A model generated the notes under the pieces. The model was not told the DNA's origin and searched no databases. It saw only the letters and a list, made by a program, of their open reading frames with translations. Positions 1 to 62,135 of a DNA stretch of 62,135 nt are shown piece by piece. Within the stretch, counting starts at the first letter, position 1, and the number at the start of each line of letters is the position of its first letter. The position numbers were made by a program, and so were the translations under genes. The DNA lies in the NCBI GenBank assembly GCA_913058495.1, contig CAJXQC010000019.1, positions 1 through 62,135 on the forward strand. The letters are read 5' to 3'. Source of the stretch: an uncultured Balneola sp. Lineage in GTDB: Bacteria > Bacteroidota > Rhodothermia > Balneolales > Balneolaceae.

Positions 1-156
1 CCTGTTTGCTTAAATAGTACAATACGTACTTTTTACAAGATATGAGCGGCGAGGGTTTTCGGTTTTTGTGAAAGTAACAGAATTAATTAGTTACCTGAAA
101 GTTAAAAATAGCGGAGCCAGTACCCCGAGTCCGCCTTGAAACGCTTGTTATAAGGC
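1..156 (-). repeat. attC-like site, left array, left-most (end not resolved)
   Basis: On the minus strand the site starts with the R'' core GCCTTATAAC, followed by AAGCGTTTCAAGGCGG. That arm is nearly identical to the arm of the neighbouring attC at 469-566. The opposite arm is not clear before the window edge; a GCCGCTC stretch near 45-52 could be its remnant. The right half is well supported, the left half is not. Confidence 0.55.
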
Positions 157-468
157 GCTTGGTTTATAGATTTCATTTCGTGCTAATTTAATGAGTTCAG
201 CAATTTCAGTACAATGTTCCAGATTGCTCTGTAATCCCATATTCTCAGTTGCGATTCGATTCAAGTAATTTGCTAATTCAAAAACCTCAGAATCTTCAAT
301 TGCTAAACGGAATGCTTTTGGAACATAACTTTGATATTCGTCTCTAACATTTTCGTGATCGTTCACCCCAATTGGATCCTAATCTTCCCAAAGAATTTCA
401 TCAATTCTCTTGTAAAGTTTAGCCTGTTCTGAAGTTAGTTTTGACCCATTTTTTTGAATCTCTTTCAA
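148..468 (-). pseudogene. Small cassette-encoded hypothetical protein, interrupted by an amber codon
   Basis: Read on the minus strand, an open frame begins with TTG at 468, directly inside the cassette start. It would encode 106 residues (LKEIQKNGSKLTSEQAKLY...) but meets TAG at 379-381 (codon 30). The frame then continues without shift as DPIGVNDHENVRDEYQSYVP to its TAA at 148-150. TAG is one base from TGG, which would give EDWDPIGVND. If the TAG is genuine, only a 72-residue product from GTG 366 could still be made. The stop codon lies within the attC R'' core, as is common for cassette genes. I do not recognise a function; the product is small, soluble and acidic. Confidence 0.65.
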
Positions 469-566
469 GCCTTATAACGACCCCGCGTTTAAGCGGCGAG
501 CCGAGATTTTAATATTAAAGTTTCGAACCCTAAACGAGTCCGCTTGAAACGCTTGTTATACTGCAA
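469..566 (-). repeat. attC site between the two left-array cassettes
   Basis: Read on minus, it starts TTGCAGTATAAC (R'') and ends G-TTATAAGGC (R'). The inner arms GCGTTTCAAGCGG and CCGCTTAAACGC pair perfectly except for one unpaired C. An extrahelical base of this kind is the strand-choice mark known for classical attC hairpins. Length is about 98 bp. Confidence 0.82.
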
Positions 567-567
567 G

Positions 568-1020
568 TTAGCTTACAATTATAGGCTGAACATATTTAAT
601 ATTACAGCCATTTAAAATTAAAACACCATATTCCCAACCAAGATTACCGGGTTTTGATGGAGCGTTATTAAAACTCCAAATTTTATCTCCGGATTCATAA
701 TGATTTAGAAAGCTTTCAGCAGATTGTTTACTTCTTTGTTTCTCCCATTTTAAAACTTTCCTCTCGTCGTCAGTTAATTCAGTTGAACTAGTGTCAGTTT
801 TTGAAAAATCTGTATGGTAGTCGAAAACTGTTTCAAAGAAAAAAATCTCAACTGAGTCGGGATGAATTTCTCGAAGTAACCAATTATTGGATAAAGATTT
901 GGAATAAAATTTAAATTCCTCAGATGAAGAATAACTACTACACTCATCAATATTGTTTCGGTTTGTTGAACAGGAGACGCAAAAACAAAACAATAAGAAA
1001 AAGTAAGCTAGTTTGTTCAT
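568..1020 (-). CDS. Cassette-encoded lipoprotein of unknown function
   Basis: The protein is 150 residues. It starts with a lipoprotein signal peptide whose lipobox is VSC at about residues 15-17 (MNKLAYFFLLFCFCVSCSTN), so it should be lipid-anchored in the envelope. The rest is a soluble, charged domain I do not recognise (SLSNNWLLREIHPDSVEIFFFETVF). The ATG follows the cassette start GTTATACTGCAA with no spacer and the TAA is one base before R''. The gene therefore fills the cassette and has no room for its own leader or ribosome site; it probably depends on read-through transcription or leaderless initiation. Confidence 0.75.
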   Translation of the reverse strand: MNKLAYFFLLFCFCVSCSTNRNNIDECSSYSSSEEFKFYSKSLSNNWLLREIHPDSVEIFFFETVFDYHTDFSKTDTSSTELTDDERKVLKWEKQRSKQSAESFLNHYESGDKIWSFNNAPSKPGNLGWEYGVLILNGCNIKYVQPIIVS

Positions 1021-1031
1021 TTGCAGTATAA

Positions 1032-1080
1032 CATATTAATATACGACATGGGTTATCTTATAAGACGTCGCATAATGTCT
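1032..1080 (-). other. Possible attI-like site at the head of the left array
   Basis: Upstream of the first cassette, the minus strand reads ATGTCGTATATTAATATG and then the crossover G-TT. This is similar to the attI-like site of the right array, ATGCGTCATATTCTTATG, at the same place relative to its first cassette, and unlike the end of an attC. A nearby GTCGCATAATGTC (about 1067-1079) recurs in related form at about 1139-1153. The region 1080-1253 shows no trace of an integrase. Inference from a short match. Confidence 0.4.
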
Positions 1081-1253
1081 GAGAAACATTCATTAAACAA
1101 CTTCTAATAATGATTTTGGATTATTATCCGCCAAAAAATGTCGCATAACATTGAATCTCAAGATAGCAAAAGCATCAAATAAAACAAGCACTAAGAGCGA
1201 CCGTAAGATGGTAAGTCTTGCTTAGTTGGCCTTCTTTAAGAAAAGATAAAAAA

Positions 1254-1814
1254 TCACTCTATAGTTGGTGGGTCAGAGATATTGCCGGCCATCCAATCGT
1301 TTAGCACTCTTATTTTCTCACGATATGGTTTTACTGCCGGCCAGTTGTGCTTTGTAGAATCCACCATTTCCTGGCGTATTTCAAATACCTTATACATTCC
1401 GTCCACGATCTCTTTTTTCTGCTCAGCGGTTAAATATTCATTTTTATTTACTGCGTCTACCTCTGATTGCAACTCTTTTTTTTCTTCGTCGATGGATTCC
1501 TGTTCGTCTATACCGGTTATGGTATCATAGATCGCGCTTTCAATATCTTTAAACTCCTGAACATCCCAACCATTCTTAACCAGATATTCATCTCTGGCTT
1601 TAAAGTAAGCTTCTACCACACTGTCATACTTCTCTGCGTTCGCCCGATATTCTCTCTCTAACTTATGAGTTTCGATTCTGGTTTTCATCCAACTCTCAAC
1701 TTCAGCGGTACTAAGTGATCTAATTTCATGCTGTGCATTAATGTTCGTAGTCAGGAGCATTAAAAATGCTACACATATTCCTGATTTGAAAAATTGTACT
1801 CCCACCCTCATCAT
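1254..1814 (-). CDS. Secreted coiled-coil protein of unknown function, coupled to mscS
   Basis: The protein is 186 residues with a signal peptide (hydrophobic core about residues 11-25, cleavage after NINAQ). The mature part is strongly charged and helical (ESIDEEKKELQSEVDAVNKNEYLTAEQKKEI), probably coiled coil, and periplasmic. Its start overlaps the stop of the upstream channel gene by 4 bases (ATGA), so the two are translationally coupled. I do not recognise the family; the context suggests a periplasmic partner of the channel. Confidence 0.75.
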   Translation of the reverse strand: MMRVGVQFFKSGICVAFLMLLTTNINAQHEIRSLSTAEVESWMKTRIETHKLEREYRANAEKYDSVVEAYFKARDEYLVKNGWDVQEFKDIESAIYDTITGIDEQESIDEEKKELQSEVDAVNKNEYLTAEQKKEIVDGMYKVFEIRQEMVDSTKHNWPAVKPYREKIRVLNDWMAGNISDPPTIE

Positions 1815-2686
1815 ATCTCCTTGTTATTCTTGTTCTCTTTATAAACCAACGTCCGGTATGGGAAAGGAATTTCAATTCCCTCTTTGTCGAACCGTTTTTT
1901 GATGCTTTCATTGAGATCTGTACCCAATACAAATGCCTTGGGTGGATCTTCTGCCCATGCCCAGGCTCTGAGGTTTACGGATGAATCTCCAAAAGAAATG
2001 ACTCTGACCGGCACTAAAGGTTCTCCGGCCTCTTTTTGTTCATCATTTCTTCCGTCTATAAAATTGGGATGAGCTTCTACCTCCTCCTGCATGATCTTTC
2101 GGGCCAGATCAATATCAGAATCATAGCTGATGCCGAGATCGATCCATTTTATGATCTTATCATCTCCGTAGTTCGAATTAATAAGCACTTCGTTACTGAT
2201 AACCGAGTTAGGGATAATAATGCGCTTGTTTTCAAAATTACGAATAACGGTATGTCTTAGGTTGATATCCTCTACAACTCCATTTAAAGTAGTTTGCAGT
2301 GATAGTCTGTCACCGATCTTATACGGTTTAAAGATCACGATAAACACACCACTCACAATATTGGCAAGCGCTTGTTGAGCAGCAAAACCAACAGCAATAG
2401 CCAATAAACCGGCACTGGCAAACATACCCTTTGCAATAACTCTGAATTCCGGAACTATATAGATCGAAAAACCGATCCCAACCAAATAGATCAGAACAGT
2501 TACTCCTCTTTTCAGGAATTTTAAGTTGGTAAGGTCCGAAAGCCCCTCTTCTTGTTCCGATATCTTAATTGCTCTTCTGAAAAGTCTGGCTGATACAGCT
2601 GCAGCCACTATCGTTAAAAAAAGAATTACCCCGATGGACACAAGCATCAAGTATTGTTCGGGTATAAGGTTTTTAATTGCTTCCAT
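1811..2686 (-). CDS. Small-conductance mechanosensitive channel, MscS family
   Basis: The protein is 291 residues, the size of E. coli MscS (286). There is an N-terminal transmembrane helix at about residues 12-35 and a second at about 60-80. The pore-lining third helix and beta-domain entry carry the family motif (AGLLAIAVGFAAQQALANIVSGVFIV, then FKPYKIGDRL). The beta and alpha/beta C-terminal domains follow. It releases osmolytes on hypo-osmotic shock. It overlaps the upstream lipoprotein gene by one base and the downstream gene by four, so it is the middle of a three-gene operon. Confidence 0.92.
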   Translation of the reverse strand: MEAIKNLIPEQYLMLVSIGVILFLTIVAAAVSARLFRRAIKISEQEEGLSDLTNLKFLKRGVTVLIYLVGIGFSIYIVPEFRVIAKGMFASAGLLAIAVGFAAQQALANIVSGVFIVIFKPYKIGDRLSLQTTLNGVVEDINLRHTVIRNFENKRIIIPNSVISNEVLINSNYGDDKIIKWIDLGISYDSDIDLARKIMQEEVEAHPNFIDGRNDEQKEAGEPLVPVRVISFGDSSVNLRAWAWAEDPPKAFVLGTDLNESIKKRFDKEGIEIPFPYRTLVYKENKNNKEI

Positions 2687-4299
2687 TATCTAAAATCTAT
2701 TTTTACTTCTGAAGTAAATCCTCTCTGGATGTTAATGTTTTGCTGAATATAGTAAGGCTCAGGTTTTATATACGGATCAACTGAACCATAATCCCAAACA
2801 CCATTTTCGTTATTATCCTGGAATATGATCAACGTATACTTTATTGGAGGAATATTTTCAATTGATATGAAATTTGAAAAAGTAGAATCAACGGAAAAAG
2901 TATTCTTATCATCATAAAGTTGCATTCTGAACGCTTTGGTAGAATCTTTTGATGATACATCAATTTCGATCCCGCCAAAATTAACCGGATCCCAGATATC
3001 AGGATCTATAAGTTGTCTTTTTCTTTTGAGTGGATTCCAGACCAAAAACTTGTAATCTACTCCCTGTAACCAGTTCTCTTGTGGTGGAATGGTTAGTTTA
3101 TTGTCTTGAATACTGATATTCGGCCAATTCTTAAAGTCTACATCTCCTTCAATTACTACGGTGGAATCAACAACTTCCTGTTGCGAAATCGGGCGAATAA
3201 ATTCAACGATCAAGCTTTCATCGGGATAAAGACCGTTCTCGCCATTAAATGTTAAAATATCTTGGCTAACCGTGTCTTCCTGATCACTTCCTAAAAAACT
3301 TTCTCCCAAGCCTATTGCTTCATTTCCCGAAGGATCGGTTATTCCTGAAAAATTTAGTCTGTAACTTGAATTGGCAACTAACGGCTGCCTTGCATATGCA
3401 AAAGCTATAAAAGGTTCTTGCTCAGGAATATATAGAGGGAAAGCTGTTGTATACTCATTTCCTGATGAGTCTTCAATTGAAATACTTGTTTGTGGCGTAA
3501 ACCTTACTTCTTCTCCAAAACGAAATCTCATTCGCTGAGTTGAAAGTAAACCGATGGCCTGTAATTTCGGCTTTAACGTATCTACTTCAAACCAGTAAGC
3601 TACGTCCAAAGTATCTTTTCCATTGTCAGATAAATTGATGAATTCTGTATTCATGGGTCTTGCTGTTTCATTTGACCTGTCCCAGATCTTGTTTCTGTTT
3701 CGGTCGTCTAGAGCAAACGCTCTGTATCTTCCCTCCCGTAAATATCCAAATCTGAAAACCCCACCGGTATCCGGTTCCGAAGAATAATTAGCCGGCTTTG
3801 TTAAATCAAAAGGCTCTCTGTACAGCATCACCCTAATATCTGCCTGAGCTTTTCCGGTTTCCGCATTTCGTAACCTCCCAAGTATCTCACCCTTGTCAAT
3901 CTCATCCCCTGTTGAAACAGCTAATTGAATTGGAGCTCCAATTTTATTACTTCGAGTATCTGTAGTGTTTCCTCCAACAGTTATTATCACTGTTGTTGAA
4001 TCAGGGAGCTCACTTTTAAACTCAACCGTAGCTGTTTTTCTTCTCCATTTAACTTCGTATTCAATACCTAAATCGGGTTCTATTGTCAGCTCTTTCTCGA
4101 AAGAAGATCTATTAACAAACTCCGAAAACTCAAAACTGATCTTTCTTTCTTCAAAATTTACAGTGCCTGTTTCAGGAGAAGTTTCTTCGATCTTTGGCCC
4201 AGTTTTATCTGCCGGTCCACCAGTTGGGGCAATGGGCGTAGCACAGGAAAAAAATAATGTTACAACAAGTAACACGTTTATGTGATGTATCAATCTCAA
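2686..4299 (-). CDS. Ig-like domain (SbsA/Big_5 type) lipoprotein
   Basis: The protein is 537 residues with a lipoprotein signal (lipobox FSCAT at about residues 17-21). The N-terminal part of the mature protein has the Big_5/SbsA-type Ig opening typical of Bacteroidota: GPKIEETSPETGTVNFEERK, then the beta strands FEFSEFVNRSSFEKEL. A carboxypeptidase-regulatory-like stretch follows (GRLRNAETGKAQADIRVMLY, DDRNRNKIWD), and the C-terminal region has a similar DNNENGVWD motif. It is probably an outer-membrane-anchored structural or adhesive lipoprotein; the exact role is unknown. First gene of the operon with the MscS channel, and divergent from the gene at 4373. Confidence 0.8.
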   Translation of the reverse strand: MRLIHHINVLLVVTLFFSCATPIAPTGGPADKTGPKIEETSPETGTVNFEERKISFEFSEFVNRSSFEKELTIEPDLGIEYEVKWRRKTATVEFKSELPDSTTVIITVGGNTTDTRSNKIGAPIQLAVSTGDEIDKGEILGRLRNAETGKAQADIRVMLYREPFDLTKPANYSSEPDTGGVFRFGYLREGRYRAFALDDRNRNKIWDRSNETARPMNTEFINLSDNGKDTLDVAYWFEVDTLKPKLQAIGLLSTQRMRFRFGEEVRFTPQTSISIEDSSGNEYTTAFPLYIPEQEPFIAFAYARQPLVANSSYRLNFSGITDPSGNEAIGLGESFLGSDQEDTVSQDILTFNGENGLYPDESLIVEFIRPISQQEVVDSTVVIEGDVDFKNWPNISIQDNKLTIPPQENWLQGVDYKFLVWNPLKRKRQLIDPDIWDPVNFGGIEIDVSSKDSTKAFRMQLYDDKNTFSVDSTFSNFISIENIPPIKYTLIIFQDNNENGVWDYGSVDPYIKPEPYYIQQNINIQRGFTSEVKIDFR

Positions 4300-4372
4300 T
4301 GAATTATCGTACTATGGTTTTGGGATTTATCTTGCTAATATAACAAGCGGTCAACAACTTATTTAATTTAGA

Positions 4373-5737
4373 TTGCAACAACTTCGGAATTACATATTGA
4401 ACATCAGAGAGTTTAAAAAATTGGGTTTGGCCTGCTTTTTTATGATCGGAGTTGTGTTATCAGGTTGCCATTCTTATGTACTTGATGATGCTCAATTTGA
4501 TCTAAGAGATAGTTTTACCGCAGCAGATTATCAATCCTCTGAAGAACTGCTCAAAAAATTAAAGAAAAAAAATATCTACCGCTCCAAAGATCAGGTTTTA
4601 TATAATCTTGAAAGCGGGATGATCTATCATTTTTCGAATAAATATGACTCCAGCAGTTTCTATTTATCCAATGCAGAAAATGAAATTGATCAGAATTACA
4701 CAAAAAGTGTGAGCAGAGGTGTCGGTGCTTTCTTAACCAATGACAATAAACTGGTTTATGACGGCGAACCTTACGAAGATGTCTATTTGAATGCATTTAA
4801 AGCACTAAACTATATTCATCTTCAGGATTGGGAAGCAGCGTTAGTAGAAACCCGAAGGATGACATACAAAATGGAGCAACTTGATATAAAGATTAAAGGT
4901 CTGGCAAGTGCTTTTGCAAAATCTGATTCCACAGGTAAAACAGATTGGAAAACAGGTGATGTCAATATTCAGAACAGTGCTTTGGGACATTATCTCTCAA
5001 CGGTTCTTTATGCTAAAGCAGGTGATATCGATGACGCACGCATTGAAAGAGAGAAACTAGAAATTGCTTTAAAGGAACAAGCAACTTTAAGTACCGGTAG
5101 AAACATCGTGAAAAGTGATCTATCAAAATTGCAGAACTCAAATACTTATAATGTCTTACTTGCCGGATTTACCGGAAGAGCACCTTATAAAGTTCAGGAA
5201 GATGCCCGGGTCTTCATGGATGATTATGATGATGAAAAAGACAATGAATTCTATTTAAAATTCTCATTCCCTGTCCTCAGAACATATCATTCTGATATAA
5301 ATTATGTACGCGCAGTAATCAATGATTCTATAACCATCCCACTTGACCTTATTGAACAAATGGATAAAGTATCAGCTGAAGTATATAAAGCAAAACAACC
5401 GATTATATATTCCAGAGCATTGATTCGTGCAAGCTCGAAAGCAGTTGGCACTAAATTAATTTCGGGAGCAGTCAGAGAAAAGAATGAATTTTTGGGAGAT
5501 TTGTTACAGATTTTAGGGTTTATAGCTCAGGAAACCACCGAAAAAGCGGACCTGAGAAGCTGGCAAACAATGCCCGGACAAGCTTGGCTGAAAACCATTA
5601 AACTTCCCGAGGGCATAAATACTGTCCGTATCGAATATGTTGGGAGAAATGGAAGAGTACGGTATTTCGATGAATTTGATGTAAATATTACCCCCAAAAC
5701 AGAGCTTGAACTGGTAGAATCCATCTACGCTAACTAA
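4373..5737 (+). CDS. COG3014-like lipoprotein, partner of LpoB
   Basis: The protein is about 450 residues. The longest frame starts at TTG 4373, but TTG 4397 gives a tidier lipoprotein signal (MNIREFKKLGLACFFMIGVVLSGC); no ATG is available upstream of the lipobox. The mature N-terminus (YVLDDAQFDLRDSFTAADYQSSEELL) and the repeated helical segments look like TPR-type repeats. I recognise the COG3014 type, often found beside LpoB-like penicillin-binding-protein activators, and the next gene is exactly that. It probably acts in the envelope with LpoB in peptidoglycan synthesis control; that role is inferred from the pairing. Confidence 0.7.
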   Translation: MQQLRNYILNIREFKKLGLACFFMIGVVLSGCHSYVLDDAQFDLRDSFTAADYQSSEELLKKLKKKNIYRSKDQVLYNLESGMIYHFSNKYDSSSFYLSNAENEIDQNYTKSVSRGVGAFLTNDNKLVYDGEPYEDVYLNAFKALNYIHLQDWEAALVETRRMTYKMEQLDIKIKGLASAFAKSDSTGKTDWKTGDVNIQNSALGHYLSTVLYAKAGDIDDARIEREKLEIALKEQATLSTGRNIVKSDLSKLQNSNTYNVLLAGFTGRAPYKVQEDARVFMDDYDDEKDNEFYLKFSFPVLRTYHSDINYVRAVINDSITIPLDLIEQMDKVSAEVYKAKQPIIYSRALIRASSKAVGTKLISGAVREKNEFLGDLLQILGFIAQETTEKADLRSWQTMPGQAWLKTIKLPEGINTVRIEYVGRNGRVRYFDEFDVNITPKTELELVESIYAN

Positions 5738-5767
5738 GAACTTAACTTTAAAACAAAACCTACTATT

Positions 5768-6379
5768 ATGAAATATTCACTATTAACCGGATTGCTGCTA
5801 GCTTTTGTACTGGTTGGATGCCGGCCATCTCAAAAAATAACTCGTATAAATCCTGATACTACAACAGACCTTTCAGGCAAATGGAATGATACCGACGCAC
5901 GTTTGGTAGCAGAAGAAATGATTGCTGATGCTTTATCAAAGCCTTGGCTGAATCAATTCAACAGAAACAATCAGAAACCACCTGTGGTAATTGTCGGACG
6001 TGTCCGCAACGAAAGCATGGAACATATTGAAACAGAAGTATTCACTAAAGAACTTGAGCGGTCATTCGTGAACTCAGGAGGAATTTCTGTGGTAGCTAGT
6101 TCAGAAGAACGACAAGATGTTCGGGATGAGAGATTAGATCAGCAAGCCAATGCGTCTTATGAAACAACTAAGAAATTAGGTCAGGAACTCGGTGCCGATT
6201 TCATGTTGATCGGAAGCATAAACTCTATTGTTGATGAAGCTGTTGACAGCAGAACCCTCGCAGTATTCTACACTGTAAATCTTGAATTTGTTAATATACA
6301 AACCAATCAAAAAGTTTGGATCGGTAATAAAAAGATCAAAAAATTCATAGAGCGTCGAAATTACAGAGGCATGCCATAA
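5768..6379 (+). CDS. lpoB: Penicillin-binding protein activator LpoB-like lipoprotein
   Basis: The protein is 203 residues with a lipoprotein signal (lipobox VGCRP at about residues 17-21). The domain follows the LpoB pattern: DARLVAEEMIADAL, PVVIVGRVRNESMEHIETEVFTKELERS, then GADFMLIGSINSIVD and a strand-rich C-terminus (LEFVNIQTNQKVW). In enterobacteria LpoB stimulates PBP1b from the outer membrane. Here it follows the COG3014-like gene by 30 bp, so they form one transcript, ended by the hairpin at 6413. Confidence 0.82.
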   Translation: MKYSLLTGLLLAFVLVGCRPSQKITRINPDTTTDLSGKWNDTDARLVAEEMIADALSKPWLNQFNRNNQKPPVVIVGRVRNESMEHIETEVFTKELERSFVNSGGISVVASSEERQDVRDERLDQQANASYETTKKLGQELGADFMLIGSINSIVDEAVDSRTLAVFYTVNLEFVNIQTNQKVWIGNKKIKKFIERRNYRGMP

Positions 6380-6412
6380 TTTTTTAAAACTCTTTTTTTC
6401 TAAGATTTAAAT

Positions 6413-6446
6413 CAAAGGCTTTCAGTTTCTGGAAGTCTTTGTTTAT
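6413..6446 (+). terminator. Rho-independent terminator after lpoB
   Basis: An imperfect hairpin, CAAAGGCTTTC paired with GGAAGTCTTTG, is followed by a T-rich stretch (TTTATTTT) just before pncB. Confidence 0.6.
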
Positions 6447-6466
6447 TTTGGCATAATATTACAGAT

Positions 6467-7870
6467 ATGCTAAAAAACTACCCCGCCATTTACACCGACT
6501 ATTATGAGCTTACAATGGCTCAAGGATATTTTTTATCCGGTCGTAAATCTGATACTGCCTGCTTTGATTATTTTTTCAGAAAACTCCCCTTTAAGGGTGG
6601 GTATGCTGTATTTGCCGGTTTGAGTGATCTGTTAGAAATCCTAAAAGATTATAAGTTTAGTGATACAGAAATAGATTATTTACGAACTCAGGGTTTTAAA
6701 AATGAGTTTTTAGATTATCTGAAAAAATTTGAGTTAACCTGTGATATTCATGCAGCCAAGGAAGGAGAAATTGTATTTAATAATACACCTCTAGTCAGAG
6801 TAGAAGGAAATATAATTGAAGCTCAAATTATTGAAACGCTCTTACTTAACATTCTGAATTTTGAATCTTTGATTGCTACAAAAGCTTCAAGACTAAGAGA
6901 AGTAGCCGGTGACAGAACTGTGCTTGATTTCGGGCTCAGACGTTCTCAGGGATTTGGAGGAGTACAAGCCAGCAAAGCTTCTGTAATTGGCGGACTAAAT
7001 GGAAGCTCTAATGTTTATGCGGGATTGGTGCATGGTTTGAACGTAAGTGGAACCATGGCTCATTCCTGGATTCAGTCTTTTCCCGATGAGCTCACAGCAT
7101 TCCGGGCTTATGCGAAGTACTTTCCTGAAAATACAATACTTCTTGTTGATACTTATGATACCCTGAATCAAGGTATCCCGAATGCTGTAACAGTAGCAAA
7201 AGAACTCAAAGAGTCTGGTCATTCGTTAAAAGCAATCCGCTTAGACAGTGGTGATCTTGCATATCTATCCAAGAAAGCCCGAGAACTATTAGACCATGAG
7301 GGATTTGAAGATGTCAAGATCGCGGTTTCTAACCAGTTAGATGAATATTTGATCAAAAGCTTGCTGGATCAGAAAGCCCCTATTGATATATTTGGAGTCG
7401 GTACAAAATTGGTGACCGCTTACGACGATCCTGCTTTGGATGGAGTTTATAAACTAGCATCCGTTAACGGCCAACCTACTTTAAAAATATCAGAGAATGT
7501 CGAAAAAATAACACTTCCCGGAACAAAGAAAGTGACCAGATATTCCAATCCCGATGGTTCTTTTTATGCAGATGGCATTTCTCTTAATGATGAAGATAAA
7601 TTTTCAGTAATAGAACATCCTCATTTTCCTATTAAACAAACCAAGGTTGATAACATGAACTCGTCTCCCCTACTGGAGCCGGTGATGTTAAAAGGGAAAT
7701 TGAAAATTGATATTCCGTCCGCCTATGAAAGTGCTGAGTATTGTAAAGACCAATTACTAAAACTAAATCCTGAGTACAAACGATTTGATAATCCTCATGT
7801 TTATAAAGTGGGAATTAGTCGCAAATTAAAAGCACTCAGGGATCAACTAATCCAAACTAATTCGAACTGA
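6467..7870 (+). CDS. pncB: Nicotinate phosphoribosyltransferase
   Basis: The protein is 467 residues. It converts nicotinate and PRPP to nicotinate mononucleotide, the committed step of the Preiss-Handler salvage route to NAD. Recognisable family features are the N-terminal YTDYYELTMAQGYF, FDYFFRKLPFKGGYAVFAG, LDFGLRRSQG and SGTMAHSWIQSF, where the His is the conserved phosphorylated residue, and GVGTKLVTAYDDPALDGVYKL. The length fits the longer PncB type of Gram-positives and Bacteroidota. It is followed one base later by pncA, so nicotinamide can be deamidated and salvaged in sequence. Confidence 0.95.
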   Translation: MLKNYPAIYTDYYELTMAQGYFLSGRKSDTACFDYFFRKLPFKGGYAVFAGLSDLLEILKDYKFSDTEIDYLRTQGFKNEFLDYLKKFELTCDIHAAKEGEIVFNNTPLVRVEGNIIEAQIIETLLLNILNFESLIATKASRLREVAGDRTVLDFGLRRSQGFGGVQASKASVIGGLNGSSNVYAGLVHGLNVSGTMAHSWIQSFPDELTAFRAYAKYFPENTILLVDTYDTLNQGIPNAVTVAKELKESGHSLKAIRLDSGDLAYLSKKARELLDHEGFEDVKIAVSNQLDEYLIKSLLDQKAPIDIFGVGTKLVTAYDDPALDGVYKLASVNGQPTLKISENVEKITLPGTKKVTRYSNPDGSFYADGISLNDEDKFSVIEHPHFPIKQTKVDNMNSSPLLEPVMLKGKLKIDIPSAYESAEYCKDQLLKLNPEYKRFDNPHVYKVGISRKLKALRDQLIQTNSN

Positions 7871-7871
7871 C

Positions 7872-8498
7872 ATGTACGCACTCTTAATCATAGATGTTCA
7901 AAATGATTTCTGTCCCGGCGGTAAACTTGCTGTCCCTAATGGAGATGATGTAATTGTACCAATCAACAAACTGTCTCCCTTTTTCGAATATGTTATTCAA
8001 ACACAGGACTGGCATCCCAATAATCATTTAAGTTTTGCTTCCAATCATAAAAACAAAAATCCCTACGACACTATAGATCTCGATTACGGAGAACAGGTCT
8101 TATGGCCTAATCATTGTGTACAGGAAAGTCGTGGAGCGGAATTTCATCCTGATCTGGAAACTCTTCATACAAATATCATAGTCAGAAAGGGATTCAGGCC
8201 GGAGGTAGATTCTTATTCTGCCTTTTTTGAAAATGACAAAGCCACTAGTACCGGACTCAAAGGATATCTAGATTCGCTGAAAATAAGCACCGTTTTTATA
8301 TGTGGTCTTGCTACTGATTTCTGTGTTAAGTGGACGGCTTTGGATTCGGTAAAATCAGGATATAACACCTATTTGATATGTGATGCCATCAAAGGAATAG
8401 ATATTGATAACTCAGTACAATTGGCAATGAAAGAAATGTATGACAACGGCGTAGAATTTATCTTGTCTGATTATTTAATTCCTCTTTTGGACAACTGA
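7872..8498 (+). CDS. pncA: Nicotinamidase
   Basis: The protein is 208 residues, of the isochorismatase-like hydrolase family. It hydrolyses nicotinamide to nicotinate, feeding PncB. The catalytic triad is visible: Asp8 (LLIIDVQNDF), Lys106 (IVRKGF) and Cys151 (CGLATDFCVKWT). The metal-binding segment TQDWHPNNH provides Asp46, His48 and His52. It sits one base after pncB and one base before the FAD oxidoreductase, so all three are cotranscribed. Confidence 0.95.
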   Translation: MYALLIIDVQNDFCPGGKLAVPNGDDVIVPINKLSPFFEYVIQTQDWHPNNHLSFASNHKNKNPYDTIDLDYGEQVLWPNHCVQESRGAEFHPDLETLHTNIIVRKGFRPEVDSYSAFFENDKATSTGLKGYLDSLKISTVFICGLATDFCVKWTALDSVKSGYNTYLICDAIKGIDIDNSVQLAMKEMYDNGVEFILSDYLIPLLDN

Positions 8499-8499
8499 T

Positions 8500-9582
8500 A
8501 TGAAGTATGACTTCTGTATTTTAGGAGCCGGTTTAGCCGGTTTATCATTAGCAAAAGAACTTAAATCAATCTCAGACGCCAAAGTAGTTGTTATAGATCC
8601 CAATGGTATAGCGAATGGTGCTTCTGGTTCTCCTCTTGGACTTTCAAATCCTGCCACCGGACGTTATGCAACTAAATCCTGGAGAGCAGAAGAATCATTA
8701 CAAGCCTGTAAAAATAATTTAGAAGAAGTCTCGTCATATTCATCAGAGCTTTTTTATTCGCAAAGTGGAGTTATCCGCCCTGCTATGGATTCCAAAATTG
8801 CCCGACGCATGCAGGAAAATCTTGAATCCAACAATTGGCCTGATGATTGGTGTGAATGGCTTTCTGAGGATGAAATTAAAACTCGTTTCCCTGATTTACA
8901 GTCTGAGTATGGTGGAGTTTGGGTTTCACAAGGTATCACAGTGGCTATTCCTGAATATCTGCAAGCATTATCAAAGTATTTGAATAGCAAGAAAATAGAT
9001 ATTTTTGAGCAGCTAAATTATGAACTGAATAGAATATCCGATTCCTGGGTTTTGGATTTTCAATCTTCAAAAAAAATTGAAGCCAAGCACCTGATCGTTA
9101 CAGCAGGAATAAAAACACAAGAGTTCGATTTCTGGAAATATCTGCCACTTCATGCAGTTAAAGGTCAGGTAGCTATTTTTGAGGCTGAATCAGAATTTCC
9201 ATATAGTAGTGCTGTTTCAGCTTTGGGCTATTTTGCTTCCATTGATTCAAAAACTTTTGTAGCAGGAAGCACTTATGAACATAATTTTGTTCATGAGCAG
9301 CCCGACGAAAATGGACTTACATATATTGAAGACCGCATGCTTAAGGTAATGCCTGAAATGAAGGGAAAATACAGGCTAATAAAACAATGGTCAGGAGTAA
9401 GAGCATCTACACCGGATCGAAAACCGATTGTCGGAAGTCATCCCAATATAAAAGATTGTTCCGTTTTTACCGGATTAGGTTCTAAGGGTTTGCTGTATAG
9501 CAGTATACTTGCTAAAGATCTTGCGAGAAGTCTCATAAATGGAGATACAATACCTGATGCTGTATCTCCACAGCGTTTCTGA
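8500..9582 (+). CDS. FAD-dependent oxidoreductase, DAO (D-amino-acid oxidase-like) family
   Basis: The protein is 360 residues. The N-terminal dinucleotide-binding motif GAGLAGLSLAKEL is at about residues 9-21. The stretch GASGSPLGLSNPATGRYA and the C-terminal motif WSGVRASTPDRKPIVG...GLGSKGLLYS are typical of the DAO fold, closest in style to the FAD domain of MnmC or to ThiO/glycine oxidase. No N-terminal methyltransferase domain is present, so full MnmC activity is not implied. The substrate is unknown. It is third in the pncB-pncA unit. Confidence 0.8.
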   Translation: MKYDFCILGAGLAGLSLAKELKSISDAKVVVIDPNGIANGASGSPLGLSNPATGRYATKSWRAEESLQACKNNLEEVSSYSSELFYSQSGVIRPAMDSKIARRMQENLESNNWPDDWCEWLSEDEIKTRFPDLQSEYGGVWVSQGITVAIPEYLQALSKYLNSKKIDIFEQLNYELNRISDSWVLDFQSSKKIEAKHLIVTAGIKTQEFDFWKYLPLHAVKGQVAIFEAESEFPYSSAVSALGYFASIDSKTFVAGSTYEHNFVHEQPDENGLTYIEDRMLKVMPEMKGKYRLIKQWSGVRASTPDRKPIVGSHPNIKDCSVFTGLGSKGLLYSSILAKDLARSLINGDTIPDAVSPQRF

Positions 9583-9602
9583 TGCTAATGCTTCAAATAA
9601 AA

Positions 9603-9634
9603 AAAGCTCGCCTTTTTAAGACGAGCTTTCGAAA
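9603..9634. terminator. Bidirectional terminator
   Basis: A hairpin AAAGCTCG (9603-9610) pairs with CGAGCTTT (9622-9629), flanked by an A run on the left and a partly T-rich right side. It sits between the converging FAD oxidoreductase and DUF5723 genes and can serve both. Confidence 0.7.
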
Positions 9635-9653
9635 ATAAATAGTGCTTTTACTT

Positions 9654-11159
9654 TTAGAATCGTAATACCAGACCACTAAAAGCTGCAGCAACAGATCCTC
9701 CATTCTCAGTGTCGTTCCCAACTAAAGAGAGCCCCGCGGAAAACTCAAGGAAGTTAAGATCGATTCCAGCTCCCGCAGAATAGACTGTTGAAGAATAACC
9801 CCCAACTCTGGTTCCGAACCTCAAAGGAACTAAACCAAGCAGTCTGTATTCCAGTCCAAGGTTTAATGTACTTCTTTTACTGTTCGTGCCACTATCGTTG
9901 AACCCTACTCCATAATCAACAGAAGTTGTGAGTTTTCCCATTGTTAAAGAAGCTCCAAAGTTAAACATGGTTGGTAATTCATACTCAATTCCATCTATAT
10001 CTTCGGCGTCAAAGTCACCATAAACCTTATTCTTTAGGCTATCCGCAAGATCATCATAGAAATCTCCCGGTTCCTGATCATTTCCTGATCCGGTAAAGTC
10101 AAAAGTACCATTAGCTGTGAAAGATGTTGGGTTTTCATCGTATGTAATTTTTCCTATATCAGTTATTGACATAGAAACACGGAGAGTCTTCTTTTTCCCA
10201 AAGAAGCCATCAATGATAGGGACTCCGGAAATATCCATTTCAAGAGTTGCACCCATATCTAATCCAAAGCCTGATGCATTAACATTGGCATATTCACCAC
10301 TTAAATAATCACCTGGAGTTACACTGTCGTCTTGTTCAAAATCAGATTCAAACTCTCTAAGATCAGCTGATACATTACCTACTGTGTTTAATCTGTAATC
10401 GAAATTATGGATTATTCTGTTGGCATACTGACTGTTGTTAGCTCGTTGAATCTCGATAGTAGAATTAAAATCTAATGTCGAGTTTTGAATTCCTATTATG
10501 TATTTAGGTGCAATACCTGCATATAGCTTCACATTTTTTGCAAATAAAAGATTTGGCAGGCTAAGAATTTCACGAGCATAACCCAATGAAATCTCAGAAA
10601 ATGCCACAGCTCCAAAGCTGAAATCTACAGGTGTAACATCGTTCAACTCCTGAGGATCCAACCCATATACTCCCAACTCAGCAAAGCCACGGTTAATAGT
10701 AAAACTTTCTGTAACTCTGACTCTTGTTGCTAAGCTAACAGAAGACTTATTACCTCTGTTAGAAAACCCAAACGGCACCAAACTGAAAGTTGTGGATTGG
10801 TTTCTGGTTAAATTAGAGCTTGATCCTCCAAAAAGGTCAGTGAGAAAATTATCAGCTATATCTCCTTCCAGTGTTAAACCTTTAGTTAAATACTGATCGT
10901 AAACATCCAGATTGATCAAAGTACCACCTGCTCTGAACCCCACACCACCTACCAAACCTAAACTTCTCTTTGGTCTGTTGTTTGTCGAGTTGATCATCAG
11001 GTTTGCAGGGTTTACAAAGTTGGAGTGATAACCATCTAAGTAAGCTGTTCCTCCACCACCCATTCCTAAACTTCTGGAATCGTAGTGTCGTGATTGGCTA
11101 AACCCCTCAAAAGAGGTAGCCACAATAACTAATAAACTAATTGTTAGAATTTTTTTCAT
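9654..11159 (-). CDS. DUF5723-type outer-membrane beta-barrel protein
   Basis: The protein is 501 residues with a signal peptide (MKKILTISLLVIVATSFEGFSQ). The opening SRSLGMGGGGTAYLDGYHSNFVNPANL resembles the FadL/PorV-like start shared by Bacteroidota outer-membrane barrels (DUF5723). Alternating strands fill the rest, and the chain ends in an aromatic residue (FSGLVLRF), as barrels need for assembly. Only 11 bp separate it from the lipoprotein gene upstream, so they are likely a functional pair at the cell surface. The cargo is unknown. Confidence 0.8.
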   Translation of the reverse strand: MKKILTISLLVIVATSFEGFSQSRHYDSRSLGMGGGGTAYLDGYHSNFVNPANLMINSTNNRPKRSLGLVGGVGFRAGGTLINLDVYDQYLTKGLTLEGDIADNFLTDLFGGSSSNLTRNQSTTFSLVPFGFSNRGNKSSVSLATRVRVTESFTINRGFAELGVYGLDPQELNDVTPVDFSFGAVAFSEISLGYAREILSLPNLLFAKNVKLYAGIAPKYIIGIQNSTLDFNSTIEIQRANNSQYANRIIHNFDYRLNTVGNVSADLREFESDFEQDDSVTPGDYLSGEYANVNASGFGLDMGATLEMDISGVPIIDGFFGKKKTLRVSMSITDIGKITYDENPTSFTANGTFDFTGSGNDQEPGDFYDDLADSLKNKVYGDFDAEDIDGIEYELPTMFNFGASLTMGKLTTSVDYGVGFNDSGTNSKRSTLNLGLEYRLLGLVPLRFGTRVGGYSSTVYSAGAGIDLNFLEFSAGLSLVGNDTENGGSVAAAFSGLVLRF

Positions 11160-11170
11160 TTTGCTATCCC

Positions 11171-13426
11171 TTATTTGCCACCAATTTTGTTTTCAATTTT
11201 TATCCGAGCTCCTAAACTCAGTCTGAATGAATCACTTGCTCTTAATCTCACAGCTTTGTTTTCTGAGGACCTCAGATTGATAGAAAACTCAACAATATTA
11301 GTTTGTTTTAACAAGGTAAGTTGTTCCTCAGTAAGGGTGGCCATAAAAGTATTGTTCTCCTGTCCCCCGGTAGCAAACCCCGTAACATCATCAACCGGAG
11401 AAGCAACTAACCTAAGCTCATTTCCCGGATTTGGTAATGTAAAGAGCTCAGTATTACTGGTGGTATCCTGAAATGATAAAAAGATGTTCAAACCAATTGG
11501 AAGATCGTTGGTATAAAGGATAAATAACTGACCTTCAGTTAAGTTTGTATCATCTCCAAGATCAAGGCTAACATCCGTAGTATCAGTAAAATTAGCAGGA
11601 TTCCCAACCTCTGTGCTAAATGCAAGAGGAAGATCAACATTTAAACCAGGAGTAAATTCCAAAGGAGTAGTTATTGAAGCTTCATTTTCACTTTCGTTAA
11701 CTACGGCTCTTCCAACAAATCTGATATCGCTAGGCAGGTTGTTTAAGAAGTCATCTACATTTGTGGTGTTAATATTGAATGCAATCTGGCAAATGCTGTT
11801 TTGACAATCACTAACATTATCAATTGAAAATTTTACCAACTGGTCAGGATTTAATTGCTGTCCATTGGCGACCAAACCTGTAATTGGGTCTGATGCAGTA
11901 ACCTCATTAGGTCCCCCTGCATTTCCTGATAAGTAAACAGTGTTACCGTCAGCATCTACACCTACTAAAGCCGCGTATATAGTTGTCTCAATGCGAATAT
12001 TAGTATTGTAGTTTATGTTGATGATCGGCTCTGTAAACTTAAAACCGTCGATTTGATCAGAAAACTCATCAAGACCATCGATGGTAGTAACTTCAGCTTC
12101 ATTATCATTAAAGACATCTAGTATTTCAGATCCGGTATCGTTTGTCACATCATTATCACCTAGCAGAACCGTTTGTGCTAATACAATTCCGAAAGCTGAT
12201 TCAATAGTAAGACCTGATATATCTACATTTGCAGTTATTTCATCTGTCTCAGAAATAGTTACAGGTCCGGCATTAGGTCCTGTTTGAGTATTTTCCGTAG
12301 CAGAAACAATGTTATAACTTACTTCATTATTATCTGCGAAAATTCTATAGCCCGATAAGTCAACTATTACATCATTCGCAGAAGTATTGGCAGGTATTGC
12401 CGGGAAGTTCAACACTAAACTGTCTTCAACTCCAAAATCGTCATTTCTTATCCCTGGAAAAGAAATTTGTAATGTCTCAATTCCAATCCCCATATTATTT
12501 ACAAGATCGGTCACAGCAATTTGCCCGGCACTTAATTCTACATAATGCGAGGGATCAGTAAATCTGAATTCTGTATCACTAAAAGTAGATGTGCTTGTAG
12601 TACTGAAATCCTGAGGCTCAAGATTTGCAGTTACAGATGAAGCAAAAAGGTTATTTCCTTCTGCAGAATTAATGATCAGATCGCCATCATTAGCAGGATA
12701 ATTAAATGCATCCCATGTTATTACTACATCAACAGAAATATTTGTAAGCTCATCTCCATCCGTAAAAACTACGCTTGCAATTTCAGAAGCTCCATTTACC
12801 AAATTATTAAAAGTGGCTGCTGATCCTACTTGAACTCCATTTGATAATAATGTTATCTCTAAAGATTGTATATCAAATCCAAGTTCATTTGTTACTCCCA
12901 TATCCAGCGAACCGTCTCTGATAGTAGCACTTGTAAAAAAGTCTGACGTAGCGCCGATATCAATATTCACCGGCATTGCTGAGTTATCACCAGCAGGTAC
13001 AGGTGTACCGGTCGGAGGTGTTGCTCCTCCTGTGATCTCAGCGAAATTAGTAGAACCTAAGTCTCCACCACCTGATGAAAAACTACCTATTTCAATTTCT
13101 CCAACCTCGGATTCGAAAGAAGCGCTTGTTCCATCTATTTGAGGAATTGCATCATCCAAACTTCCAAAGTCAAAATCTTCTTCTGTTGTTATTGAGATCA
13201 GTCCGCTAGTAGGATCAACAACAAATAAAGAATCTAGATCTTCACTTGTCGAATCTATTAATGCTCCCGTACTGTCTCCCAAAAAAACATAAGCTTTGTT
13301 ATTGATTATTGGAATTTCGACAGTATGAGCCGTTGTAAAGTCAGGTTTATCGGGAACGCTGAGATCACAAGAAGCTATCATGCTTATTATGATACATGCC
13401 AACCCCAACATTTTGATTTTAGCCAT
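11171..13426 (-). CDS. Large secreted lipoprotein of unknown function
   Basis: The protein is 751 residues with a lipoprotein signal (lipobox IASC at about residues 17-20). The mature chain is very acidic, rich in Thr, Asn, Ser and Asp, and has strand-rich repeats (for example the NPANFTDTTDVSLDLGDDTNL and NTEL segments). No catalytic motif is visible. The composition suits a surface-exposed beta-sandwich protein. It is cotranscribed with the DUF5723 barrel downstream. The two recall other Bacteroidota barrel/lipoprotein pairs, but no substrate can be named. Confidence 0.7.
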   Translation of the reverse strand: MAKIKMLGLACIIISMIASCDLSVPDKPDFTTAHTVEIPIINNKAYVFLGDSTGALIDSTSEDLDSLFVVDPTSGLISITTEEDFDFGSLDDAIPQIDGTSASFESEVGEIEIGSFSSGGGDLGSTNFAEITGGATPPTGTPVPAGDNSAMPVNIDIGATSDFFTSATIRDGSLDMGVTNELGFDIQSLEITLLSNGVQVGSAATFNNLVNGASEIASVVFTDGDELTNISVDVVITWDAFNYPANDGDLIINSAEGNNLFASSVTANLEPQDFSTTSTSTFSDTEFRFTDPSHYVELSAGQIAVTDLVNNMGIGIETLQISFPGIRNDDFGVEDSLVLNFPAIPANTSANDVIVDLSGYRIFADNNEVSYNIVSATENTQTGPNAGPVTISETDEITANVDISGLTIESAFGIVLAQTVLLGDNDVTNDTGSEILDVFNDNEAEVTTIDGLDEFSDQIDGFKFTEPIININYNTNIRIETTIYAALVGVDADGNTVYLSGNAGGPNEVTASDPITGLVANGQQLNPDQLVKFSIDNVSDCQNSICQIAFNINTTNVDDFLNNLPSDIRFVGRAVVNESENEASITTPLEFTPGLNVDLPLAFSTEVGNPANFTDTTDVSLDLGDDTNLTEGQLFILYTNDLPIGLNIFLSFQDTTSNTELFTLPNPGNELRLVASPVDDVTGFATGGQENNTFMATLTEEQLTLLKQTNIVEFSINLRSSENKAVRLRASDSFRLSLGARIKIENKIGGK

Positions 13427-13890
13427 CTATAATTGGTTTTATTTTTTTTTAAATTTAAATCCCCTTTGTGCTTGAAACCACACCAGAAAATTGTACGTAG
13501 TTTTTTTCAGTAGATATAGTAAGAATATGTAATAAAAAAAGTGCTACCTATTTCGGTAGTATATGCAAACTTTTCAAAAAGTTTACGTTTTTAAATTATT
13601 TGTTTTGTGAAGAACCAACACTTTAAATTCTTTGGCTTTTTAAAAAATTTAGAGTGATTCTAAGATTCATATATAAATCTGAATTTTCTATGGGAAGAAC
13701 TTCTCATTTTTATAGGCACTACTACCTATATAATCTTCTGAATCTCACTATCTTATCTTAATTGACGGAAGACTTTCAATTTTTTTAGATTGACAGATGA
13801 GTAATTAAGCAGAAAGGTAATTAATTGGGATACTCTAGTATGGCACAGCCGATAAAAGCAAAAAAATAGAGATACTAAAGTAAAACAGAG
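13427..13890. other. 464-bp AT-rich intergenic region
   Basis: No gene is seen between the start of the large lipoprotein and the tRNA. The region is strongly AT-rich. It contains a small hairpin (CTACC...GGTAG at about 13544-13559). It probably holds the promoter of the lipoprotein-barrel operon on the minus strand. Confidence 0.5.
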
Positions 13891-13978
13891 CGGAGAGGGA
13901 GGGATTCGAACCCTCGGTACCCTTGTGAGGCACACACGCTTTCCAGGCGAGCCCGTTCGACCGCTCCGGCACCTCTCC
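13891..13978 (-). tRNA. tRNA-Ser (anticodon GGA)
   Basis: Read on minus, the 7-bp acceptor stem GGAGAGG pairs with CCTCTCC. The D-arm region GCCGGAGCGGTCGAACGGGC, the anticodon loop CTGGAAA and a long variable arm follow. The T arm carries GGTTCGAATCC. The long variable arm and GGA anticodon identify a class II serine tRNA reading UCC/UCU. The 3' CCA is not encoded. Confidence 0.95.
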
Positions 13979-14033
13979 GTTTACAATAAGAATGGGCGTC
14001 AATGATAGAGCTATTCTGAACCTATATCAATAA

Positions 14034-14714
14034 CTAAAATCCAAATGAGAAAATTTGTGTGGTATAAGCCTTAACGGCTTCTCCATTATCCTTTGCAGGG
14101 TTAAATCTCCATTTTTTTGCTGCAGTGAGTGAAGCTTCCATTATCCCGTATCCAATTTCAGTCACAATTTCGAAATCCCGAGCATTCTTCTCGTATTTTC
14201 TAATGCTGGAAATAAATATCTCTTCTACGATCCCTTTTTTATCTACTAAAAAAGTAACGTGAACTTCAGCAATAATATCAGCATTTCTGGCTTTTTCAGG
14301 TATTGCAGGCTCAATAATTTTCAAGGGAGTAGGCGGTCGCTGCGGGCTTGCTACAGGCTCGTCAGAATCTCCTGTTTGCCCGACTTCACCTTCACCAATT
14401 TTTTCCAATGAAAGCATATCTTCAAAATCGAGCAACTCGATGTCTTCTTCAATAATCTCCTCGGTTGGTACCGGAACTGGTATTTGTGGCTTAGGAGGGC
14501 TAGCAGGTGCTGTTTCCTGTTTTGTAGCTATAGACTGTTCTATAAATATTTCCTGATTTGGCTCTATATAAACTTTGTCATTGTTTTCTTGTCCATAGCC
14601 CGGCCATAATTTAAATATCACAATCATGATAAGTAGAGAACTGATCAAGCAAAGCATAAACCGGTGACGGTACTGCAGTTGCTTATACATCTTATCAGGA
14701 TCAAAAAATTTCAA
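14034..14714 (-). CDS. TonB-family energy transducer
   Basis: The protein is 226 residues. A single transmembrane helix lies at about residues 19-38 (FMLCLISSLLIMIVIF). A Pro/Glu-rich linker follows (PASPPKPQIPVPVPTEEIIEEDIE). The C-terminal TonB domain is recognisable (ADIIAEVHVTFLVDKKGIVEEIFI ... AASLTAAKKWRFNPAKDNG). Such proteins couple the inner-membrane proton-motive force to outer-membrane receptors; no exbB/exbD is nearby. It overlaps the upstream acyltransferase gene by 4 bases. Confidence 0.85.
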   Translation of the reverse strand: MKFFDPDKMYKQLQYRHRFMLCLISSLLIMIVIFKLWPGYGQENNDKVYIEPNQEIFIEQSIATKQETAPASPPKPQIPVPVPTEEIIEEDIELLDFEDMLSLEKIGEGEVGQTGDSDEPVASPQRPPTPLKIIEPAIPEKARNADIIAEVHVTFLVDKKGIVEEIFISSIRKYEKNARDFEIVTEIGYGIMEASLTAAKKWRFNPAKDNGEAVKAYTTQIFSFGF

Positions 14715-15436
14715 TGAGTTCTGATTCGTTTCAATTCTTCATCTATTAACTGATGAGTATGGTCTTTTAATGTGTTAATATCTTTAAATTCTGAGGTTTT
14801 AATTGGATCAAGGATTGAGATCGAAAAACTAACAATTGGCTCCACTATTTTTGATCCTGATTTCATCGCTATGTGCCCCCCTTCCAAAACCATCGGTTGT
14901 AAATTAAAACCATATTCATGAGCAAGTAAAAAGGCGCCGTTCTTAAATCGTTTTAGATCTCCATCAAGTGTTCTGGTACCCTCGGGGAAAATCATCACCG
15001 GAATGTTATCCTTTAGTGGTTGTACCAGATTATCAAGGCGTTTTAATGCTGACTTACTATTTCTGTTAATAGTCAAATGACCTGTCAACCAAACCAACCA
15101 ACCCATTACAGGTATCAGGGCCAGACTTCTTTTAGAAACCCATTTCATTTGCCAAGGTAAATGATACGCCAGTGCCATATCTAAGAAACTCTGGTGATTT
15201 GCAACGAATACAGTAGGTACTTCGGGATCAAACTTCTCCGTTCCCTCAATGTTGATCTTCCATTTAGGACTGGCTTTCATCATAAGTTTTGCCATTATAG
15301 AAAGCACTTTATTTGGAGCCTTTCTGTAGGGATCAAACAGAAAAGTGAATAAAAATACGATCGAGATCAGTACAAAAAAAACAGCGAAAAGAAATGAAAA
15401 ATAAAGCCAGAGAAAAACACTGAATAATGCTTTCAT
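14711..15436 (-). CDS. plsC: 1-acyl-sn-glycerol-3-phosphate acyltransferase (PlsC family)
   Basis: The protein is 241 residues. An N-terminal membrane segment spans about residues 5-33. The catalytic HX4D motif is NHQSFLD (about residues 80-86), and the substrate-binding motif FPEGTR is at about residues 150-155. It acylates lysophosphatidate to phosphatidate in phospholipid synthesis at the inner membrane. It lies 4 bp after murQ and overlaps tonB, inside a minus-strand operon. Confidence 0.9.
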   Translation of the reverse strand: MKALFSVFLWLYFSFLFAVFFVLISIVFLFTFLFDPYRKAPNKVLSIMAKLMMKASPKWKINIEGTEKFDPEVPTVFVANHQSFLDMALAYHLPWQMKWVSKRSLALIPVMGWLVWLTGHLTINRNSKSALKRLDNLVQPLKDNIPVMIFPEGTRTLDGDLKRFKNGAFLLAHEYGFNLQPMVLEGGHIAMKSGSKIVEPIVSFSISILDPIKTSEFKDINTLKDHTHQLIDEELKRIRTH

Positions 15437-15440
15437 TAAT

Positions 15441-16361
15441 CTAGGTATCTTTTATTGCTTTGCGGATAAAACCATTATGTTTTTTCAGAAGGGTTTCTGC
15501 GTGTTCCTTTTTAATCTTCCCAAGTGCCATTACTATTGCTGTTTTAACATGATTATCAGCTTTTTTCAAATACCCGGCTGCTTCTTCGTAGTTCAGGTCT
15601 GTGAATATCATAATGATCTTTTTTGCTCTTTCCATCAACTTTTTGTTAGTAAGCTGAAGATCCACCATCACATTTTCGTACACTTTACCTTGTCTGATCA
15701 TAGCTCCTGTTGTAAGCATATTCAGAACCATTTTTTGGGCAGTTCCACTTTTCATTCTTGTACTTCCCATCACTACTTCCGGACCAACCGGAACATCTAT
15801 TATATAATCCGCATCCACATCAATTTGTTCTTTCGGAACTGTAGAAACCATAATTGTTTTACATCCCCTCTTCTTTGCTTCATTCAAAGCTCCAACAACA
15901 TAAGGTGTTCTGCCGCTGGCTGCTAAACCGCACACAACATCCGGCGGAAAGATCTCATTATCTCTGACATCAGTGGCTCCGTTCTCTTCGAAATCTTCAG
16001 CTCCTTCTTTAGCCACGTACATAGCATCTTTTCCTCCCGCTATAAAACCTTGTACAAGTTCAGGATCGGATCCGAAAGTCGGTGGACATTCTGAAGCATC
16101 TACTACACCCAATCTGCCGCTGGTTCCTGCTCCAAAATATAGTAATCTACCGCCCAGATTAAAGCTTTCACTTATCGCTTCAACTGCTTCCGCAATAACA
16201 TCAGAGCGCAGGGAGACAAGTTTAGCTACTTTTTGATCTTCTTCATTGATTATACGAACAATTTCTTCAGGTGAAGCAACATCTATCTTCATGCTAGCCT
16301 CATTTCTTTGTTCAGTTGCCAGCTTGGATATTTTATCGAATAGTGCTTGTTCTTCAGTCAT
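15441..16361 (-). CDS. murQ: N-acetylmuramic acid 6-phosphate etherase
   Basis: The protein is 306 residues (E. coli MurQ is 298). It cleaves the lactyl ether of MurNAc-6-phosphate to GlcNAc-6-phosphate and D-lactate in cell-wall recycling. The SIS sugar-phosphate domain shows FGAGTSGRLGVVDASECPPTFG, EGAEDFEENG and STRMKSGTAQKMVLNML, all signatures of the family. The C-terminus forms a small helical domain. It starts 10 bp after the biotin carboxylase stop, so it is likely cotranscribed. Confidence 0.95.
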   Translation of the reverse strand: MTEEQALFDKISKLATEQRNEASMKIDVASPEEIVRIINEEDQKVAKLVSLRSDVIAEAVEAISESFNLGGRLLYFGAGTSGRLGVVDASECPPTFGSDPELVQGFIAGGKDAMYVAKEGAEDFEENGATDVRDNEIFPPDVVCGLAASGRTPYVVGALNEAKKRGCKTIMVSTVPKEQIDVDADYIIDVPVGPEVVMGSTRMKSGTAQKMVLNMLTTGAMIRQGKVYENVMVDLQLTNKKLMERAKKIIMIFTDLNYEEAAGYLKKADNHVKTAIVMALGKIKKEHAETLLKKHNGFIRKAIKDT

Positions 16362-16370
16362 ATAAATTTG

Positions 16371-17855
16371 TTATCTCCTGTTCAGCCACCAATCGGAAGT
16401 ACTGTTTCCGGCTGATAGCATTTCCTTGGGGTCTTCTGTTTCAACTTGTTTTAATAATGTAGCAGCCAATGCAAGAATGTTTTCGTCCACCTTGCTTTCT
16501 AGTTCTTCAGGATTGAAGTGATCTTTAACAAAGTGAGTATCGTATTCGGCTTCTACAAAATCCTTATGATTCAATGTAAATTCACAAAAAGGGATCGTTG
16601 TTTTGCAACCTACAATCTCATATTCATCCAGAGCTCTGAGCATTTTGCTAATGGCAGCTTTCCTGTCTTTGCCATGCACAGTAAGCTTTGAGATCATCGG
16701 ATCATAATTGATCGTTACCTCCTGCCCTTCTTCCACACCTGCATCTACACGGATTCCATCTCCCGTTGGCACACGATGTTTATGCAACATTCCGGTACTC
16801 GGTAAAAAATTATCGCTTGGATCTTCTGCATATATTCTGCACTCGATAGAATGTCCATTGATCTTCAGGTCTTCCTGAGTAAACGGAAGTTCTTTTCCTT
16901 CAGCTACTAAGATCTGAGTTGCAACCAGATCAACTCCTGAGATCATTTCGGTTACCGGATGCTCTACCTGGAGTCGGGTATTCATTTCCAGAAAATAAAA
17001 ATCCAGATGTTTATCTACTAAGAACTCAATAGTCCCTGCTCCAATATAATCACAACCTTTTGTAGCTTTTATCGCAGCTTCAGCCATTTTTTCTCTTAAA
17101 TCCGGAGTAAGTAATGCACACGGAGCTTCTTCAATAACTTTTTGGTGGCGCCTTTGCACAGAACACTCTCTGTCAAAAACATGTACTACATTTCCGTGCA
17201 TATCGGCCACTACCTGGAATTCTACGTGTCTTGGCTCTTCCAGATATTTCTCAATGTAGATCCTGTCGTCACCAAAAGCGTTCTTTGCTTCGGATTTAGC
17301 AGCTTTAATACTGCTTTCGAATTCATCCTTTTTATGAACAATTCTCATTCCCTTACCACCCCCACCTGCAGCAGCTTTCACTAGTATCGGATACCCGATC
17401 TCATCTGCGACTGTAGATGCTTCTTCCAGATCTTTTAATTCAGACTTCAATCCCGGAGGTGTTGGAATGCCTAATTTTGTAACCAATTCACGAGCAGCTG
17501 TTTTATCCCCCATTACAGTGATAGCATGAGGTTTCGGGCCAATAAAGATAATTCCTTCTTTTTCACAACGCTCAGAAAAAGCAGCGTTTTCGCTCAGAAA
17601 GCCATACCCCGGATGAACAGCATCTGCACCTGTTTTTTTAACTGCTTCAATGATCTTATCCATAACCAGATAACTCTCTGATGAAGCGGCTTCTCCAATA
17701 AATACAGATTCATCTGCGTGTAGCACGTGTGGCGAAGCTGCATCAGGTCTCGAATAAACAGCAACTGTTTTAATTCCTAGTTCTTTACAAGAATGAATTA
17801 CTCGTAGTGCAATTTCACCACGGTTTGCAATAAGTACTTTCTTTATATCTGGCAT
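16371..17855 (-). CDS. accC: Biotin carboxylase subunit of an acyl-CoA carboxylase
   Basis: The protein is 494 residues. Domains run N-terminal biotin-carboxylase (KKVLIANRGEIALRVI), ATP-grasp with the Gly-rich loop KAAAGGGGKGMR, and the C-terminal domain after EMNTRLQVEHPVTEMISGVDLV. It carboxylates biotin on a carrier protein using ATP and bicarbonate. It is about 45 residues longer than E. coli AccC; the extra tail (HFNPEELESKVDENILALAATLLKQ) resembles the linker of propionyl- or methylcrotonyl-type alpha subunits, but no biotinyl domain follows. It could therefore serve acetyl-CoA carboxylase or a propionyl-CoA-type complex. No carrier gene is adjacent. Confidence 0.88.
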   Translation of the reverse strand: MPDIKKVLIANRGEIALRVIHSCKELGIKTVAVYSRPDAASPHVLHADESVFIGEAASSESYLVMDKIIEAVKKTGADAVHPGYGFLSENAAFSERCEKEGIIFIGPKPHAITVMGDKTAARELVTKLGIPTPPGLKSELKDLEEASTVADEIGYPILVKAAAGGGGKGMRIVHKKDEFESSIKAAKSEAKNAFGDDRIYIEKYLEEPRHVEFQVVADMHGNVVHVFDRECSVQRRHQKVIEEAPCALLTPDLREKMAEAAIKATKGCDYIGAGTIEFLVDKHLDFYFLEMNTRLQVEHPVTEMISGVDLVATQILVAEGKELPFTQEDLKINGHSIECRIYAEDPSDNFLPSTGMLHKHRVPTGDGIRVDAGVEEGQEVTINYDPMISKLTVHGKDRKAAISKMLRALDEYEIVGCKTTIPFCEFTLNHKDFVEAEYDTHFVKDHFNPEELESKVDENILALAATLLKQVETEDPKEMLSAGNSTSDWWLNRR

Positions 17856-17916
17856 TTAAAAGCGGTTTTTTATTTAAGGAATAATACCGCTTTACTAAGA
17901 GATTCTCCAAGCGGAT

Positions 17917-18891
17917 TTACACTGCTTTTTTTAAGTCGAGCAACACTTTGGGAAGAATGTATAGTTTCTCCGACTGATTCAGGTAGGCACGTTTATTAAA
18001 TACATCATACTCGTTTTCTTCTATCTTTTCGAGAATACGGCTATAATTTCTATGAGCAAGATAAACCGGTAGTCGGCTGTCTCTATCAAGCATCTCTATT
18101 CCTGAAAAAGCTCGATCATAATATTCCCGGGCTCGTGCAATCTGAAATTTCATAAGCTCAATAAATTTTCCGCTTTTCTTTTTAGCGAAAAGCTCCTCTT
18201 CTGTAATATTGAACTTTATAAGGTCTTCTTTTGGAAGATAAATTCGTCCGCGTTCAAGATCTTCTCCCACATCTCTGAGAATATTTGTTAGCTGCATAGC
18301 TATTCCAAGATCAGTAGCTTTTTCTATTGCAGCATCAGAGGTATATCCGAATACTTCAATAGTCATCAAACCTACCACAGAAGCAACTTTATATGAGTAA
18401 TCATATACTTCCTGAAAATTTTCAAATCTTGTAATTTCAAGATCCTGTCGAACTCCTTCTATCAACAACAAAGGTAATTCTTTAGATACTTTATATCTCT
18501 TTAAAGAATCGGCATATGCACTAAGAATTGGATCATGAACAGTATACCCGTTGTAGACTTTGTCCAGATCTTTTTTGAACATTTCCAACTTTTCATCAAT
18601 TTCTGAGAGCGTGAGTTTTTCATCTCTGATAAGGTCTTCGGCTTCATCAACCAAATTATCCAAATACCTGCACATCCCATAGATTGCGAAAATACCTCTT
18701 TGCTTATCATTAGGCAGAAATCGGGTAGCTAAATAAAAAGTCTTTGCGTGATAACGGGTTATAGCTCTGCAATGACTATAGGCTTGCTTTAGCTCTTCAT
18801 CGCTTACATCTTCAATCACTGATCTATGGAACGAAGTCATCTCATAGATCGGCCTGAAAAGAGAATATGGTATTTGTAGAAGGTTTGTCAT
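17917..18891 (-). CDS. crtB: Phytoene/squalene synthase family protein
   Basis: The protein is 324 residues. Both Asp-rich prenyl-diphosphate motifs are present: the first at MCRYLDNLVDEAED (DXXDE), the second at LTNILRDVGEDLERGRIYLP. The enzyme condenses two prenyl diphosphates head to head, most likely to phytoene for carotenoids. No desaturase or cyclase gene accompanies it here, so squalene-type or HpnD-type activity cannot be excluded. Confidence 0.85.
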   Translation of the reverse strand: MTNLLQIPYSLFRPIYEMTSFHRSVIEDVSDEELKQAYSHCRAITRYHAKTFYLATRFLPNDKQRGIFAIYGMCRYLDNLVDEAEDLIRDEKLTLSEIDEKLEMFKKDLDKVYNGYTVHDPILSAYADSLKRYKVSKELPLLLIEGVRQDLEITRFENFQEVYDYSYKVASVVGLMTIEVFGYTSDAAIEKATDLGIAMQLTNILRDVGEDLERGRIYLPKEDLIKFNITEEELFAKKKSGKFIELMKFQIARAREYYDRAFSGIEMLDRDSRLPVYLAHRNYSRILEKIEENEYDVFNKRAYLNQSEKLYILPKVLLDLKKAV

Positions 18892-19060
18892 TGTACAATG
18901 GCTATAATGCTAAATTCTACGAAAAAAGTTCCTGTTCAGATTTAAAATTACCGTAATAAATATCTTTCAAAAAGTTCACTATCTTCAAGCTCATTCAAAA
19001 GTGCGTTTTATAGCTTTGAAAATTAAAAAAGGTTGAGTTCATCTTACATCAGGAGTGTGT

Positions 19061-20077
19061 ATGAATAAAAAAGTGACAATTTATGAGGTAGCTAAAAGAG
19101 CCGGGGTTGCTATCTCTACGGTATCAAGAGTATTGAATGGTTCTCAAAATGTATCTGAGGACACCAAAGTGAAAGTTAATGATGTAATTAAGGAACTGAA
19201 TTTCCGTCCACAGGTAAATGCACGAAAACTGGCCAGCAAAGAACCGCAAATGCTTGCCATCGCAGTGCCTTCTTTTACTACTCCTTTTTTCAATGAAGTT
19301 TTGAAAGGTGTTAAGGATGAGATCAGTAAAATGGATCTGGATATCATCTTGTATAATACCGGATCAAAGAATCCTGAAGAGGCTGTTCATAATTTCTTTG
19401 ACCGAGGAACAGCTGATGCACTTATTCTTCTTTCCATCGATGTAACTGACAAAATTCATGAAGTTTTACAGTCTACTCAAACACCCGTTGTTTTGGTAAA
19501 CTCTGCACATGAAAGTTATAACTATTTTATGCTGAATGATTACAAAGGCGGATATATGTCTGGTGAACATTTGGTGAAAAACGGATTCCAGAATATTGGA
19601 ATGATCAGTACGGTTACCAAAAATAAATCCTCATCTGAACGAGAGCGAGGTTTTATTGACGCCTTAAAGAATTATAAAATGAATATTGATGAAAGCCTTT
19701 TCATTACCGGTGATTCTGAAAAACACGGTGGTTTTACAGAAGAAGCAGGATTTGAAGCCATCAATAAATATGCTGAAATGGGTAAATTTCCGGATGCTAT
19801 TTTCTGTGCTAACGATACTCAGGCACTTGGAGCTATTCATGCCATCAATAAACTTGGAATGAGTGTTCCAGAAGACATCGCATTGATGGGCTATGATAAC
19901 ATCAAATTTTCAAAGTATATGGATCTGACTACTGTGAATCAGAAAATGTATTCCACCGGAGTTCAGGCTACTTCCAGATTAGCAGAAATTATTCGAAATC
20001 CGGACCAAAATCTCATTCAGACAACTATAGATCCCGAACTTATAGAACGGGGATCAACTAAAAATTCTAAAAAATAA
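19061..20077 (+). CDS. LacI-family transcriptional regulator
   Basis: The protein is 338 residues from the ATG at 19061, preferred over GTG at 19055 because AGGAG (19051-19055) sits five bases ahead of it. The N-terminal helix-turn-helix is classical (VTIYEVAKRAGVAISTVSRVLNG), followed by the hinge helix region NFRPQVNARKLAS. A periplasmic-binding-type sugar or effector domain follows (FCANDTQALGAIHAINKLGMSVPEDIALMGYDN). The stop is one base before purC, so purC may be under its control or simply cotranscribed. The effector is unknown. Confidence 0.9.
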   Translation: MNKKVTIYEVAKRAGVAISTVSRVLNGSQNVSEDTKVKVNDVIKELNFRPQVNARKLASKEPQMLAIAVPSFTTPFFNEVLKGVKDEISKMDLDIILYNTGSKNPEEAVHNFFDRGTADALILLSIDVTDKIHEVLQSTQTPVVLVNSAHESYNYFMLNDYKGGYMSGEHLVKNGFQNIGMISTVTKNKSSSERERGFIDALKNYKMNIDESLFITGDSEKHGGFTEEAGFEAINKYAEMGKFPDAIFCANDTQALGAIHAINKLGMSVPEDIALMGYDNIKFSKYMDLTTVNQKMYSTGVQATSRLAEIIRNPDQNLIQTTIDPELIERGSTKNSKK

Positions 20078-20078
20078 A

Positions 20079-21035
20079 GTGAACGCAAACTTTACTACTC
20101 AGGAAGCACTCGATCATTGTATTACAGAAACAGCTGTTGAAGGATTACAATCCTACAAAGGAAAAGTCCGGGAGGTATACGATCTTGGATCAGATAAGCT
20201 TGGTATTGTTGTAACTGATCGTATCTCTGCTTTTGATTACATCATGAAGCAAGCCATTCCTTTTAAGGGACAGATCCTGAATCAAATGGCCGCCTTTTCA
20301 TTTGAGAAAGTTAAAGATATCGTTGCTACTCATATTATTGATGTACCTCATCCGAATGTAACGATCGCCAAAAAATGTGATCCGGTTCCTATTGAAGTTG
20401 TGATCCGTGGTTATTTAACCGGACATGCATGGAGAACTTACAAGTCAGGATTAAGGGAATTATGCGGTGCTCCGCTTCCCGAAGGATTGAAAGAACATGA
20501 TAAGTTTCCGGAACCTCTCCTCACCCCTGCTACCAAAGCAACGGAAGGTCACGACGAAGATATCTCAGAAGCTGATATTCTGAAACGCGAAATCGTCGAT
20601 GAAAAACTTTGGAATCAGATTCGAGAAACTGCTTTTAAACTTTTTGAGCGGGGAACTGAAGTTGCAGCCAAACAAGGATTGATCTTAGTGGATACTAAAT
20701 ACGAATTTGGTTTGTACAACGGTGAACTCACTTTGATCGATGAAGTTCATACAACAGATTCTTCCCGTTATTTTTATTCAGATGGATATGAAGAACGTCA
20801 GGCTAAAGGTGAGCCACAAAAACAGCTTTCCAAAGAATTCCTTCGGGAATGGTTGATGGAACATAACTTCCAAGGTTTAGACGGACAAACATTGCCCGAT
20901 CTCCCCGATTCCTTCCGAATGGAAGTGTATGAGCGCTATGCTGAATTATTCGGTTTGCTTACCGGAAAAGAATTTGAGCCTAAGTTGGAGAAAGATTTTG
21001 ATACGGAGTTGGGTGAGATTTTGAGTAAAACTTAA
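20079..21035 (+). CDS. purC: Phosphoribosylaminoimidazole-succinocarboxamide (SAICAR) synthase
   Basis: The protein is 318 residues from a GTG start. It joins aspartate to CAIR with ATP in purine synthesis. Family motifs: YKGKVREVYDLGSDKLGIVVTDRISAFD, VIRGYLTGHAWRTYKSG, LILVDTKYEFGL and the active-site segment LTLIDEVHTTDSSRYFY. The length matches the longer, yeast-like PurC type (about 306) rather than the 237-residue E. coli form. Its last five codons and stop lie inside a 61-bp sequence that is repeated on the far side of the neighbouring recombinase gene. Confidence 0.95.
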   Translation: MNANFTTQEALDHCITETAVEGLQSYKGKVREVYDLGSDKLGIVVTDRISAFDYIMKQAIPFKGQILNQMAAFSFEKVKDIVATHIIDVPHPNVTIAKKCDPVPIEVVIRGYLTGHAWRTYKSGLRELCGAPLPEGLKEHDKFPEPLLTPATKATEGHDEDISEADILKREIVDEKLWNQIRETAFKLFERGTEVAAKQGLILVDTKYEFGLYNGELTLIDEVHTTDSSRYFYSDGYEERQAKGEPQKQLSKEFLREWLMEHNFQGLDGQTLPDLPDSFRMEVYERYAELFGLLTGKEFEPKLEKDFDTELGEILSKT

Positions 21036-21081
21036 ACATTAAACCGGGATATGATGAACAAAATGCGTCATATTCTTATGT
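21021..21081 (+). repeat. Direct repeat / attI-like site, copy 1 (at the purC 3' end)
   Basis: It matches 22056-22116 at 57 of 61 positions. It contains the purC stop, an ATATGATG...GTCATAT inverted pair and ends CATATTCTTATG-T. After the end the sequence is CGAAGC, not a cassette start. Confidence 0.85.
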
Positions 21082-21134
21082 CGAAGCACTCTCCTGCGTT
21101 TCGGAAGAGTGATATTCTTTGATCCCTTGCTTAC

Positions 21135-21163
21135 CGGTCGGACGGCTCTAAGCCGTCTGACCG
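21135..21163. terminator. Strong hairpin between convergent purC and recombinase
   Basis: A 13-bp stem (CGGTCGGACGGCT with AGCCGTCTGACCG, one G-T wobble) closes a 3-base loop. It sits between two genes that converge and could stop transcription from both sides, though no T-tract follows on either side. It may instead be part of the mobile element. Confidence 0.5.
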
Positions 21164-21185
21164 ATGCTAGTTGAGTATTCGGAAT

Positions 21186-22028
21186 CTAAATATCTAAGTT
21201 CTCTATCGGACTTTTAACATCTTTCATGCTTCGTGAGCTTACATGTGTATAAATCTGAGTAGTAGAAATATGTTGATGCCCTAATAATTCCTGTATAAAA
21301 CGAATGTCGGTTCCGTTATCCAATAAATGTGTAGCGAAAGAATGACGCAATGTATGCGGCGTGGCTTTCTTTTTGATATTGGCTTTTTTTCTATGTCTCC
21401 TCATTAGTTGTTGAACAGAAGCGCTCGAATATTTCCCTCCATTCTGTCCTTCAAATAAATATTCTGACGGTTTGTACTCTTTCACATACTTTCTTAGTAG
21501 CTCTAAAACTTTTGGTGATAAAATAGAATACCTGTCCTTATTCCCTTTGGCTTGGTTGATACGAATTTGCATACGGTCTGAATCAATATCACTAATTTTG
21601 ATATTGAGGATCTCTCCTAAACGTAACCCTGCCGAATAACAAAGAGTAAAAATTGCTTTATGCTTCAAATTGGTAAATGTATTTAGAAATCTTTGTACTT
21701 CTTCCACTGACAGCACTTCTGGTATGGTAGAAGGTTTTTTCATTTTTATATTGAAATCGAAATCACTTTTTTCCAGAAGCACGTTTTCATATAAAAACTT
21801 AATTGAAGCAAGATGTTGCTTCATAGTAGAATAGCTGTAGCCTAAATTTTGCTTGCAATGGTAAAAGTAATTTTCCAATTCCTTTTCACCAACCTCTTTA
21901 AGCTTTTTGGCCTTTATATAACCAAGAAATAATTTTAATCCGTTCAAATAAGCATTTACTGTATTTGAACTATAATTTTTAAGAATAAGCTGATGTTTGT
22001 ACTTTGATAATAAATCTTTTGTATTCAT
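21186..22028 (-). CDS. Tyrosine recombinase of the integron-like element
   Basis: The protein is 280 residues. The core-binding domain is about residues 1-95, with the catalytic domain after it. Catalytic residues visible: Arg136 (AGLRLGEIL), Lys161 (AKGNKDR), His225 and Arg228 (HTLRHSFATHLL), His251 (LLGHQHIST) and the nucleophile Tyr260 (TQIYTHVS). The C-terminal VKSPIENLDI recalls the end of IntI proteins. The Lys-to-His distance is 64 residues, like XerD (72) and unlike IntI1 (106), so the IntI-specific insertion appears absent. It is divergent from the cassettes, with the attI-like site 28 bp upstream of its start: the classic intI position. Inferred to move the neighbouring cassettes. 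Confidence 0.88.
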   Translation of the reverse strand: MNTKDLLSKYKHQLILKNYSSNTVNAYLNGLKLFLGYIKAKKLKEVGEKELENYFYHCKQNLGYSYSTMKQHLASIKFLYENVLLEKSDFDFNIKMKKPSTIPEVLSVEEVQRFLNTFTNLKHKAIFTLCYSAGLRLGEILNIKISDIDSDRMQIRINQAKGNKDRYSILSPKVLELLRKYVKEYKPSEYLFEGQNGGKYSSASVQQLMRRHRKKANIKKKATPHTLRHSFATHLLDNGTDIRFIQELLGHQHISTTQIYTHVSSRSMKDVKSPIENLDI

Positions 22029-22055
22029 TATATTCTTTAAATTTAGTAGAATATG

Positions 22056-22116
22056 TTGAATAAAACTTAAACATCAAACTGGGATATGATGAACTAAATG
22101 CGTCATATTCTTATGT
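22056..22116 (+). other. attI-like site with first cassette joined (direct repeat copy 2)
   Basis: It is nearly identical to 21021-21081. The repeat ends exactly where the first cassette starts (CTTATG-TTGTACGC, crossover G at 22115). The right half, GTCATATTCTTATG-TT, resembles the right half of the cassette sites, TTCATATACAAGACCG-TT. By position it is the insertion point for new cassettes, and any cassette promoter is expected between here and the recombinase gene. Confidence 0.75.
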
Positions 22117-22267
22117 TGTACGCAAGCTGAAAAAAGAGCCAGCCGCACATTAGGCACATTTGGTTTTTGCCTAAACGCAAAGCCAACGCTGAAAATCCAA
22201 AAGAGCCTAATTTTGGCCAACGCTCGACCGAAATAGGAATATTAACCGAAAGGAATAAAGAACATAA
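22117..22267 (+). other. Leader of cassette 1
   Basis: This is 150 bp of non-coding DNA between the cassette start and mod. It contains CCAACGCT repeated at about 22192 and 22230; the same word returns just after res (26796). GAAAGGAATAAAG ahead of ATG 22268 supplies the ribosome site. Confidence 0.45.
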
Positions 22268-24223
22268 ATGAAACTGTACGAAGAATTAGAAAAACAGCTC
22301 AAAAACGAACCCAACTTTGTGAGCGACAATGGAGAACTGAAAAAGTGGGTGGTGATAAATAAAGCTCAAAACTTTGATAGCGAACTGATAGCACTACTAT
22401 TGGACAACCAAGAGCTGAAAGTGAAATTCTTTGTGGATGTGAAAGGCACATTGGTTTTTAACCAAAATCTTTTTGTGCAGTTTCTTGAACAGAAAAACTA
22501 CCTGAATGACAGCTACACTCAATACAAGAACAAGGTTGGACTAACCATTGGTGGCAAATACCTGAAACAACGCAACGAGGTAGCCTTAGTTTGGCCGTTT
22601 AAAGACTGCATACTGGAAGGCGGACAAAGCCGAGAAGAAGACAAGCGGGAAGAAATTTTCTTCAACGAAATACTAGCACAGGACGAGATAACCCAATTGC
22701 TTGAGCCCAAAGTACTGAGTAATTCCAAAGTCTTTGACAAAGACGGAGAACACGCCTTTAGTGGTTTAACCCGTGATGCTGAGCTGAACAAGAAAAGAGA
22801 CCTACCCGAAGACACTATTACCGACAACCTAATTATTAAAGGCAACAATCTTTTGGCTTTGCATTCACTAAAAAAGGAATTTGCAGGAAAGGTGAAGCTC
22901 ATTTATATAGATCCGCCATACAATACTGGCGGTGACTCCTTTCAATACAACGACCGTTTCAATGAGAGTTCTTGGCTTACTTTTATGAAGAATCGTTTAA
23001 TTGCAGCGAGAACTCTGTTGCAATCGCAAGGAGTAATTTTTGTGCAATGTGATGACCACGAACAAGCGTTGTTAAAAGTTTTATTGGATGAAACTTTTGG
23101 AGCAAAAAACTTTGTAGAAACCTTCATTTGGAAAAATACTGACAATGCTCCTGCTCTTTCCAAAAAAACTAGAAAAAACATAGAATTTATTCATTGCTAC
23201 GAAAAGGCATTGGACACGTCAGTTGGATACGTTGGGAGAGATAGCGATAACGATGATGCCCCATTATTGAATAGTGGTAATCCAATCACAACCTTAAAAT
23301 TTAAACCAGGAATCATCCAATTTAGGATTCATGATGGCAAATACAAAAAAGGTTCATTTGACAAAATCGAATTGCTTGATGATTTATTAGTTGAGAATGG
23401 TTTAAACAAGAATGAGGTAAGATTAAAAGGTCGCTTTAAGTGGCAACAGTCCTTTCTGAAAGACGAGGTTGATAAAGGAACCTATTTTTTGATTAAATCC
23501 AAGAAGTTTTCAATAAGGTATCAAAGAGAAGTGGCATCAAATATGGCTCCCGACAAGCTGATTGATGAAGTTTATCTTTCAAAATCTGTGGGCGTTGAAA
23601 CAAATGAAGATTCAAAAAAACATATTGATGCTCTTAAGTTAAAATTCAACTCATATCCTAAACCTGAATCACTTATTGCATTCCTAATCAAAGCTGTTAC
23701 CAAAGAAAACGATATTGTAATTGATTATCATCTAGGTAGTGGCACAACAGCATCTACCGCTCATAAAATGAATCGCCAATATATCGGGATAGAACAAATG
23801 GACTATATTGAAGATGTAGCTGTTGAGAGAATAAAAAAGGTCATTGATGGAGAGGCAGGCGGAATTTCAAAAGCGGTTGATTGGAAAGGCGGTGGTTCAT
23901 TCACCTATCTCGAACTCAAGAAATACAATCAAACTTTTATTGAACAGATTGAGGAAGCAAAAGACACCAAAGCACTTTTGGCAATTTGGGAACAAATGAA
24001 AGCCAAAAGCTTTTTGAACTATAATGTGGACATCAAAAAACAGGAAGAACACATTGAGGACTTCAATGCACTTAGCCTAAAGGAACAGAAACAACACCTT
24101 TGCGAATTACTGGACAAAAACCAGTTGTACGTAAACCTTTCCTCACTCAACGATAAAGACTTTGAATGCACGGATGAAGAAAAGCAAGTAACCCAAGACT
24201 TTTACCAAATAGAAAACAAGTAG
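22268..24223 (+). CDS. mod: Type III restriction-modification methyltransferase (Mod)
   Basis: The protein is 651 residues. It is a beta-class adenine-N6 methyltransferase: the catalytic motif DPPYNTGGDSF (motif IV, about residues 215-225) comes before the AdoMet motif VIDYHLGSGTTAS (motif I, about residue 490). The region between carries the target-recognition domain. An N-terminal helical segment and a C-terminal extension complete the usual Mod plan. It sets the recognition sequence for itself and for Res, encoded 4 bp downstream. Together they form cassette 1. Confidence 0.93.
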   Translation: MKLYEELEKQLKNEPNFVSDNGELKKWVVINKAQNFDSELIALLLDNQELKVKFFVDVKGTLVFNQNLFVQFLEQKNYLNDSYTQYKNKVGLTIGGKYLKQRNEVALVWPFKDCILEGGQSREEDKREEIFFNEILAQDEITQLLEPKVLSNSKVFDKDGEHAFSGLTRDAELNKKRDLPEDTITDNLIIKGNNLLALHSLKKEFAGKVKLIYIDPPYNTGGDSFQYNDRFNESSWLTFMKNRLIAARTLLQSQGVIFVQCDDHEQALLKVLLDETFGAKNFVETFIWKNTDNAPALSKKTRKNIEFIHCYEKALDTSVGYVGRDSDNDDAPLLNSGNPITTLKFKPGIIQFRIHDGKYKKGSFDKIELLDDLLVENGLNKNEVRLKGRFKWQQSFLKDEVDKGTYFLIKSKKFSIRYQREVASNMAPDKLIDEVYLSKSVGVETNEDSKKHIDALKLKFNSYPKPESLIAFLIKAVTKENDIVIDYHLGSGTTASTAHKMNRQYIGIEQMDYIEDVAVERIKKVIDGEAGGISKAVDWKGGGSFTYLELKKYNQTFIEQIEEAKDTKALLAIWEQMKAKSFLNYNVDIKKQEEHIEDFNALSLKEQKQHLCELLDKNQLYVNLSSLNDKDFECTDEEKQVTQDFYQIENK

Positions 24224-24227
24224 CACT

Positions 24228-26792
24228 ATGGCATATTTATACAATACCATCGTGCAGGAATTTGGCAAACGTGAACTTGCACGCACCGCAGTACCCAACA
24301 CCATATTAGATAATCTGCGCCCAGGTTACGGTCAGCGACCTTATCAGATTGAGGCGTTCCAACGTTTTATACTTTGCTACAACGAAGATTTTGAGGGCAA
24401 GCCACACAAACCATTTCATCTGCTTTACAATATGGCAACAGGAAGTGGTAAGACCTTGATAATGGCAGGCTTGATGCTTTACCTCTATGAAAATGGGTAT
24501 CGTAATTTTCTGTTTTTTGTGAACAGCAACAACATTATCAAGAAAACCAAAGACAATTTCCTGAATCCACAAGCCAGTAAATACCTATTCAACAAAAAAC
24601 TGGTGGTTGACGGCAGAGAGGTACTTATCAAAGAAGTTGAAAACTTTGAAGAAGCTGACACGGAAAACATTAACATCAAGTTCACCACCATTCAGCAACT
24701 GCATATTGACCTGAACAATACCAAAGAGAATAGCATCACCATTGAGGATTTTAAGGACAAGAAAATTGTTTTGATTGCAGATGAAGCTCATCACCTTAGT
24801 TCAGCAACCCGAAACAACGGAGATTTATTTGGTAGTTGGGAGGGCACAGTAATGGAAGTACTGAAAGCTAACTTTGACAATATCCTTTTGGAGTTTACCG
24901 CAACATTGGATTATGAAAGTCGGGAGATTGCCGAAAAATATCAGGACAAGGTCATTCACAAATACGACTTGGCTCAATTTCGTTTGGACAAGTATTCGAA
25001 AGAAATCAATCTGGTTCGGTCGCTCTACGAAGAACAGGAACGAGTTATTCAGGCCTTGATTCTCAATTTGTATCGTCAGGAACTGGCAACATCCAACAAC
25101 ATCAATCTAAAGCCTGTAATTCTGTTCAAAGCCAAACGCACTATTGCGGAATCTGAGCAGAACAAAACAAACTTTCACCAACTCATTGAGGAATTTTCGG
25201 CAGAAATGGTGAACAACATTCAGCAAACTTCTACTGTACCAATTGTTCAAAAGGCATTTCAATTTTTTGAAGGCAAAGGCATTTCGAGTACCGAAATAGC
25301 CAAACGAATCAAAGTCAACTTTAAGGAAGAAAACTGCATCAGTGCCAACAATGACGCAGAAGCAGAAACCAATCAGATTTTACTAAACACATTGGAAGAT
25401 GAGAACAATCCAATCCGTGCCGTTTTTGCCGTTCAGAAATTGAACGAAGGTTGGGATGTTTTGAACTTGTTCGATATTGTACGTTTATACGAAGGACAAA
25501 ATACAGGTGGAAGTAATCGAGGTATTGGGAATACCACAATTTCGGAAGCCCAATTGATTGGTAGAGGTGCAAGATACTTCCCTTTCAAACTGGAAGAAGG
25601 TCAAGACCCTTTTACTCGAAAGTTTGATGATGACGTTTCCAACGACTTAAAAATCCTTGAAGAACTGTATTATCACACCAAAGAAGACAGCCGATACATT
25701 TCCGAATTGAAACAGGCATTGATAGATACAGGTATTTATGAAGATGATGAAAATTCTGTCCAGCTTTCCTTGTTCCTAAAACCTGAATTTAAGGAAACAG
25801 ACTTTTACAAAACTGGTCAGGTGGTTTTCAACAAAAAGGTTGAAAAGAGTTACGACAATGTAAAGTCATTCGCTGATTTAGGCGTAAAGAAAAAGAACTT
25901 CAGTTATACTCTTTCATCTGGAGTTGGACGTATGACTGGCGTATTCACCAAGGAAGAAGAAAACGGTGATACAGGCAAGATTGACCAAAAAGACATTTCG
26001 GTAAAGGACATTCCAAAACACATCATTCGCTTTGCCTTATCGCAAAATCCATTTTACTACTTCGACAGTTTGGAGAGATATTTCCCGAATGTTGAATCCT
26101 TATCAAATTTCGTAGAAAGTGAAGATTATCTAAGTGGTTTGGAAATAACTTTTAACGGAACGAAAAGCCGTTTGGAAAATATCAACCATCAAGATTATTT
26201 ATTTGCCATCAATGGTCTTCTTGACACAATTGAAATGGAGATAAAGTCGAACCTGACCGAGTACGAAGGTTCGAACTACGTTAAAGATTACGTCCACAAA
26301 GTTTTCAAAGACAAAGTGATTAAGGTGTACAAAGACAGTGAGCGAGCAGACGGACAATTAGATGTGGTGAGTGAACCTGAATGGTACGTTTACAGCGCTA
26401 ATTATGGAACAAGTGAAGAGAAGGAATTTGTAAAAATGTTCGCCAGACGTTTTGAGCATTTAGAGAAAAAGTACACCAATATCTATCTGATACGAAATGA
26501 AAGGGAATTGAAAATATTTGACAAGTTGGGTCGTGCTTTTGAGCCTGATTTCATTCTCTTCTGCAAACAAAAAGACGAAGAAGAACTGACCTATCAGGTT
26601 TTTATTGAGCCAAAAGGTGCTCATCTGGTTGCAAACGACAAATGGAAAGAAGACTTCTTGAAAGAGATTAGAGAAGAAAAGAAAACCATCAAGATTGACA
26701 CGGACAAATACTTGATTACAGGAGTACCATTCTACAACAATGCGAACGAGAATGAATTTAAGGACACATTAGAAACAACATTGAATGAATAA
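24228..26792 (+). CDS. res: Type III restriction endonuclease subunit (Res)
   Basis: The protein is 854 residues. It is a superfamily 2 helicase with Walker A MATGSGKTLIMAG (about residues 68-80), Walker B/DEAH ADEAHH (about 186) and motif VI-like IGRGARYFPF (about 445). A C-terminal nuclease of PD-(D/E)XK type is suggested by FEPDFILF...YQVFIEPKGAH near residue 780. It translocates or switches on DNA and cuts near unmethylated sites found by Mod. It looks intact, so the cassette probably carries a working restriction system. Confidence 0.92.
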   Translation: MAYLYNTIVQEFGKRELARTAVPNTILDNLRPGYGQRPYQIEAFQRFILCYNEDFEGKPHKPFHLLYNMATGSGKTLIMAGLMLYLYENGYRNFLFFVNSNNIIKKTKDNFLNPQASKYLFNKKLVVDGREVLIKEVENFEEADTENINIKFTTIQQLHIDLNNTKENSITIEDFKDKKIVLIADEAHHLSSATRNNGDLFGSWEGTVMEVLKANFDNILLEFTATLDYESREIAEKYQDKVIHKYDLAQFRLDKYSKEINLVRSLYEEQERVIQALILNLYRQELATSNNINLKPVILFKAKRTIAESEQNKTNFHQLIEEFSAEMVNNIQQTSTVPIVQKAFQFFEGKGISSTEIAKRIKVNFKEENCISANNDAEAETNQILLNTLEDENNPIRAVFAVQKLNEGWDVLNLFDIVRLYEGQNTGGSNRGIGNTTISEAQLIGRGARYFPFKLEEGQDPFTRKFDDDVSNDLKILEELYYHTKEDSRYISELKQALIDTGIYEDDENSVQLSLFLKPEFKETDFYKTGQVVFNKKVEKSYDNVKSFADLGVKKKNFSYTLSSGVGRMTGVFTKEEENGDTGKIDQKDISVKDIPKHIIRFALSQNPFYYFDSLERYFPNVESLSNFVESEDYLSGLEITFNGTKSRLENINHQDYLFAINGLLDTIEMEIKSNLTEYEGSNYVKDYVHKVFKDKVIKVYKDSERADGQLDVVSEPEWYVYSANYGTSEEKEFVKMFARRFEHLEKKYTNIYLIRNERELKIFDKLGRAFEPDFILFCKQKDEEELTYQVFIEPKGAHLVANDKWKEDFLKEIREEKKTIKIDTDKYLITGVPFYNNANENEFKDTLETTLNE

Positions 26793-26895
26793 GCCAACGC
26801 TAAAGTCATACACATTTGCAAGCCGCACAATGCCAAGCTCAAACCCAAGCTTGCAAAAGAGTATGCCTTTGCAGACCCGAAAAAAAGAAAAGCCA
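26793..26895 (+). other. 3' tail of cassette 1
   Basis: This is non-coding DNA between res and the attC-like site. It holds a perfect inverted repeat, TTTGCAAGC ... GCTTGCAAA (about 26816-26859), which may act as an mRNA end or be an outer part of the recombination hairpin. Confidence 0.4.
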
Positions 26896-26959
26896 GCGTA
26901 CAACAACACCTATACGCAATGCCCTTCGGGACACTGCGCATAGCCAAACCGTTAACTGC
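26896..26959 (+). repeat. attC-like site B (end of cassette 1 / start of cassette 2)
   Basis: This is a 64-bp imperfect palindrome: GCGTACAAC-AACACCTATACGC ... GCGCATAGCCAAACC-GTTAACTGC, with a TTCG loop at the tip. The left core is complementary to the start of cassette 1; the right core starts cassette 2. Confidence 0.82.
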
Positions 26960-26976
26960 AATTGTGAAAGACGTCC

Positions 26977-27575
26977 GTGACTGAAAGTCAAAAAAATAGA
27001 ATAAAAAAGAAGATAGCTAATATTAAAAAGGCTTTAGCTGCTGATAAAAAACATTGGGGTGGATTTTATCACGATGGCGGCGGACTGAGATATGCACAAC
27101 CTGAATTGTATATAAAATTGCATGATTACACTGGAGCTCTAAGATACTTTAATTGGTTCGATAAGAATTTCCCAAACGATGCCGGAACCCCACAATTCCT
27201 TTTTGAATATGCCTTGATTCTATTTAAAACCAATAGAATTGAGAAAGCAGAAATTAAAATCCTAGAAACACATATGAGTAATCAGTATTTAATTGATTAT
27301 TTTTTGAACAGAATTTCCATTCCCGATATTAATGATCAATCTGAGTGGGAAATAAAATCATTGGTGCGGTATTTTGATTATAAAAAGAAGATCATAAACT
27401 GATTGATTTTTCCGAATGGCTTGCGGATTTTACGAAAAGCAAGAGATATCTAATCTTTCGAAATGAATTAAATGAAATTGATCAAAAATTAGACACGAAA
27501 CCCGAAAGTAGAAAAAGAACTGAATTGATAAAGAAACGTAATCAACTCCTCGAGAAAGAAAACAACAGCAGTTAA
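26977..27575 (+). pseudogene. Hypothetical cassette gene with a frameshift
   Basis: The first frame runs from GTG 26977 to TGA 27402 (141 residues: MTESQKNRIKKKIANIKKAL ... YFDYKKKIIN). A second open frame, 27384-27575, has no start codon but coding character (HKLIDFSEWLADFTKSKRYLIFRNELNEID...) and overlaps the end of the first. A one-base change in the A run around 27382-27386 would join them into one protein of about 200 residues. The second frame's stop lies in the R'' core of the next site, as expected for the true gene end. Function not recognised; the N-terminal half is helical and basic. Confidence 0.65.
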
Positions 27576-27766
27576 CAACGTGTATAAGTAATACGGGTGA
27601 TCTAGTTCAATCGAAAGTTTCGGTATATTTGGGAAGACCGCCAAATCTTCTGATTTGGCTTTTGAACAAAAAAAATAAAAAGAAAAACAGTAGATTTGGC
27701 TAGTGCTGGCTTGAAAATTATAGAAACTTCCCTCCCGCACTACTCATACACAAACCGTTACCACAC
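27568..27766 (+). repeat. attC-like site C (end of cassette 2 / start of cassette 3)
   Basis: This is about 199 bp. The outer arms GTTAACAACGTGTATAAGTAATACGGG and, opposite, CCCGCACTACTCATACACAAACC-GTTAC pair closely. The centre (about 27624-27701) includes CGCCAAATC..GATTTGGC and is related to the centre of site D. Confidence 0.82.
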
Positions 27767-27793
27767 ATTAAAAACAAACACCAGAACTAACAA

Positions 27794-29554
27794 ATGTCAT
27801 ACGAAACAGCCTTAAAAATTTCGGATGTTGTAAATAACATTCACAAGAAAAAATACTTACTTCCAGCAATCCAAAGAGAATTTGTTTGGAACACTTACCA
27901 AATCGAAAGACTGTTTGACAGTATAATGCGAAATTATCCAATTAGTTCATTCCTATTTTGGCAAGTCGATAAAGAAAGCGTGAAAGATTTCGAGTTTTAC
28001 GAATTTCTACGTGAATTTCACGAAAGAGATAGAAGACATAACTCGAAAGCAGATGTGAGCGGAGAAGAAGGAATTACCGCAATTTTAGACGGACAACAAA
28101 GGTTGACTTCAATCTATATTGCTTTAAAAGGTAGTTTTGCGGAAAAATTACCACGCAAAAGATGGGATAATGATTTAGCTTATCCCAAGAAAAAACTCTA
28201 TTTGAATTTAGTTAACAAATCAGAAGATTCTGAACTTGAATATGACTTCATCTTTTTGACAGACGAAGAAGCAACAGAAAATGACGAAAATAGTTATTGG
28301 TTTAGAGTTGGCGACATTCTAAATTTAAAAGAACCAGGAGAAGTAAATTCATATCTGATTAAGAATAAAATTTTTCAAGAATATACGACTGAACAAGCTG
28401 AATTTGCAAACAATGCTTTATTCAAACTTCATAATGTAATCCACATAACACCTTTAATAAGCTACTATAAAGAACAAAGTCAATCATTGGACAAAGTGCT
28501 TAATATCTTCATTAGAATTAATAGTGGTGGAACTGTTTTAAGTTATTCAGACCTTTTACTTTCAATTGCAACAGCTCAATGGGAAGAAAAAGATGCGAGA
28601 GAAGAAATTATCAAATTCGTTGATGAAGTAAATGACATTGGTGGCGGATTTAATTTCAATAAAGATTTTGTATTAAAATCAAGTCTTGTAATAAACGAAT
28701 TTTCAGATTTTGCATTTAAAGTAGATAATTTCAACAAAGCCAATATGTTGAAAATCGAGCGAAATTGGGATGCAATTACAAATTCTATTAGAATAGCTGT
28801 AAAACTTGTATCAAGTTTTGGTTACAACAGAGAAACATTGACTTCTAACAATGCTATCATTCCAATTGCTTACTATTTATTCAAAATTGGAGCAACAGAA
28901 AGTTATCCAACTTCAACCAAAAATTTAGTCGACAAAGAGAGAATTAGAAAATGGTTAATTCTTTCACTTGTAAAAAGAGCGTTTAGTGGTCAACCTGATA
29001 ATGTATTGAGACCAATAAGAAAGATAATACTTGAAAACCACGAGAGTTTCCCAACGGAATTAATAATCGACAAATTTAAAGGAACAACTAAATCATTATT
29101 GTTCTCGACTGAAGATATTGAAAACTTATTGCATTACAAATACGGACAAGGATTTACATTTTCAATCTTGTCATTACTTTATCCTCAATTAGATTATAAC
29201 AATCAGTTTCATATCGACCACATTTTTCCAAAAAGTCTATTTACAAAAGCCAAATTAAGAAAGCGTGGAATTTCGGAAGAGGATATTGAAACATTTTATG
29301 ATTGGTTCAACTATATTGGGAATTTACAGTTAATTGGAGCAATCCCGAATATTGAAAAAAAGGATATAGAATTTAAAACGTGGCTGAACAAAATTTATCC
29401 AGACCAAAGAAATCAAGACAATTTTAAAGAAGTTCATTACATTCCAAATACGGAATTGGACTTCGAGAATTTTATCGAATTCTTTGAGGAAAGAGAAAAA
29501 TTATTAAAAGCGGAATTTGAAAAAATTCTGTTAATAGAAGAAACAGCGGAATAA
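27794..29554 (+). CDS. DUF262/DUF1524 protein (GmrSD-like type IV restriction or defence nuclease)
   Basis: The protein is 586 residues. The N-terminal DUF262 (ParB-like NTPase) has LPAIQREFVWNTYQIERLFDSI (about residues 18-40) and ILDGQQRLTSIYIAL (about residues 96-110). The C-terminal DUF1524 region has an HNH-type motif FHIDHIFPKSLF (about residue 475) and a later NLQLIGAIPN. GmrS and GmrD joined in this order restrict modified phage DNA. Many relatives are defence proteins of unknown target, so the role is inferred. It is the only gene of cassette 3. Confidence 0.85.
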   Translation: MSYETALKISDVVNNIHKKKYLLPAIQREFVWNTYQIERLFDSIMRNYPISSFLFWQVDKESVKDFEFYEFLREFHERDRRHNSKADVSGEEGITAILDGQQRLTSIYIALKGSFAEKLPRKRWDNDLAYPKKKLYLNLVNKSEDSELEYDFIFLTDEEATENDENSYWFRVGDILNLKEPGEVNSYLIKNKIFQEYTTEQAEFANNALFKLHNVIHITPLISYYKEQSQSLDKVLNIFIRINSGGTVLSYSDLLLSIATAQWEEKDAREEIIKFVDEVNDIGGGFNFNKDFVLKSSLVINEFSDFAFKVDNFNKANMLKIERNWDAITNSIRIAVKLVSSFGYNRETLTSNNAIIPIAYYLFKIGATESYPTSTKNLVDKERIRKWLILSLVKRAFSGQPDNVLRPIRKIILENHESFPTELIIDKFKGTTKSLLFSTEDIENLLHYKYGQGFTFSILSLLYPQLDYNNQFHIDHIFPKSLFTKAKLRKRGISEEDIETFYDWFNYIGNLQLIGAIPNIEKKDIEFKTWLNKIYPDQRNQDNFKEVHYIPNTELDFENFIEFFEEREKLLKAEFEKILLIEETAE

Positions 29555-29559
29555 ATAAC

Positions 29560-29761
29560 GTGTGGTAACAACGTATATAAAACATAGCTATTACAGGCTT
29601 TCCGAAAGGTTTGTGTGTATTTGCAAAGACCGCCAAATTTTTAAATTTGGCTTTTAGTAAAATAAAGATAAAAAGAAAATTTAAAAATTCGGCTCGTGCA
29701 TAATCCGAAAGGTTAGCATCTTTTTACACGCTACGTTTCATATACAAGACCGTTGTAGCGA
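29560..29761 (+). repeat. attC-like site D (end of cassette 3 / start of cassette 4)
   Basis: This is about 202 bp. The outer arms are GTGTGGTAAC-AACGTATATAAAAC and ACGTTTCATATACAAGACC-GTTGTAGCGA. The centre (about 29615-29694), with CGCCAAATT..AATTTGGC, is related to site C, showing common descent of the two long sites. Confidence 0.82.
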
Positions 29762-29799
29762 ATTAAAGTAACTCTCAATTATTTTAAAACAATAGAGAA

Positions 29800-31536
29800 A
29801 TGTCCAAAAATGTATCTGACCATTTAGTGGAAACACTTGCCGCAGCAGGTGTCAAAAGAATTTATGCCATTACAGGTGACAGTCTCAATCCGGTAAATGA
29901 TGCGGTACGAAGAGATGGTAGACTCCAATGGATACATGTCAGGCACGAGGAAGCAGGAGCTTATGCGGCTTCTATGGATGCAGAATTGAATGGCATCGGA
30001 TGTTGTATGGGGAGCAGTGGTCCAGGACATGTACACCTCGTTAATGGCTTGTATGATGCTAATAGAGCTGGAAATCCCGTTATTGCAATTGCTTCGACTA
30101 TACATACAGACAAACTAGGGCTGGATAATTTTCAGGAAACAAGACCCGAAGCACTGTTTCAAGATTGTTCAAAATATGTGTTTTTGGCTAATACACCAAA
30201 ACAGGCATTGAATGGCTTGCAAACTGCCATTCAGCATGCTATCAGTCAAAAAGGTGTTGCTGTATTAGGCCTGCCCGGTAATGTAGCTGCTGCCGGAGCA
30301 GACCCTGTTCACTCTGCCAATAAAAATTTCTATACTCAACCAAGAGTTATCCCGAGCAACGAAGATCTTAATGAAGTAGCCGATATAATAAACAAGCATG
30401 AAAAAGTGATGCTCTTTTGTGGGCATGGTTGTCGCCATTCTGTTGATGAAGTTATGCAGCTAGCAGAAAGACTCAATGCGCCATTAGGTTATAGTTTTAG
30501 AGGGAAAATATTTTTTGAACGCGTTCACAATCCCTATGCTGTTGGATTAAACGGACTTTTGGGTAATAAATCTGGTTTTGAAGCCATGCATAAAGCAGAT
30601 GTGCTTCTTATGCTGGGTACAGATTTCCCTTATAGTGAGTTTCTACCTGAGAAATGCAAAATCATTCAAATAGATACTAAACCTGAAAAGTTGGGTCGAA
30701 GAGCCAAGGTAGATTATGGATATTGTGGTGATATTAATTCAACCTTGCAAGAGCTTTTACCTTTTATTGAAGAAAAAAACTCTACCGAATTCCTTGATAA
30801 AATGCGTGAATTGCATAAAGAAATTGAGAACACTTATGAAAGCTATGTCAAAGATAAAGGCTCAGAAAAGCAGATTCACCCGGAGTATGTCGCTCATTTG
30901 GTAGATAAATTAGCAGATGACGATGCAATATTTACTGTTGATACGGGAATGAGCGCGGTATGGGCTGCGCGCTACCTAAAAGCTAGTAAAAATCGCTACC
31001 TCACAGGTTCGTTCAATCATGGATCTATGGCTAATGCCATGCCGATGGCAATGGGTGCAGGATTATCGCATCCTGACCGACAGGTAATTGCATTTTGCGG
31101 AGATGGCGGTATTTCCATGCTCTTAGGCGATTTGATGACCATTAGCCAGTATCAAATTCCGGTTAAAATCATCATTTTTAATAATCGTGCGCTTGGCATG
31201 GTGAAACTTGAAATGCGTGTAGAGGGTTATATAGATTGGCAGACCGATATGGTAAACCCTGATTTTGTAAAGTTGGCTGAGTCTATGAATATTGCCGCAT
31301 GGGAGGCCAAGGAATCCATAGATGTAGAATCAGCACTTACAAACGGATTTAAACATAAAGGCCCTGCCATTATCAACATTTTCACAGACCCTAATGCGCT
31401 GGCAATGCCTCCTTCCCTAACCTTCGAACAAATGAAAGGTTTTGCAAAATCCATGTCAAAAATGATAATGAATGGTAAAATTGCAGAAGTAGTAGATACG
31501 ACCAAAAACGATCTAAAATACTTAAGAGAATTATAA
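29800..31536 (+). CDS. Thiamine-pyrophosphate enzyme, pyruvate oxidase/decarboxylase (PoxB-like) family
   Basis: The protein is 578 residues, of full three-domain plan. The N-terminal pyrimidine-binding domain has HVRHEEAGAYAASMDAELNGIG, where the Glu is the conserved activator. The central domain is about residues 190-330. The C-terminal diphosphate-binding domain has GDGGISMLLGDLMT...IIIFNNRALG (the GDG-N motif for Mg-TPP). It resembles pyruvate dehydrogenase (quinone) PoxB, but no C-terminal membrane-binding peptide is obvious. It acts on a 2-oxo acid; the electron acceptor is uncertain. It is six bases ahead of the flavoprotein gene, within cassette 4. Confidence 0.85.
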   Translation: MSKNVSDHLVETLAAAGVKRIYAITGDSLNPVNDAVRRDGRLQWIHVRHEEAGAYAASMDAELNGIGCCMGSSGPGHVHLVNGLYDANRAGNPVIAIASTIHTDKLGLDNFQETRPEALFQDCSKYVFLANTPKQALNGLQTAIQHAISQKGVAVLGLPGNVAAAGADPVHSANKNFYTQPRVIPSNEDLNEVADIINKHEKVMLFCGHGCRHSVDEVMQLAERLNAPLGYSFRGKIFFERVHNPYAVGLNGLLGNKSGFEAMHKADVLLMLGTDFPYSEFLPEKCKIIQIDTKPEKLGRRAKVDYGYCGDINSTLQELLPFIEEKNSTEFLDKMRELHKEIENTYESYVKDKGSEKQIHPEYVAHLVDKLADDDAIFTVDTGMSAVWAARYLKASKNRYLTGSFNHGSMANAMPMAMGAGLSHPDRQVIAFCGDGGISMLLGDLMTISQYQIPVKIIIFNNRALGMVKLEMRVEGYIDWQTDMVNPDFVKLAESMNIAAWEAKESIDVESALTNGFKHKGPAIINIFTDPNALAMPPSLTFEQMKGFAKSMSKMIMNGKIAEVVDTTKNDLKYLREL

Positions 31537-31542
31537 TCTATT

Positions 31543-33015
31543 ATGAGAGAAGCACTTAAATTTAGCTTAGTGGCATTGATTATTTTTGGAATAATCATCG
31601 GTATTATTTTATGGCCATTGCCAGGATTTATCGTTTTGGCTGCCCTATTAATATCCATTGGCTTATATGATATTTTTCAAAAAAAGCACACCATTCTCAG
31701 AAACTTTCCTGTAGTTGGCCACATGCGTTTCTTATTGGAAATGATTGGTCCTGAATTACATCAATATTTTGTAGAATCAGGCACAGATGGAAAGCCTATC
31801 GATCGAAATCATCGAAGTTATATCTATGAACGGGCCAAAGAAGAGAGGCAAACGCATCCGTTTGGCACAGAGCTCAACGTTAATGTTGATGATCATAAAT
31901 GGATGCAGCATAGTATCTACCCTGCCAAGAAAATGGAAACTCCTCCTCGAATTATGATTGGAGGTATAGATTGCCGACAACCTTACAGTGCATCTATATT
32001 CAATATTTCAGCGATGAGTTTTGGAGCTTTGAGTAAAAATGCAGTAGAAGCATTGAATTTGGGTGCTAAAGCCGGAGGCTTCTTTCATGATACTGGCGAA
32101 GGGGGTATTTCAAAGTACCATTTGAAAGGTGGTGATTTAGTATGGGAAATAGGCACAGGCTACTTTGGCTGCCGAAGTGAGGATGGCGACTTTGATCCGG
32201 ACAAGTTTAAAGAAAAAGCCAACTGGGAGCAAGTGAAGATGATCGAAATCAAAATTTCACAAGGAGCAAAACCAGGGCATGGTGGTGTCTTGCCAGCAGC
32301 TAAAAATGATCAGGAAATTGCTGAAATAAGAGGAGTGAAGCCTCATACAACAGTGCTATCTCCTCCTGGTCATTCCGCTTTCGATGATGCTGACGGATTA
32401 TTGCAATTCGTTCAACAATTGAGAGAATTGTCCAACGGAAAACCTGTAGGCTTTAAACTTGCCATAGGAAGTAAGCAAGAGTTTATTGAAATATGTAAGA
32501 AAATGCTCGAAACAGGTATCAAACCGGATTTCATCACTGTAGATGGTGCGGAAGGAGGTACAGGGGCTGCTCCCATTGATTTCTCAAACTATGTAGGTAT
32601 GCCTTGGGAAGATGCATTGATTTTTGTGGTAGATACTCTCAACAAATACAACCTGAAGCAAGAAATCAAAGTTATCACAGCTACCAAGATTTTTACGGCT
32701 TTTGACATATTCAAATCACTTTGCATCGGTGCGGATGTATGCAATTCAGCACGCGGCATGATGTTGGCCTTGGGCTGCATACAAGCACTAAAGTGCAACA
32801 CCAACGAATGCCCTACTGGTGTAGCTACAAATAATCCAAAATTTGTAAGAGGTCTGGTAGTCTCTGAAAAATGGAAAAGAGTGAAGAATTACCACAAAAA
32901 TATATTAGAAGACTTTTTGGAATTATTAGCAGCCTCAGGCTGTAAGTCGCTGGAGGAAATGAAACGAAGTTTAATTTACAGAAAGGTTGATAAGAAATGG
33001 GTTTCCTACTCTTAG
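31543..33015 (+). CDS. FMN-binding glutamate synthase-family protein
   Basis: The protein is 490 residues. Two N-terminal transmembrane segments lie at about residues 7-45 (LVALIIFGIIIGIILWPLPGFIVLAALLISIG). A GltB-like TIM-barrel domain follows, with ISAMSFGALSKNAVEALNLGAK, GEGGISKYH, KPGHGGVLPAAKN, TVDGAEGGTGAAP and a Cys cluster (CNSARGMMLALGCIQALKCNTNECPTG) for an iron-sulfur centre. It lacks the glutaminase domain, so it is not a full glutamate synthase. Paired with the TPP enzyme, it could pass electrons from an oxidised 2-oxo acid to the membrane; inferred. Confidence 0.85.
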   Translation: MREALKFSLVALIIFGIIIGIILWPLPGFIVLAALLISIGLYDIFQKKHTILRNFPVVGHMRFLLEMIGPELHQYFVESGTDGKPIDRNHRSYIYERAKEERQTHPFGTELNVNVDDHKWMQHSIYPAKKMETPPRIMIGGIDCRQPYSASIFNISAMSFGALSKNAVEALNLGAKAGGFFHDTGEGGISKYHLKGGDLVWEIGTGYFGCRSEDGDFDPDKFKEKANWEQVKMIEIKISQGAKPGHGGVLPAAKNDQEIAEIRGVKPHTTVLSPPGHSAFDDADGLLQFVQQLRELSNGKPVGFKLAIGSKQEFIEICKKMLETGIKPDFITVDGAEGGTGAAPIDFSNYVGMPWEDALIFVVDTLNKYNLKQEIKVITATKIFTAFDIFKSLCIGADVCNSARGMMLALGCIQALKCNTNECPTGVATNNPKFVRGLVVSEKWKRVKNYHKNILEDFLELLAASGCKSLEEMKRSLIYRKVDKKWVSYS

Positions 33016-33101
33016 AGAAATAAAACGATACATAATTGAGGATATTATGGATTATAATCGAGCGTATTATCAAATGAATTAAAAAATAGATAAATAAAAA
33101 C

Positions 33102-33173
33102 TCGCTACAACAATGTATATGAAATCATAGCACCCTTCGGGATCTACGCTTCATATACTAGACGTTGTATGTC
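33102..33173 (+). repeat. attC-like site E (end of cassette 4, last site)
   Basis: This is a 72-bp palindrome: TCGCTACAAC-AATGTATATGAAATCATAGCACCC, a TTCG loop, then GATCTACGCTTCATATACTAGAC-GTTGTATGTC. The left core closes cassette 4. The right core GTTGTATGTC has no complementary partner downstream that I can find, so the array appears to end here. Confidence 0.82.
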
Positions 33174-33193
33174 ATTAAAACTATCCTAAGCAG

Positions 33194-33667
33194 TTGAATA
33201 AAATTGAAGTAAAAAAAGGACAAATTCTACAAAGAAAAGGTGACTTAAATACTAAGGTTTATCAAGTTGAAACCGGGTTGTTGCGTAGTTATTCCATCGA
33301 CGAAAAAGGGAAAGAACATATTTACATGTTTGCTCCGGAAAACTGGATCATTGCAGATAATCAACCGCCGGATATACCCTGTGAATTGTTTATCGATGCT
33401 TTAGAAGATTCGGTTGTTATTTCAACTGAGAAAAATGATTTATCCATCACCAACGAAGATTCGAAAAAAATAATTAAACGGTTAGGCGTTCTTCAAAATC
33501 GAATAATTATGTTAATGAGTGCTTCTGCAATCGAGCGCTACGAACATTTTATCGAAACCTATCCGGATATCGTACAGCGAGTTCCCCAAAAACTGATTGC
33601 CTCCTACCTGGGTATAACCCCTGAAGCACTTTCCGCCGCTAAAAGAACAAGAGCGCTTAAAAAGTAA
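33194..33667 (+). CDS. Crp/Fnr-family regulator, short N-terminus
   Basis: The protein is 157 residues from a TTG start 20 bp after the last array site. A cyclic-nucleotide-binding-like fold (KKGQILQRKGDLNTKVYQVETGLLRSY...GKEHIYMFAPENWI) precedes a C-terminal winged helix (VPQKLIASYLGITPEALSAAKR). Bacteroidota members are usually about 190 residues; here the leading helix of about 20-30 residues is missing. An in-frame TAA (33174-33176 region) lies just upstream. The array may have replaced the original 5' end. Whether it still works is unclear. Confidence 0.75.
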   Translation: MNKIEVKKGQILQRKGDLNTKVYQVETGLLRSYSIDEKGKEHIYMFAPENWIIADNQPPDIPCELFIDALEDSVVISTEKNDLSITNEDSKKIIKRLGVLQNRIIMLMSASAIERYEHFIETYPDIVQRVPQKLIASYLGITPEALSAAKRTRALKK

Positions 33668-33787
33668 CTCGTACCCCTCGTTTATTTCTTAATGTACATT
33701 AATGACATTGGCTGCTCTATGCCTGAAATTTGTTTCTAGTTAAACAAAACGATTAATGATATTAATCAATCAAAAAAAATAGACAAA

Positions 33788-34165
33788 ATGAATACAGCAC
33801 TTTGGATTGTTCAAGGACTATTGGCAGCTATGTTTCTCATGGCCGGCCTGATGAAACTGGCTAAATCAAAAGAAGAACTAAAGCCCAAAATGGGTGACTG
33901 GGTAGATGACATTTCTACACCCGGATTCAAACTTATTGGATTATTAGAATTTTTAGGTGCCGTTGGTGTCGTTTTGCCTATGGCGATTGATGTGCTACCG
34001 ATACTAACACCTGTTGCAGCAATCGGTCTTGTCATGACTATGCTAGGCGCCATGGGTTTGCATATTCAAAGAAAAGAATACGATGCAATCAAGAAAAACG
34101 TACCGCTATTGCTTCTTGCACTATTTGTAGCCGTAGGCAGACTCATCATAATTCCCATTTCATAA
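33788..34165 (+). CDS. DoxX-like membrane protein
   Basis: The protein is 125 residues with four transmembrane helices (about residues 5-23, 45-65, 70-90, 100-122). The opening LLAAMFLMAGLMKLAKSKEEL is typical of the DoxX-like family. Its role is not established; relatives sit near redox and stress genes. It is followed 20 bp later by another small membrane protein, so they are probably cotranscribed. Confidence 0.8.
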   Translation: MNTALWIVQGLLAAMFLMAGLMKLAKSKEELKPKMGDWVDDISTPGFKLIGLLEFLGAVGVVLPMAIDVLPILTPVAAIGLVMTMLGAMGLHIQRKEYDAIKKNVPLLLLALFVAVGRLIIIPIS

Positions 34166-34184
34166 CTAATAAATCACAAACAAA

Positions 34185-34640
34185 ATGAAAACTTCTATAC
34201 TGCTAAAGACCTCTTCAATCTTGTGGATCATCTGGGGCATTGTTCACATAATTGCCGGAGTAATGACCATGAAAGGCATTTTAACCAATGATATTTCTTC
34301 CTCTGTGGCAGGTATTGCTGATGCAGTTGAACCAAGTATTGTTCAGATGGACTATTCAGAAGCATCAGGAGCAATAATTGGGCAACACGGGTTCAACCTG
34401 TTTTGGATTGGAATTGTAACTTTCATTTCAGCATTCTTTGTGTGGAAAGGAAACCGAAATGCAATTTTCCTTGCAGCTATTACCGGCGGTCTCGCAGATT
34501 TAGGTTATTTCCTTTTTATGGATCTGGGTGGGTTTGTGAATTTCGTACCGGGAACTGTAATGACAATTGTTTCTTCATTAGCAATCATTTTGAGTTTTTA
34601 CGCTTACTTTAAAACTCGGAATAAGAAACTTACCCAATAA
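34185..34640 (+). CDS. Small four-helix membrane protein of unknown function
   Basis: The protein is 151 residues with four hydrophobic segments: WIIWGIVHIIAGVMT, LFWIGIVTFISAFFVW, AIFLAAITGGLADLGYFLF and VMTIVSSLAIILSFYAYF. A conserved-looking HxxxG (HIIAG, GQHGFNLFW) could bind a metal or haem, but this is only a possibility. It is the second gene after doxX-like. Confidence 0.65.
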   Translation: MKTSILLKTSSILWIIWGIVHIIAGVMTMKGILTNDISSSVAGIADAVEPSIVQMDYSEASGAIIGQHGFNLFWIGIVTFISAFFVWKGNRNAIFLAAITGGLADLGYFLFMDLGGFVNFVPGTVMTIVSSLAIILSFYAYFKTRNKKLTQ

Positions 34641-34672
34641 AACACCACCTTTAATATTGTATAACTTAATGG

Positions 34673-34715
34673 CGGTTGGGATGTTAATTCAAACCGCTAT
34701 TTCTCTAGTACGAGA
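34673..34715. terminator. Possible terminator between convergent genes
   Basis: GCGGTTGGG ... TCAAACCGC forms a 6-7 bp stem with a long loop, followed by TATTTCT. It lies between the small membrane protein and the convergent HxlR gene. Confidence 0.4.
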
Positions 34716-34734
34716 CCGCTAGCTGCTAGCAAAA

Positions 34735-35154
34735 TCAACCTTCTTGTTTTTCAAAACGAGCATACATGTTTTGAATGAAGCTTTCTTTGTTTGATTTGAA
34801 TTTATTTACAAATGGTTTGGCTCCATCTTTCAAATGATCATTCAAGTTATTGTCGCTCCATTGTGCAATTTCCAATATGATCGGCAACAGCTCTTTCCCC
34901 TTCTGTGTTAGACTATAAATATTGGTCTTTTTGTTTCCTTCAAGTTTACCTTTGTTAATAATGCCTAGTTCTTCAAGCATTGAAAGTCTGTTTGAAAGTA
35001 TATTCGTAGCAATTTTTTCGTTGGAGTTGCTAAACTCACTATACGTTTTCTTTCCGGAGAACATCATATCTCTAATAATTAATAATGACCACTTATCCCC
35101 TATTAAGTCCAGTGCTGAACTAATCGGACAATTCGACCTGAATTTTTGTTTCAT
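34735..35154 (-). CDS. HxlR-family transcriptional regulator
   Basis: The protein is 139 residues, a winged-helix protein of the HxlR (MarR-like) type. The N-terminal CPISSALDLIGDKWSLLIIRDMMF has the conserved Cys and DKWS motif; the helix-turn-helix and wing include EKIATNILSNRLSMLEELGII. It is transcribed divergently from the FAD monooxygenase across a gap of about 90 bp and is likely to regulate it, often in response to thiol-reactive or aromatic compounds in this family. Confidence 0.9.
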   Translation of the reverse strand: MKQKFRSNCPISSALDLIGDKWSLLIIRDMMFSGKKTYSEFSNSNEKIATNILSNRLSMLEELGIINKGKLEGNKKTNIYSLTQKGKELLPIILEIAQWSDNNLNDHLKDGAKPFVNKFKSNKESFIQNMYARFEKQEG

Positions 35155-35246
35155 TATTTTCTGATTTTAACTTGCATTATGAAAGTTATTCTATATTTTA
35201 CTTGCAAAACAAAAGTAAAAATAATCAGAGGAACTACAAACCTAAT

Positions 35247-36416
35247 ATGAAAGATTCTGAAATAGCTATTCTAGGAGCCGGTGTTGGTGGATTAACAACG
35301 GCTATAGCTCTTCATCAAAGTGGCTTTAGAAACATTCAAATTTATGAGCGTAGAAATAAAGCAACAACGATTGGAGCCGGTATCGTTATTTGGGCAAATG
35401 CGAGTAAGATTTTGAGTAGACTAAATCTCATTAGTGAGATCGAAAAAATTGGGGGCTCAATAAATGAAATGCAACGTTGGACAGAAAAGGGTGAATTTAT
35501 TGGCTCAATAAATATAAATGAAATTGACTCCTACATCGGAGCAAAAAGCTTTTCTATTAGCCGTAAAGATCTGCAAGAAATTCTGCTTCAAAAGATTGAT
35601 AAACTTAATATTCCTATACACTACAATCACAATGCACAACAAATTTCCACTCAAAAAAATACTGCATTCATAAATTATGAAAACGGAATCGAAATTAAAG
35701 CCGACATCTTAGTTGGTGCAGATGGAAGAATGAATTCAATTGCCCGAAAATATGTGAATGTTACCAATCAGCCGATCTATCAAAACTTTGTCAATTGGAT
35801 TGGAATAGTAGAAAGTGAACATCCTGTTTTTCCGGAAAACAACGTTTTAGACTATTGGGGTTGCGGTGAACGCTTCGGAATCGTACCTATAAATAAATAC
35901 AAAGGTTACTGGGCGGGAGGAAAATCCTTACCTCTAAATTCATCTTTCAAAAATCAGAACCCGAAAGATCTGTTATTTGAACTATTTGGTTCATGGTCTC
36001 CAAATATCAAAGAAGTTATCGCATTGACCAATGAAGAAAACATTAAATACATTGAGGTTTTTGACCACAATCCTATTCCCAAATGGTATAGAAACAATGT
36101 GTGTTTAATTGGTGATGCTGCTCATGCTGCTTTACCAACTTCAGGTCAAGGTGCTTGCCAAGCAATAGAAGATGCGTGGCATTTTGCTTCAATTTTAGAA
36201 AAAGCTGAAACTACCGAAGAGGCCTTCAGTCAGTTCCAACAACTAAGATTTGATAAAACGACTGCAATCACAATGGCTGGACGTAATTTTGCAAAATCAG
36301 TATTCAATGAAGACCCACAGTTTTGCGAAGAGAGAAATAAAAACGCAAAGAAAGCAGACTATAAAAGTGCCGGTAAAAATATTGCGAAACTTTGGAGTAA
36401 AGACTTACCCAAATAA
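35247..36416 (+). CDS. FAD-dependent aromatic-type monooxygenase
   Basis: The protein is about 389 residues from ATG 35247, chosen over TTG 35172 because it places the dinucleotide motif ILGAGVGGLTTAIALHQSG at the N-terminus as in the family. The second FAD motif is LIGDAAHAALPTSGQGACQAIEDAW, with a DG motif at VGADGRMNSIARK. It belongs to the PHBH-type group A flavin monooxygenases (salicylate hydroxylase, TetX and zeaxanthin epoxidase relatives). The substrate is unknown. It is divergent from the HxlR regulator. Confidence 0.85.
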   Translation: MKDSEIAILGAGVGGLTTAIALHQSGFRNIQIYERRNKATTIGAGIVIWANASKILSRLNLISEIEKIGGSINEMQRWTEKGEFIGSININEIDSYIGAKSFSISRKDLQEILLQKIDKLNIPIHYNHNAQQISTQKNTAFINYENGIEIKADILVGADGRMNSIARKYVNVTNQPIYQNFVNWIGIVESEHPVFPENNVLDYWGCGERFGIVPINKYKGYWAGGKSLPLNSSFKNQNPKDLLFELFGSWSPNIKEVIALTNEENIKYIEVFDHNPIPKWYRNNVCLIGDAAHAALPTSGQGACQAIEDAWHFASILEKAETTEEAFSQFQQLRFDKTTAITMAGRNFAKSVFNEDPQFCEERNKNAKKADYKSAGKNIAKLWSKDLPK

Positions 36417-36504
36417 AACCCTCAGCTATCATCATTTTAGCTTCATAATTACTAGATTATTCCGGCATCAGATTTATAATTTATCTTTCATCACTATCAA
36501 CTCT

Positions 36505-37476
36505 ATGAGCAAGAATATCCATTGGGGAATTATTGGCTGCGGAAATGTAACAGAAGTTAAAAGCGGTCCGGCATACAAAAAAGTTGATGGCTTTGAGCTA
36601 GTTGCTGTAATGAGGCGGGATAAAGAAAAAGTGAAAGATTACGCTGAGCGACATAAGGTAAAAAAGCATTACACCGATGCTGATCTTCTAATCAATGATG
36701 ATGACGTTGACGCTGTTTATATCGCCACTCCTCCCGACTCCCATTTAGAATATGCTCTCAAAGTTGCTAAAGCCGGAAAACCCTGCTGTATTGAAAAACC
36801 AATGGCACCAAGCTATGAGGAATGCATAGAGATTACCCGGGCTTTCGAAATCGAAAAAGTCCCATTGTTTGTAGCTTATTACCGTCGGTCGTTGCCCCGT
36901 TTTCTTAAAATCAAAGAATGGCTTGATCAAAAGTACATCGGAGAGGTCAGGCATTTAAACTGGAACTACTCCTGTCCTCCAAAAGAGATCGATCTTCTTG
37001 GTACTTATAATTGGCGCACTGATGCCAAAATAGCCAAAGCCGGCTATTTCGACGATCTGGCTTGCCATGGACTAGATCTATTCAGTTTCTATTTCGGTTC
37101 TGTTCAAACAGCTCAAGGAGTAAGCACCAATCAACTCGGTTTATACACTGCTAAAGATGCGGTTACGGGTTCATGGATTTACGAAAATGGAATCACCGGA
37201 TCGGGAAGCTGGAATTTTGGGAGTTATTGTTATGACGATGAAGTTGAGATCATCGGTAGCAAAGGAGCGATCCGATTCTCTGTTTTTAAGAACGAAGCTA
37301 TTGAACTGGATAGCGAAACCAAACAAGAGAAAATCTTTATAGAACATCCCGAACACATTCAGTTTTATCATGTTGAAAGCATGAAAAGAGCGTTGACAGA
37401 CAGAAATTTTTTGCACCCTTCTTCCGGAACTTCAGCTACACATACCGCCTGGGTGATGGATCAGATCTTGAAATAG
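36505..37476 (+). CDS. Gfo/Idh/MocA-family NAD(P)-dependent oxidoreductase
   Basis: The protein is 323 residues from ATG 36505; the longer frame from 36250 overlaps the previous gene and adds a tail with no family match. The N-terminal Rossmann motif is WGIIGCGNVTEVKSGPAY, with the EKP signature in CIEKPMAPSYEEC and substrate-domain HGLDLFSFYFG. Such enzymes oxidise or reduce sugars and related alcohols. Stands alone between the monooxygenase and the YdeI-like gene. Confidence 0.88.
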   Translation: MSKNIHWGIIGCGNVTEVKSGPAYKKVDGFELVAVMRRDKEKVKDYAERHKVKKHYTDADLLINDDDVDAVYIATPPDSHLEYALKVAKAGKPCCIEKPMAPSYEECIEITRAFEIEKVPLFVAYYRRSLPRFLKIKEWLDQKYIGEVRHLNWNYSCPPKEIDLLGTYNWRTDAKIAKAGYFDDLACHGLDLFSFYFGSVQTAQGVSTNQLGLYTAKDAVTGSWIYENGITGSGSWNFGSYCYDDEVEIIGSKGAIRFSVFKNEAIELDSETKQEKIFIEHPEHIQFYHVESMKRALTDRNFLHPSSGTSATHTAWVMDQILK

Positions 37477-37622
37477 TAGATTTTTCTAACTCCATACTTC
37501 AATCCCTTTTTAACTCAGATCTACTTTTAGATTATAACTAGACAAGATCAGATCAAACCCTTAAAATATTAGTAACAATTATTGGGTATTGAGTATCCTT
37601 AGCAAAAATGCGGAACTGAAGT

Positions 37623-38198
37623 ATGAAAGATGTTGAAGAATTTTGCCCTAGTGACAAAAAGGATTGGAGAGATTGGCTCGAATTGAATCACGGCAAAAAA
37701 GATGCGGTTTGGCTTATCTTTTTTAAGAAAAAGTCTCCCAATTATAATTTAAGCTGGAGTGAATCGGTTGATGAAGCTCTTTGTTTTGGTTGGATCGACA
37801 GCACTAAAAAGGGCATAGACAATGAAAAATACAGACAGTATTTCTGCAAACGGAAACGAAAAAGTAATTGGTCTAAGATCAATAAGGATAAAGTGAAAAC
37901 TTTAATTGATCAGGGACTTATGAAAGAAGCCGGTTTCAAAAGTATTGAAATCGCAAAAGAGAATGGTTCCTGGACAATTTTAGATGAAGTTGAAGCGCTT
38001 GTAATTCCTGAGGATCTGAAATCAGGATTTAAAAAATATAAAGGCTCAATAGAATACTTTAACAGCCTGAGCAAATCTGTTAAAAAACAACTTTTGTACT
38101 GGATAGCTTCTGCAAAAAGAATGGAAACAAGGCAAAAGAGAATTCTGGAGATCGTAGAAAATGCCGGTCAAAACAAGAAACCAAAGCAGTTCCGGTAG
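37623..38198 (+). CDS. YdeI/OmpD-associated family protein
   Basis: The protein is 191 residues. It has the characteristic opening DWRDWLELNHGKKDAVWLIFFKKKSP and WSESVDEALCFGWIDSTKKGIDNEKYRQYF, then KRKSNWSKINKDKV. The C-terminal half is the helical YdeI part (YFNSLSKSVKKQLLYWIASAKRMETRQKRI). The family is linked to peptide resistance in Enterobacteria but its molecular role is unknown. Cytoplasmic, single-gene unit. Confidence 0.85.
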   Translation: MKDVEEFCPSDKKDWRDWLELNHGKKDAVWLIFFKKKSPNYNLSWSESVDEALCFGWIDSTKKGIDNEKYRQYFCKRKRKSNWSKINKDKVKTLIDQGLMKEAGFKSIEIAKENGSWTILDEVEALVIPEDLKSGFKKYKGSIEYFNSLSKSVKKQLLYWIASAKRMETRQKRILEIVENAGQNKKPKQFR

Positions 38199-38256
38199 AG
38201 TTATTAAAGCTTCCTGTCCTTCCATATAAATAATTAATAATTTAAACATTACTATT

Positions 38257-38301
38257 GGGAGCAGGAGCTCCCTTATTTCAATCCCAAGCAAGAGCTTGGG
38301 A
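38257..38301. repeat. Two adjacent perfect hairpins
   Basis: GGGAGC-AGGA-GCTCCC (38257-38272) is followed nine bases later by TCCCAAGC-AAGA-GCTTGGGA (38282-38301). They lie between convergent genes and look like a REP-type palindromic pair; a shared terminator role is also possible. Confidence 0.55.
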
Positions 38302-38361
38302 TGGAGAAAGAAACACACTTTTGTAATTTGAAATTTGTGTTTTGTCTTTTGTTTCTAAAAC

Positions 38362-40074
38362 TTAACCTACTCTAAACTTCAATTCCTCGATCGTTGAAAG
38401 TATCTCATTTCGATCCATTTCGCGGTAACGCTCAGGAAGTAATTCTTTAGATGTACATTCGATCACTGCATTCAGAGTCTGTAACTCCACCTCTTCCGGA
38501 TAGGTTGGTGGAATGAAATCTGCTAGTGCCGCATCCAGAATTTCCGGCGTGACTTTCTTTCTACCTTCTGCTGCTGCACGGAACTTAGCTCGAGTTAAAG
38601 CTGCTTCCATATCCGCACCGGAGAATGTCTTCAATCCTTGCTGAACAACTGCAGGAATATAATCTTCGGTAAGCTTCAGACTGGTTTTCTTAGCCATTGC
38701 TTCATACAACTCAATTCGCTCTTCTTTGGTATGAGGTGGGAATAATGCCAAATGCTCTTCTGCCCTACCCTGTCGCTTTAAATCGATTGGCATCAGATCA
38801 GGTCGTGCCGTCATCAAAAACCAAACAATTTTACCACGATTGGTGGTATCACTCATAAAAGTAGCGATCTGCGAGAATACACGGCTGGAAACTCCGCTGT
38901 CTCCTCCTGCATTTCGATCTCCGAGATAAGCATCCGCTTCATCGATCATCACCGCTACCGGCGACATCGCTTTTAGCAAAGACAAGATCTTTTCGAGATT
39001 TCCTTCCGTTACCCCCTGCCATTGGCTTCTGAAATTCTTCAGTTTTACCATCGGGATTCCAACTTCACTTGCAAAACAAGTCACTAAAAAGGTTTTCCCC
39101 GTTCCTACCGGACCACAAACCAGATAACCCATCGGCATTACATCCTGTCGGCCTGCTTTAAGCGCTTTAACCGCCTGACGAAGGTGTTTCTTCACATGAG
39201 TGTGTCCTGCAACGTTATCGAGCGAATACGGTGTTTCCACAAATTCCAACAATCCATAAGCTTCCGCTTCGATCAGATCTTTTTTGTTTTCCGATAATCC
39301 ATCGAAAGTGATCTTTTCCTGATTTTCACGAGCATTCGAAAGCACACTTCGGATATTCACATAATTCAATCCGGCCGTTTGCTGAGCTATGATCGATGGA
39401 GAAACATCTGATAACTTTTTGAAATCGTCGTTTTGAGTCTCATATTTTATGAACGCCAAACGATCTTCTTCTCCCGGAATATTGATCTTGATCTCTGTGG
39501 TATAAGGATTCTGAACAATAGTTTTATTCAGATCTGCAAGATTTTCGGTGATCATCACACAAGTAAAATCCGAAGCCAAAAACATAGGGTCGTGTGCCCA
39601 ACGTGATAAATAAACCTGAGAAGTTCTGTCCTCATTTCCGGTTGAACCGGCATCACTCATTGGCACGATAGTTTCAGCATAATCAATAATGAGTGCTATG
39701 CTTTTCTTTTGATCTAAACGAAGTCGGAAGTACTGCTCCAGTAAAGACATTACCCGGACAGGATCCTTAGGCATCTTTTTGGCATAATCAGTTCCAACAA
39801 TGCTGTCTCGTCCTGCTATAGCCTGATTGAAATCCTGTTGAGATTCTTTATCTCTGAAATAAATTCCGGATGCTCTGTCATAGAACACAACGAAATCGCG
39901 GGCTCCAAAAAATTCGTCTGACAAAAACGATTTCAAACGATTGAATTCAGTGCCTTCATCGGTTTTGAGTGCAACCAGATCGTGCACGTTACCGTGAATT
40001 AAAAAAGTGTTTATGGTTCTGCTAAGGTATTTTCTCGCAAATTCCTGCGACCACTTCGGATAATGATCAAACAT
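38362..40074 (-). CDS. AAA+ ATPase with a degenerate first and an intact second AAA domain
   Basis: The protein is 570 residues. The C-terminal AAA domain has Walker A CGPVGTGKTFL (about residue 310), Walker B VAVMIDEADAYLG (about residue 361) and a sensor/arginine region (FLMTARPDLMPIDLKRQGR). The N-terminal half has AAA-like shape (SIALIIDYAETIVP, VMITENLADLN) but no Walker A, like Ycf46-type proteins. It may remodel protein assemblies at the membrane. It lies 5 bp after a CNNM gene and downstream of pspA; AAA+ partners of PspA are known in other phyla. Confidence 0.8.
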   Translation of the reverse strand: MFDHYPKWSQEFARKYLSRTINTFLIHGNVHDLVALKTDEGTEFNRLKSFLSDEFFGARDFVVFYDRASGIYFRDKESQQDFNQAIAGRDSIVGTDYAKKMPKDPVRVMSLLEQYFRLRLDQKKSIALIIDYAETIVPMSDAGSTGNEDRTSQVYLSRWAHDPMFLASDFTCVMITENLADLNKTIVQNPYTTEIKINIPGEEDRLAFIKYETQNDDFKKLSDVSPSIIAQQTAGLNYVNIRSVLSNARENQEKITFDGLSENKKDLIEAEAYGLLEFVETPYSLDNVAGHTHVKKHLRQAVKALKAGRQDVMPMGYLVCGPVGTGKTFLVTCFASEVGIPMVKLKNFRSQWQGVTEGNLEKILSLLKAMSPVAVMIDEADAYLGDRNAGGDSGVSSRVFSQIATFMSDTTNRGKIVWFLMTARPDLMPIDLKRQGRAEEHLALFPPHTKEERIELYEAMAKKTSLKLTEDYIPAVVQQGLKTFSGADMEAALTRAKFRAAAEGRKKVTPEILDAALADFIPPTYPEEVELQTLNAVIECTSKELLPERYREMDRNEILSTIEELKFRVG

Positions 40075-40079
40075 ATGCC

Positions 40080-41354
40080 CTACTCAATAATAGTTAGTCT
40101 TATTGTCTCAATTCGGCTTTGAGTTGCCTTACTTATTATGAATTTATTGCCTTCAATCAGCACTTCTTCATTCACTTTTGGAATGCGCCCCAAATGATTG
40201 ATAACATACCCCGCTACGGTATCATACTGAGAAGGTTCCAAAGGAATTTCAATTTCTTCGTATGCATTCATTAACTCGTCGATCTCAACATTTCCGCTTA
40301 CTACAAAATTATTGGGAGCTATTCGCTTCATTAATTCGCTATCCGTATCGTATTCATCCTGAATATCTCCTACCACTTCTTCAAGCAGATCTTCGATGGT
40401 GATCATACCTGCTGTTCCACCATACTCATCCAGAACAATTGCCACCGATAAATTAGACTGACGAAATTCCTGCATCAGGTCTTTGGATTTTTTACTGGAA
40501 GGAACCAGTTTTATCGGGCGAATGATTTCGTGAAGTGTCTTGGGATTTTTGAAAAAATCATGAGCAAATACAACGCCAATCACATCATCAATACTGTCCC
40601 GGTATACAGGAAGTTTTGAATGTCCCGATTCGATCATGGTATTCAGTACTTCTTCAATTGGTGTAGATTTATCCACAGCTTCAATATCGATACGTGGAAT
40701 CATAGATTCCTTAACTCGCATATTTGAAAGTTCGAGAACATTGTGCAGAATCTCAGAATCATCTTCATCAATATCTTCACTTCCGCCACTTTCACGCAGT
40801 TCCTTTACGATCAGCTCCACATCCTGTCTTCGGTAAAACTGTTCGGTTTTTTCTGCATCAGGAACCAACCATTTAATCAGCACATTGGAAGATCCGTTTG
40901 CTATAGCAATCAATGGTCTTAAGATCCAGTAAAATAACCTTAATGGTAGTGCTATCACATTAACCATGATATCTGCCTGCGCTCTGAAAATCGCTTTAGG
41001 AAGGATTTCCCCAAATAGCATAATAATCAGTGACGCTATAAACGTTTGTATTGCCAGTATCTGAAATGACGATGGGTCAACACCAAACCACAGATCGGTG
41101 TAATGCATAATGGGTTCTACAAGAAACAGAGCCATTAAAGTAGCATACACTACATTTACGATGTTATTTCCAACCAGAGTAGTCGTGAGAAAAGTATCGG
41201 GATTCTTAGTAAAGAATCCGATAGAACTTGAGATGAGATTATTTTTTCTGGAAGCTACTTCAAGTTTGAGTTTATTTGCAGTTACAAATGCAATTTCGGA
41301 TCCCGAAAAAAATCCGCTCAATAAAATAGTTCCGGTAATGAGAAGCCATTCCAT
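40080..41354 (-). CDS. CNNM/CBS-domain membrane protein (CorC/HlyC family, GldE-like)
   Basis: The protein is 424 residues. The N-terminal CNNM (DUF21) domain with several membrane segments opens with [24 protein letters not shown] tandem CBS pair follows ([26 protein letters not shown], then [31 protein letters not shown]) and a C-terminal CorC/HlyC transporter-associated domain. Relatives handle magnesium or act in gliding (GldE). A second member occurs at 50660. Confidence 0.88.
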
Positions 41355-41437
41355 AATTTATTTGGCTCCCTTTTCTACTTCTTTACAATATGTGAAACTC
41401 GATGGAGGTTCGTCTTTCATTAACGAAATGTTAGTTC

Positions 41438-42217
41438 TTATTTACCGGTAAAAGTTGGTTTCCTTTTTTCCAGAAACGCACTAGTACCTTCTTTAAAATC
41501 ATCAGTGTTGTACAATTCTCCAAATAAATTTGCTTCGGAATTATACCCTGACTCATTGCCTGATTCTTTAATTGCCAAGATAGCATTTTTTAAAGCAAGT
41601 GGTCCTTGTTTAAGCATGCTTTTGACCATTTCTTTAGCCGACTCTAATGCTGATTCTTCAGCTACCTGATTGACTAATCCAATTTCTTTAGCTTCGTCGG
41701 CCTTTGCAAATCTGCCTGAAAGTGTTAATTCAAGAGCTTTAGCTTCTCCAACTAATTTCGGTAAACGTTGAGTTCCTCCATATCCCGGGATTAAACCCAG
41801 GCTGACTTCAGGTAAACCCAACAATGCATTTTTAGAAGCAATACGAATATGACAAGCCATTGCGAGTTCACATCCTCCTCCCAAAGCATAACCATTAACA
41901 GCAGCAATTGCAGGAATGGTCAGGTCTTCAAGTTTCTGAAAAACTCTTTGCCCCCGAAGTGATTTCTTTTTTGCTTCAGAATCGCCCAGAGTATTTAATT
42001 CTTTGATATCGGCTCCGGCTACAAAAGCTTTATCGCCTGCACCGGTTACTATAAGCGCCTTAATTTCTTTGCTCTCTCTGATATGATCCAGCGCTGAATC
42101 AAGCTCTTCAAAAACCTGATTATTTAACGCGTTCATTTTGTCGGGACGGTTTACAGTAAGTACACACACTCCTGATTCATCTACATCCAGAAGTAGTGTT
42201 TCAAATGATAAGCTCAT
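41438..42217 (-). CDS. Enoyl-CoA hydratase/isomerase family protein
   Basis: The protein is 259 residues, full-length crotonase fold. The oxyanion-hole segments are AFVAGADIKEL and AAVNGYALGGGCELAMACHIRIAS; catalytic glutamates lie at GGGCELA and LPEVSLGLIPGYGGTQRLP. It hydrates trans-2-enoyl-CoA in fatty-acid breakdown. It sits 3 bp after the coiled-coil membrane gene, in the same minus-strand transcript as pspA. Confidence 0.92.
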   Translation of the reverse strand: MSLSFETLLLDVDESGVCVLTVNRPDKMNALNNQVFEELDSALDHIRESKEIKALIVTGAGDKAFVAGADIKELNTLGDSEAKKKSLRGQRVFQKLEDLTIPAIAAVNGYALGGGCELAMACHIRIASKNALLGLPEVSLGLIPGYGGTQRLPKLVGEAKALELTLSGRFAKADEAKEIGLVNQVAEESALESAKEMVKSMLKQGPLALKNAILAIKESGNESGYNSEANLFGELYNTDDFKEGTSAFLEKRKPTFTGK

Positions 42218-42220
42218 GAA

Positions 42221-43108
42221 TTATTCTTTAACTTGTTTCTTTGTGCTTGACACGTTTGATACATCATCAGAAAGTTCATCTAAAATAGAATCAAAGTCCA
42301 ATTCAGTTTCCCATTCTGTGGTGTACTCAGGTAAGATATCCTGATCTAGGTCGTCAATCAATTGCGAAGTTTCATCCACTTCGGTTAACAAGTTATCTAA
42401 TTGGAAGCCAATTTCTTCCGGATTACTCATGGTCATAGATTGCTCGTAGATATATCTGACAGCGTCTTCTATGGTTTCTAAATGAGTTTCACATACTAAA
42501 TATTTCTCTTTTGCGATCTTAAATTTCTGAAGTCTTTTTTGCATGATCGCCACACGACGTGCTTTTGTACGCTTCAGTTTTTCTGAGTCGATCGTCTTAA
42601 TTTCTTCTATTTGTCGAATTACTTCTTCTTTGAGGTTTGTTTCCAGAGAAGTATTCAGGTACACTTCATAGCGTTTTATCAGATCCAGAAGTGTGAGATA
42701 ATTTCCTAACAGTTCTTCAATTTTCTTGCCAATATTATCCAGCAAACCCTGTGAACTGTATGGGAGTTTTTCAAAATTTTCTTGCACCATTTTAGCAAGA
42801 TGTTTGAGCACTAAAAAGCGTTTCTGGCTGGCTGAATCCAGCGATTGAAACAGATCTTTTTCATTACTGGAAGCGTGGCGCTCTTTGATCTTTTTAAGCT
42901 CTGTCTTTTTTCTGAAACGAGGCAGCTTAGGAACTATACCCAAGTACATCAGCTCTAAACCAAACACTGTGGTTAGCATCACACTTGAAGCATCTCCAAA
43001 ATCGCTGATGAAAAAAGCGGTAAGTGTTGCGATCAATAATCCTCCCAGGTTAATGGGATTCATAAATGCTTCGCGAGTATAATTGATGTTTAGTTCGTCT
43101 GCTGACAT
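42221..43108 (-). CDS. Membrane-anchored coiled-coil protein next to pspA
   Basis: The protein is 295 residues. Two N-terminal transmembrane segments (about residues 16-34, NLGGLLIATLTAFFIS, and 39-57, ASSVMLTTVFGLELMYLGIV) are followed by about 230 residues of charged helix likely to form coiled coil. I do not recognise a family. Its start overlaps the previous stop by one base. Position between pspA-like genes and its membrane anchor suggest it recruits the PspA assembly to the inner membrane; inferred. Confidence 0.7.
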   Translation of the reverse strand: MSADELNINYTREAFMNPINLGGLLIATLTAFFISDFGDASSVMLTTVFGLELMYLGIVPKLPRFRKKTELKKIKERHASSNEKDLFQSLDSASQKRFLVLKHLAKMVQENFEKLPYSSQGLLDNIGKKIEELLGNYLTLLDLIKRYEVYLNTSLETNLKEEVIRQIEEIKTIDSEKLKRTKARRVAIMQKRLQKFKIAKEKYLVCETHLETIEDAVRYIYEQSMTMSNPEEIGFQLDNLLTEVDETSQLIDDLDQDILPEYTTEWETELDFDSILDELSDDVSNVSSTKKQVKE

Positions 43109-43584
43109 TACTCTTTCTCTGTATCGTTGCCTGGTGATGAATCGGTTTCTTTATTCTTTTCCTGATCCTTTTTTGTCCCGATCGTTTTTTCCGTTTTTAT
43201 TTCGTCTGCGGTTTTTTCGATCTCGGAATAAAGCATCCCCATTTCAGCCTTAACCTGTTGTAAGGTTTGTTTGGCCCTTTGCTTTTTTAACTCAGCTTCG
43301 TGCTGTTCATTCTTTATTTCTGTTTCAAGTTCAGAATCCTCATCCATGCTATCCATAGCAACATCGAGGCGCGCTTCCACATGAGTAACTTTATCACGAA
43401 CTTTTCCCAGAAACTCATCAAATGATTCCAGTAAATTATCCGGATTCATGTTGTTGACAGCCTGAGCGATCTTTCCTTTTTGCTCAGCCCTTTTACCGCG
43501 CTCTTTTATTTCTTTGATGCGACGGTAATGTTCCTTGTATTCCTGCTTAAGGCGTTCGCGTTCTTCTTCACTTTTGTTACTCAT
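43108..43584 (-). CDS. Short coiled-coil protein related to the C-terminal part of PspA
   Basis: The protein is 158 residues, all helical and highly charged. A stretch near residue 72 (VEARLDVAMDSMDEDSELETEI...QTLQQVKAEMG) closely follows the neighbouring PspA protein (NEARMEIALDGIDTETMEIEA...VEQFKLEMG). It therefore looks like a partial paralogue lacking the first PspA helices. It may tune polymer length or act as an adaptor; that is inference. It lies 11 bp after pspA. Confidence 0.72.
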   Translation of the reverse strand: MSNKSEEERERLKQEYKEHYRRIKEIKERGKRAEQKGKIAQAVNNMNPDNLLESFDEFLGKVRDKVTHVEARLDVAMDSMDEDSELETEIKNEQHEAELKKQRAKQTLQQVKAEMGMLYSEIEKTADEIKTEKTIGTKKDQEKNKETDSSPGNDTEKE

Positions 43585-43595
43585 AAGAGTCTCCG

Positions 43596-44339
43596 TTAGT
43601 TTTTCTCTTTATTCCCAACAGATTTTTTTGGAGATTCTTCAGCAACTGGTTCTTCATCTATATTGATTGAACCGGAAGATTCACCCATTTCTAACTTGAA
43701 TTGCTCTACCAATGATTGAGCGCGGATCTTTTCAGCATTCGCTTCAATTTCCATGGTCTCAGTATCAATACCGTCTAAAGCAATTTCCATTCGAGCTTCA
43801 TTCTTAGCCGTTTTTTCGTTTAGTCGATTGATCATCTCATCATGAGTCTGATCCATGCCACCAACTTCAAACTGCTCTAATGTATCAGCAATTTTAGATT
43901 GCCATTCAGCTCTTTCACTGGCACGTAAAGCTTCTTTAGCTTCCTGAATTTTACGATCCTTTTCACGCATGAAAACTTTCTTCACTTTCAAAGCTTTGTC
44001 ATAAGCCTTTTCAGCAAAAACTAACTGATCTTTTGTGTGTGCAAAGTTCTCTTTAGCCTTTTCTAGTTGAAGTGCATATCCCTCAGCAATGTCATCACGA
44101 TTTGCCTGAATTGCAGATTTTATCTTAGAAGTAAGTTCACCGATCAACTTTTCATTTCGGTTAGACTCCTTCTGAAGCATGATCAAATTTGCTTTAACCG
44201 TCGCAATGTTTTCATTCATTTGCGGGATTTGATCGTTCAGATCACGAATGTTTTGCTCTAAAATTAATTTTGGATCTTCCATGGAGCTTATTACCCCACC
44301 AAACATTGATTTTAATGCACGTATGAATCTTTTAAACAT
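43596..44339 (-). CDS. pspA: PspA/IM30-family membrane-stress protein
   Basis: The protein is 247 residues. It opens with the amphipathic membrane-binding helix and conserved start of the family (MFKRFIRALKSMFGGVISSMEDPKLILEQNIRDLNDQIPQMNENIATVKANL) and continues as long helices with coiled coil. PspA and Vipp1 are bacterial ESCRT-III relatives that polymerise on damaged inner membrane. The C-terminal tail is acidic and low in complexity. It is the first gene of a run that includes a PspA-like fragment and a membrane coiled-coil protein, with an AAA+ gene further downstream. Confidence 0.88.
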   Translation of the reverse strand: MFKRFIRALKSMFGGVISSMEDPKLILEQNIRDLNDQIPQMNENIATVKANLIMLQKESNRNEKLIGELTSKIKSAIQANRDDIAEGYALQLEKAKENFAHTKDQLVFAEKAYDKALKVKKVFMREKDRKIQEAKEALRASERAEWQSKIADTLEQFEVGGMDQTHDEMINRLNEKTAKNEARMEIALDGIDTETMEIEANAEKIRAQSLVEQFKLEMGESSGSINIDEEPVAEESPKKSVGNKEKN

Positions 44340-44412
44340 GATTTTTTTCCTTTTTTTAATGCCCTATGTTCATTAGATACAAATTAACTGATTATTAGTG
44401 TAATTCAACATT

Positions 44413-45756
44413 TTAAAGCCGGAAATCCCGAACCCCGTTTTTGTCAACTACTTTGGTAACCAGAAACTCCTTTTCAGGTTTTGTATCTGAGATCGTTACT
44501 GCTCCATACAACTGAGCGGTCACAGGCTCGATCGTGGTTGGCTTGTTCGTATATGCCACTAAAATTGTTTCACCTTTTGTGATTTTATCTCCCACTTTCT
44601 TTTTCAGCACGATTCCGGCCTGTGGATCGACGTCATCTTCTTTGACTTTTCTTCCTGCTCCAAGCTCAACAGAAGCGGTTCCGATCTCAAAAGCATCCAT
44701 CTCAGAGATATATCCATCTTCAGATGATTTCAATTCAAACTCATAATCAGCATTCGGATATTTACCGGGATTGTTGATGTATGAAATATCTCCGCCCTGT
44801 TCTTCCACAATATCTAGCCACTTTTGAAAAGCTTCGCCGTTTTCAACTTGTTGTTTACTGATTTCTATTCCTTTTTCAACAGAATCTGCTTTTCCGCCTA
44901 AATAGATCATAGTTCCGGAAAGCAGGTGCGAGATCTCCATAATATCTTCGGGTCCTTCACCTTTCAGAGCATCAATTGATTCTTCTACCTCGAACCAGTT
45001 TCCGATCTTATATCCCAACGGCTGTTTCATATTGGTAAGATAAGCGATGGTCTCTTTTTCGAATTGCTCTCCAATACCAACCAAAGCCTGAGCGAGTTTT
45101 GTAGCATCCTCTTCTGTTTTCATAAAAGCACCGGAACCGTATTTCACATCCAATACCAAGGCATCAATTCCTTCAGCAAGTTTCTTACTCATAATACTGC
45201 CGGCAATTAACGGAATGGATTCTACCGTTGCTGTTACATCTCGTAGTGCATAAAGTCTTTTATCTGCAGGAGCAATTTCCTCGGTTTGCCCAACTAGCAC
45301 CAGATTCTGTTTTTCCAGGATCTCCTTATAACGGGCCAGATCCACATCCACATAAAAACCGGGAATAGATTCTAATTTATCTAAGGTGCCACCGGTATGC
45401 CCAAGTCCTCGACCTGATATCATAGGAACCGGAACTCCTGCGCTTGCTACAATAGGCGCAAGTATAAGAGATAGTTTATCGCCCACTCCACCGGTAGAAT
45501 GTTTATCTACTTTCTTTCCTGATACATGCGAAAGATCCACAACTATACCTGAATGAAGCATAGATTCCGTTAATGCAGCGGATTCTTCATCATTCAACCC
45601 GTTGAGGAAAGCAGCCATCAGAAATGAACTGATCTGATAATCAGGAATTTCATCAGCAGTGTATGAGTCAATTAAAAAACGGATCTCATCCTTGGAAAGA
45701 ACTTTTCCGTCTCGTTTTTTGCGAATTAGGGAAACAATATTGTACTTTGAATTCAT
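44413..45756 (-). CDS. deoA: Thymidine/pyrimidine-nucleoside phosphorylase
   Basis: The protein is 447 residues. The family signature is VDKHSTGGVGDKLSLILAPIVASAGVPVPMISGRGLGHTGGTLDKLE (phosphate- and nucleoside-binding residues); later KLAEGIDALVLDVKYGSGAFMK. A C-terminal PYNP domain follows (VELGAGRKVKEDDVDPQAGI). It cleaves pyrimidine nucleosides with phosphate to base and (deoxy)ribose-1-phosphate. The specificity (thymidine only or uridine as well) cannot be read here. It is divergent from the lipoprotein at 45794. Confidence 0.92.
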   Translation of the reverse strand: MNSKYNIVSLIRKKRDGKVLSKDEIRFLIDSYTADEIPDYQISSFLMAAFLNGLNDEESAALTESMLHSGIVVDLSHVSGKKVDKHSTGGVGDKLSLILAPIVASAGVPVPMISGRGLGHTGGTLDKLESIPGFYVDVDLARYKEILEKQNLVLVGQTEEIAPADKRLYALRDVTATVESIPLIAGSIMSKKLAEGIDALVLDVKYGSGAFMKTEEDATKLAQALVGIGEQFEKETIAYLTNMKQPLGYKIGNWFEVEESIDALKGEGPEDIMEISHLLSGTMIYLGGKADSVEKGIEISKQQVENGEAFQKWLDIVEEQGGDISYINNPGKYPNADYEFELKSSEDGYISEMDAFEIGTASVELGAGRKVKEDDVDPQAGIVLKKKVGDKITKGETILVAYTNKPTTIEPVTAQLYGAVTISDTKPEKEFLVTKVVDKNGVRDFRL

Positions 45757-45793
45757 AGCCCAAGTATAGCCAAAAAACTAATATTTCTTCTAC

Positions 45794-46615
45794 ATGAAGA
45801 GAGATTTTTCATACTTCAATTCCGGAAAAGCTTATCTGCTCTTGTTTTTTGGAATCTCATTTTCAACAGGATGTAGCTTTAAAACAATAGTTCATCCCTA
45901 TCCTCAGAAATTAGAAGAAAGCTTAAGCAGCTATAAAGACGATATAACACTCCATAAAGATGGCAAAATTAAATATTTACCAAACAGAGATGAAGCTGAA
46001 GTTTTTGAAGATCTGAATTATAAAGAAGGAACTTTATATGTTGATGCAGGGCGATTTTACCGTTTAAAAAAAGAAGATCTATTTTCAGACCCTTTTATGA
46101 ACTTCGGTTTCATTGTGACTTCCGAAGCATATTTTGATGACAAATTGAGAGAAGATGTGTTCAAAGTAACGCTTCGAAAAAAAGAAAGCACAGAGTACAA
46201 ATATATAGTTACAGGTACTTCTCAAAACGCAACTATAGCAAGATCCGATTCTGCTGTTATTCAAATTGTTGCTAAGGATCTCTGGCCTCCTTCTGTGAAG
46301 AAAGTAAAAACTGAGAATGGAAATGAATGGCACCACTATCCTTTTGGGGGAAGTTGGGAGTACTTTGATGACTTGAATGAACAATATCTTGTGGTTCAGG
46401 GAAGTCCTGTTAAAAAAAGATTGGGAACGGAAGCAAATTATGGACAGTCTTTTACGTTATTTTCTAATACTGAACTTTCCGATGAATTTAAATCTGAATT
46501 TATAATCGTATTTTTAGGCTATTGGCATCTTACCAACATTCAATATTATTATGAAGAGTGTGATTTTGAAAATCTATCTTCTGATGCCTGCCCGGGATCT
46601 GTAATCATAAAATAA
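45794..46615 (+). CDS. Lipoprotein of unknown function
   Basis: The protein is 273 residues with a lipoprotein signal (lipobox STGC at about residues 25-28). The mature protein is strand-rich and charged (KIKYLPNRDEAEVFEDLNYKEGTLYVDAGRFYRLKKEDLF). No known motif. It is followed 23 bp later by pdxB. Confidence 0.65.
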   Translation: MKRDFSYFNSGKAYLLLFFGISFSTGCSFKTIVHPYPQKLEESLSSYKDDITLHKDGKIKYLPNRDEAEVFEDLNYKEGTLYVDAGRFYRLKKEDLFSDPFMNFGFIVTSEAYFDDKLREDVFKVTLRKKESTEYKYIVTGTSQNATIARSDSAVIQIVAKDLWPPSVKKVKTENGNEWHHYPFGGSWEYFDDLNEQYLVVQGSPVKKRLGTEANYGQSFTLFSNTELSDEFKSEFIIVFLGYWHLTNIQYYYEECDFENLSSDACPGSVIIK

Positions 46616-46638
46616 TCTTTTCACTCAACAGTGTTAAT

Positions 46639-47760
46639 TTGCTGAAAATTCTCGCCGACCAAAACATTTACAAGTTAGATCAATTTTTGAACGGAACTGT
46701 GGAACTAACCACATTCGATCCAAATGATCCGTTACCGGGCTTGGAAACATACGATGCTCTCTTTGTCAGAACTGTGACAAAGCTCAATTCCAAAAACATA
46801 GAAACAATACCCGAATCATTAAAGCTACTTGGAACAGGCTCATCCGGAAGCGATCATATTGAGAAAGAGTATTTCAGGTCAAAAGGCGTACAGGTTATTG
46901 ATGCTAAAGGATCAAATGCAGATGCGGTTAGTGAATATGTGATCACATCACTTTTACTTTGGTCTATAAAAAGAGAAATTGAACTATCAGAAATGACAGT
47001 TGGAATTATCGGAGCCGGAGCAACAGGAAGTGCAGTTGCTGATCAAATTTCTCGGTTTGAGATTCCTTTCCTGAGTTATGACCCTCCTAGAGAACAAAGA
47101 GACAAAAACTTTAGCTCAGCTTCTCTTAACGATATTCTTGAGTGCGACATCCTTACTTTTCATGTTCCACTGGAGAAAGAAGGGACTCATCCCACATTTC
47201 ACTGGTTAGATGACTCTAAACTCTCTGTTAATTCTTTTAAACTGATCATTAATGCATCGCGAGGTGGAGTAATTGATGAACTAGCTCTTCTTAATGCCAT
47301 CAGCAAAAATACAGTTTCAGATATAATTATAGATGTTTGGGAAGCTGAACCGGACTTTAATACAGCAGTCGCTGAAGCAGCATTTATTGCTACTCCTCAT
47401 ATAGCCGGCTATTCAGAACAAGCAAAATTAAATGCATCAAAAATGCTTGTTGAACAGTTTTCTGATTTTTTTGAAGTAAAAGTTCCCGATTCCTCTGTGC
47501 TTTACCTGTCAAAGAAAATAGGGCTGGCTGAGTTAAATTACACAGCTTATGAGTTACTTCTCAGATTACATCCTCTGAGAGAATATGATGCCGATCTCAG
47601 AAATCTGAATTTACGCCCGGATAAATCTATCCTCTTTCAGAAGCTTAGAACAGATCGTCCTTACAGATACGAATATCCGTACATCAGTCTGGATAAAACT
47701 TTGCTGAATGAATTTAATGTGCTTAAAAAGCTGGGCGTTAAATCTCTAACTAATACTTAA
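46639..47760 (+). CDS. pdxB: 4-phosphoerythronate dehydrogenase
   Basis: The protein is 373 residues from a TTG start (E. coli PdxB 378). It oxidises 4-phospho-D-erythronate in the DXP-independent-of-salvage route to pyridoxal phosphate. D-2-hydroxyacid dehydrogenase features: the opening LKILADQNI, NAD motif VGIIGAGATGSAVADQ, catalytic Arg in NASRGGVIDE, Glu in WEAEPDFN and His in TPHIAGYS. The C-terminal PdxB dimerisation domain distinguishes it from SerA. Its end overlaps the convergent ParB-like gene by 11 bases. Confidence 0.9.
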   Translation: MLKILADQNIYKLDQFLNGTVELTTFDPNDPLPGLETYDALFVRTVTKLNSKNIETIPESLKLLGTGSSGSDHIEKEYFRSKGVQVIDAKGSNADAVSEYVITSLLLWSIKREIELSEMTVGIIGAGATGSAVADQISRFEIPFLSYDPPREQRDKNFSSASLNDILECDILTFHVPLEKEGTHPTFHWLDDSKLSVNSFKLIINASRGGVIDELALLNAISKNTVSDIIIDVWEAEPDFNTAVAEAAFIATPHIAGYSEQAKLNASKMLVEQFSDFFEVKVPDSSVLYLSKKIGLAELNYTAYELLLRLHPLREYDADLRNLNLRPDKSILFQKLRTDRPYRYEYPYISLDKTLLNEFNVLKKLGVKSLTNT

Positions 47761-48127
47761 GTTCTTTCAAAGATTTGTTTTTGTGATCCGGCTCAGGGTC
47801 TTCCAGAAATTGAACTACTTTGATTGTTTCTTTCCCTTTCATTATAGCCTTCAGAATACGATGCATACCATCCATTACCCTTCCATCTGCTGAAAGAATA
47901 ACCGGGTATTTGAAACTTGTTTTTTCTGCATACTCTATGTGCTTTGCTATTTCCCGAACTGACGGGACATCATCTTTACCCTGAAACCAAAAATTTTTGT
48001 CGATATCGTCAATCGATTCGATCATCACTTCTTTTGGTAGATAATGTTCTGAAATTTTTACGAGTTTATCTACGTCCCATGCCAGAGTATCGCCATTGAC
48101 TTCTCGAATATGATATTGTTTTCTCAT
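47750..48127 (-). CDS. ParB/sulfiredoxin-fold protein
   Basis: The protein is 125 residues. The motif FKYPVILSADGRVMDGMHRILKAIMKGKETIKVVQF has the conserved DG..H(R) arrangement of the ParB/Srx nucleotide-binding fold. There is no DNA-binding domain, so it is not a plasmid partition protein. Role unknown. Its start follows the M48 protease stop region closely on the same strand (they abut at 48127/48128). Confidence 0.72.
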   Translation of the reverse strand: MRKQYHIREVNGDTLAWDVDKLVKISEHYLPKEVMIESIDDIDKNFWFQGKDDVPSVREIAKHIEYAEKTSFKYPVILSADGRVMDGMHRILKAIMKGKETIKVVQFLEDPEPDHKNKSLKELKY

Positions 48128-49618
48128 TTATTGCTTTGGTATTTTTATCCAACTGCCAGCTGAGATATTCTGGTCCAATTGAACTTGATTAATAATTGCT
48201 ATGTCTAACGGTTCAATATTCATTGGCAGGTTTGAGGGTAAAAAGCTTGAAAAAGAACCGGATCTTGTTGTTTTAACCAGTTTCAGTCTTACAGGTTTTA
48301 TATTCAGAATTGACGAGTCAGTAAGTCGATCAAAACCGGCAGGAACTGTTGCAAATTGTTGTTCATATTCACCGAACTGCTGAGATGTAGTATAACTCAG
48401 AAACCTGTAAATATTTCCATTATAACTCAGAGCCGTAATATCTAACGTCAATGAAGTTCCGTCTTCCTGTTGGAGGTTAGCTTCGGCTTCATATCCGTTC
48501 AAGCCATTCGGGTTGATTGAATTTTGCTCAGTCGTGTTTACTCCTTCTTGATTTAAAAACTCTTTTACAGAAGCTTCCGGAGTTGAATTCTTACTGTCTA
48601 TTGAAAACTGAACAATGGCATCCTGATCTTCATTTACCAGTATTACAGCTGATGCCTGATTAATTACATTGAATCCTGAGGGGACCGGAAATTGAAATTT
48701 CAGATCCGGGTGATAAAATATTCCATTTCGTTCAAATCCTTCACGAGGATTAGGTCCAAACATGATATTATCGATCAGGTTTAAGTACTCATCACTATCA
48801 ACTATTGTTTGTTCGTACCCTTTTTTAGCCCATTCATCAGCTAGTTTAGGAATATTTTCTTCTCTTTCACCGGGATCAGGATGAGAAGATAGATGCGATG
48901 GAATGTTATATCCTGATTTTTCCGAAATTCTTTCCAGTGACCTGAAAAACTCTCCTCCTTCCGCAGCTTTATATCCTTTCATTGCAGAATACTCAACCCC
49001 AAGTTGATCAGATTCCCTTTCGTCATCCCTGCTGTAACTCAGAAATAATAATTGTGCAGTTTGGCTACTCAACTGTAAAATATTACCCCCATCTAAACCA
49101 ACGGATTCTCCAAGAACAGCTCCTCCTATAATTGCCAATTGGCCAAATTGTTGTTCAGCGGCTCGTTGAGATGCATGTCTTGCTGCTACATGACCGATTT
49201 CGTGTCCAAGTACTACCATTAATTGAGCTTCATTTTCAAGATGAGCCAATAAACCTCTGGTTACGTAAACGTATCCTCCTGGAAGCGCAAAAGCATTTAC
49301 TACCGGGCTTGCAAGCACTCTGAAAGTAAAATCAGTGTTTTTATATTCTTCCGGTGTGTCTTCTCTGCTAAAATGGCTAACCTCAAGCAATTCATTTCCA
49401 AGCTTACTTACATAGTTCGAAAGCTCTTCGTCATCGTACAAACCATATTGTGCAATTATTTCCGAATCAGCTTCTTTTCCTAATTTCAGTTCCTGCTCCC
49501 ATGAATATCCATATGCTCTTTTATTCCCGGAAACCGGACTGGTTTGAATAGAAACACAGCTTGGTAAAACAAGTGCTGTAACTACTATTAATATTGTCGT
49601 TTTAATAAATGAGTCCAT
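48128..49618 (-). CDS. M48-family metalloprotease (BepA-like) with a C-terminal LysM-like tail
   Basis: The protein is 496 residues with a lipoprotein-like signal (lipobox LPSC at about residues 18-21). The zinc motif is LGHEIGHVAARHAS (HEXXH, about residues 138-142), and the third ligand comes from SRDDERESDQLGVEY. The C-terminal part ends with IAIINQVQLDQNISAGSWIKIPKQ, which has the pattern of a LysM repeat end and may bind the cell wall. BepA-like proteases check outer-membrane protein assembly; the role here is inferred. Confidence 0.88.
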   Translation of the reverse strand: MDSFIKTTILIVVTALVLPSCVSIQTSPVSGNKRAYGYSWEQELKLGKEADSEIIAQYGLYDDEELSNYVSKLGNELLEVSHFSREDTPEEYKNTDFTFRVLASPVVNAFALPGGYVYVTRGLLAHLENEAQLMVVLGHEIGHVAARHASQRAAEQQFGQLAIIGGAVLGESVGLDGGNILQLSSQTAQLLFLSYSRDDERESDQLGVEYSAMKGYKAAEGGEFFRSLERISEKSGYNIPSHLSSHPDPGEREENIPKLADEWAKKGYEQTIVDSDEYLNLIDNIMFGPNPREGFERNGIFYHPDLKFQFPVPSGFNVINQASAVILVNEDQDAIVQFSIDSKNSTPEASVKEFLNQEGVNTTEQNSINPNGLNGYEAEANLQQEDGTSLTLDITALSYNGNIYRFLSYTTSQQFGEYEQQFATVPAGFDRLTDSSILNIKPVRLKLVKTTRSGSFSSFLPSNLPMNIEPLDIAIINQVQLDQNISAGSWIKIPKQ

Positions 49619-49634
49619 GAGTCTTTTATTAATT

Positions 49635-50654
49635 TTAGCCTATTATATTTACTTCCGGTACAAGCGAGATATTAAATTTCTCTTTTATTGAAAGGCGAAT
49701 TTCTGTCGCTAAGTTCCATATTTCTTCTCCGGTGGCATTCCCATGGTTCACAAGCACTAACGCTTGTTTTGTATGTACACCTGCCTCCCCCATCCTTTTG
49801 CCCTTCCAACCCGCTTTATCGATTAACCAACCTGCAGGAATTTTAACTTGTCTTTCAGTAACAGGATAGCCGGGCAAATCGGGATAATCTGCTTTCAACT
49901 GGTCAAAAAGTTGTACAGAAATAACCGGATTTTTAAAAAAGCTACCGGTATTACCTATTTTTTTGGGGTCGGGAAGCTTGCTTTGTCGGATTTCAATTAC
50001 ACAATTACTGATATCCTTGATACCGGGATTCTGAATTCCTTTATCTTTGATTAAATCAGCAAGGGCTTTATAAGAAGTATTTACTGTCGGGTTCTTTGTC
50101 AAACTCAGAGTTACAGAAATAATAACTGCTTTCCCTTTTAGTTCTTTTTTGAAGACACTGTCTCTGTACCCAAAATTACATTCGGTTTTGTTAAATGTCC
50201 GGATTTCATATGTTTCAAGCATGAAAGCTTCCAGACTTACAAAAACATCCTCCAGTTCAACACCATAAGCTCCGATATTTTGAATGGGTGCTGCTCCAAC
50301 TGATCCCGGGATCAGTGATAAATTTTCGATCCCTCCTAGTCCATGCTGTACACAAAATAAAACCAGTTCGTGCCAATTTTGTCCGGCAGCTACTTTTAAC
50401 TCTGTATCTGATAAAAAGTCTATTCCTTTGAGACCATTATAGATGACCAACCCATCAAAATCTTTTTTGAAGAGTATATTACTCCCTCCACCCAGTATTA
50501 ATATCTCCAGGTTTTTTTCTTGAGCAAATTGTACAGCTTTTTCTAATTCACTAAGTGAAGTGATTTCTACAAAATGAGACGTTTTGGAAGAAACACCCAT
50601 TGTATTGAATGTACTAAGATCAAAATCTTTGTGAATACTTAGTTCAGTAGGCAT
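49635..50654 (-). CDS. murB: UDP-N-acetylenolpyruvoylglucosamine reductase
   Basis: The protein is 339 residues (E. coli 342), type I MurB. It reduces UDP-GlcNAc-enolpyruvate to UDP-MurNAc with NADPH via FAD. Motifs: NTMGVSSKTSHFVEI, FAD-binding LEILILGGGSNILF, SLIPGSVGAAPIQNIGAYGVELEDVF, catalytic Arg in FGYRDSVFK, Ser in NTGSFFKNPV and the C-terminal Glu in LVPEVNIIG. It follows a CNNM gene by 5 bp. Confidence 0.95.
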   Translation of the reverse strand: MPTELSIHKDFDLSTFNTMGVSSKTSHFVEITSLSELEKAVQFAQEKNLEILILGGGSNILFKKDFDGLVIYNGLKGIDFLSDTELKVAAGQNWHELVLFCVQHGLGGIENLSLIPGSVGAAPIQNIGAYGVELEDVFVSLEAFMLETYEIRTFNKTECNFGYRDSVFKKELKGKAVIISVTLSLTKNPTVNTSYKALADLIKDKGIQNPGIKDISNCVIEIRQSKLPDPKKIGNTGSFFKNPVISVQLFDQLKADYPDLPGYPVTERQVKIPAGWLIDKAGWKGKRMGEAGVHTKQALVLVNHGNATGEEIWNLATEIRLSIKEKFNISLVPEVNIIG

Positions 50655-50659
50655 CAGAG

Positions 50660-52045
50660 TTAATCTTTTTTGTCAGAGGTTTCTTTTTGATCCTCTGTTA
50701 ACTTCACCCGGACTTTTTTGATCCTATTATTTTGAACGGAATGAACTGTGCATTCTAATCCTTTATAAGTAACTCTTTCCCCGACTGTAGGCAGGCTTTC
50801 GGTGAGATGATAGATCAAACCACCCAACGTTTCAAAATCATCATTTTCTGTACTTAATTCCAGGTTTACAACATCCTCCATATCATCAAGATCGATTTGA
50901 GCATCAAAAATATAGATCCCGTTCTTAAATTGAGTATATAATTGTTGATCGTCAGACGATTCATCAGTTATATCCCCAACCAGCTCTTCAAGAATATCAT
51001 CCATAGTAACTATTCCTTCCGTTCCTCCATATTCATCTACAACGACTGCTATATGAGTTTTCTCCTGCTGAAAGTCTCTCAATAGATCATCCAGCTTTTT
51101 GGTTGCTGGAATAAACAAAGCATTTCTGGATATAGTCTTCCAATTAAATGAGGGCTCCTCTCTCTGATCATTCAGGTATGGCAAAATGTCTTTTGCATAA
51201 ATTACTCCAAGAATATTATCAAGATCATTTTCATACAATGGCATCCTGGACAATGCTTTATCCTGAATTGTCCCCAAAATATCTGAAAGTGAATCCTGAG
51301 TTGAAACAGCAATGATATTAACGCGGGAGGTCATGATCTCACGTACTGTAATATTCCCGAATTCGATCACATTTTCAATAATTTCCCTTTCGTCTTCTTT
51401 TATCGACCCATCCTGTTCACTCACCTCAGCCATCGTTCTTATATCATCTGTAGTCATTTTATTAGAAGGCTTTGGCAGATACTTTTCCATAAAAATAGTG
51501 CTGTCAGCAATTAATTTTGAGAATGGTTTTAGCATCAAAAACAGAACATAGATAAATGTACTCCATCTTCTTGAAACTGTTAAAGGATCATTGATAGCGA
51601 TTATTTTCGGAGTGATCTCACTGATGATAAGTATCATAAACGTCAGTACTACTACTTCGGCAGTAAACACAACTACTTCCGACAAACCAAAATGAGCAAC
51701 AAAAGAGCCTGTTATTACGGCCGCCATTACTGATGCAATAATATTCGCAAAAGTATTTCCGATCAAAATTGTAGCCAATAAACGACGTGGTTTATCCAGC
51801 ATTGTTAAAATGCGGGAGTCGGCTGCGTGAGGAAGCGCTGCGTTTGTAAGACTTTCAAGTCTTGACGAAAGAGAAAAGAATGCAACTTCAGATCCTGAAA
51901 ATATAGCTGAAACTGCTAAACCGATGATCATTACAACAAACTGAATCGAGATCACAACATAATCTATCTCTGAAGAAATAGTAGGGACTGTAAAGTCTAT
52001 TAAGGATGCCAGAATAAAACTATGTAACTCGATGAGTGTGCTCAA
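50660..52045 (-). CDS. CNNM/CBS-domain membrane protein (CorC/HlyC family), second paralogue
   Basis: The protein is 461 residues. The CNNM domain (GLAVSAIFSGSEVAFFSLSSRLESL) has four hydrophobic segments; then a CBS pair (ITVREIMTSRVNIIAVSTQDSL; HIAVVVDEYGGTEGIVTMDDILEELVGDITDE) and a C-terminal CorC/HlyC domain. It is similar in plan to the gene at 40080 but about 37 residues longer at both ends. Possibly GldE-like or a magnesium-related transporter. Confidence 0.88.
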   Translation of the reverse strand: MSTLIELHSFILASLIDFTVPTISSEIDYVVISIQFVVMIIGLAVSAIFSGSEVAFFSLSSRLESLTNAALPHAADSRILTMLDKPRRLLATILIGNTFANIIASVMAAVITGSFVAHFGLSEVVVFTAEVVVLTFMILIISEITPKIIAINDPLTVSRRWSTFIYVLFLMLKPFSKLIADSTIFMEKYLPKPSNKMTTDDIRTMAEVSEQDGSIKEDEREIIENVIEFGNITVREIMTSRVNIIAVSTQDSLSDILGTIQDKALSRMPLYENDLDNILGVIYAKDILPYLNDQREEPSFNWKTISRNALFIPATKKLDDLLRDFQQEKTHIAVVVDEYGGTEGIVTMDDILEELVGDITDESSDDQQLYTQFKNGIYIFDAQIDLDDMEDVVNLELSTENDDFETLGGLIYHLTESLPTVGERVTYKGLECTVHSVQNNRIKKVRVKLTEDQKETSDKKD

Positions 52046-52101
52046 TTATGTAATATTTTAATTGATGGGAATTTAACGAGGAGAACACTTCCTAACAAAA
52101 T

Positions 52102-52135
52102 AAAAAAAGCGGTGAAAGTTTGACCTTGCACCGCT
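52102..52135 (-). terminator. Terminator after ssb
   Basis: Read on minus, AGCGGTGCAAGG... closes with CACCGCT followed by TTTTTTTATTTTG: a GC-rich 7-bp stem and T run just downstream of ssb. Confidence 0.75.
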
Positions 52136-52155
52136 CATATTATTTCGATAAAAAA

Positions 52156-52611
52156 TCAGAATGGAAGGTCATCATCCATATTATCAAAATCTTTGCCAAG
52201 TTCCACATTACTAGACATTGGTTGATTCTGATTTCCGGAACTTTGATTACCACCTTGGTTACCGCCACCACTTCCACTGCCTTTGCTATCCAGCATTGTC
52301 ATTTGGAGTGCTTTGATTTCGGTAGTATATCTTTTTTGACCCTGGTTATCTTCCCATGATCTTGTTTGAATAGGACCTTCAATATAAACCAATGATCCTT
52401 TAGTTAGGTATTGCTGACAGATTTCAGCTAATCGACCCCATGCAACCACGCGATGCCATTCAGTTTTTTCCTGTTGCTCGCCATTACTATCTTTATAACG
52501 CTCGCTTGTAGCTATGCTTAATGTTGCAACAGCTGTGTTTGCTTGCGTGTATCTTACTTCGGGATCTTGTCCCAGTCTTCCGATTAATTGTGCTTTATTT
52601 AGTGAACTCAT
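52156..52611 (-). CDS. ssb: Single-stranded DNA-binding protein
   Basis: The protein is 151 residues. The N-terminal OB fold is about residues 1-107 ([36 protein letters not shown] ... [49 protein letters not shown]). A Gly/Gln/Ser linker follows, and the chain ends with the acidic tip [10 protein letters not shown] that binds partner proteins. It coats ssDNA in replication and repair. Confidence 0.95.
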
Positions 52612-52718
52612 TACGTATTGGATTAAGTTATTTTGTTTGTAAAGTAAGACAAGCTCAGAAGAATTCCTTACAAAAAAACTTTTAAAAAAATCATCATTTA
52701 TAAAATAAATGAAAATCT

Positions 52719-54641
52719 TTACTCTGTTCTTACCAACACTAGATTATTGTTATCAGATTGAGTTATAGCAGTAAAAAAGTCTCGAAAATCATCATAAGAA
52801 TCAGCAGGTAGTCTTTTACTGGTAATCATCAATTTTCTTGTTAACACTACTTCTCCTTCTTCAGACATCGAGTAATCCACTGAGTAATTTCCAAAGTTTT
52901 TATCTACCCTGAAATTTTTTGGAATAGACTCTATTTCATAACCACTAGGCAGCTCAAATACTGAAATATCTTCTTCGGTAAACAAATAAGGAAGCCATAT
53001 TTCCTGATTCCTTTTTTCTTGAACTTCCGGTTTAAAGTACCATGCATTTAGTTTATTTAATGGTACAAATAAACGCGAAGATGTTTGGGACACATAGTCT
53101 TTCAGGTTTAGTTTAAAGAAATATGAAGACTCGTCCTTTGAGTTCACAATATTATCAAAACTGGCTTCAACGATGTTGAAATCATTAAAGTTTAACTGCC
53201 GGGTTAACCATTCTTCTCTTGCTTTCTCTGAAATAGGTTTTAATGTATTTAATATATCTCCTTGTATAATTCCTTTTGTCTTTCGTGTAGCTTCAAGTTC
53301 TGCGGTACCATCAGCATCTATTTTTATTTTAGAAAGTGTTGCAGATACATTTTCTGCTTCAGAACTTTCCGGAGTTTTAATAATCTCCCCACCATTTTCG
53401 CTGATCATAAGCGCTTCTTTTCCTTCATTTCCACCACCAATATGTCCCGGAGGATAATACTTACTTGTACATTCCAACCAGATAACTTCACCATTTGAGA
53501 GTTCTACTCTGAGAATTACATGATTAAACTGATTACTTGAAAATTCTGAAATCATTGGTGGTGAGGAAATCCCATTTCGGATCAAAACAGCATTTGATTT
53601 AATACCGGCTTCCTCCAGAATGGCCAGCATATAGTTTGTTAATGCTTTACAATCGCCATATTCGTTTTCATATACATATTCTGCAGGAAACGGCTTCCAG
53701 CCTCCTAAACCAAGCTGAATACTTACATATCTTGTCTTAGTCTGAAGATAATTATACAAAGCATATACAATTTGTTTTTCATCTGTAAGCCCCTCAATTT
53801 TACTCAGAACTTCTCTTTTGGCTTCATTTGAAAGCACACGACTACCCTCTCCTAACTCATAGTACCATTTTCCAAAATCTTTCCAATTTGATGCATCTCC
53901 GTATGAATTTTCTATTTCAAATTTAGTCGGAGCAATCATAACTACCGGAAGTATTTCCTGAGCAGGTGGCCCTAAAACTTCTCGTTCTTTAGCTGTTAAA
54001 AAATTGACATCCCATGACAATTCTTTATTACCGTCTACAGAATTAACCTTTACTGTATCTTTTAAATTCTTTGAAAAAAACCTTACTCCATTACCAGTTT
54101 TATCAATCACTTTCAAAGAGGCTTTTGTTACAGATTGTCCAGGCATTTGAGGATACCATGTCGGTAGAAACATTGTGCCATCATATTTCATTTTATACTC
54201 GAACTCTACTGTATATGGGAAAGAATTATGATAAAGACCTAAAACCTTAACTCTGTTATCAGAGAAAAAACTAAATCCATCACCTGCACTGTAATCAAAC
54301 GCATCATCCTCTGTAAATGATTTTATTATCTTTCCTTCTTTATCGAGAATATTAGCTTTTATGTATTCAATTTTTCTTAGTTGATCATAAAAAATTACTA
54401 GCTCGGCCAGTTCTTTATTACTTTTATCATAAATAGTTTTCGCTTCTTTAACTGTATAGTAGGCAGTACCTTCATCTACAATTTCAACCACCGTTTCACT
54501 ATTTCTTATCACAGAATGTGCATTCATGCTAAGTATAGTTGAAATAGGTTCTTCCGAAAAATTATGATCTGTAAATATTTCTTTATTACTTGAACAGGAA
54601 ATCGATACAACAAGTATGGTTAAAAAAAATACTTTTTTCAT
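52719..54641 (-). CDS. DUF3857/transglutaminase-like lipoprotein
   Basis: The protein is 640 residues with a lipoprotein signal (lipobox SISC at about residues 13-16). An N-terminal DUF3857 domain ([20 protein letters not shown]) precedes a transglutaminase-like core with Cys in [22 protein letters not shown], His in [11 protein letters not shown] and a probable Asp/Glu in [16 protein letters not shown]. The C-terminal strand-rich region resembles DUF2569/DUF3858 tails. Probably an envelope peptidase or crosslinker; substrate unknown. Its start overlaps the upstream paralogue by 4 bases. Confidence 0.82.
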
Positions 54642-56611
54642 TCTGCTACCTTCTTAATTACAACGCGTTCCGTATTATCCTTCACAATCCCATCATACAT
54701 AAACCGAAGTTCGTCGTACTCTGTTGGAAGTAATCTTTTTCGTGAAATTATATAGTCATATCTCACGGTTAATTTATTCCCGGATACCTGAACCAGTCTA
54801 ACATACCCGCCTGCATTCTTTGTTAATTTATATCCTCTTGATTCAGGATACTCCGCAATTTCCCAACCTTCCGGTATTTCAAAATTTATGATAACTCTTT
54901 TATTAAAAGTGTAATCATAGTCAATGGGGTATGTTCTTGTTTTCTTTTTAAAAGGGTTTTCGGTTATCGCTTCAATTAACATTGGGTTCAGGTAAATGAC
55001 ATTTTCCGAATTATCAGTTTCAAGTCTGAAATCAACAGAATAATTAAACTCATTTACAGTTTCTTCATCAACGTGTACTGAATCAATTTTGAGATTATCT
55101 GCATTCGTAAAAACAACTTCTTCAACTTCTTTGCTCATTACCGAATCTTCCTGAGACAAAATTTCTTTGTACAAATAACCCAGGTAACCATAGTTTTTAG
55201 ATTGCAGATTACCAGTAATTTCACCGTCTTCATTAATAGAAACATTTACAAAATTAACTAATCTGTTATCACTATTATTTTTCAGATCTATCCATTCGAT
55301 CTTATTATTTTCATTGATAACAAATCCTTTTCCGTTTATAGCCGAAGACGGCAATAAGGTGTAGGGTCTTTTTTCATTTTTGGCATCCAACAGATACACT
55401 TTATCATCAATAACTACTTTAGTAATCGTGTGATTAAATTGATTATCCAGAGGATATATCCCAATGATTTCACCATTGTTGGTAGTACTAATCGCTACCG
55501 GTTTTGCATTTATGCCTGCTTCTTTCAGCATTTGAGTTAGTATCAGGTTTATTTCGCTGCCATTACCTGTTCCTTTCTTATATATTTTATCCAGATCTTC
55601 CTCTATGTAAAACCTATGATCTTCATTCCAATCCATAACAGAACTTACGTGATCATAGATCGCAATCATTTTATCCAGCTCCGTCTCTGTCCCTTCAATT
55701 GCGTCGTTTGTTTTCTCTTTAAGTAAAGAACTTGATTTTAAACGTTTCCCATAGTTATCAGAATCGTTTATAGCTTCTAATACTGTAGCCCATGAATTCA
55801 AAACCGATTCTCTGGCACTTGTTGGAAATTTATAAGAAGCTAATTGAAACCTGATTTGAGCAAGATAATCGACTTTAGCCTTCATAAAAGGTTCTGCCTC
55901 AATAGCTGGAACATCCTTCATTATATAATGATACTTTGTTCCTGAGTATCCGAAGCCTCCTCCCCAGCTGTTATTTGCAATTTCATTATAGGGTTCTTCC
56001 TCGTTTACATAAAAAGGATGATAACCTCTGGTATACGTTAAGTAATCGAACCATTCAGGAATACTAAGTGTATATTCGCTCCAGATTACCGGATACTGTT
56101 TTTGAAAATACCAATCCGGAATATCTATGGCAGATTCTGATTTCATTTCATACCTATATTCAAGTACTGAACCTTTCCTTAAACCGGGAATAGTAAACTT
56201 TACTTCTTTCCAGGTATCTGAAATCTTATTTTCGAACCTGTCTCTTCTGCCAACCTTTGTTTTAATAACCTTACCGTTTTCATCAATATATTGTGATTCA
56301 GCTTTAATACCCTTTATCTCTTGTTCAGGAAAATCATCCCGGAAACTGATTGAAATATCACCTGCATCAAGCCCCTTATCAGTTAATATTTTAATACGAA
56401 TATGCCTTTCATAATTGACTTCTAATTTTTCTGTGACATATACTTCGCCAACATCAAACAAAACTACGGCATCCGCTGTGGAATCCTTTTCGTATACCTC
56501 CATCTCAAGCATGGCTCGTGAAATATCACCAAAATCCTGTTGCTGACCTACAGCAAATATTTGAAGATATAATGAGGTGAATAGAAGCAAAGAGAAAAAT
56601 TTCCCAGTCAT
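54638..56611 (-). CDS. DUF3857/transglutaminase-like protein, active-site Cys not conserved
   Basis: The protein is 657 residues with a signal peptide (FFSLLLFTSLYLQIFAVGQQ). It shares the plan and many motifs of the next gene (YRYEMKSESAIDIPDWYFQKQYPV; QFNHTITKVVIDDKVYLLDAKNEK). At the position of the catalytic GDCK the sequence reads GTGNGSEINLIL, so the Cys is replaced, while the His is kept. It is probably a non-enzymatic partner or has altered chemistry. Confidence 0.8.
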   Translation of the reverse strand: MTGKFFSLLLFTSLYLQIFAVGQQQDFGDISRAMLEMEVYEKDSTADAVVLFDVGEVYVTEKLEVNYERHIRIKILTDKGLDAGDISISFRDDFPEQEIKGIKAESQYIDENGKVIKTKVGRRDRFENKISDTWKEVKFTIPGLRKGSVLEYRYEMKSESAIDIPDWYFQKQYPVIWSEYTLSIPEWFDYLTYTRGYHPFYVNEEEPYNEIANNSWGGGFGYSGTKYHYIMKDVPAIEAEPFMKAKVDYLAQIRFQLASYKFPTSARESVLNSWATVLEAINDSDNYGKRLKSSSLLKEKTNDAIEGTETELDKMIAIYDHVSSVMDWNEDHRFYIEEDLDKIYKKGTGNGSEINLILTQMLKEAGINAKPVAISTTNNGEIIGIYPLDNQFNHTITKVVIDDKVYLLDAKNEKRPYTLLPSSAINGKGFVINENNKIEWIDLKNNSDNRLVNFVNVSINEDGEITGNLQSKNYGYLGYLYKEILSQEDSVMSKEVEEVVFTNADNLKIDSVHVDEETVNEFNYSVDFRLETDNSENVIYLNPMLIEAITENPFKKKTRTYPIDYDYTFNKRVIINFEIPEGWEIAEYPESRGYKLTKNAGGYVRLVQVSGNKLTVRYDYIISRKRLLPTEYDELRFMYDGIVKDNTERVVIKKVAE

Positions 56612-56856
56612 AAAAATGTATTTTTTATTAATCTTTGGTCGAATGTAAATAATAATTTATAAACTTGTTTATCCGTTTTTTATCATAAACTTAAAGCTGT
56701 ATTTCATGATGCTTTTGTTGACCAAAATTTTCAGTCAACACCAATCTAATAACTCATTATCCGCCAATTGAAAAGAGTTGAACATTCCTTTCTTTGTTTG
56801 TCCCCTTTTTGTATTCTGAATTGTTATCTGAGTAACTATCAACCAAATACGGAACC
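56612..56856. other. Divergent intergenic region
   Basis: This is 245 bp between divergent genes, AT-rich, with no gene. It probably holds promoters for the DUF3857 pair (minus) and the DinB gene (plus); none is distinctive enough to mark. Confidence 0.4.
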
Positions 56857-57447
56857 ATGAAAAAACTACTACTTATTCTGGTGATGAGTGTATTTGCACT
56901 TCCTGCAATAGCTCAACTCACACAAACGGAACGGGATTTTGCGATCAGCTATTTAAAAGCTACACATAGCAATATTGTTGAAACGGTGAAAAGTCTTCCT
57001 GATGATGCTTTTAACTATAAACCAAAAGAAGGTGGTTGGTCAGTTTCAAATGCTCTGGAACATATACTACTTACCGAAACTGCATTCTTTGGAATGGCGC
57101 AAGGTACACTAGCCAATGACGAATCAATGTCTGAAAATGACCTTTCCGGTAAAGACGGTGTATTAATTGGAATGTTAGCTAACAGAGGCACCAAGGTTAA
57201 AACGGCAGCACCATTCGAACCATCCGGCAAATGGGACAGCAAAGCTAAAATGTTAGCTGAACTTGAAAAATCCAGAACTAAAATTGTTGAATTTTTAAGC
57301 TCAACAGATGCCGACCTTAGAGGTCATATTACAACGATCCCTGTTGGAGAAGTAGATGTATATCAGATCATTCTTATTATAGCGTCTCACAGCCAAAGAC
57401 ATACATTCCAAATGCAGGAAGTACTTGCTGAAATGAATGCGATGTAA
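56857..57447 (+). CDS. Secreted DinB-family protein
   Basis: The protein is 196 residues with a signal peptide (MKKLLLILVMSVFALPAIAQ). The four-helix DinB fold is recognisable by the segments WSVSNALEHILLTETAFFGMA and IIASHSQRHTFQMQEVL, which contain the His residues that bind the metal (HILLTE, SHSQRHT). DinB relatives include mycothiol- and bacillithiol-dependent enzymes; the secreted Bacteroidota type has no known substrate. Confidence 0.85.
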   Translation: MKKLLLILVMSVFALPAIAQLTQTERDFAISYLKATHSNIVETVKSLPDDAFNYKPKEGGWSVSNALEHILLTETAFFGMAQGTLANDESMSENDLSGKDGVLIGMLANRGTKVKTAAPFEPSGKWDSKAKMLAELEKSRTKIVEFLSSTDADLRGHITTIPVGEVDVYQIILIIASHSQRHTFQMQEVLAEMNAM

Positions 57448-57469
57448 TTGATTCTTGATCAATGCCTTT

Positions 57470-57500
57470 AAGCTCATTGTGAAAACAATGGGCTTTTTTT
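57470..57500 (+). terminator. Rho-independent terminator after the DinB gene
   Basis: AAGCTCATTG pairs with CAATGGGCTT (one G-T wobble), loop TGAAAA, followed by a T run. Confidence 0.8.
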
Positions 57501-57578
57501 ATATAATTTTTGCCTTCTTTTAATGTTTTGATAATGGTTGTTTCGTATCCTTAGTAAAATTGAAATTAAATCAGGTCC

Positions 57579-58511
57579 ATGAAAAAAATTCTAGCTTCTA
57601 CCCTTGTACTCTCTTTTATTCTAACGCTAACTTTGAATCCGGCTTCCGGGATTTCATGGAATGCAACGGGACATCGTGTAATTGCAGCCATAGCCTGGGA
57701 TAATCTTACTCCCACAGCTAAAGAAAATATCATGACCATTCTTAAACAAGCACCGGAAGATTCCGATCTTATGGACTTCTATGACAAAGAAAGCGAACAT
57801 GCTGATAAATTTTATTTCATGAATGCCGCTTACTGGCCTGATGTAGTTCGTGACAGAGATGAGAAAGCACGTTATGATAAATACCATAAAGGTCCGTGGC
57901 ATTACGTAGGCAGTTACTGGAGGCAAACAGAAAACGGTCCTGTGGATGCAGAAGGCTTTGTAGACGATGAACATATTGTGGAAAGGATTTCTTTATTCAG
58001 AGAAACTTTGAACAGCGACGAAACCTCTGCTGAAGAAAAAGCTATTCAGATAGCATGGGTACTTCACTTGGTTGGCGATATCCATATGCCTTTACACAAT
58101 ACTTCACGTGTTACAAAAGAAACTCCTGACGGAGATCGAGGCGGAAACAGCTTTGAATTAAGCGACAGCTGGCCATGGAATTTACATGCTTATTGGGATG
58201 GAATTATTGATGTAGCTAATCCTAAAGATGATGACGTTGAAGATTTCGATTATTATTTAAAAAATGCAGAAATGATTGAAGAAAAGCATCCTAAGTCAGA
58301 GTTTAAGGATTTGATAGATCTTCAGAATTCCCAAGTTTGGAATAAAGAAGGAAAAGAGATCACAATGAAGAATTTGTATCCGCAAGAGCTGAAACAAAAT
58401 GAGCAGCCTTCTCAGGAATACAAAGAAATGGCTTACAAAATTGCCCAAAAAAGAATGGCTCTCTCCGGCTACAGAATGGCTGAATTTCTGAATGATATTT
58501 TTGGGGAGTAA
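57579..58511 (+). CDS. S1/P1-family nuclease
   Basis: The protein is 310 residues with a signal peptide ending around LNPASGIS. The mature start WNATGHRVIAAIAWDNL gives the N-terminal Trp and His used as zinc ligands. Other ligands sit in LVGDIHMPLHNT, and Asp/His in YWPDVVRD. The trinuclear zinc enzymes cut single-stranded DNA or RNA outside the cell, possibly for phosphate or nucleotide scavenging. Confidence 0.9.
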   Translation: MKKILASTLVLSFILTLTLNPASGISWNATGHRVIAAIAWDNLTPTAKENIMTILKQAPEDSDLMDFYDKESEHADKFYFMNAAYWPDVVRDRDEKARYDKYHKGPWHYVGSYWRQTENGPVDAEGFVDDEHIVERISLFRETLNSDETSAEEKAIQIAWVLHLVGDIHMPLHNTSRVTKETPDGDRGGNSFELSDSWPWNLHAYWDGIIDVANPKDDDVEDFDYYLKNAEMIEEKHPKSEFKDLIDLQNSQVWNKEGKEITMKNLYPQELKQNEQPSQEYKEMAYKIAQKRMALSGYRMAEFLNDIFGE

Positions 58512-58526
58512 TTAAAATATAGATTA

Positions 58527-58557
58527 AAAAAAAAGCAGAGTTCATAGGTTCTACTTT
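58527..58557 (+). terminator. Weak terminator after the S1/P1 nuclease
   Basis: AAAAAAGCAGA ... TCTACTTTTTTA forms an AT-rich hairpin with one mismatch, flanked by A and T runs. Confidence 0.5.
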
Positions 58558-58562
58558 TTTAT

Positions 58563-58655
58563 TTATTGCTTATCCGTCAAAGAACTAACGCCAGGCAGGT
58601 CTTTACCCTCAAGATATTCCAAGCTTGCTCCTCCACCAGTAATTGTAATTACACA
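58563..58655 (-). pseudogene. pgk: Remnant of phosphoglycerate kinase 3' end
   Basis: Read on minus, the frame gives VITITGGGASLEYLEGKDLP, then GVSSLTDKQ and TAA (58563-58565). This is the C-terminus of phosphoglycerate kinase, whose family ends with STGGGASLEYLEGKELPG-like sequence. Only about 30 codons remain; upstream the match stops within a few residues (VITI in place of the usual HIS). No start or nucleotide-binding part is nearby. It is a leftover from a deletion or rearrangement, or from an incomplete gene copy. Confidence 0.75.
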
Positions 58656-58753
58656 GCTTATTTTAAGAGGATATAAACCCAAAAAGGCACGTTTTCTATA
58701 CCCTCAACAAATGATAGTCTAAAAAAGACTAATAAAGTTAGTATCTTACCGTC

Positions 58754-59887
58754 ATGAAATTGAATTCCTACCTACTTTTATTTCTTTCAGTAATCCTTTT
58801 TTTAGTCGCAACCTGTGATTCCCCAGTTGCTGAAGAAGGGCCTCCGCACCCTGAATTCCCTCTTCCTATTAATGAGAAAATCAGCCTGTTACGTAACTGT
58901 TGTAATACTTCCCTACCGGAGTATGAAAATTTCCATCTGGCTGAATGGACTCCCGGGCAAGTGTATACCGCACTACAAATGCGTCGCTTAACCCTGGAAC
59001 CCAGAACCTCGGTTCCTTTTGTGATTTCAGAGGAATATTTCGGTGGGGATGTGATGTACATGACTAAAAGCACCTCTGAGAATATATTATATGCAATACA
59101 AGTAACGGAGTATGGAGAATCGGTAGGGCGACTCAACATATATAATCTAGCGGCTGAGGAGTCTAAAGCTGTTCAGAACAGCAACGGGTTCCCAATATAT
59201 GTCCGTCATGAGGACAAAGCATTTACCACCATTCGCGATAGCACCTATAACATTTCCTCCATTCGCATTCGAGAGCTTTCTGACAGCTCGCTGCTCAAAG
59301 TCTATTACAGTTATGGAAACGCCGATACGGGCTTAGAAGCAGGCTACTATCGTTTGCGTGAATCCGGCCCGCCCGATGAATTATTGCTTGCACATTCCAA
59401 TCCGAACGGCCCTCGAGAAACGATTAACGGCTTTGATTTGTCTCCTGATGGATCGACTTTGCTTTATCCGATTCATCACGCTTTTGTCCCGGGCTTCGCT
59501 TATGGCGGTCCGCCACCGGAACTTGCGACGTTAAATTTGGAAACCGGAGCTCAAGAAATCCTTCCTGTGGATTTTAACCGCCAACAGTTTCTTTGGGCGC
59601 GCTACCATCCGAGTGGCGAAAAATTGGTAGTTAGCAACTACCCACGTAATATAGTGGGGATATCTAAAAAATCGGTAGATGTGGATTCCATGTACATCGT
59701 GGATTTGAATACCTTCGATCGTCGCCCCCTTAACACCCGCACCTGGGATCAGTACTACACAGCCGACATCTTTCCCGACTGGAGCCCTGACGGCAATTAT
59801 CTGATTTATAGTAGTACGCACGTGAATCCTAACAGTACTTCCATTGGAAGATATTCGGTGTATACCATGGATATGAAGGAAGAGTAA
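58754..59887 (+). CDS. Beta-propeller lipoprotein (TolB/WD40-like)
   Basis: The protein is 377 residues with a lipoprotein signal (lipobox VATC at about residues 18-21). It holds repeated propeller-type blades (GFDLSPDGSTLLYP, WARYHPSGEKLVVSNYP, DIFPDWSPDGNYLIYSSTH) like TolB/PD40 proteins. The N-terminal CNTSLPEYENFHL and similar parts are unrecognised. Likely a surface or periplasmic scaffold. It is followed by the interrupted metalloprotease. Confidence 0.75.
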   Translation: MKLNSYLLLFLSVILFLVATCDSPVAEEGPPHPEFPLPINEKISLLRNCCNTSLPEYENFHLAEWTPGQVYTALQMRRLTLEPRTSVPFVISEEYFGGDVMYMTKSTSENILYAIQVTEYGESVGRLNIYNLAAEESKAVQNSNGFPIYVRHEDKAFTTIRDSTYNISSIRIRELSDSSLLKVYYSYGNADTGLEAGYYRLRESGPPDELLLAHSNPNGPRETINGFDLSPDGSTLLYPIHHAFVPGFAYGGPPPELATLNLETGAQEILPVDFNRQQFLWARYHPSGEKLVVSNYPRNIVGISKKSVDVDSMYIVDLNTFDRRPLNTRTWDQYYTADIFPDWSPDGNYLIYSSTHVNPNSTSIGRYSVYTMDMKEE

Positions 59888-59950
59888 CGGTGAGTTGATT
59901 AAAGAAAAAACTTCCGTCCTAAAATAAGAATACTAACTAACCACACAGAG

Positions 59951-62088
59951 ATGAAGAATTTTTTACAAAGACTAACAACAATGGTTTTTGGGCTTTTACT
60001 ACTAGCTAGCATGCCAAACACCACAACTGCCCAGCATACTGTGGAGGTAAGTGGGGAGTTTATTTTTGACAATGGTATTCAACAATATGGAGTGTATGGC
60101 TTACGGTTGTATTAATATTTTTAGGACATTGACGATACTGTGGGACCAGAGCTACTATTTCCTACGGAGGACATTGAAGGAAAAACCTTTGATACAGTGA
60201 ACGAAGATGGGTCCTTTGCCTTTGATTTTTATTATTCCGGTGATCTAAGTAAATATGATTCAGTAGTGGTGTTGTCCTCCGCCCAAAATGCCGCAGCTAT
60301 AATTGAAGGTGAAGCAGGGGTTGTAGACGGGGGAAGTTGTGAGCCTGAAGATCCGAGAATGGAGTGTGCTAATAAAGTCGTGCCTAAGATCGGAGGCGGT
60401 TATAACGCCACTCCCATGGATACCATTGGTTTTTTTGCAGTTGCTACAGGCATTAAACGAGGCATTAATGGCAGTAGTTCCACCATTTCGGTAACCAATG
60501 CAAATGGAAAATTGAAAGATGAAGTGGGATTGGCGCTACGTGGAGCTATGCTGTCTCGGGAGTACCTGTTGGAGCGTTATGGCACAAGCAGCCCAAGTTA
60601 CTCATTGCCACCGATTCGTATAAATTTTGATTTAGATGATCCTGGTAAAAATCCAGAAAATGATGAAGGACAATTTAGACCCCAAAGAAGCCCAGTAGAC
60701 ATTTCCCTTAAATCTTTAGATTTGGACTTAACTACAGTAGCCCATGAATATGGACACTATGTGAATCACCGTATGTGGAATGCCAATTCTCTCCGTTTTG
60801 CCAACTTAAGCACTGTAGAAAGTGGGTTAATCGAAGGTTGGGCTCAGTTTTACTCGTTCGCGGTTCGTAACTGGGCAAATAATATGTACGCCGAGCCTTT
60901 AGAAGACGACGATGACAATATGGAAGAAGACCCATTTAAATTTACCCCCTATGCAGGAAATCCATATATAAGTACAATTCCTGATGCACCTCGCGCAGCC
61001 AGTTATATGTGGAATGTGTATGACGGCCCGAATTCTGGAGATTTTCATGCACCCAAGTACAGCGGAAAGGATAACGATGATGTGGAAGTTGATCCAATTC
61101 GCGTGTTTACGATTATGCAAAATATTGATGCCACCGAGCAAACCTATGCAGACTTTCATGATGACTACATAAGCGGGCTTACGCTAAAACAACAAAGCTC
61201 CATCACAAGTATTAAAAACTTTACCGATGACCCAACTGGCGATGCCATGCGTCCAATAACTGCCAAAAATATGACTTCCCAGCAAAACAGCGGAACTATT
61301 GATTTTGATTGGGAGAACCAAAGTTATGGGAGCAGCGAAGATTACCGTAACGATAGCGGAGCCTATCATGAGCTGTATGTGGATAACGAAGATGGCTTGC
61401 AATCACTATCTGGTCAGATTTCTTACAACGGAACTTCAACAACTTATTCCTTTGGTAGCAGTGCCTTCTCAGGAAATTATCAGATCAGAACCTTTAACGC
61501 GGCAGGTGAAGCGCTCAATTACACTACTGTATTTTTAGGCATTAATGCGCCCACTGGGTTGGAAGTAACTAATGAAAGCGCCACCTTTGGAGGGCCTCGA
61601 CTGGATTGGGACGATCATCCAGGCTCAGTGGATAACTACCTCGTATTTCGGTACCGCTCTGATCCCCCACAAGGTCAGCCTCATACCCAACAGATTGGGA
61701 GTACTACTTCTAGCCAGTTTACCGATATAAATGTAGCCATCAACGGAACTTCCGAAACGTTTGACTATCATGTAGTGGCGGAGAAAGGAGTATTTCATTC
61801 CGCCAAGTCCAACATTGTATCGGTAACAGGAGACGATGCTTCCCCGTTTAAACGAATAGCTGACGAAAAAGAAGTGTTACCAGAAGTATATGCGATGGGA
61901 CAAAACTATCCGAATCCTTTTAACCCAACTACTCAACTTAGCTACGACTTACCGGAACAAGCCCAAGTAACCGTTGTGGTGTATAACATGCTTGGGAGGA
62001 AAGTACAGACATTAGTTCATGCTACTAAAACCGCTGGAAGTCATCAAATTTCCTTTGATGCTTCCCGATTATCGAACGGAGTATACAT
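59951..62088 (+). pseudogene. Secreted zinc metalloprotease with a type IX sorting domain, interrupted by two in-frame stops and cut by the contig end
   Basis: The frame starts at ATG 59951 with a signal peptide (MVFGLLLLASMPNTTTAQ). It meets TAA at 60113 and TAG at 60122 (three codons apart) and then continues in the same frame, with no further stop, to the adapter at 62089. The large part has no start codon of its own at the right place. Domains: HEYGH zinc motif (60743-60757) in a metalloprotease fold, with EGWAQFYS as likely third-ligand segment; a fibronectin-III-like region (APTGLEVTNESATFGGPRLD); then YPNPFNPTTQLSYDLP, the type IX secretion sorting domain. About 710 codons are seen; the 3' end is missing. 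Confidence 0.75.
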
Positions 62089-62135
62089 CTGTCTCTTATA
62101 CACATCTCCGAGCCCACGAGACCTCTCTACATCTC
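62089..62135 (+). other. Illumina Nextera adapter and index (artefact, not genomic)
   Basis: The 19-base mosaic end CTGTCTCTTATACACATCT (62089-62107) is followed by CCGAGCCCACGAGAC (62108-62122), then CTCTCTAC (62123-62130), which matches Nextera i7 index N707, and ATCTC, the start of the P7 tail. Read in frame from the gene before it, the adapter gives the well-known false peptide CLLYTSPSPRD. Confidence 0.98.

Follow-up and report, generated by a model that had tools for sequence, protein, structure and literature searches.

The locus and its cassette array

In the window, by which we mean the whole 62,135-nucleotide stretch analysed here from an uncultured marine Balneola sp., a tyrosine recombinase gene lies between the host gene purC and an attI site, beyond which four gene cassettes follow (22116-33164). 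The features are as follows.

20079-21035, plus strand: purC (SAICAR synthetase, SAICAR_synt), host gene of the left flank, present in 8/8 genus genomes
21018-21081, unstranded: additional attI-like copy, 3′ of the recombinase and immediately following purC, 92% identical to 22053-22116
21186-22028, minus strand: tyrosine recombinase, read here as an integron integrase without I2 (280 aa; AlphaFold2 model, pLDDT 85)
22053-22117, unstranded: attI, between the integrase start and the array, from family-locus comparison (inferred crossover G22115^TT)
22116-26951, plus strand: cassette 1, type III restriction-modification (mod 22268-24223, res 24228-26792; family matches)
26896-26959, unstranded: attC1 (R″-R′), short type; 96-98% identical copies in L028, L037 and L039, arrays of three other genomes
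26952-27757, plus strand: cassette 2, 141-aa ORF (26977-27402), with R″/R′ pair
27568-27765, unstranded: attC2 (arm scan 13.3; R1 model 50.3 bits)
27758-29752, plus strand: cassette 3, GmrSD-like protein (27794-29554; PADLOC HEC-05, 773.7 bits)
29561-29760, unstranded: attC3 (arm scan 13.2; R1 model 58.1 bits)
29753-33164, plus strand: cassette 4, TPP enzyme (29800-31536) and glutamate-synthase-like protein (31543-33015), from Pfam
33103-33172, unstranded: attC4, final site of the array (R1 model 34.7 bits at 33109-33166)

The anatomy of the array can be read directly from the letters. Each cassette starts with GTT plus six letters that reappear as reverse complement in its own R″ box (4/4); insertion of a circular cassette carrying a single attC leaves such pairs. 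The start of cassette 1, GTTGTACGC (22115), matches R″ GCGTACAAC (26896-26904) in this way; that of cassette 2, GTTAACTGC (26951), pairs with GCAGTTAAC (27568-27576); that of cassette 3, GTTACCACA (27757), with TGTGGTAAC (29561-29569); and that of cassette 4, GTTGTAGCG (29752), with CGCTACAAC (33103-33111), each member of this last pair occurring once in the window. The tandem cassettes and attC sites with R″/R′ complementarity that define an integron platform are present. The long imperfect palindromes that the initial annotation had likened to attC are real, and lie outside the recombinase gene itself (21186-22028). Compared with shuffled sequence, the attC1-3 regions fold more stably (z -2.2 to -4.8), and attC1 was missed by both the arm scan and the R1 covariance model described below. 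Rfam returned only two chance matches for the window array, far under gathering scores, and nothing but a tRNA, a TPP riboswitch and DUF805 for eight array loci. Family searches gave no match for the 141-aa ORF of cassette 2, and the TPP enzyme of cassette 4 was found in one of the eight genus genomes, namely the host. Host synteny resumes at the end of the array in two of four related genomes (G002 at 33163, G001 at 33174), and the alignment resumes later in G004 (34715) and G005 (34717).

In 11/14 loci of the family that includes Balneola and Gracilimonas, a site resembling attI can be recognised 5′ of the recombinase; of the remaining three, L038 and L039 have a different site in common with each other and L036 is truncated. 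Similarity among the family loci stops at AAC (GTT on the opposite strand) and the sequence beyond is variable, except in L027, L030 and L034, where the same 128-bp element stands right beyond the AAC/GTT. A shared putative attI with differing downstream sequence is the pattern of an attI with different first cassettes, and by this comparison an attI beside the integrase gene with insertion at GTT, the other mark of an integron platform, appears to be present as well. The recombinase is matched in a Balneola MAG, at 100% identity by the scan and at 99.6% by a comparison of our own, and G005, of the same genus, has a recombinase near-identical to that of the window with a different first cassette. 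Folding of attI and of 22117-22250 was no better than that of shuffles. A near-perfect palindrome of ~128 bp recurs across arrays, directly after attI in three, and is apparently a gene-less cassette (in array coordinates, L027 87-214 and 2212-2339; L032 ~2090, 4010 and 6284; L030 and L034 near 85).

The left flank varies among genomes. The extra attI-like copy is missing in L027, the 3′ end of purC adjoins the 3′ end of the recombinase in G005, and the purC-attI junction also occurs in G001, a genome with no recombinase match at 1e-50. We considered the 1035-bp unit between the two attI copies as a self-mobile integrase cassette and set the idea aside, because loss or duplication explains the G001 junction equally well. 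The ~100 bases between the extra attI copy and the recombinase stop (21082-21185) contain two apparent hairpins. At the same locus in G001 (L288, reversed, ~1013-3600), attI after purC is followed by at least one attC-like site, apparently an integrase-less array. Elsewhere in the host genome, two more attI-like copies (L026, G000:C21, 3518-3589 and 4675-4718) each precede an apparent short remnant of the recombinase N-terminus; they look like integrons in decay, with small ORFs and an aquaporin-like gene as neighbours.

The recombinase

The protein consists of a SAM-like N-terminal domain and a Phage_integrase domain. Arg136, Lys161, His225, Arg228, His251 and Tyr260, named as catalytic by the initial annotation, are all present and align with the catalytic residues in all 137 aligned recombinases. 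The catalytic Lys and His are 64 residues apart, and 64-65 apart in the relatives (88/88), versus 106 in the 31 IntI proteins measured, which include IntI1 (L275) and the host's own IntI (IntI4, the 32nd IntI row, was omitted as its row is without the relevant stretch). In 17 Xer proteins the spacing is 66-75, with 72 in E. coli XerD and 71-75 in the XerC/D among them. Alignment thus returned the three figures proposed at the outset (64, 106 for IntI1 and 72 for XerD), and the I2 insertion, which in IntI lies between these two residues, was not found, as had been claimed. The description of the spacing as XerD-like holds only roughly: all of the 17 Xer proteins have a longer loop.

That the enzyme is in essence a XerD-like recombinase did not stand. 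It scores far under the cut-offs for XerD (202.8 vs 329.6 bits) and XerC (199.3 vs 335.15 bits) and groups with IntI, with Xer as the outgroup. It is also below the cut-off of the IntI model TIGR02249 (214.5 vs 265 bits). The sole curated NCBIfam cut-off passed is that of NF040815 (recomb_XerA_Arch; 237.3 bits, cut-off 220), just under which lies the relative L038 (215.8 bits). Structure speaks against XerD-likeness too, as an integron integrase heads the matches among solved structures, tied with archaeal XerA. The AlphaFold2 model built on 60 aligned relatives has a mean pLDDT of 85, with residues 252-266, including Tyr260, below 50; it superseded a poor model from 14 rows (pLDDT 72). Its best match is the Vibrio integron integrase 2a3v (Z 23.0, rmsd 3.7, 260 residues), with which XerA 4a8e (Z 22.6) is tied, followed by 5hxy (21.7), and Foldseek places XerA 5hxy first and 2a3v second.

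Near the position of the IntI insertion, residues 192-201 form a lineage-specific loop, F-E-G-Q-x-G-G-x-Y-S. Within it E193 (84/88), G194 (85/88) and Y200 (86/88) are kept among the relatives, and none of the three is the usual residue at its position in IntI or Xer. The loop F192-E193-G194-Q195...Y200 is a candidate substitute for the missing I2 grip, although contact with DNA is a guess. A shorter relative of the recombinase recurs on Acinetobacter plasmids (52% identity over residues 53-280; TnpF in one annotation), and contigs assigned to viruses carry relatives of 30-51% identity (L120-L199, IMG/VR).

The attC sites and a proposed choice of strand

We propose that the recombinase is an integron integrase acting on attI and attC, that it belongs to an IntI-related lineage without I2, and that the folded bottom strand of attC is its likeliest substrate; judged from sequence, we consider this reading about 80% probable. 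We infer that the enzyme is catalytically active and would use the attI immediately 5′ of the integrase gene together with the attC of each cassette, with a predicted crossover at G^TT by which cassettes would be inserted beside attI and excised from the array. The substrate would most likely be the bottom strand of attC, folded as a single strand. G-T wobbles at nearly fixed places of the stem may stand in for extrahelical bases, on which I2 gives IntI its grip; the wobbles become A-C mismatches in the folded top strand and probably mark strand and orientation. A point against any integrase of this kind comes from passages of an eLife 2020 paper (PMC7790495) reporting I2 as necessary for cassette capture.

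The sites beside the I2-less integrases form a class of their own. IntI-type attC sites have unpaired bases at fixed places, 41 on the left arm vs 6 on the right (23 distinct sites), matching the extrahelical bases expected from passages of the literature (PMC2727003). The I2-less class has 42 vs 28 with no fixed place (71 distinct sites), and does not have the extrahelical bases on one stem arm that characterise IntI-type attC. Its mismatches have a polarity instead: in the 71 distinct sites, 109 are G-T on the bottom strand (A-C on the top) and 22 the reverse, the set being 95 of 130 sites, from 19 loci chosen as real arrays. Counted by unit, this is 52 vs 9 sites, with 10 ties, and 17 vs 2 loci, and in IntI sites the count is 11 vs 11. 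Over all 104 distinct candidate sites the figures are 133 and 50; the 34 distinct sites of the loci left out have no polarity (26 vs 28), which fits chance hits. Exceptions among the loci, again as G-T vs reverse, are L085 (3 vs 8), L039 (0 vs 1), L098 (4 vs 3) and L104 (4 vs 3). The sites were first selected by arm complementarity, which inflates pairing but not polarity. The bottom strand is the more stable one on folding in 49/71 distinct sites and the top strand in 20/71, and the inner stem window of the 71 has an A/G mismatch, corresponding to a G-T pair on the bottom strand, in 55 and G/A in four.

It is possible, though unlikely, that the enzyme is an integron integrase that recombines double-stranded attC through the classical two-strand Xer pathway, with the palindromes serving as paired half-sites. 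The missing I2 would agree with such a pathway, as would the short inverted repeat inside the attI-like site and the canonical double-strand activity that passages of one paper report to be retained in integron integrases (PMC4792948); polarity, too, could in principle mark duplex half-sites. Covariation within the stems argues otherwise. In 14 aligned sites, hand-picked out of 23 of length 119-128 nt, the bottom-strand covariation score is 0.556 vs 0.150 shuffled and a slid maximum of 0.143. The stem letters vary while complementarity is kept, both sides having changed in 15/21 pairs, and 94.9% of cells pair on the bottom strand vs 84.4% on the top. One pair (22-114) is G-T in 14/14 sites and another in nine; the nine sites outside the alignment also have the A/G mismatch (23/23). 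In the inner stem, which was not used in selection, within-site complementarity is 6.48 vs 4.11 (permuted maximum 4.88; 33 distinct sites), and the same test failed for IntI sites (4.56 vs 4.17; 9 distinct). A substrate consisting of one folded strand would be expected to show stem letters that vary freely but stay complementary, along with a fixed wobble; in a duplex site this pattern would have no obvious meaning. The initial annotation had left two options, another way of recognising hairpins or the use of double-stranded sites; the first is favoured by stem covariation and by a non-Watson-Crick pair that is conserved and has a fixed polarity between the strands.

Some approaches to the sites were abandoned. 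A within- versus between-site test of the arms was dropped as circular, because the sites had been selected by arm complementarity. A first arm scan without the R″/R′ rule was too unspecific, with 15 matches at score 9 in 8 kb vs 9, 9 and 10 in shuffled sequence; at score 12 the counts per ~97 kb were 40 matches upstream, 7 downstream and 10 in shuffled sequence. An initial chain rule was also rejected (29 pairs upstream, 50 downstream, 9 shuffled).

Kinship, spread and known systems

A tree of 65 proteins, hand-picked from 137, with Xer as the outgroup groups the I2-less family with IntI against Xer (support 100/98). IntI is monophyletic in this tree (100/100), with the recombinase outside, and the monophyly of the I2-less family has a support of 47/88; in a larger quick tree of 137 proteins the family is paraphyletic. 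Assuming the Xer outgroup, these two outcomes make the I2-less family either the sister of IntI or a grade out of which IntI arose. A phylogeny against IntI and Xer had been suggested by the initial annotation, for which a place within IntI would have been damaging; the recombinase lies outside the IntI clade, as sister or paraphyletic. Rows with stops (L064, L077, L088, L099, and the IntI L269 and L271) and one truncated row (L036) were dropped, and 32 of 53 IntI rows were retained. A distant outgroup of own-genome integrases and viral matches sat on branches 3.8-5.4 changes per column long and the bootstrap did not settle, so that tree was not used.

It is improbable that the recombinase is a derived IntI that has lost I2. 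The two have in common the integron architecture and a C-terminal SP motif, present in 54/88 of the I2-less family, 31/32 IntI and 0/17 Xer, but the monophyly of IntI leaves the I2-less family outside, and the outgroup Xer is without I2 as well. The root of the IntI/I2-less tree depends on this Xer outgroup, the tree with the distant one being unreliable. The proposed I2-less lineage related to IntI invites a broader and more tentative claim, which we hold at slightly less than even odds: that there are integrons without I2 and the first ones probably had none, that their single-stranded attC hairpins are read through a conserved G-T wobble in place of extrahelical bases, and that IntI descends from relatives of this multi-phylum lineage. 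On this view the IntI branch would have gained I2 and extrahelical bases later, the one coupled to the other.

The host also carries a true IntI (435.9 bits). At E<=1e-80, IntI is found in 48/89 family genomes, and it is present in 86/296 phylum genomes; the frequency of canonical IntI in family and phylum exceeds what passages of older surveys lead one to expect. The recombinase is found at E<=1e-50 in 12/92 family genomes (14 loci), and 10 of these 12, the host included, also have an IntI match, so that action in trans is possible there. One could therefore imagine that the canonical IntI encoded in these genomes moves the cassettes, with the I2-less recombinase a bystander, and passages of one paper describe IntI1 as accepting diverse attC sites (PMC8618304). 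We regard this as a shade less probable still than the loss of I2 from a true IntI, since the sites follow the recombinase. The IntI arrays of the family use a different attC class, with another bulge pattern, and the R1 covariance model of the I2-less class, built from 14 sites, has 0 matches at E<=0.1 in 153,667 bases of 11 IntI loci. Across 89 genomes, R1 matches occur in 11/12 genomes with the recombinase vs 12/77 without (p=4e-7), or 8/9 vs 12/77 when the three genomes that supplied model sequences are removed (p=2e-5), and they are not associated with IntI (13/48 vs 10/41 genomes). At E<=0.01 the model finds sites in 10/13 family loci, three of which supplied model sequences, and none in L028, L030 and L034. 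G032, which has no IntI match at 1e-80, yields 15 R1 model matches and, in one scan, a run of 6 consecutive sites.

The pairing of I2-less recombinase and array extends beyond the family. A scan of a species-genome collection gave at least 80 loci with recombinase relatives; L040-L042, duplicates of family loci, were removed, leaving 77 distant relatives among the matches listed. At least two R″/R′ site pairs lie on one side of the recombinase in 13/77 of these, vs 0-2/77 in five shuffled sets, and at least three pairs in 9/77, vs 0 in the five sets. Examples are a Chitinophagaceae MAG (11 pairs), a Cytophagales MAG, Portibacter and Maribacter. The array is on the 3′ side of the recombinase in 10/13, and all of the 13 except L054 are named as Bacteroidota (12/13); the I2-less relatives themselves occur in several phyla, and the arrays known here come almost entirely from Bacteroidota. 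Arrays of at least two pairs were not detected in the other 64/77 listed relatives, which may have truncated contigs, may have escaped a weak detector, or may not be integron integrases. As the R″/R′ detector is weak, with pairs verified in 7/13 family arrays, missing arrays elsewhere say little. The distant array genomes also bear on movement in trans: in 11 of the 12 searched whole (mostly drafts; that of L115 was left out) there is no IntI above cut-off, and one is positive. Weaker IntI matches in these genomes mostly cover the first 180 profile positions, as the I2-less family does. In Maribacter (L070), a second IntI-like frame, broken or divergent, lies between the recombinase and its array (6809-7599), in a genome where no IntI match reaches 1e-30.

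An ordinary housekeeping recombinase of XerA, XerC or XerD type, beside the array by chance, is very improbable: the NF040815 (XerA) cut-off is passed (237.3 vs 220 bits), but the genome has its own XerD (357.7 bits) and an XerC-like gene elsewhere, and the recombinase is patchy (12/92 genomes at 1e-50) and array-associated.

Neither integrons run by I2-less integrases nor a wobble-marked attC class turned up in the open PMC literature, which leaves preprints and most subscription papers outside. The consulted passages of several papers treat I2 as the mark of an integron integrase: one states that I2 is in no other protein and that intermediates are lacking (PMC7790495), one survey picked integrases by their I2 domain (PMC2426708), and for IntegronFinder 2 the extra domain makes IntI easily told from other integrases (PMC9024848). 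Recognition of IntI by this domain (PMC2426708, PMC9024848) probably misses the I2-less class by design; the same IntegronFinder 2 passages name a single complete integron within Bacteroidetes, in Salinibacter (PMC9024848). The I2-less pairings may be informative about the origin of integrons and about what escapes present search tools. Should the enzyme be active, IntI would have a living I2-less relative that makes the origin of single-strand recombination directly testable and represents a second code for strand choice, and cassettes, which here include restriction and GmrSD defence genes, would be mobile in more bacteria than have been counted.

Among known systems, XerC and XerD resemble the recombinase in fold, catalytic residues and the lack of I2, and differ in their Lys-His spacing of 71-75 and in model cut-offs that it falls far below. 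For XerA, through NF040815 ('site-specific tyrosine recombinase/integron integrase'), the cut-off is passed, and the simple two-domain build without I2 is the same; association with attI and attC arrays and the loop residues E193, G194 and Y200 set the recombinase apart from it. The kinship of I2-less enzymes with IntI was partly foreseen, as passages of Smyshlyaev et al. 2021 (PMC8138268) describe an 'integron-like' subgroup of tyrosine recombinases in which the insertion is not fully conserved. The same passages call the insertion essential for integron function and, unlike the account given here, make no mention of attI, attC arrays or integrons for the I2-less members (PMC8138268). With IntI (TIGR02249; VchIntIA/IntI4 2a3v, IntI1) the recombinase shares catalytic residues, fold, an attI beside its gene, the C-terminal SP motif and attC cassette arrays with R″/R′ complementarity, the GTT triplet and an unequal spacer by the R boxes. 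Unlike IntI, it has no I2 (Lys-His 64-65 vs 106) and stays below the TIGR02249 cut-off, and in place of the bulges of IntI attC its sites carry G-T wobbles at nearly fixed places.
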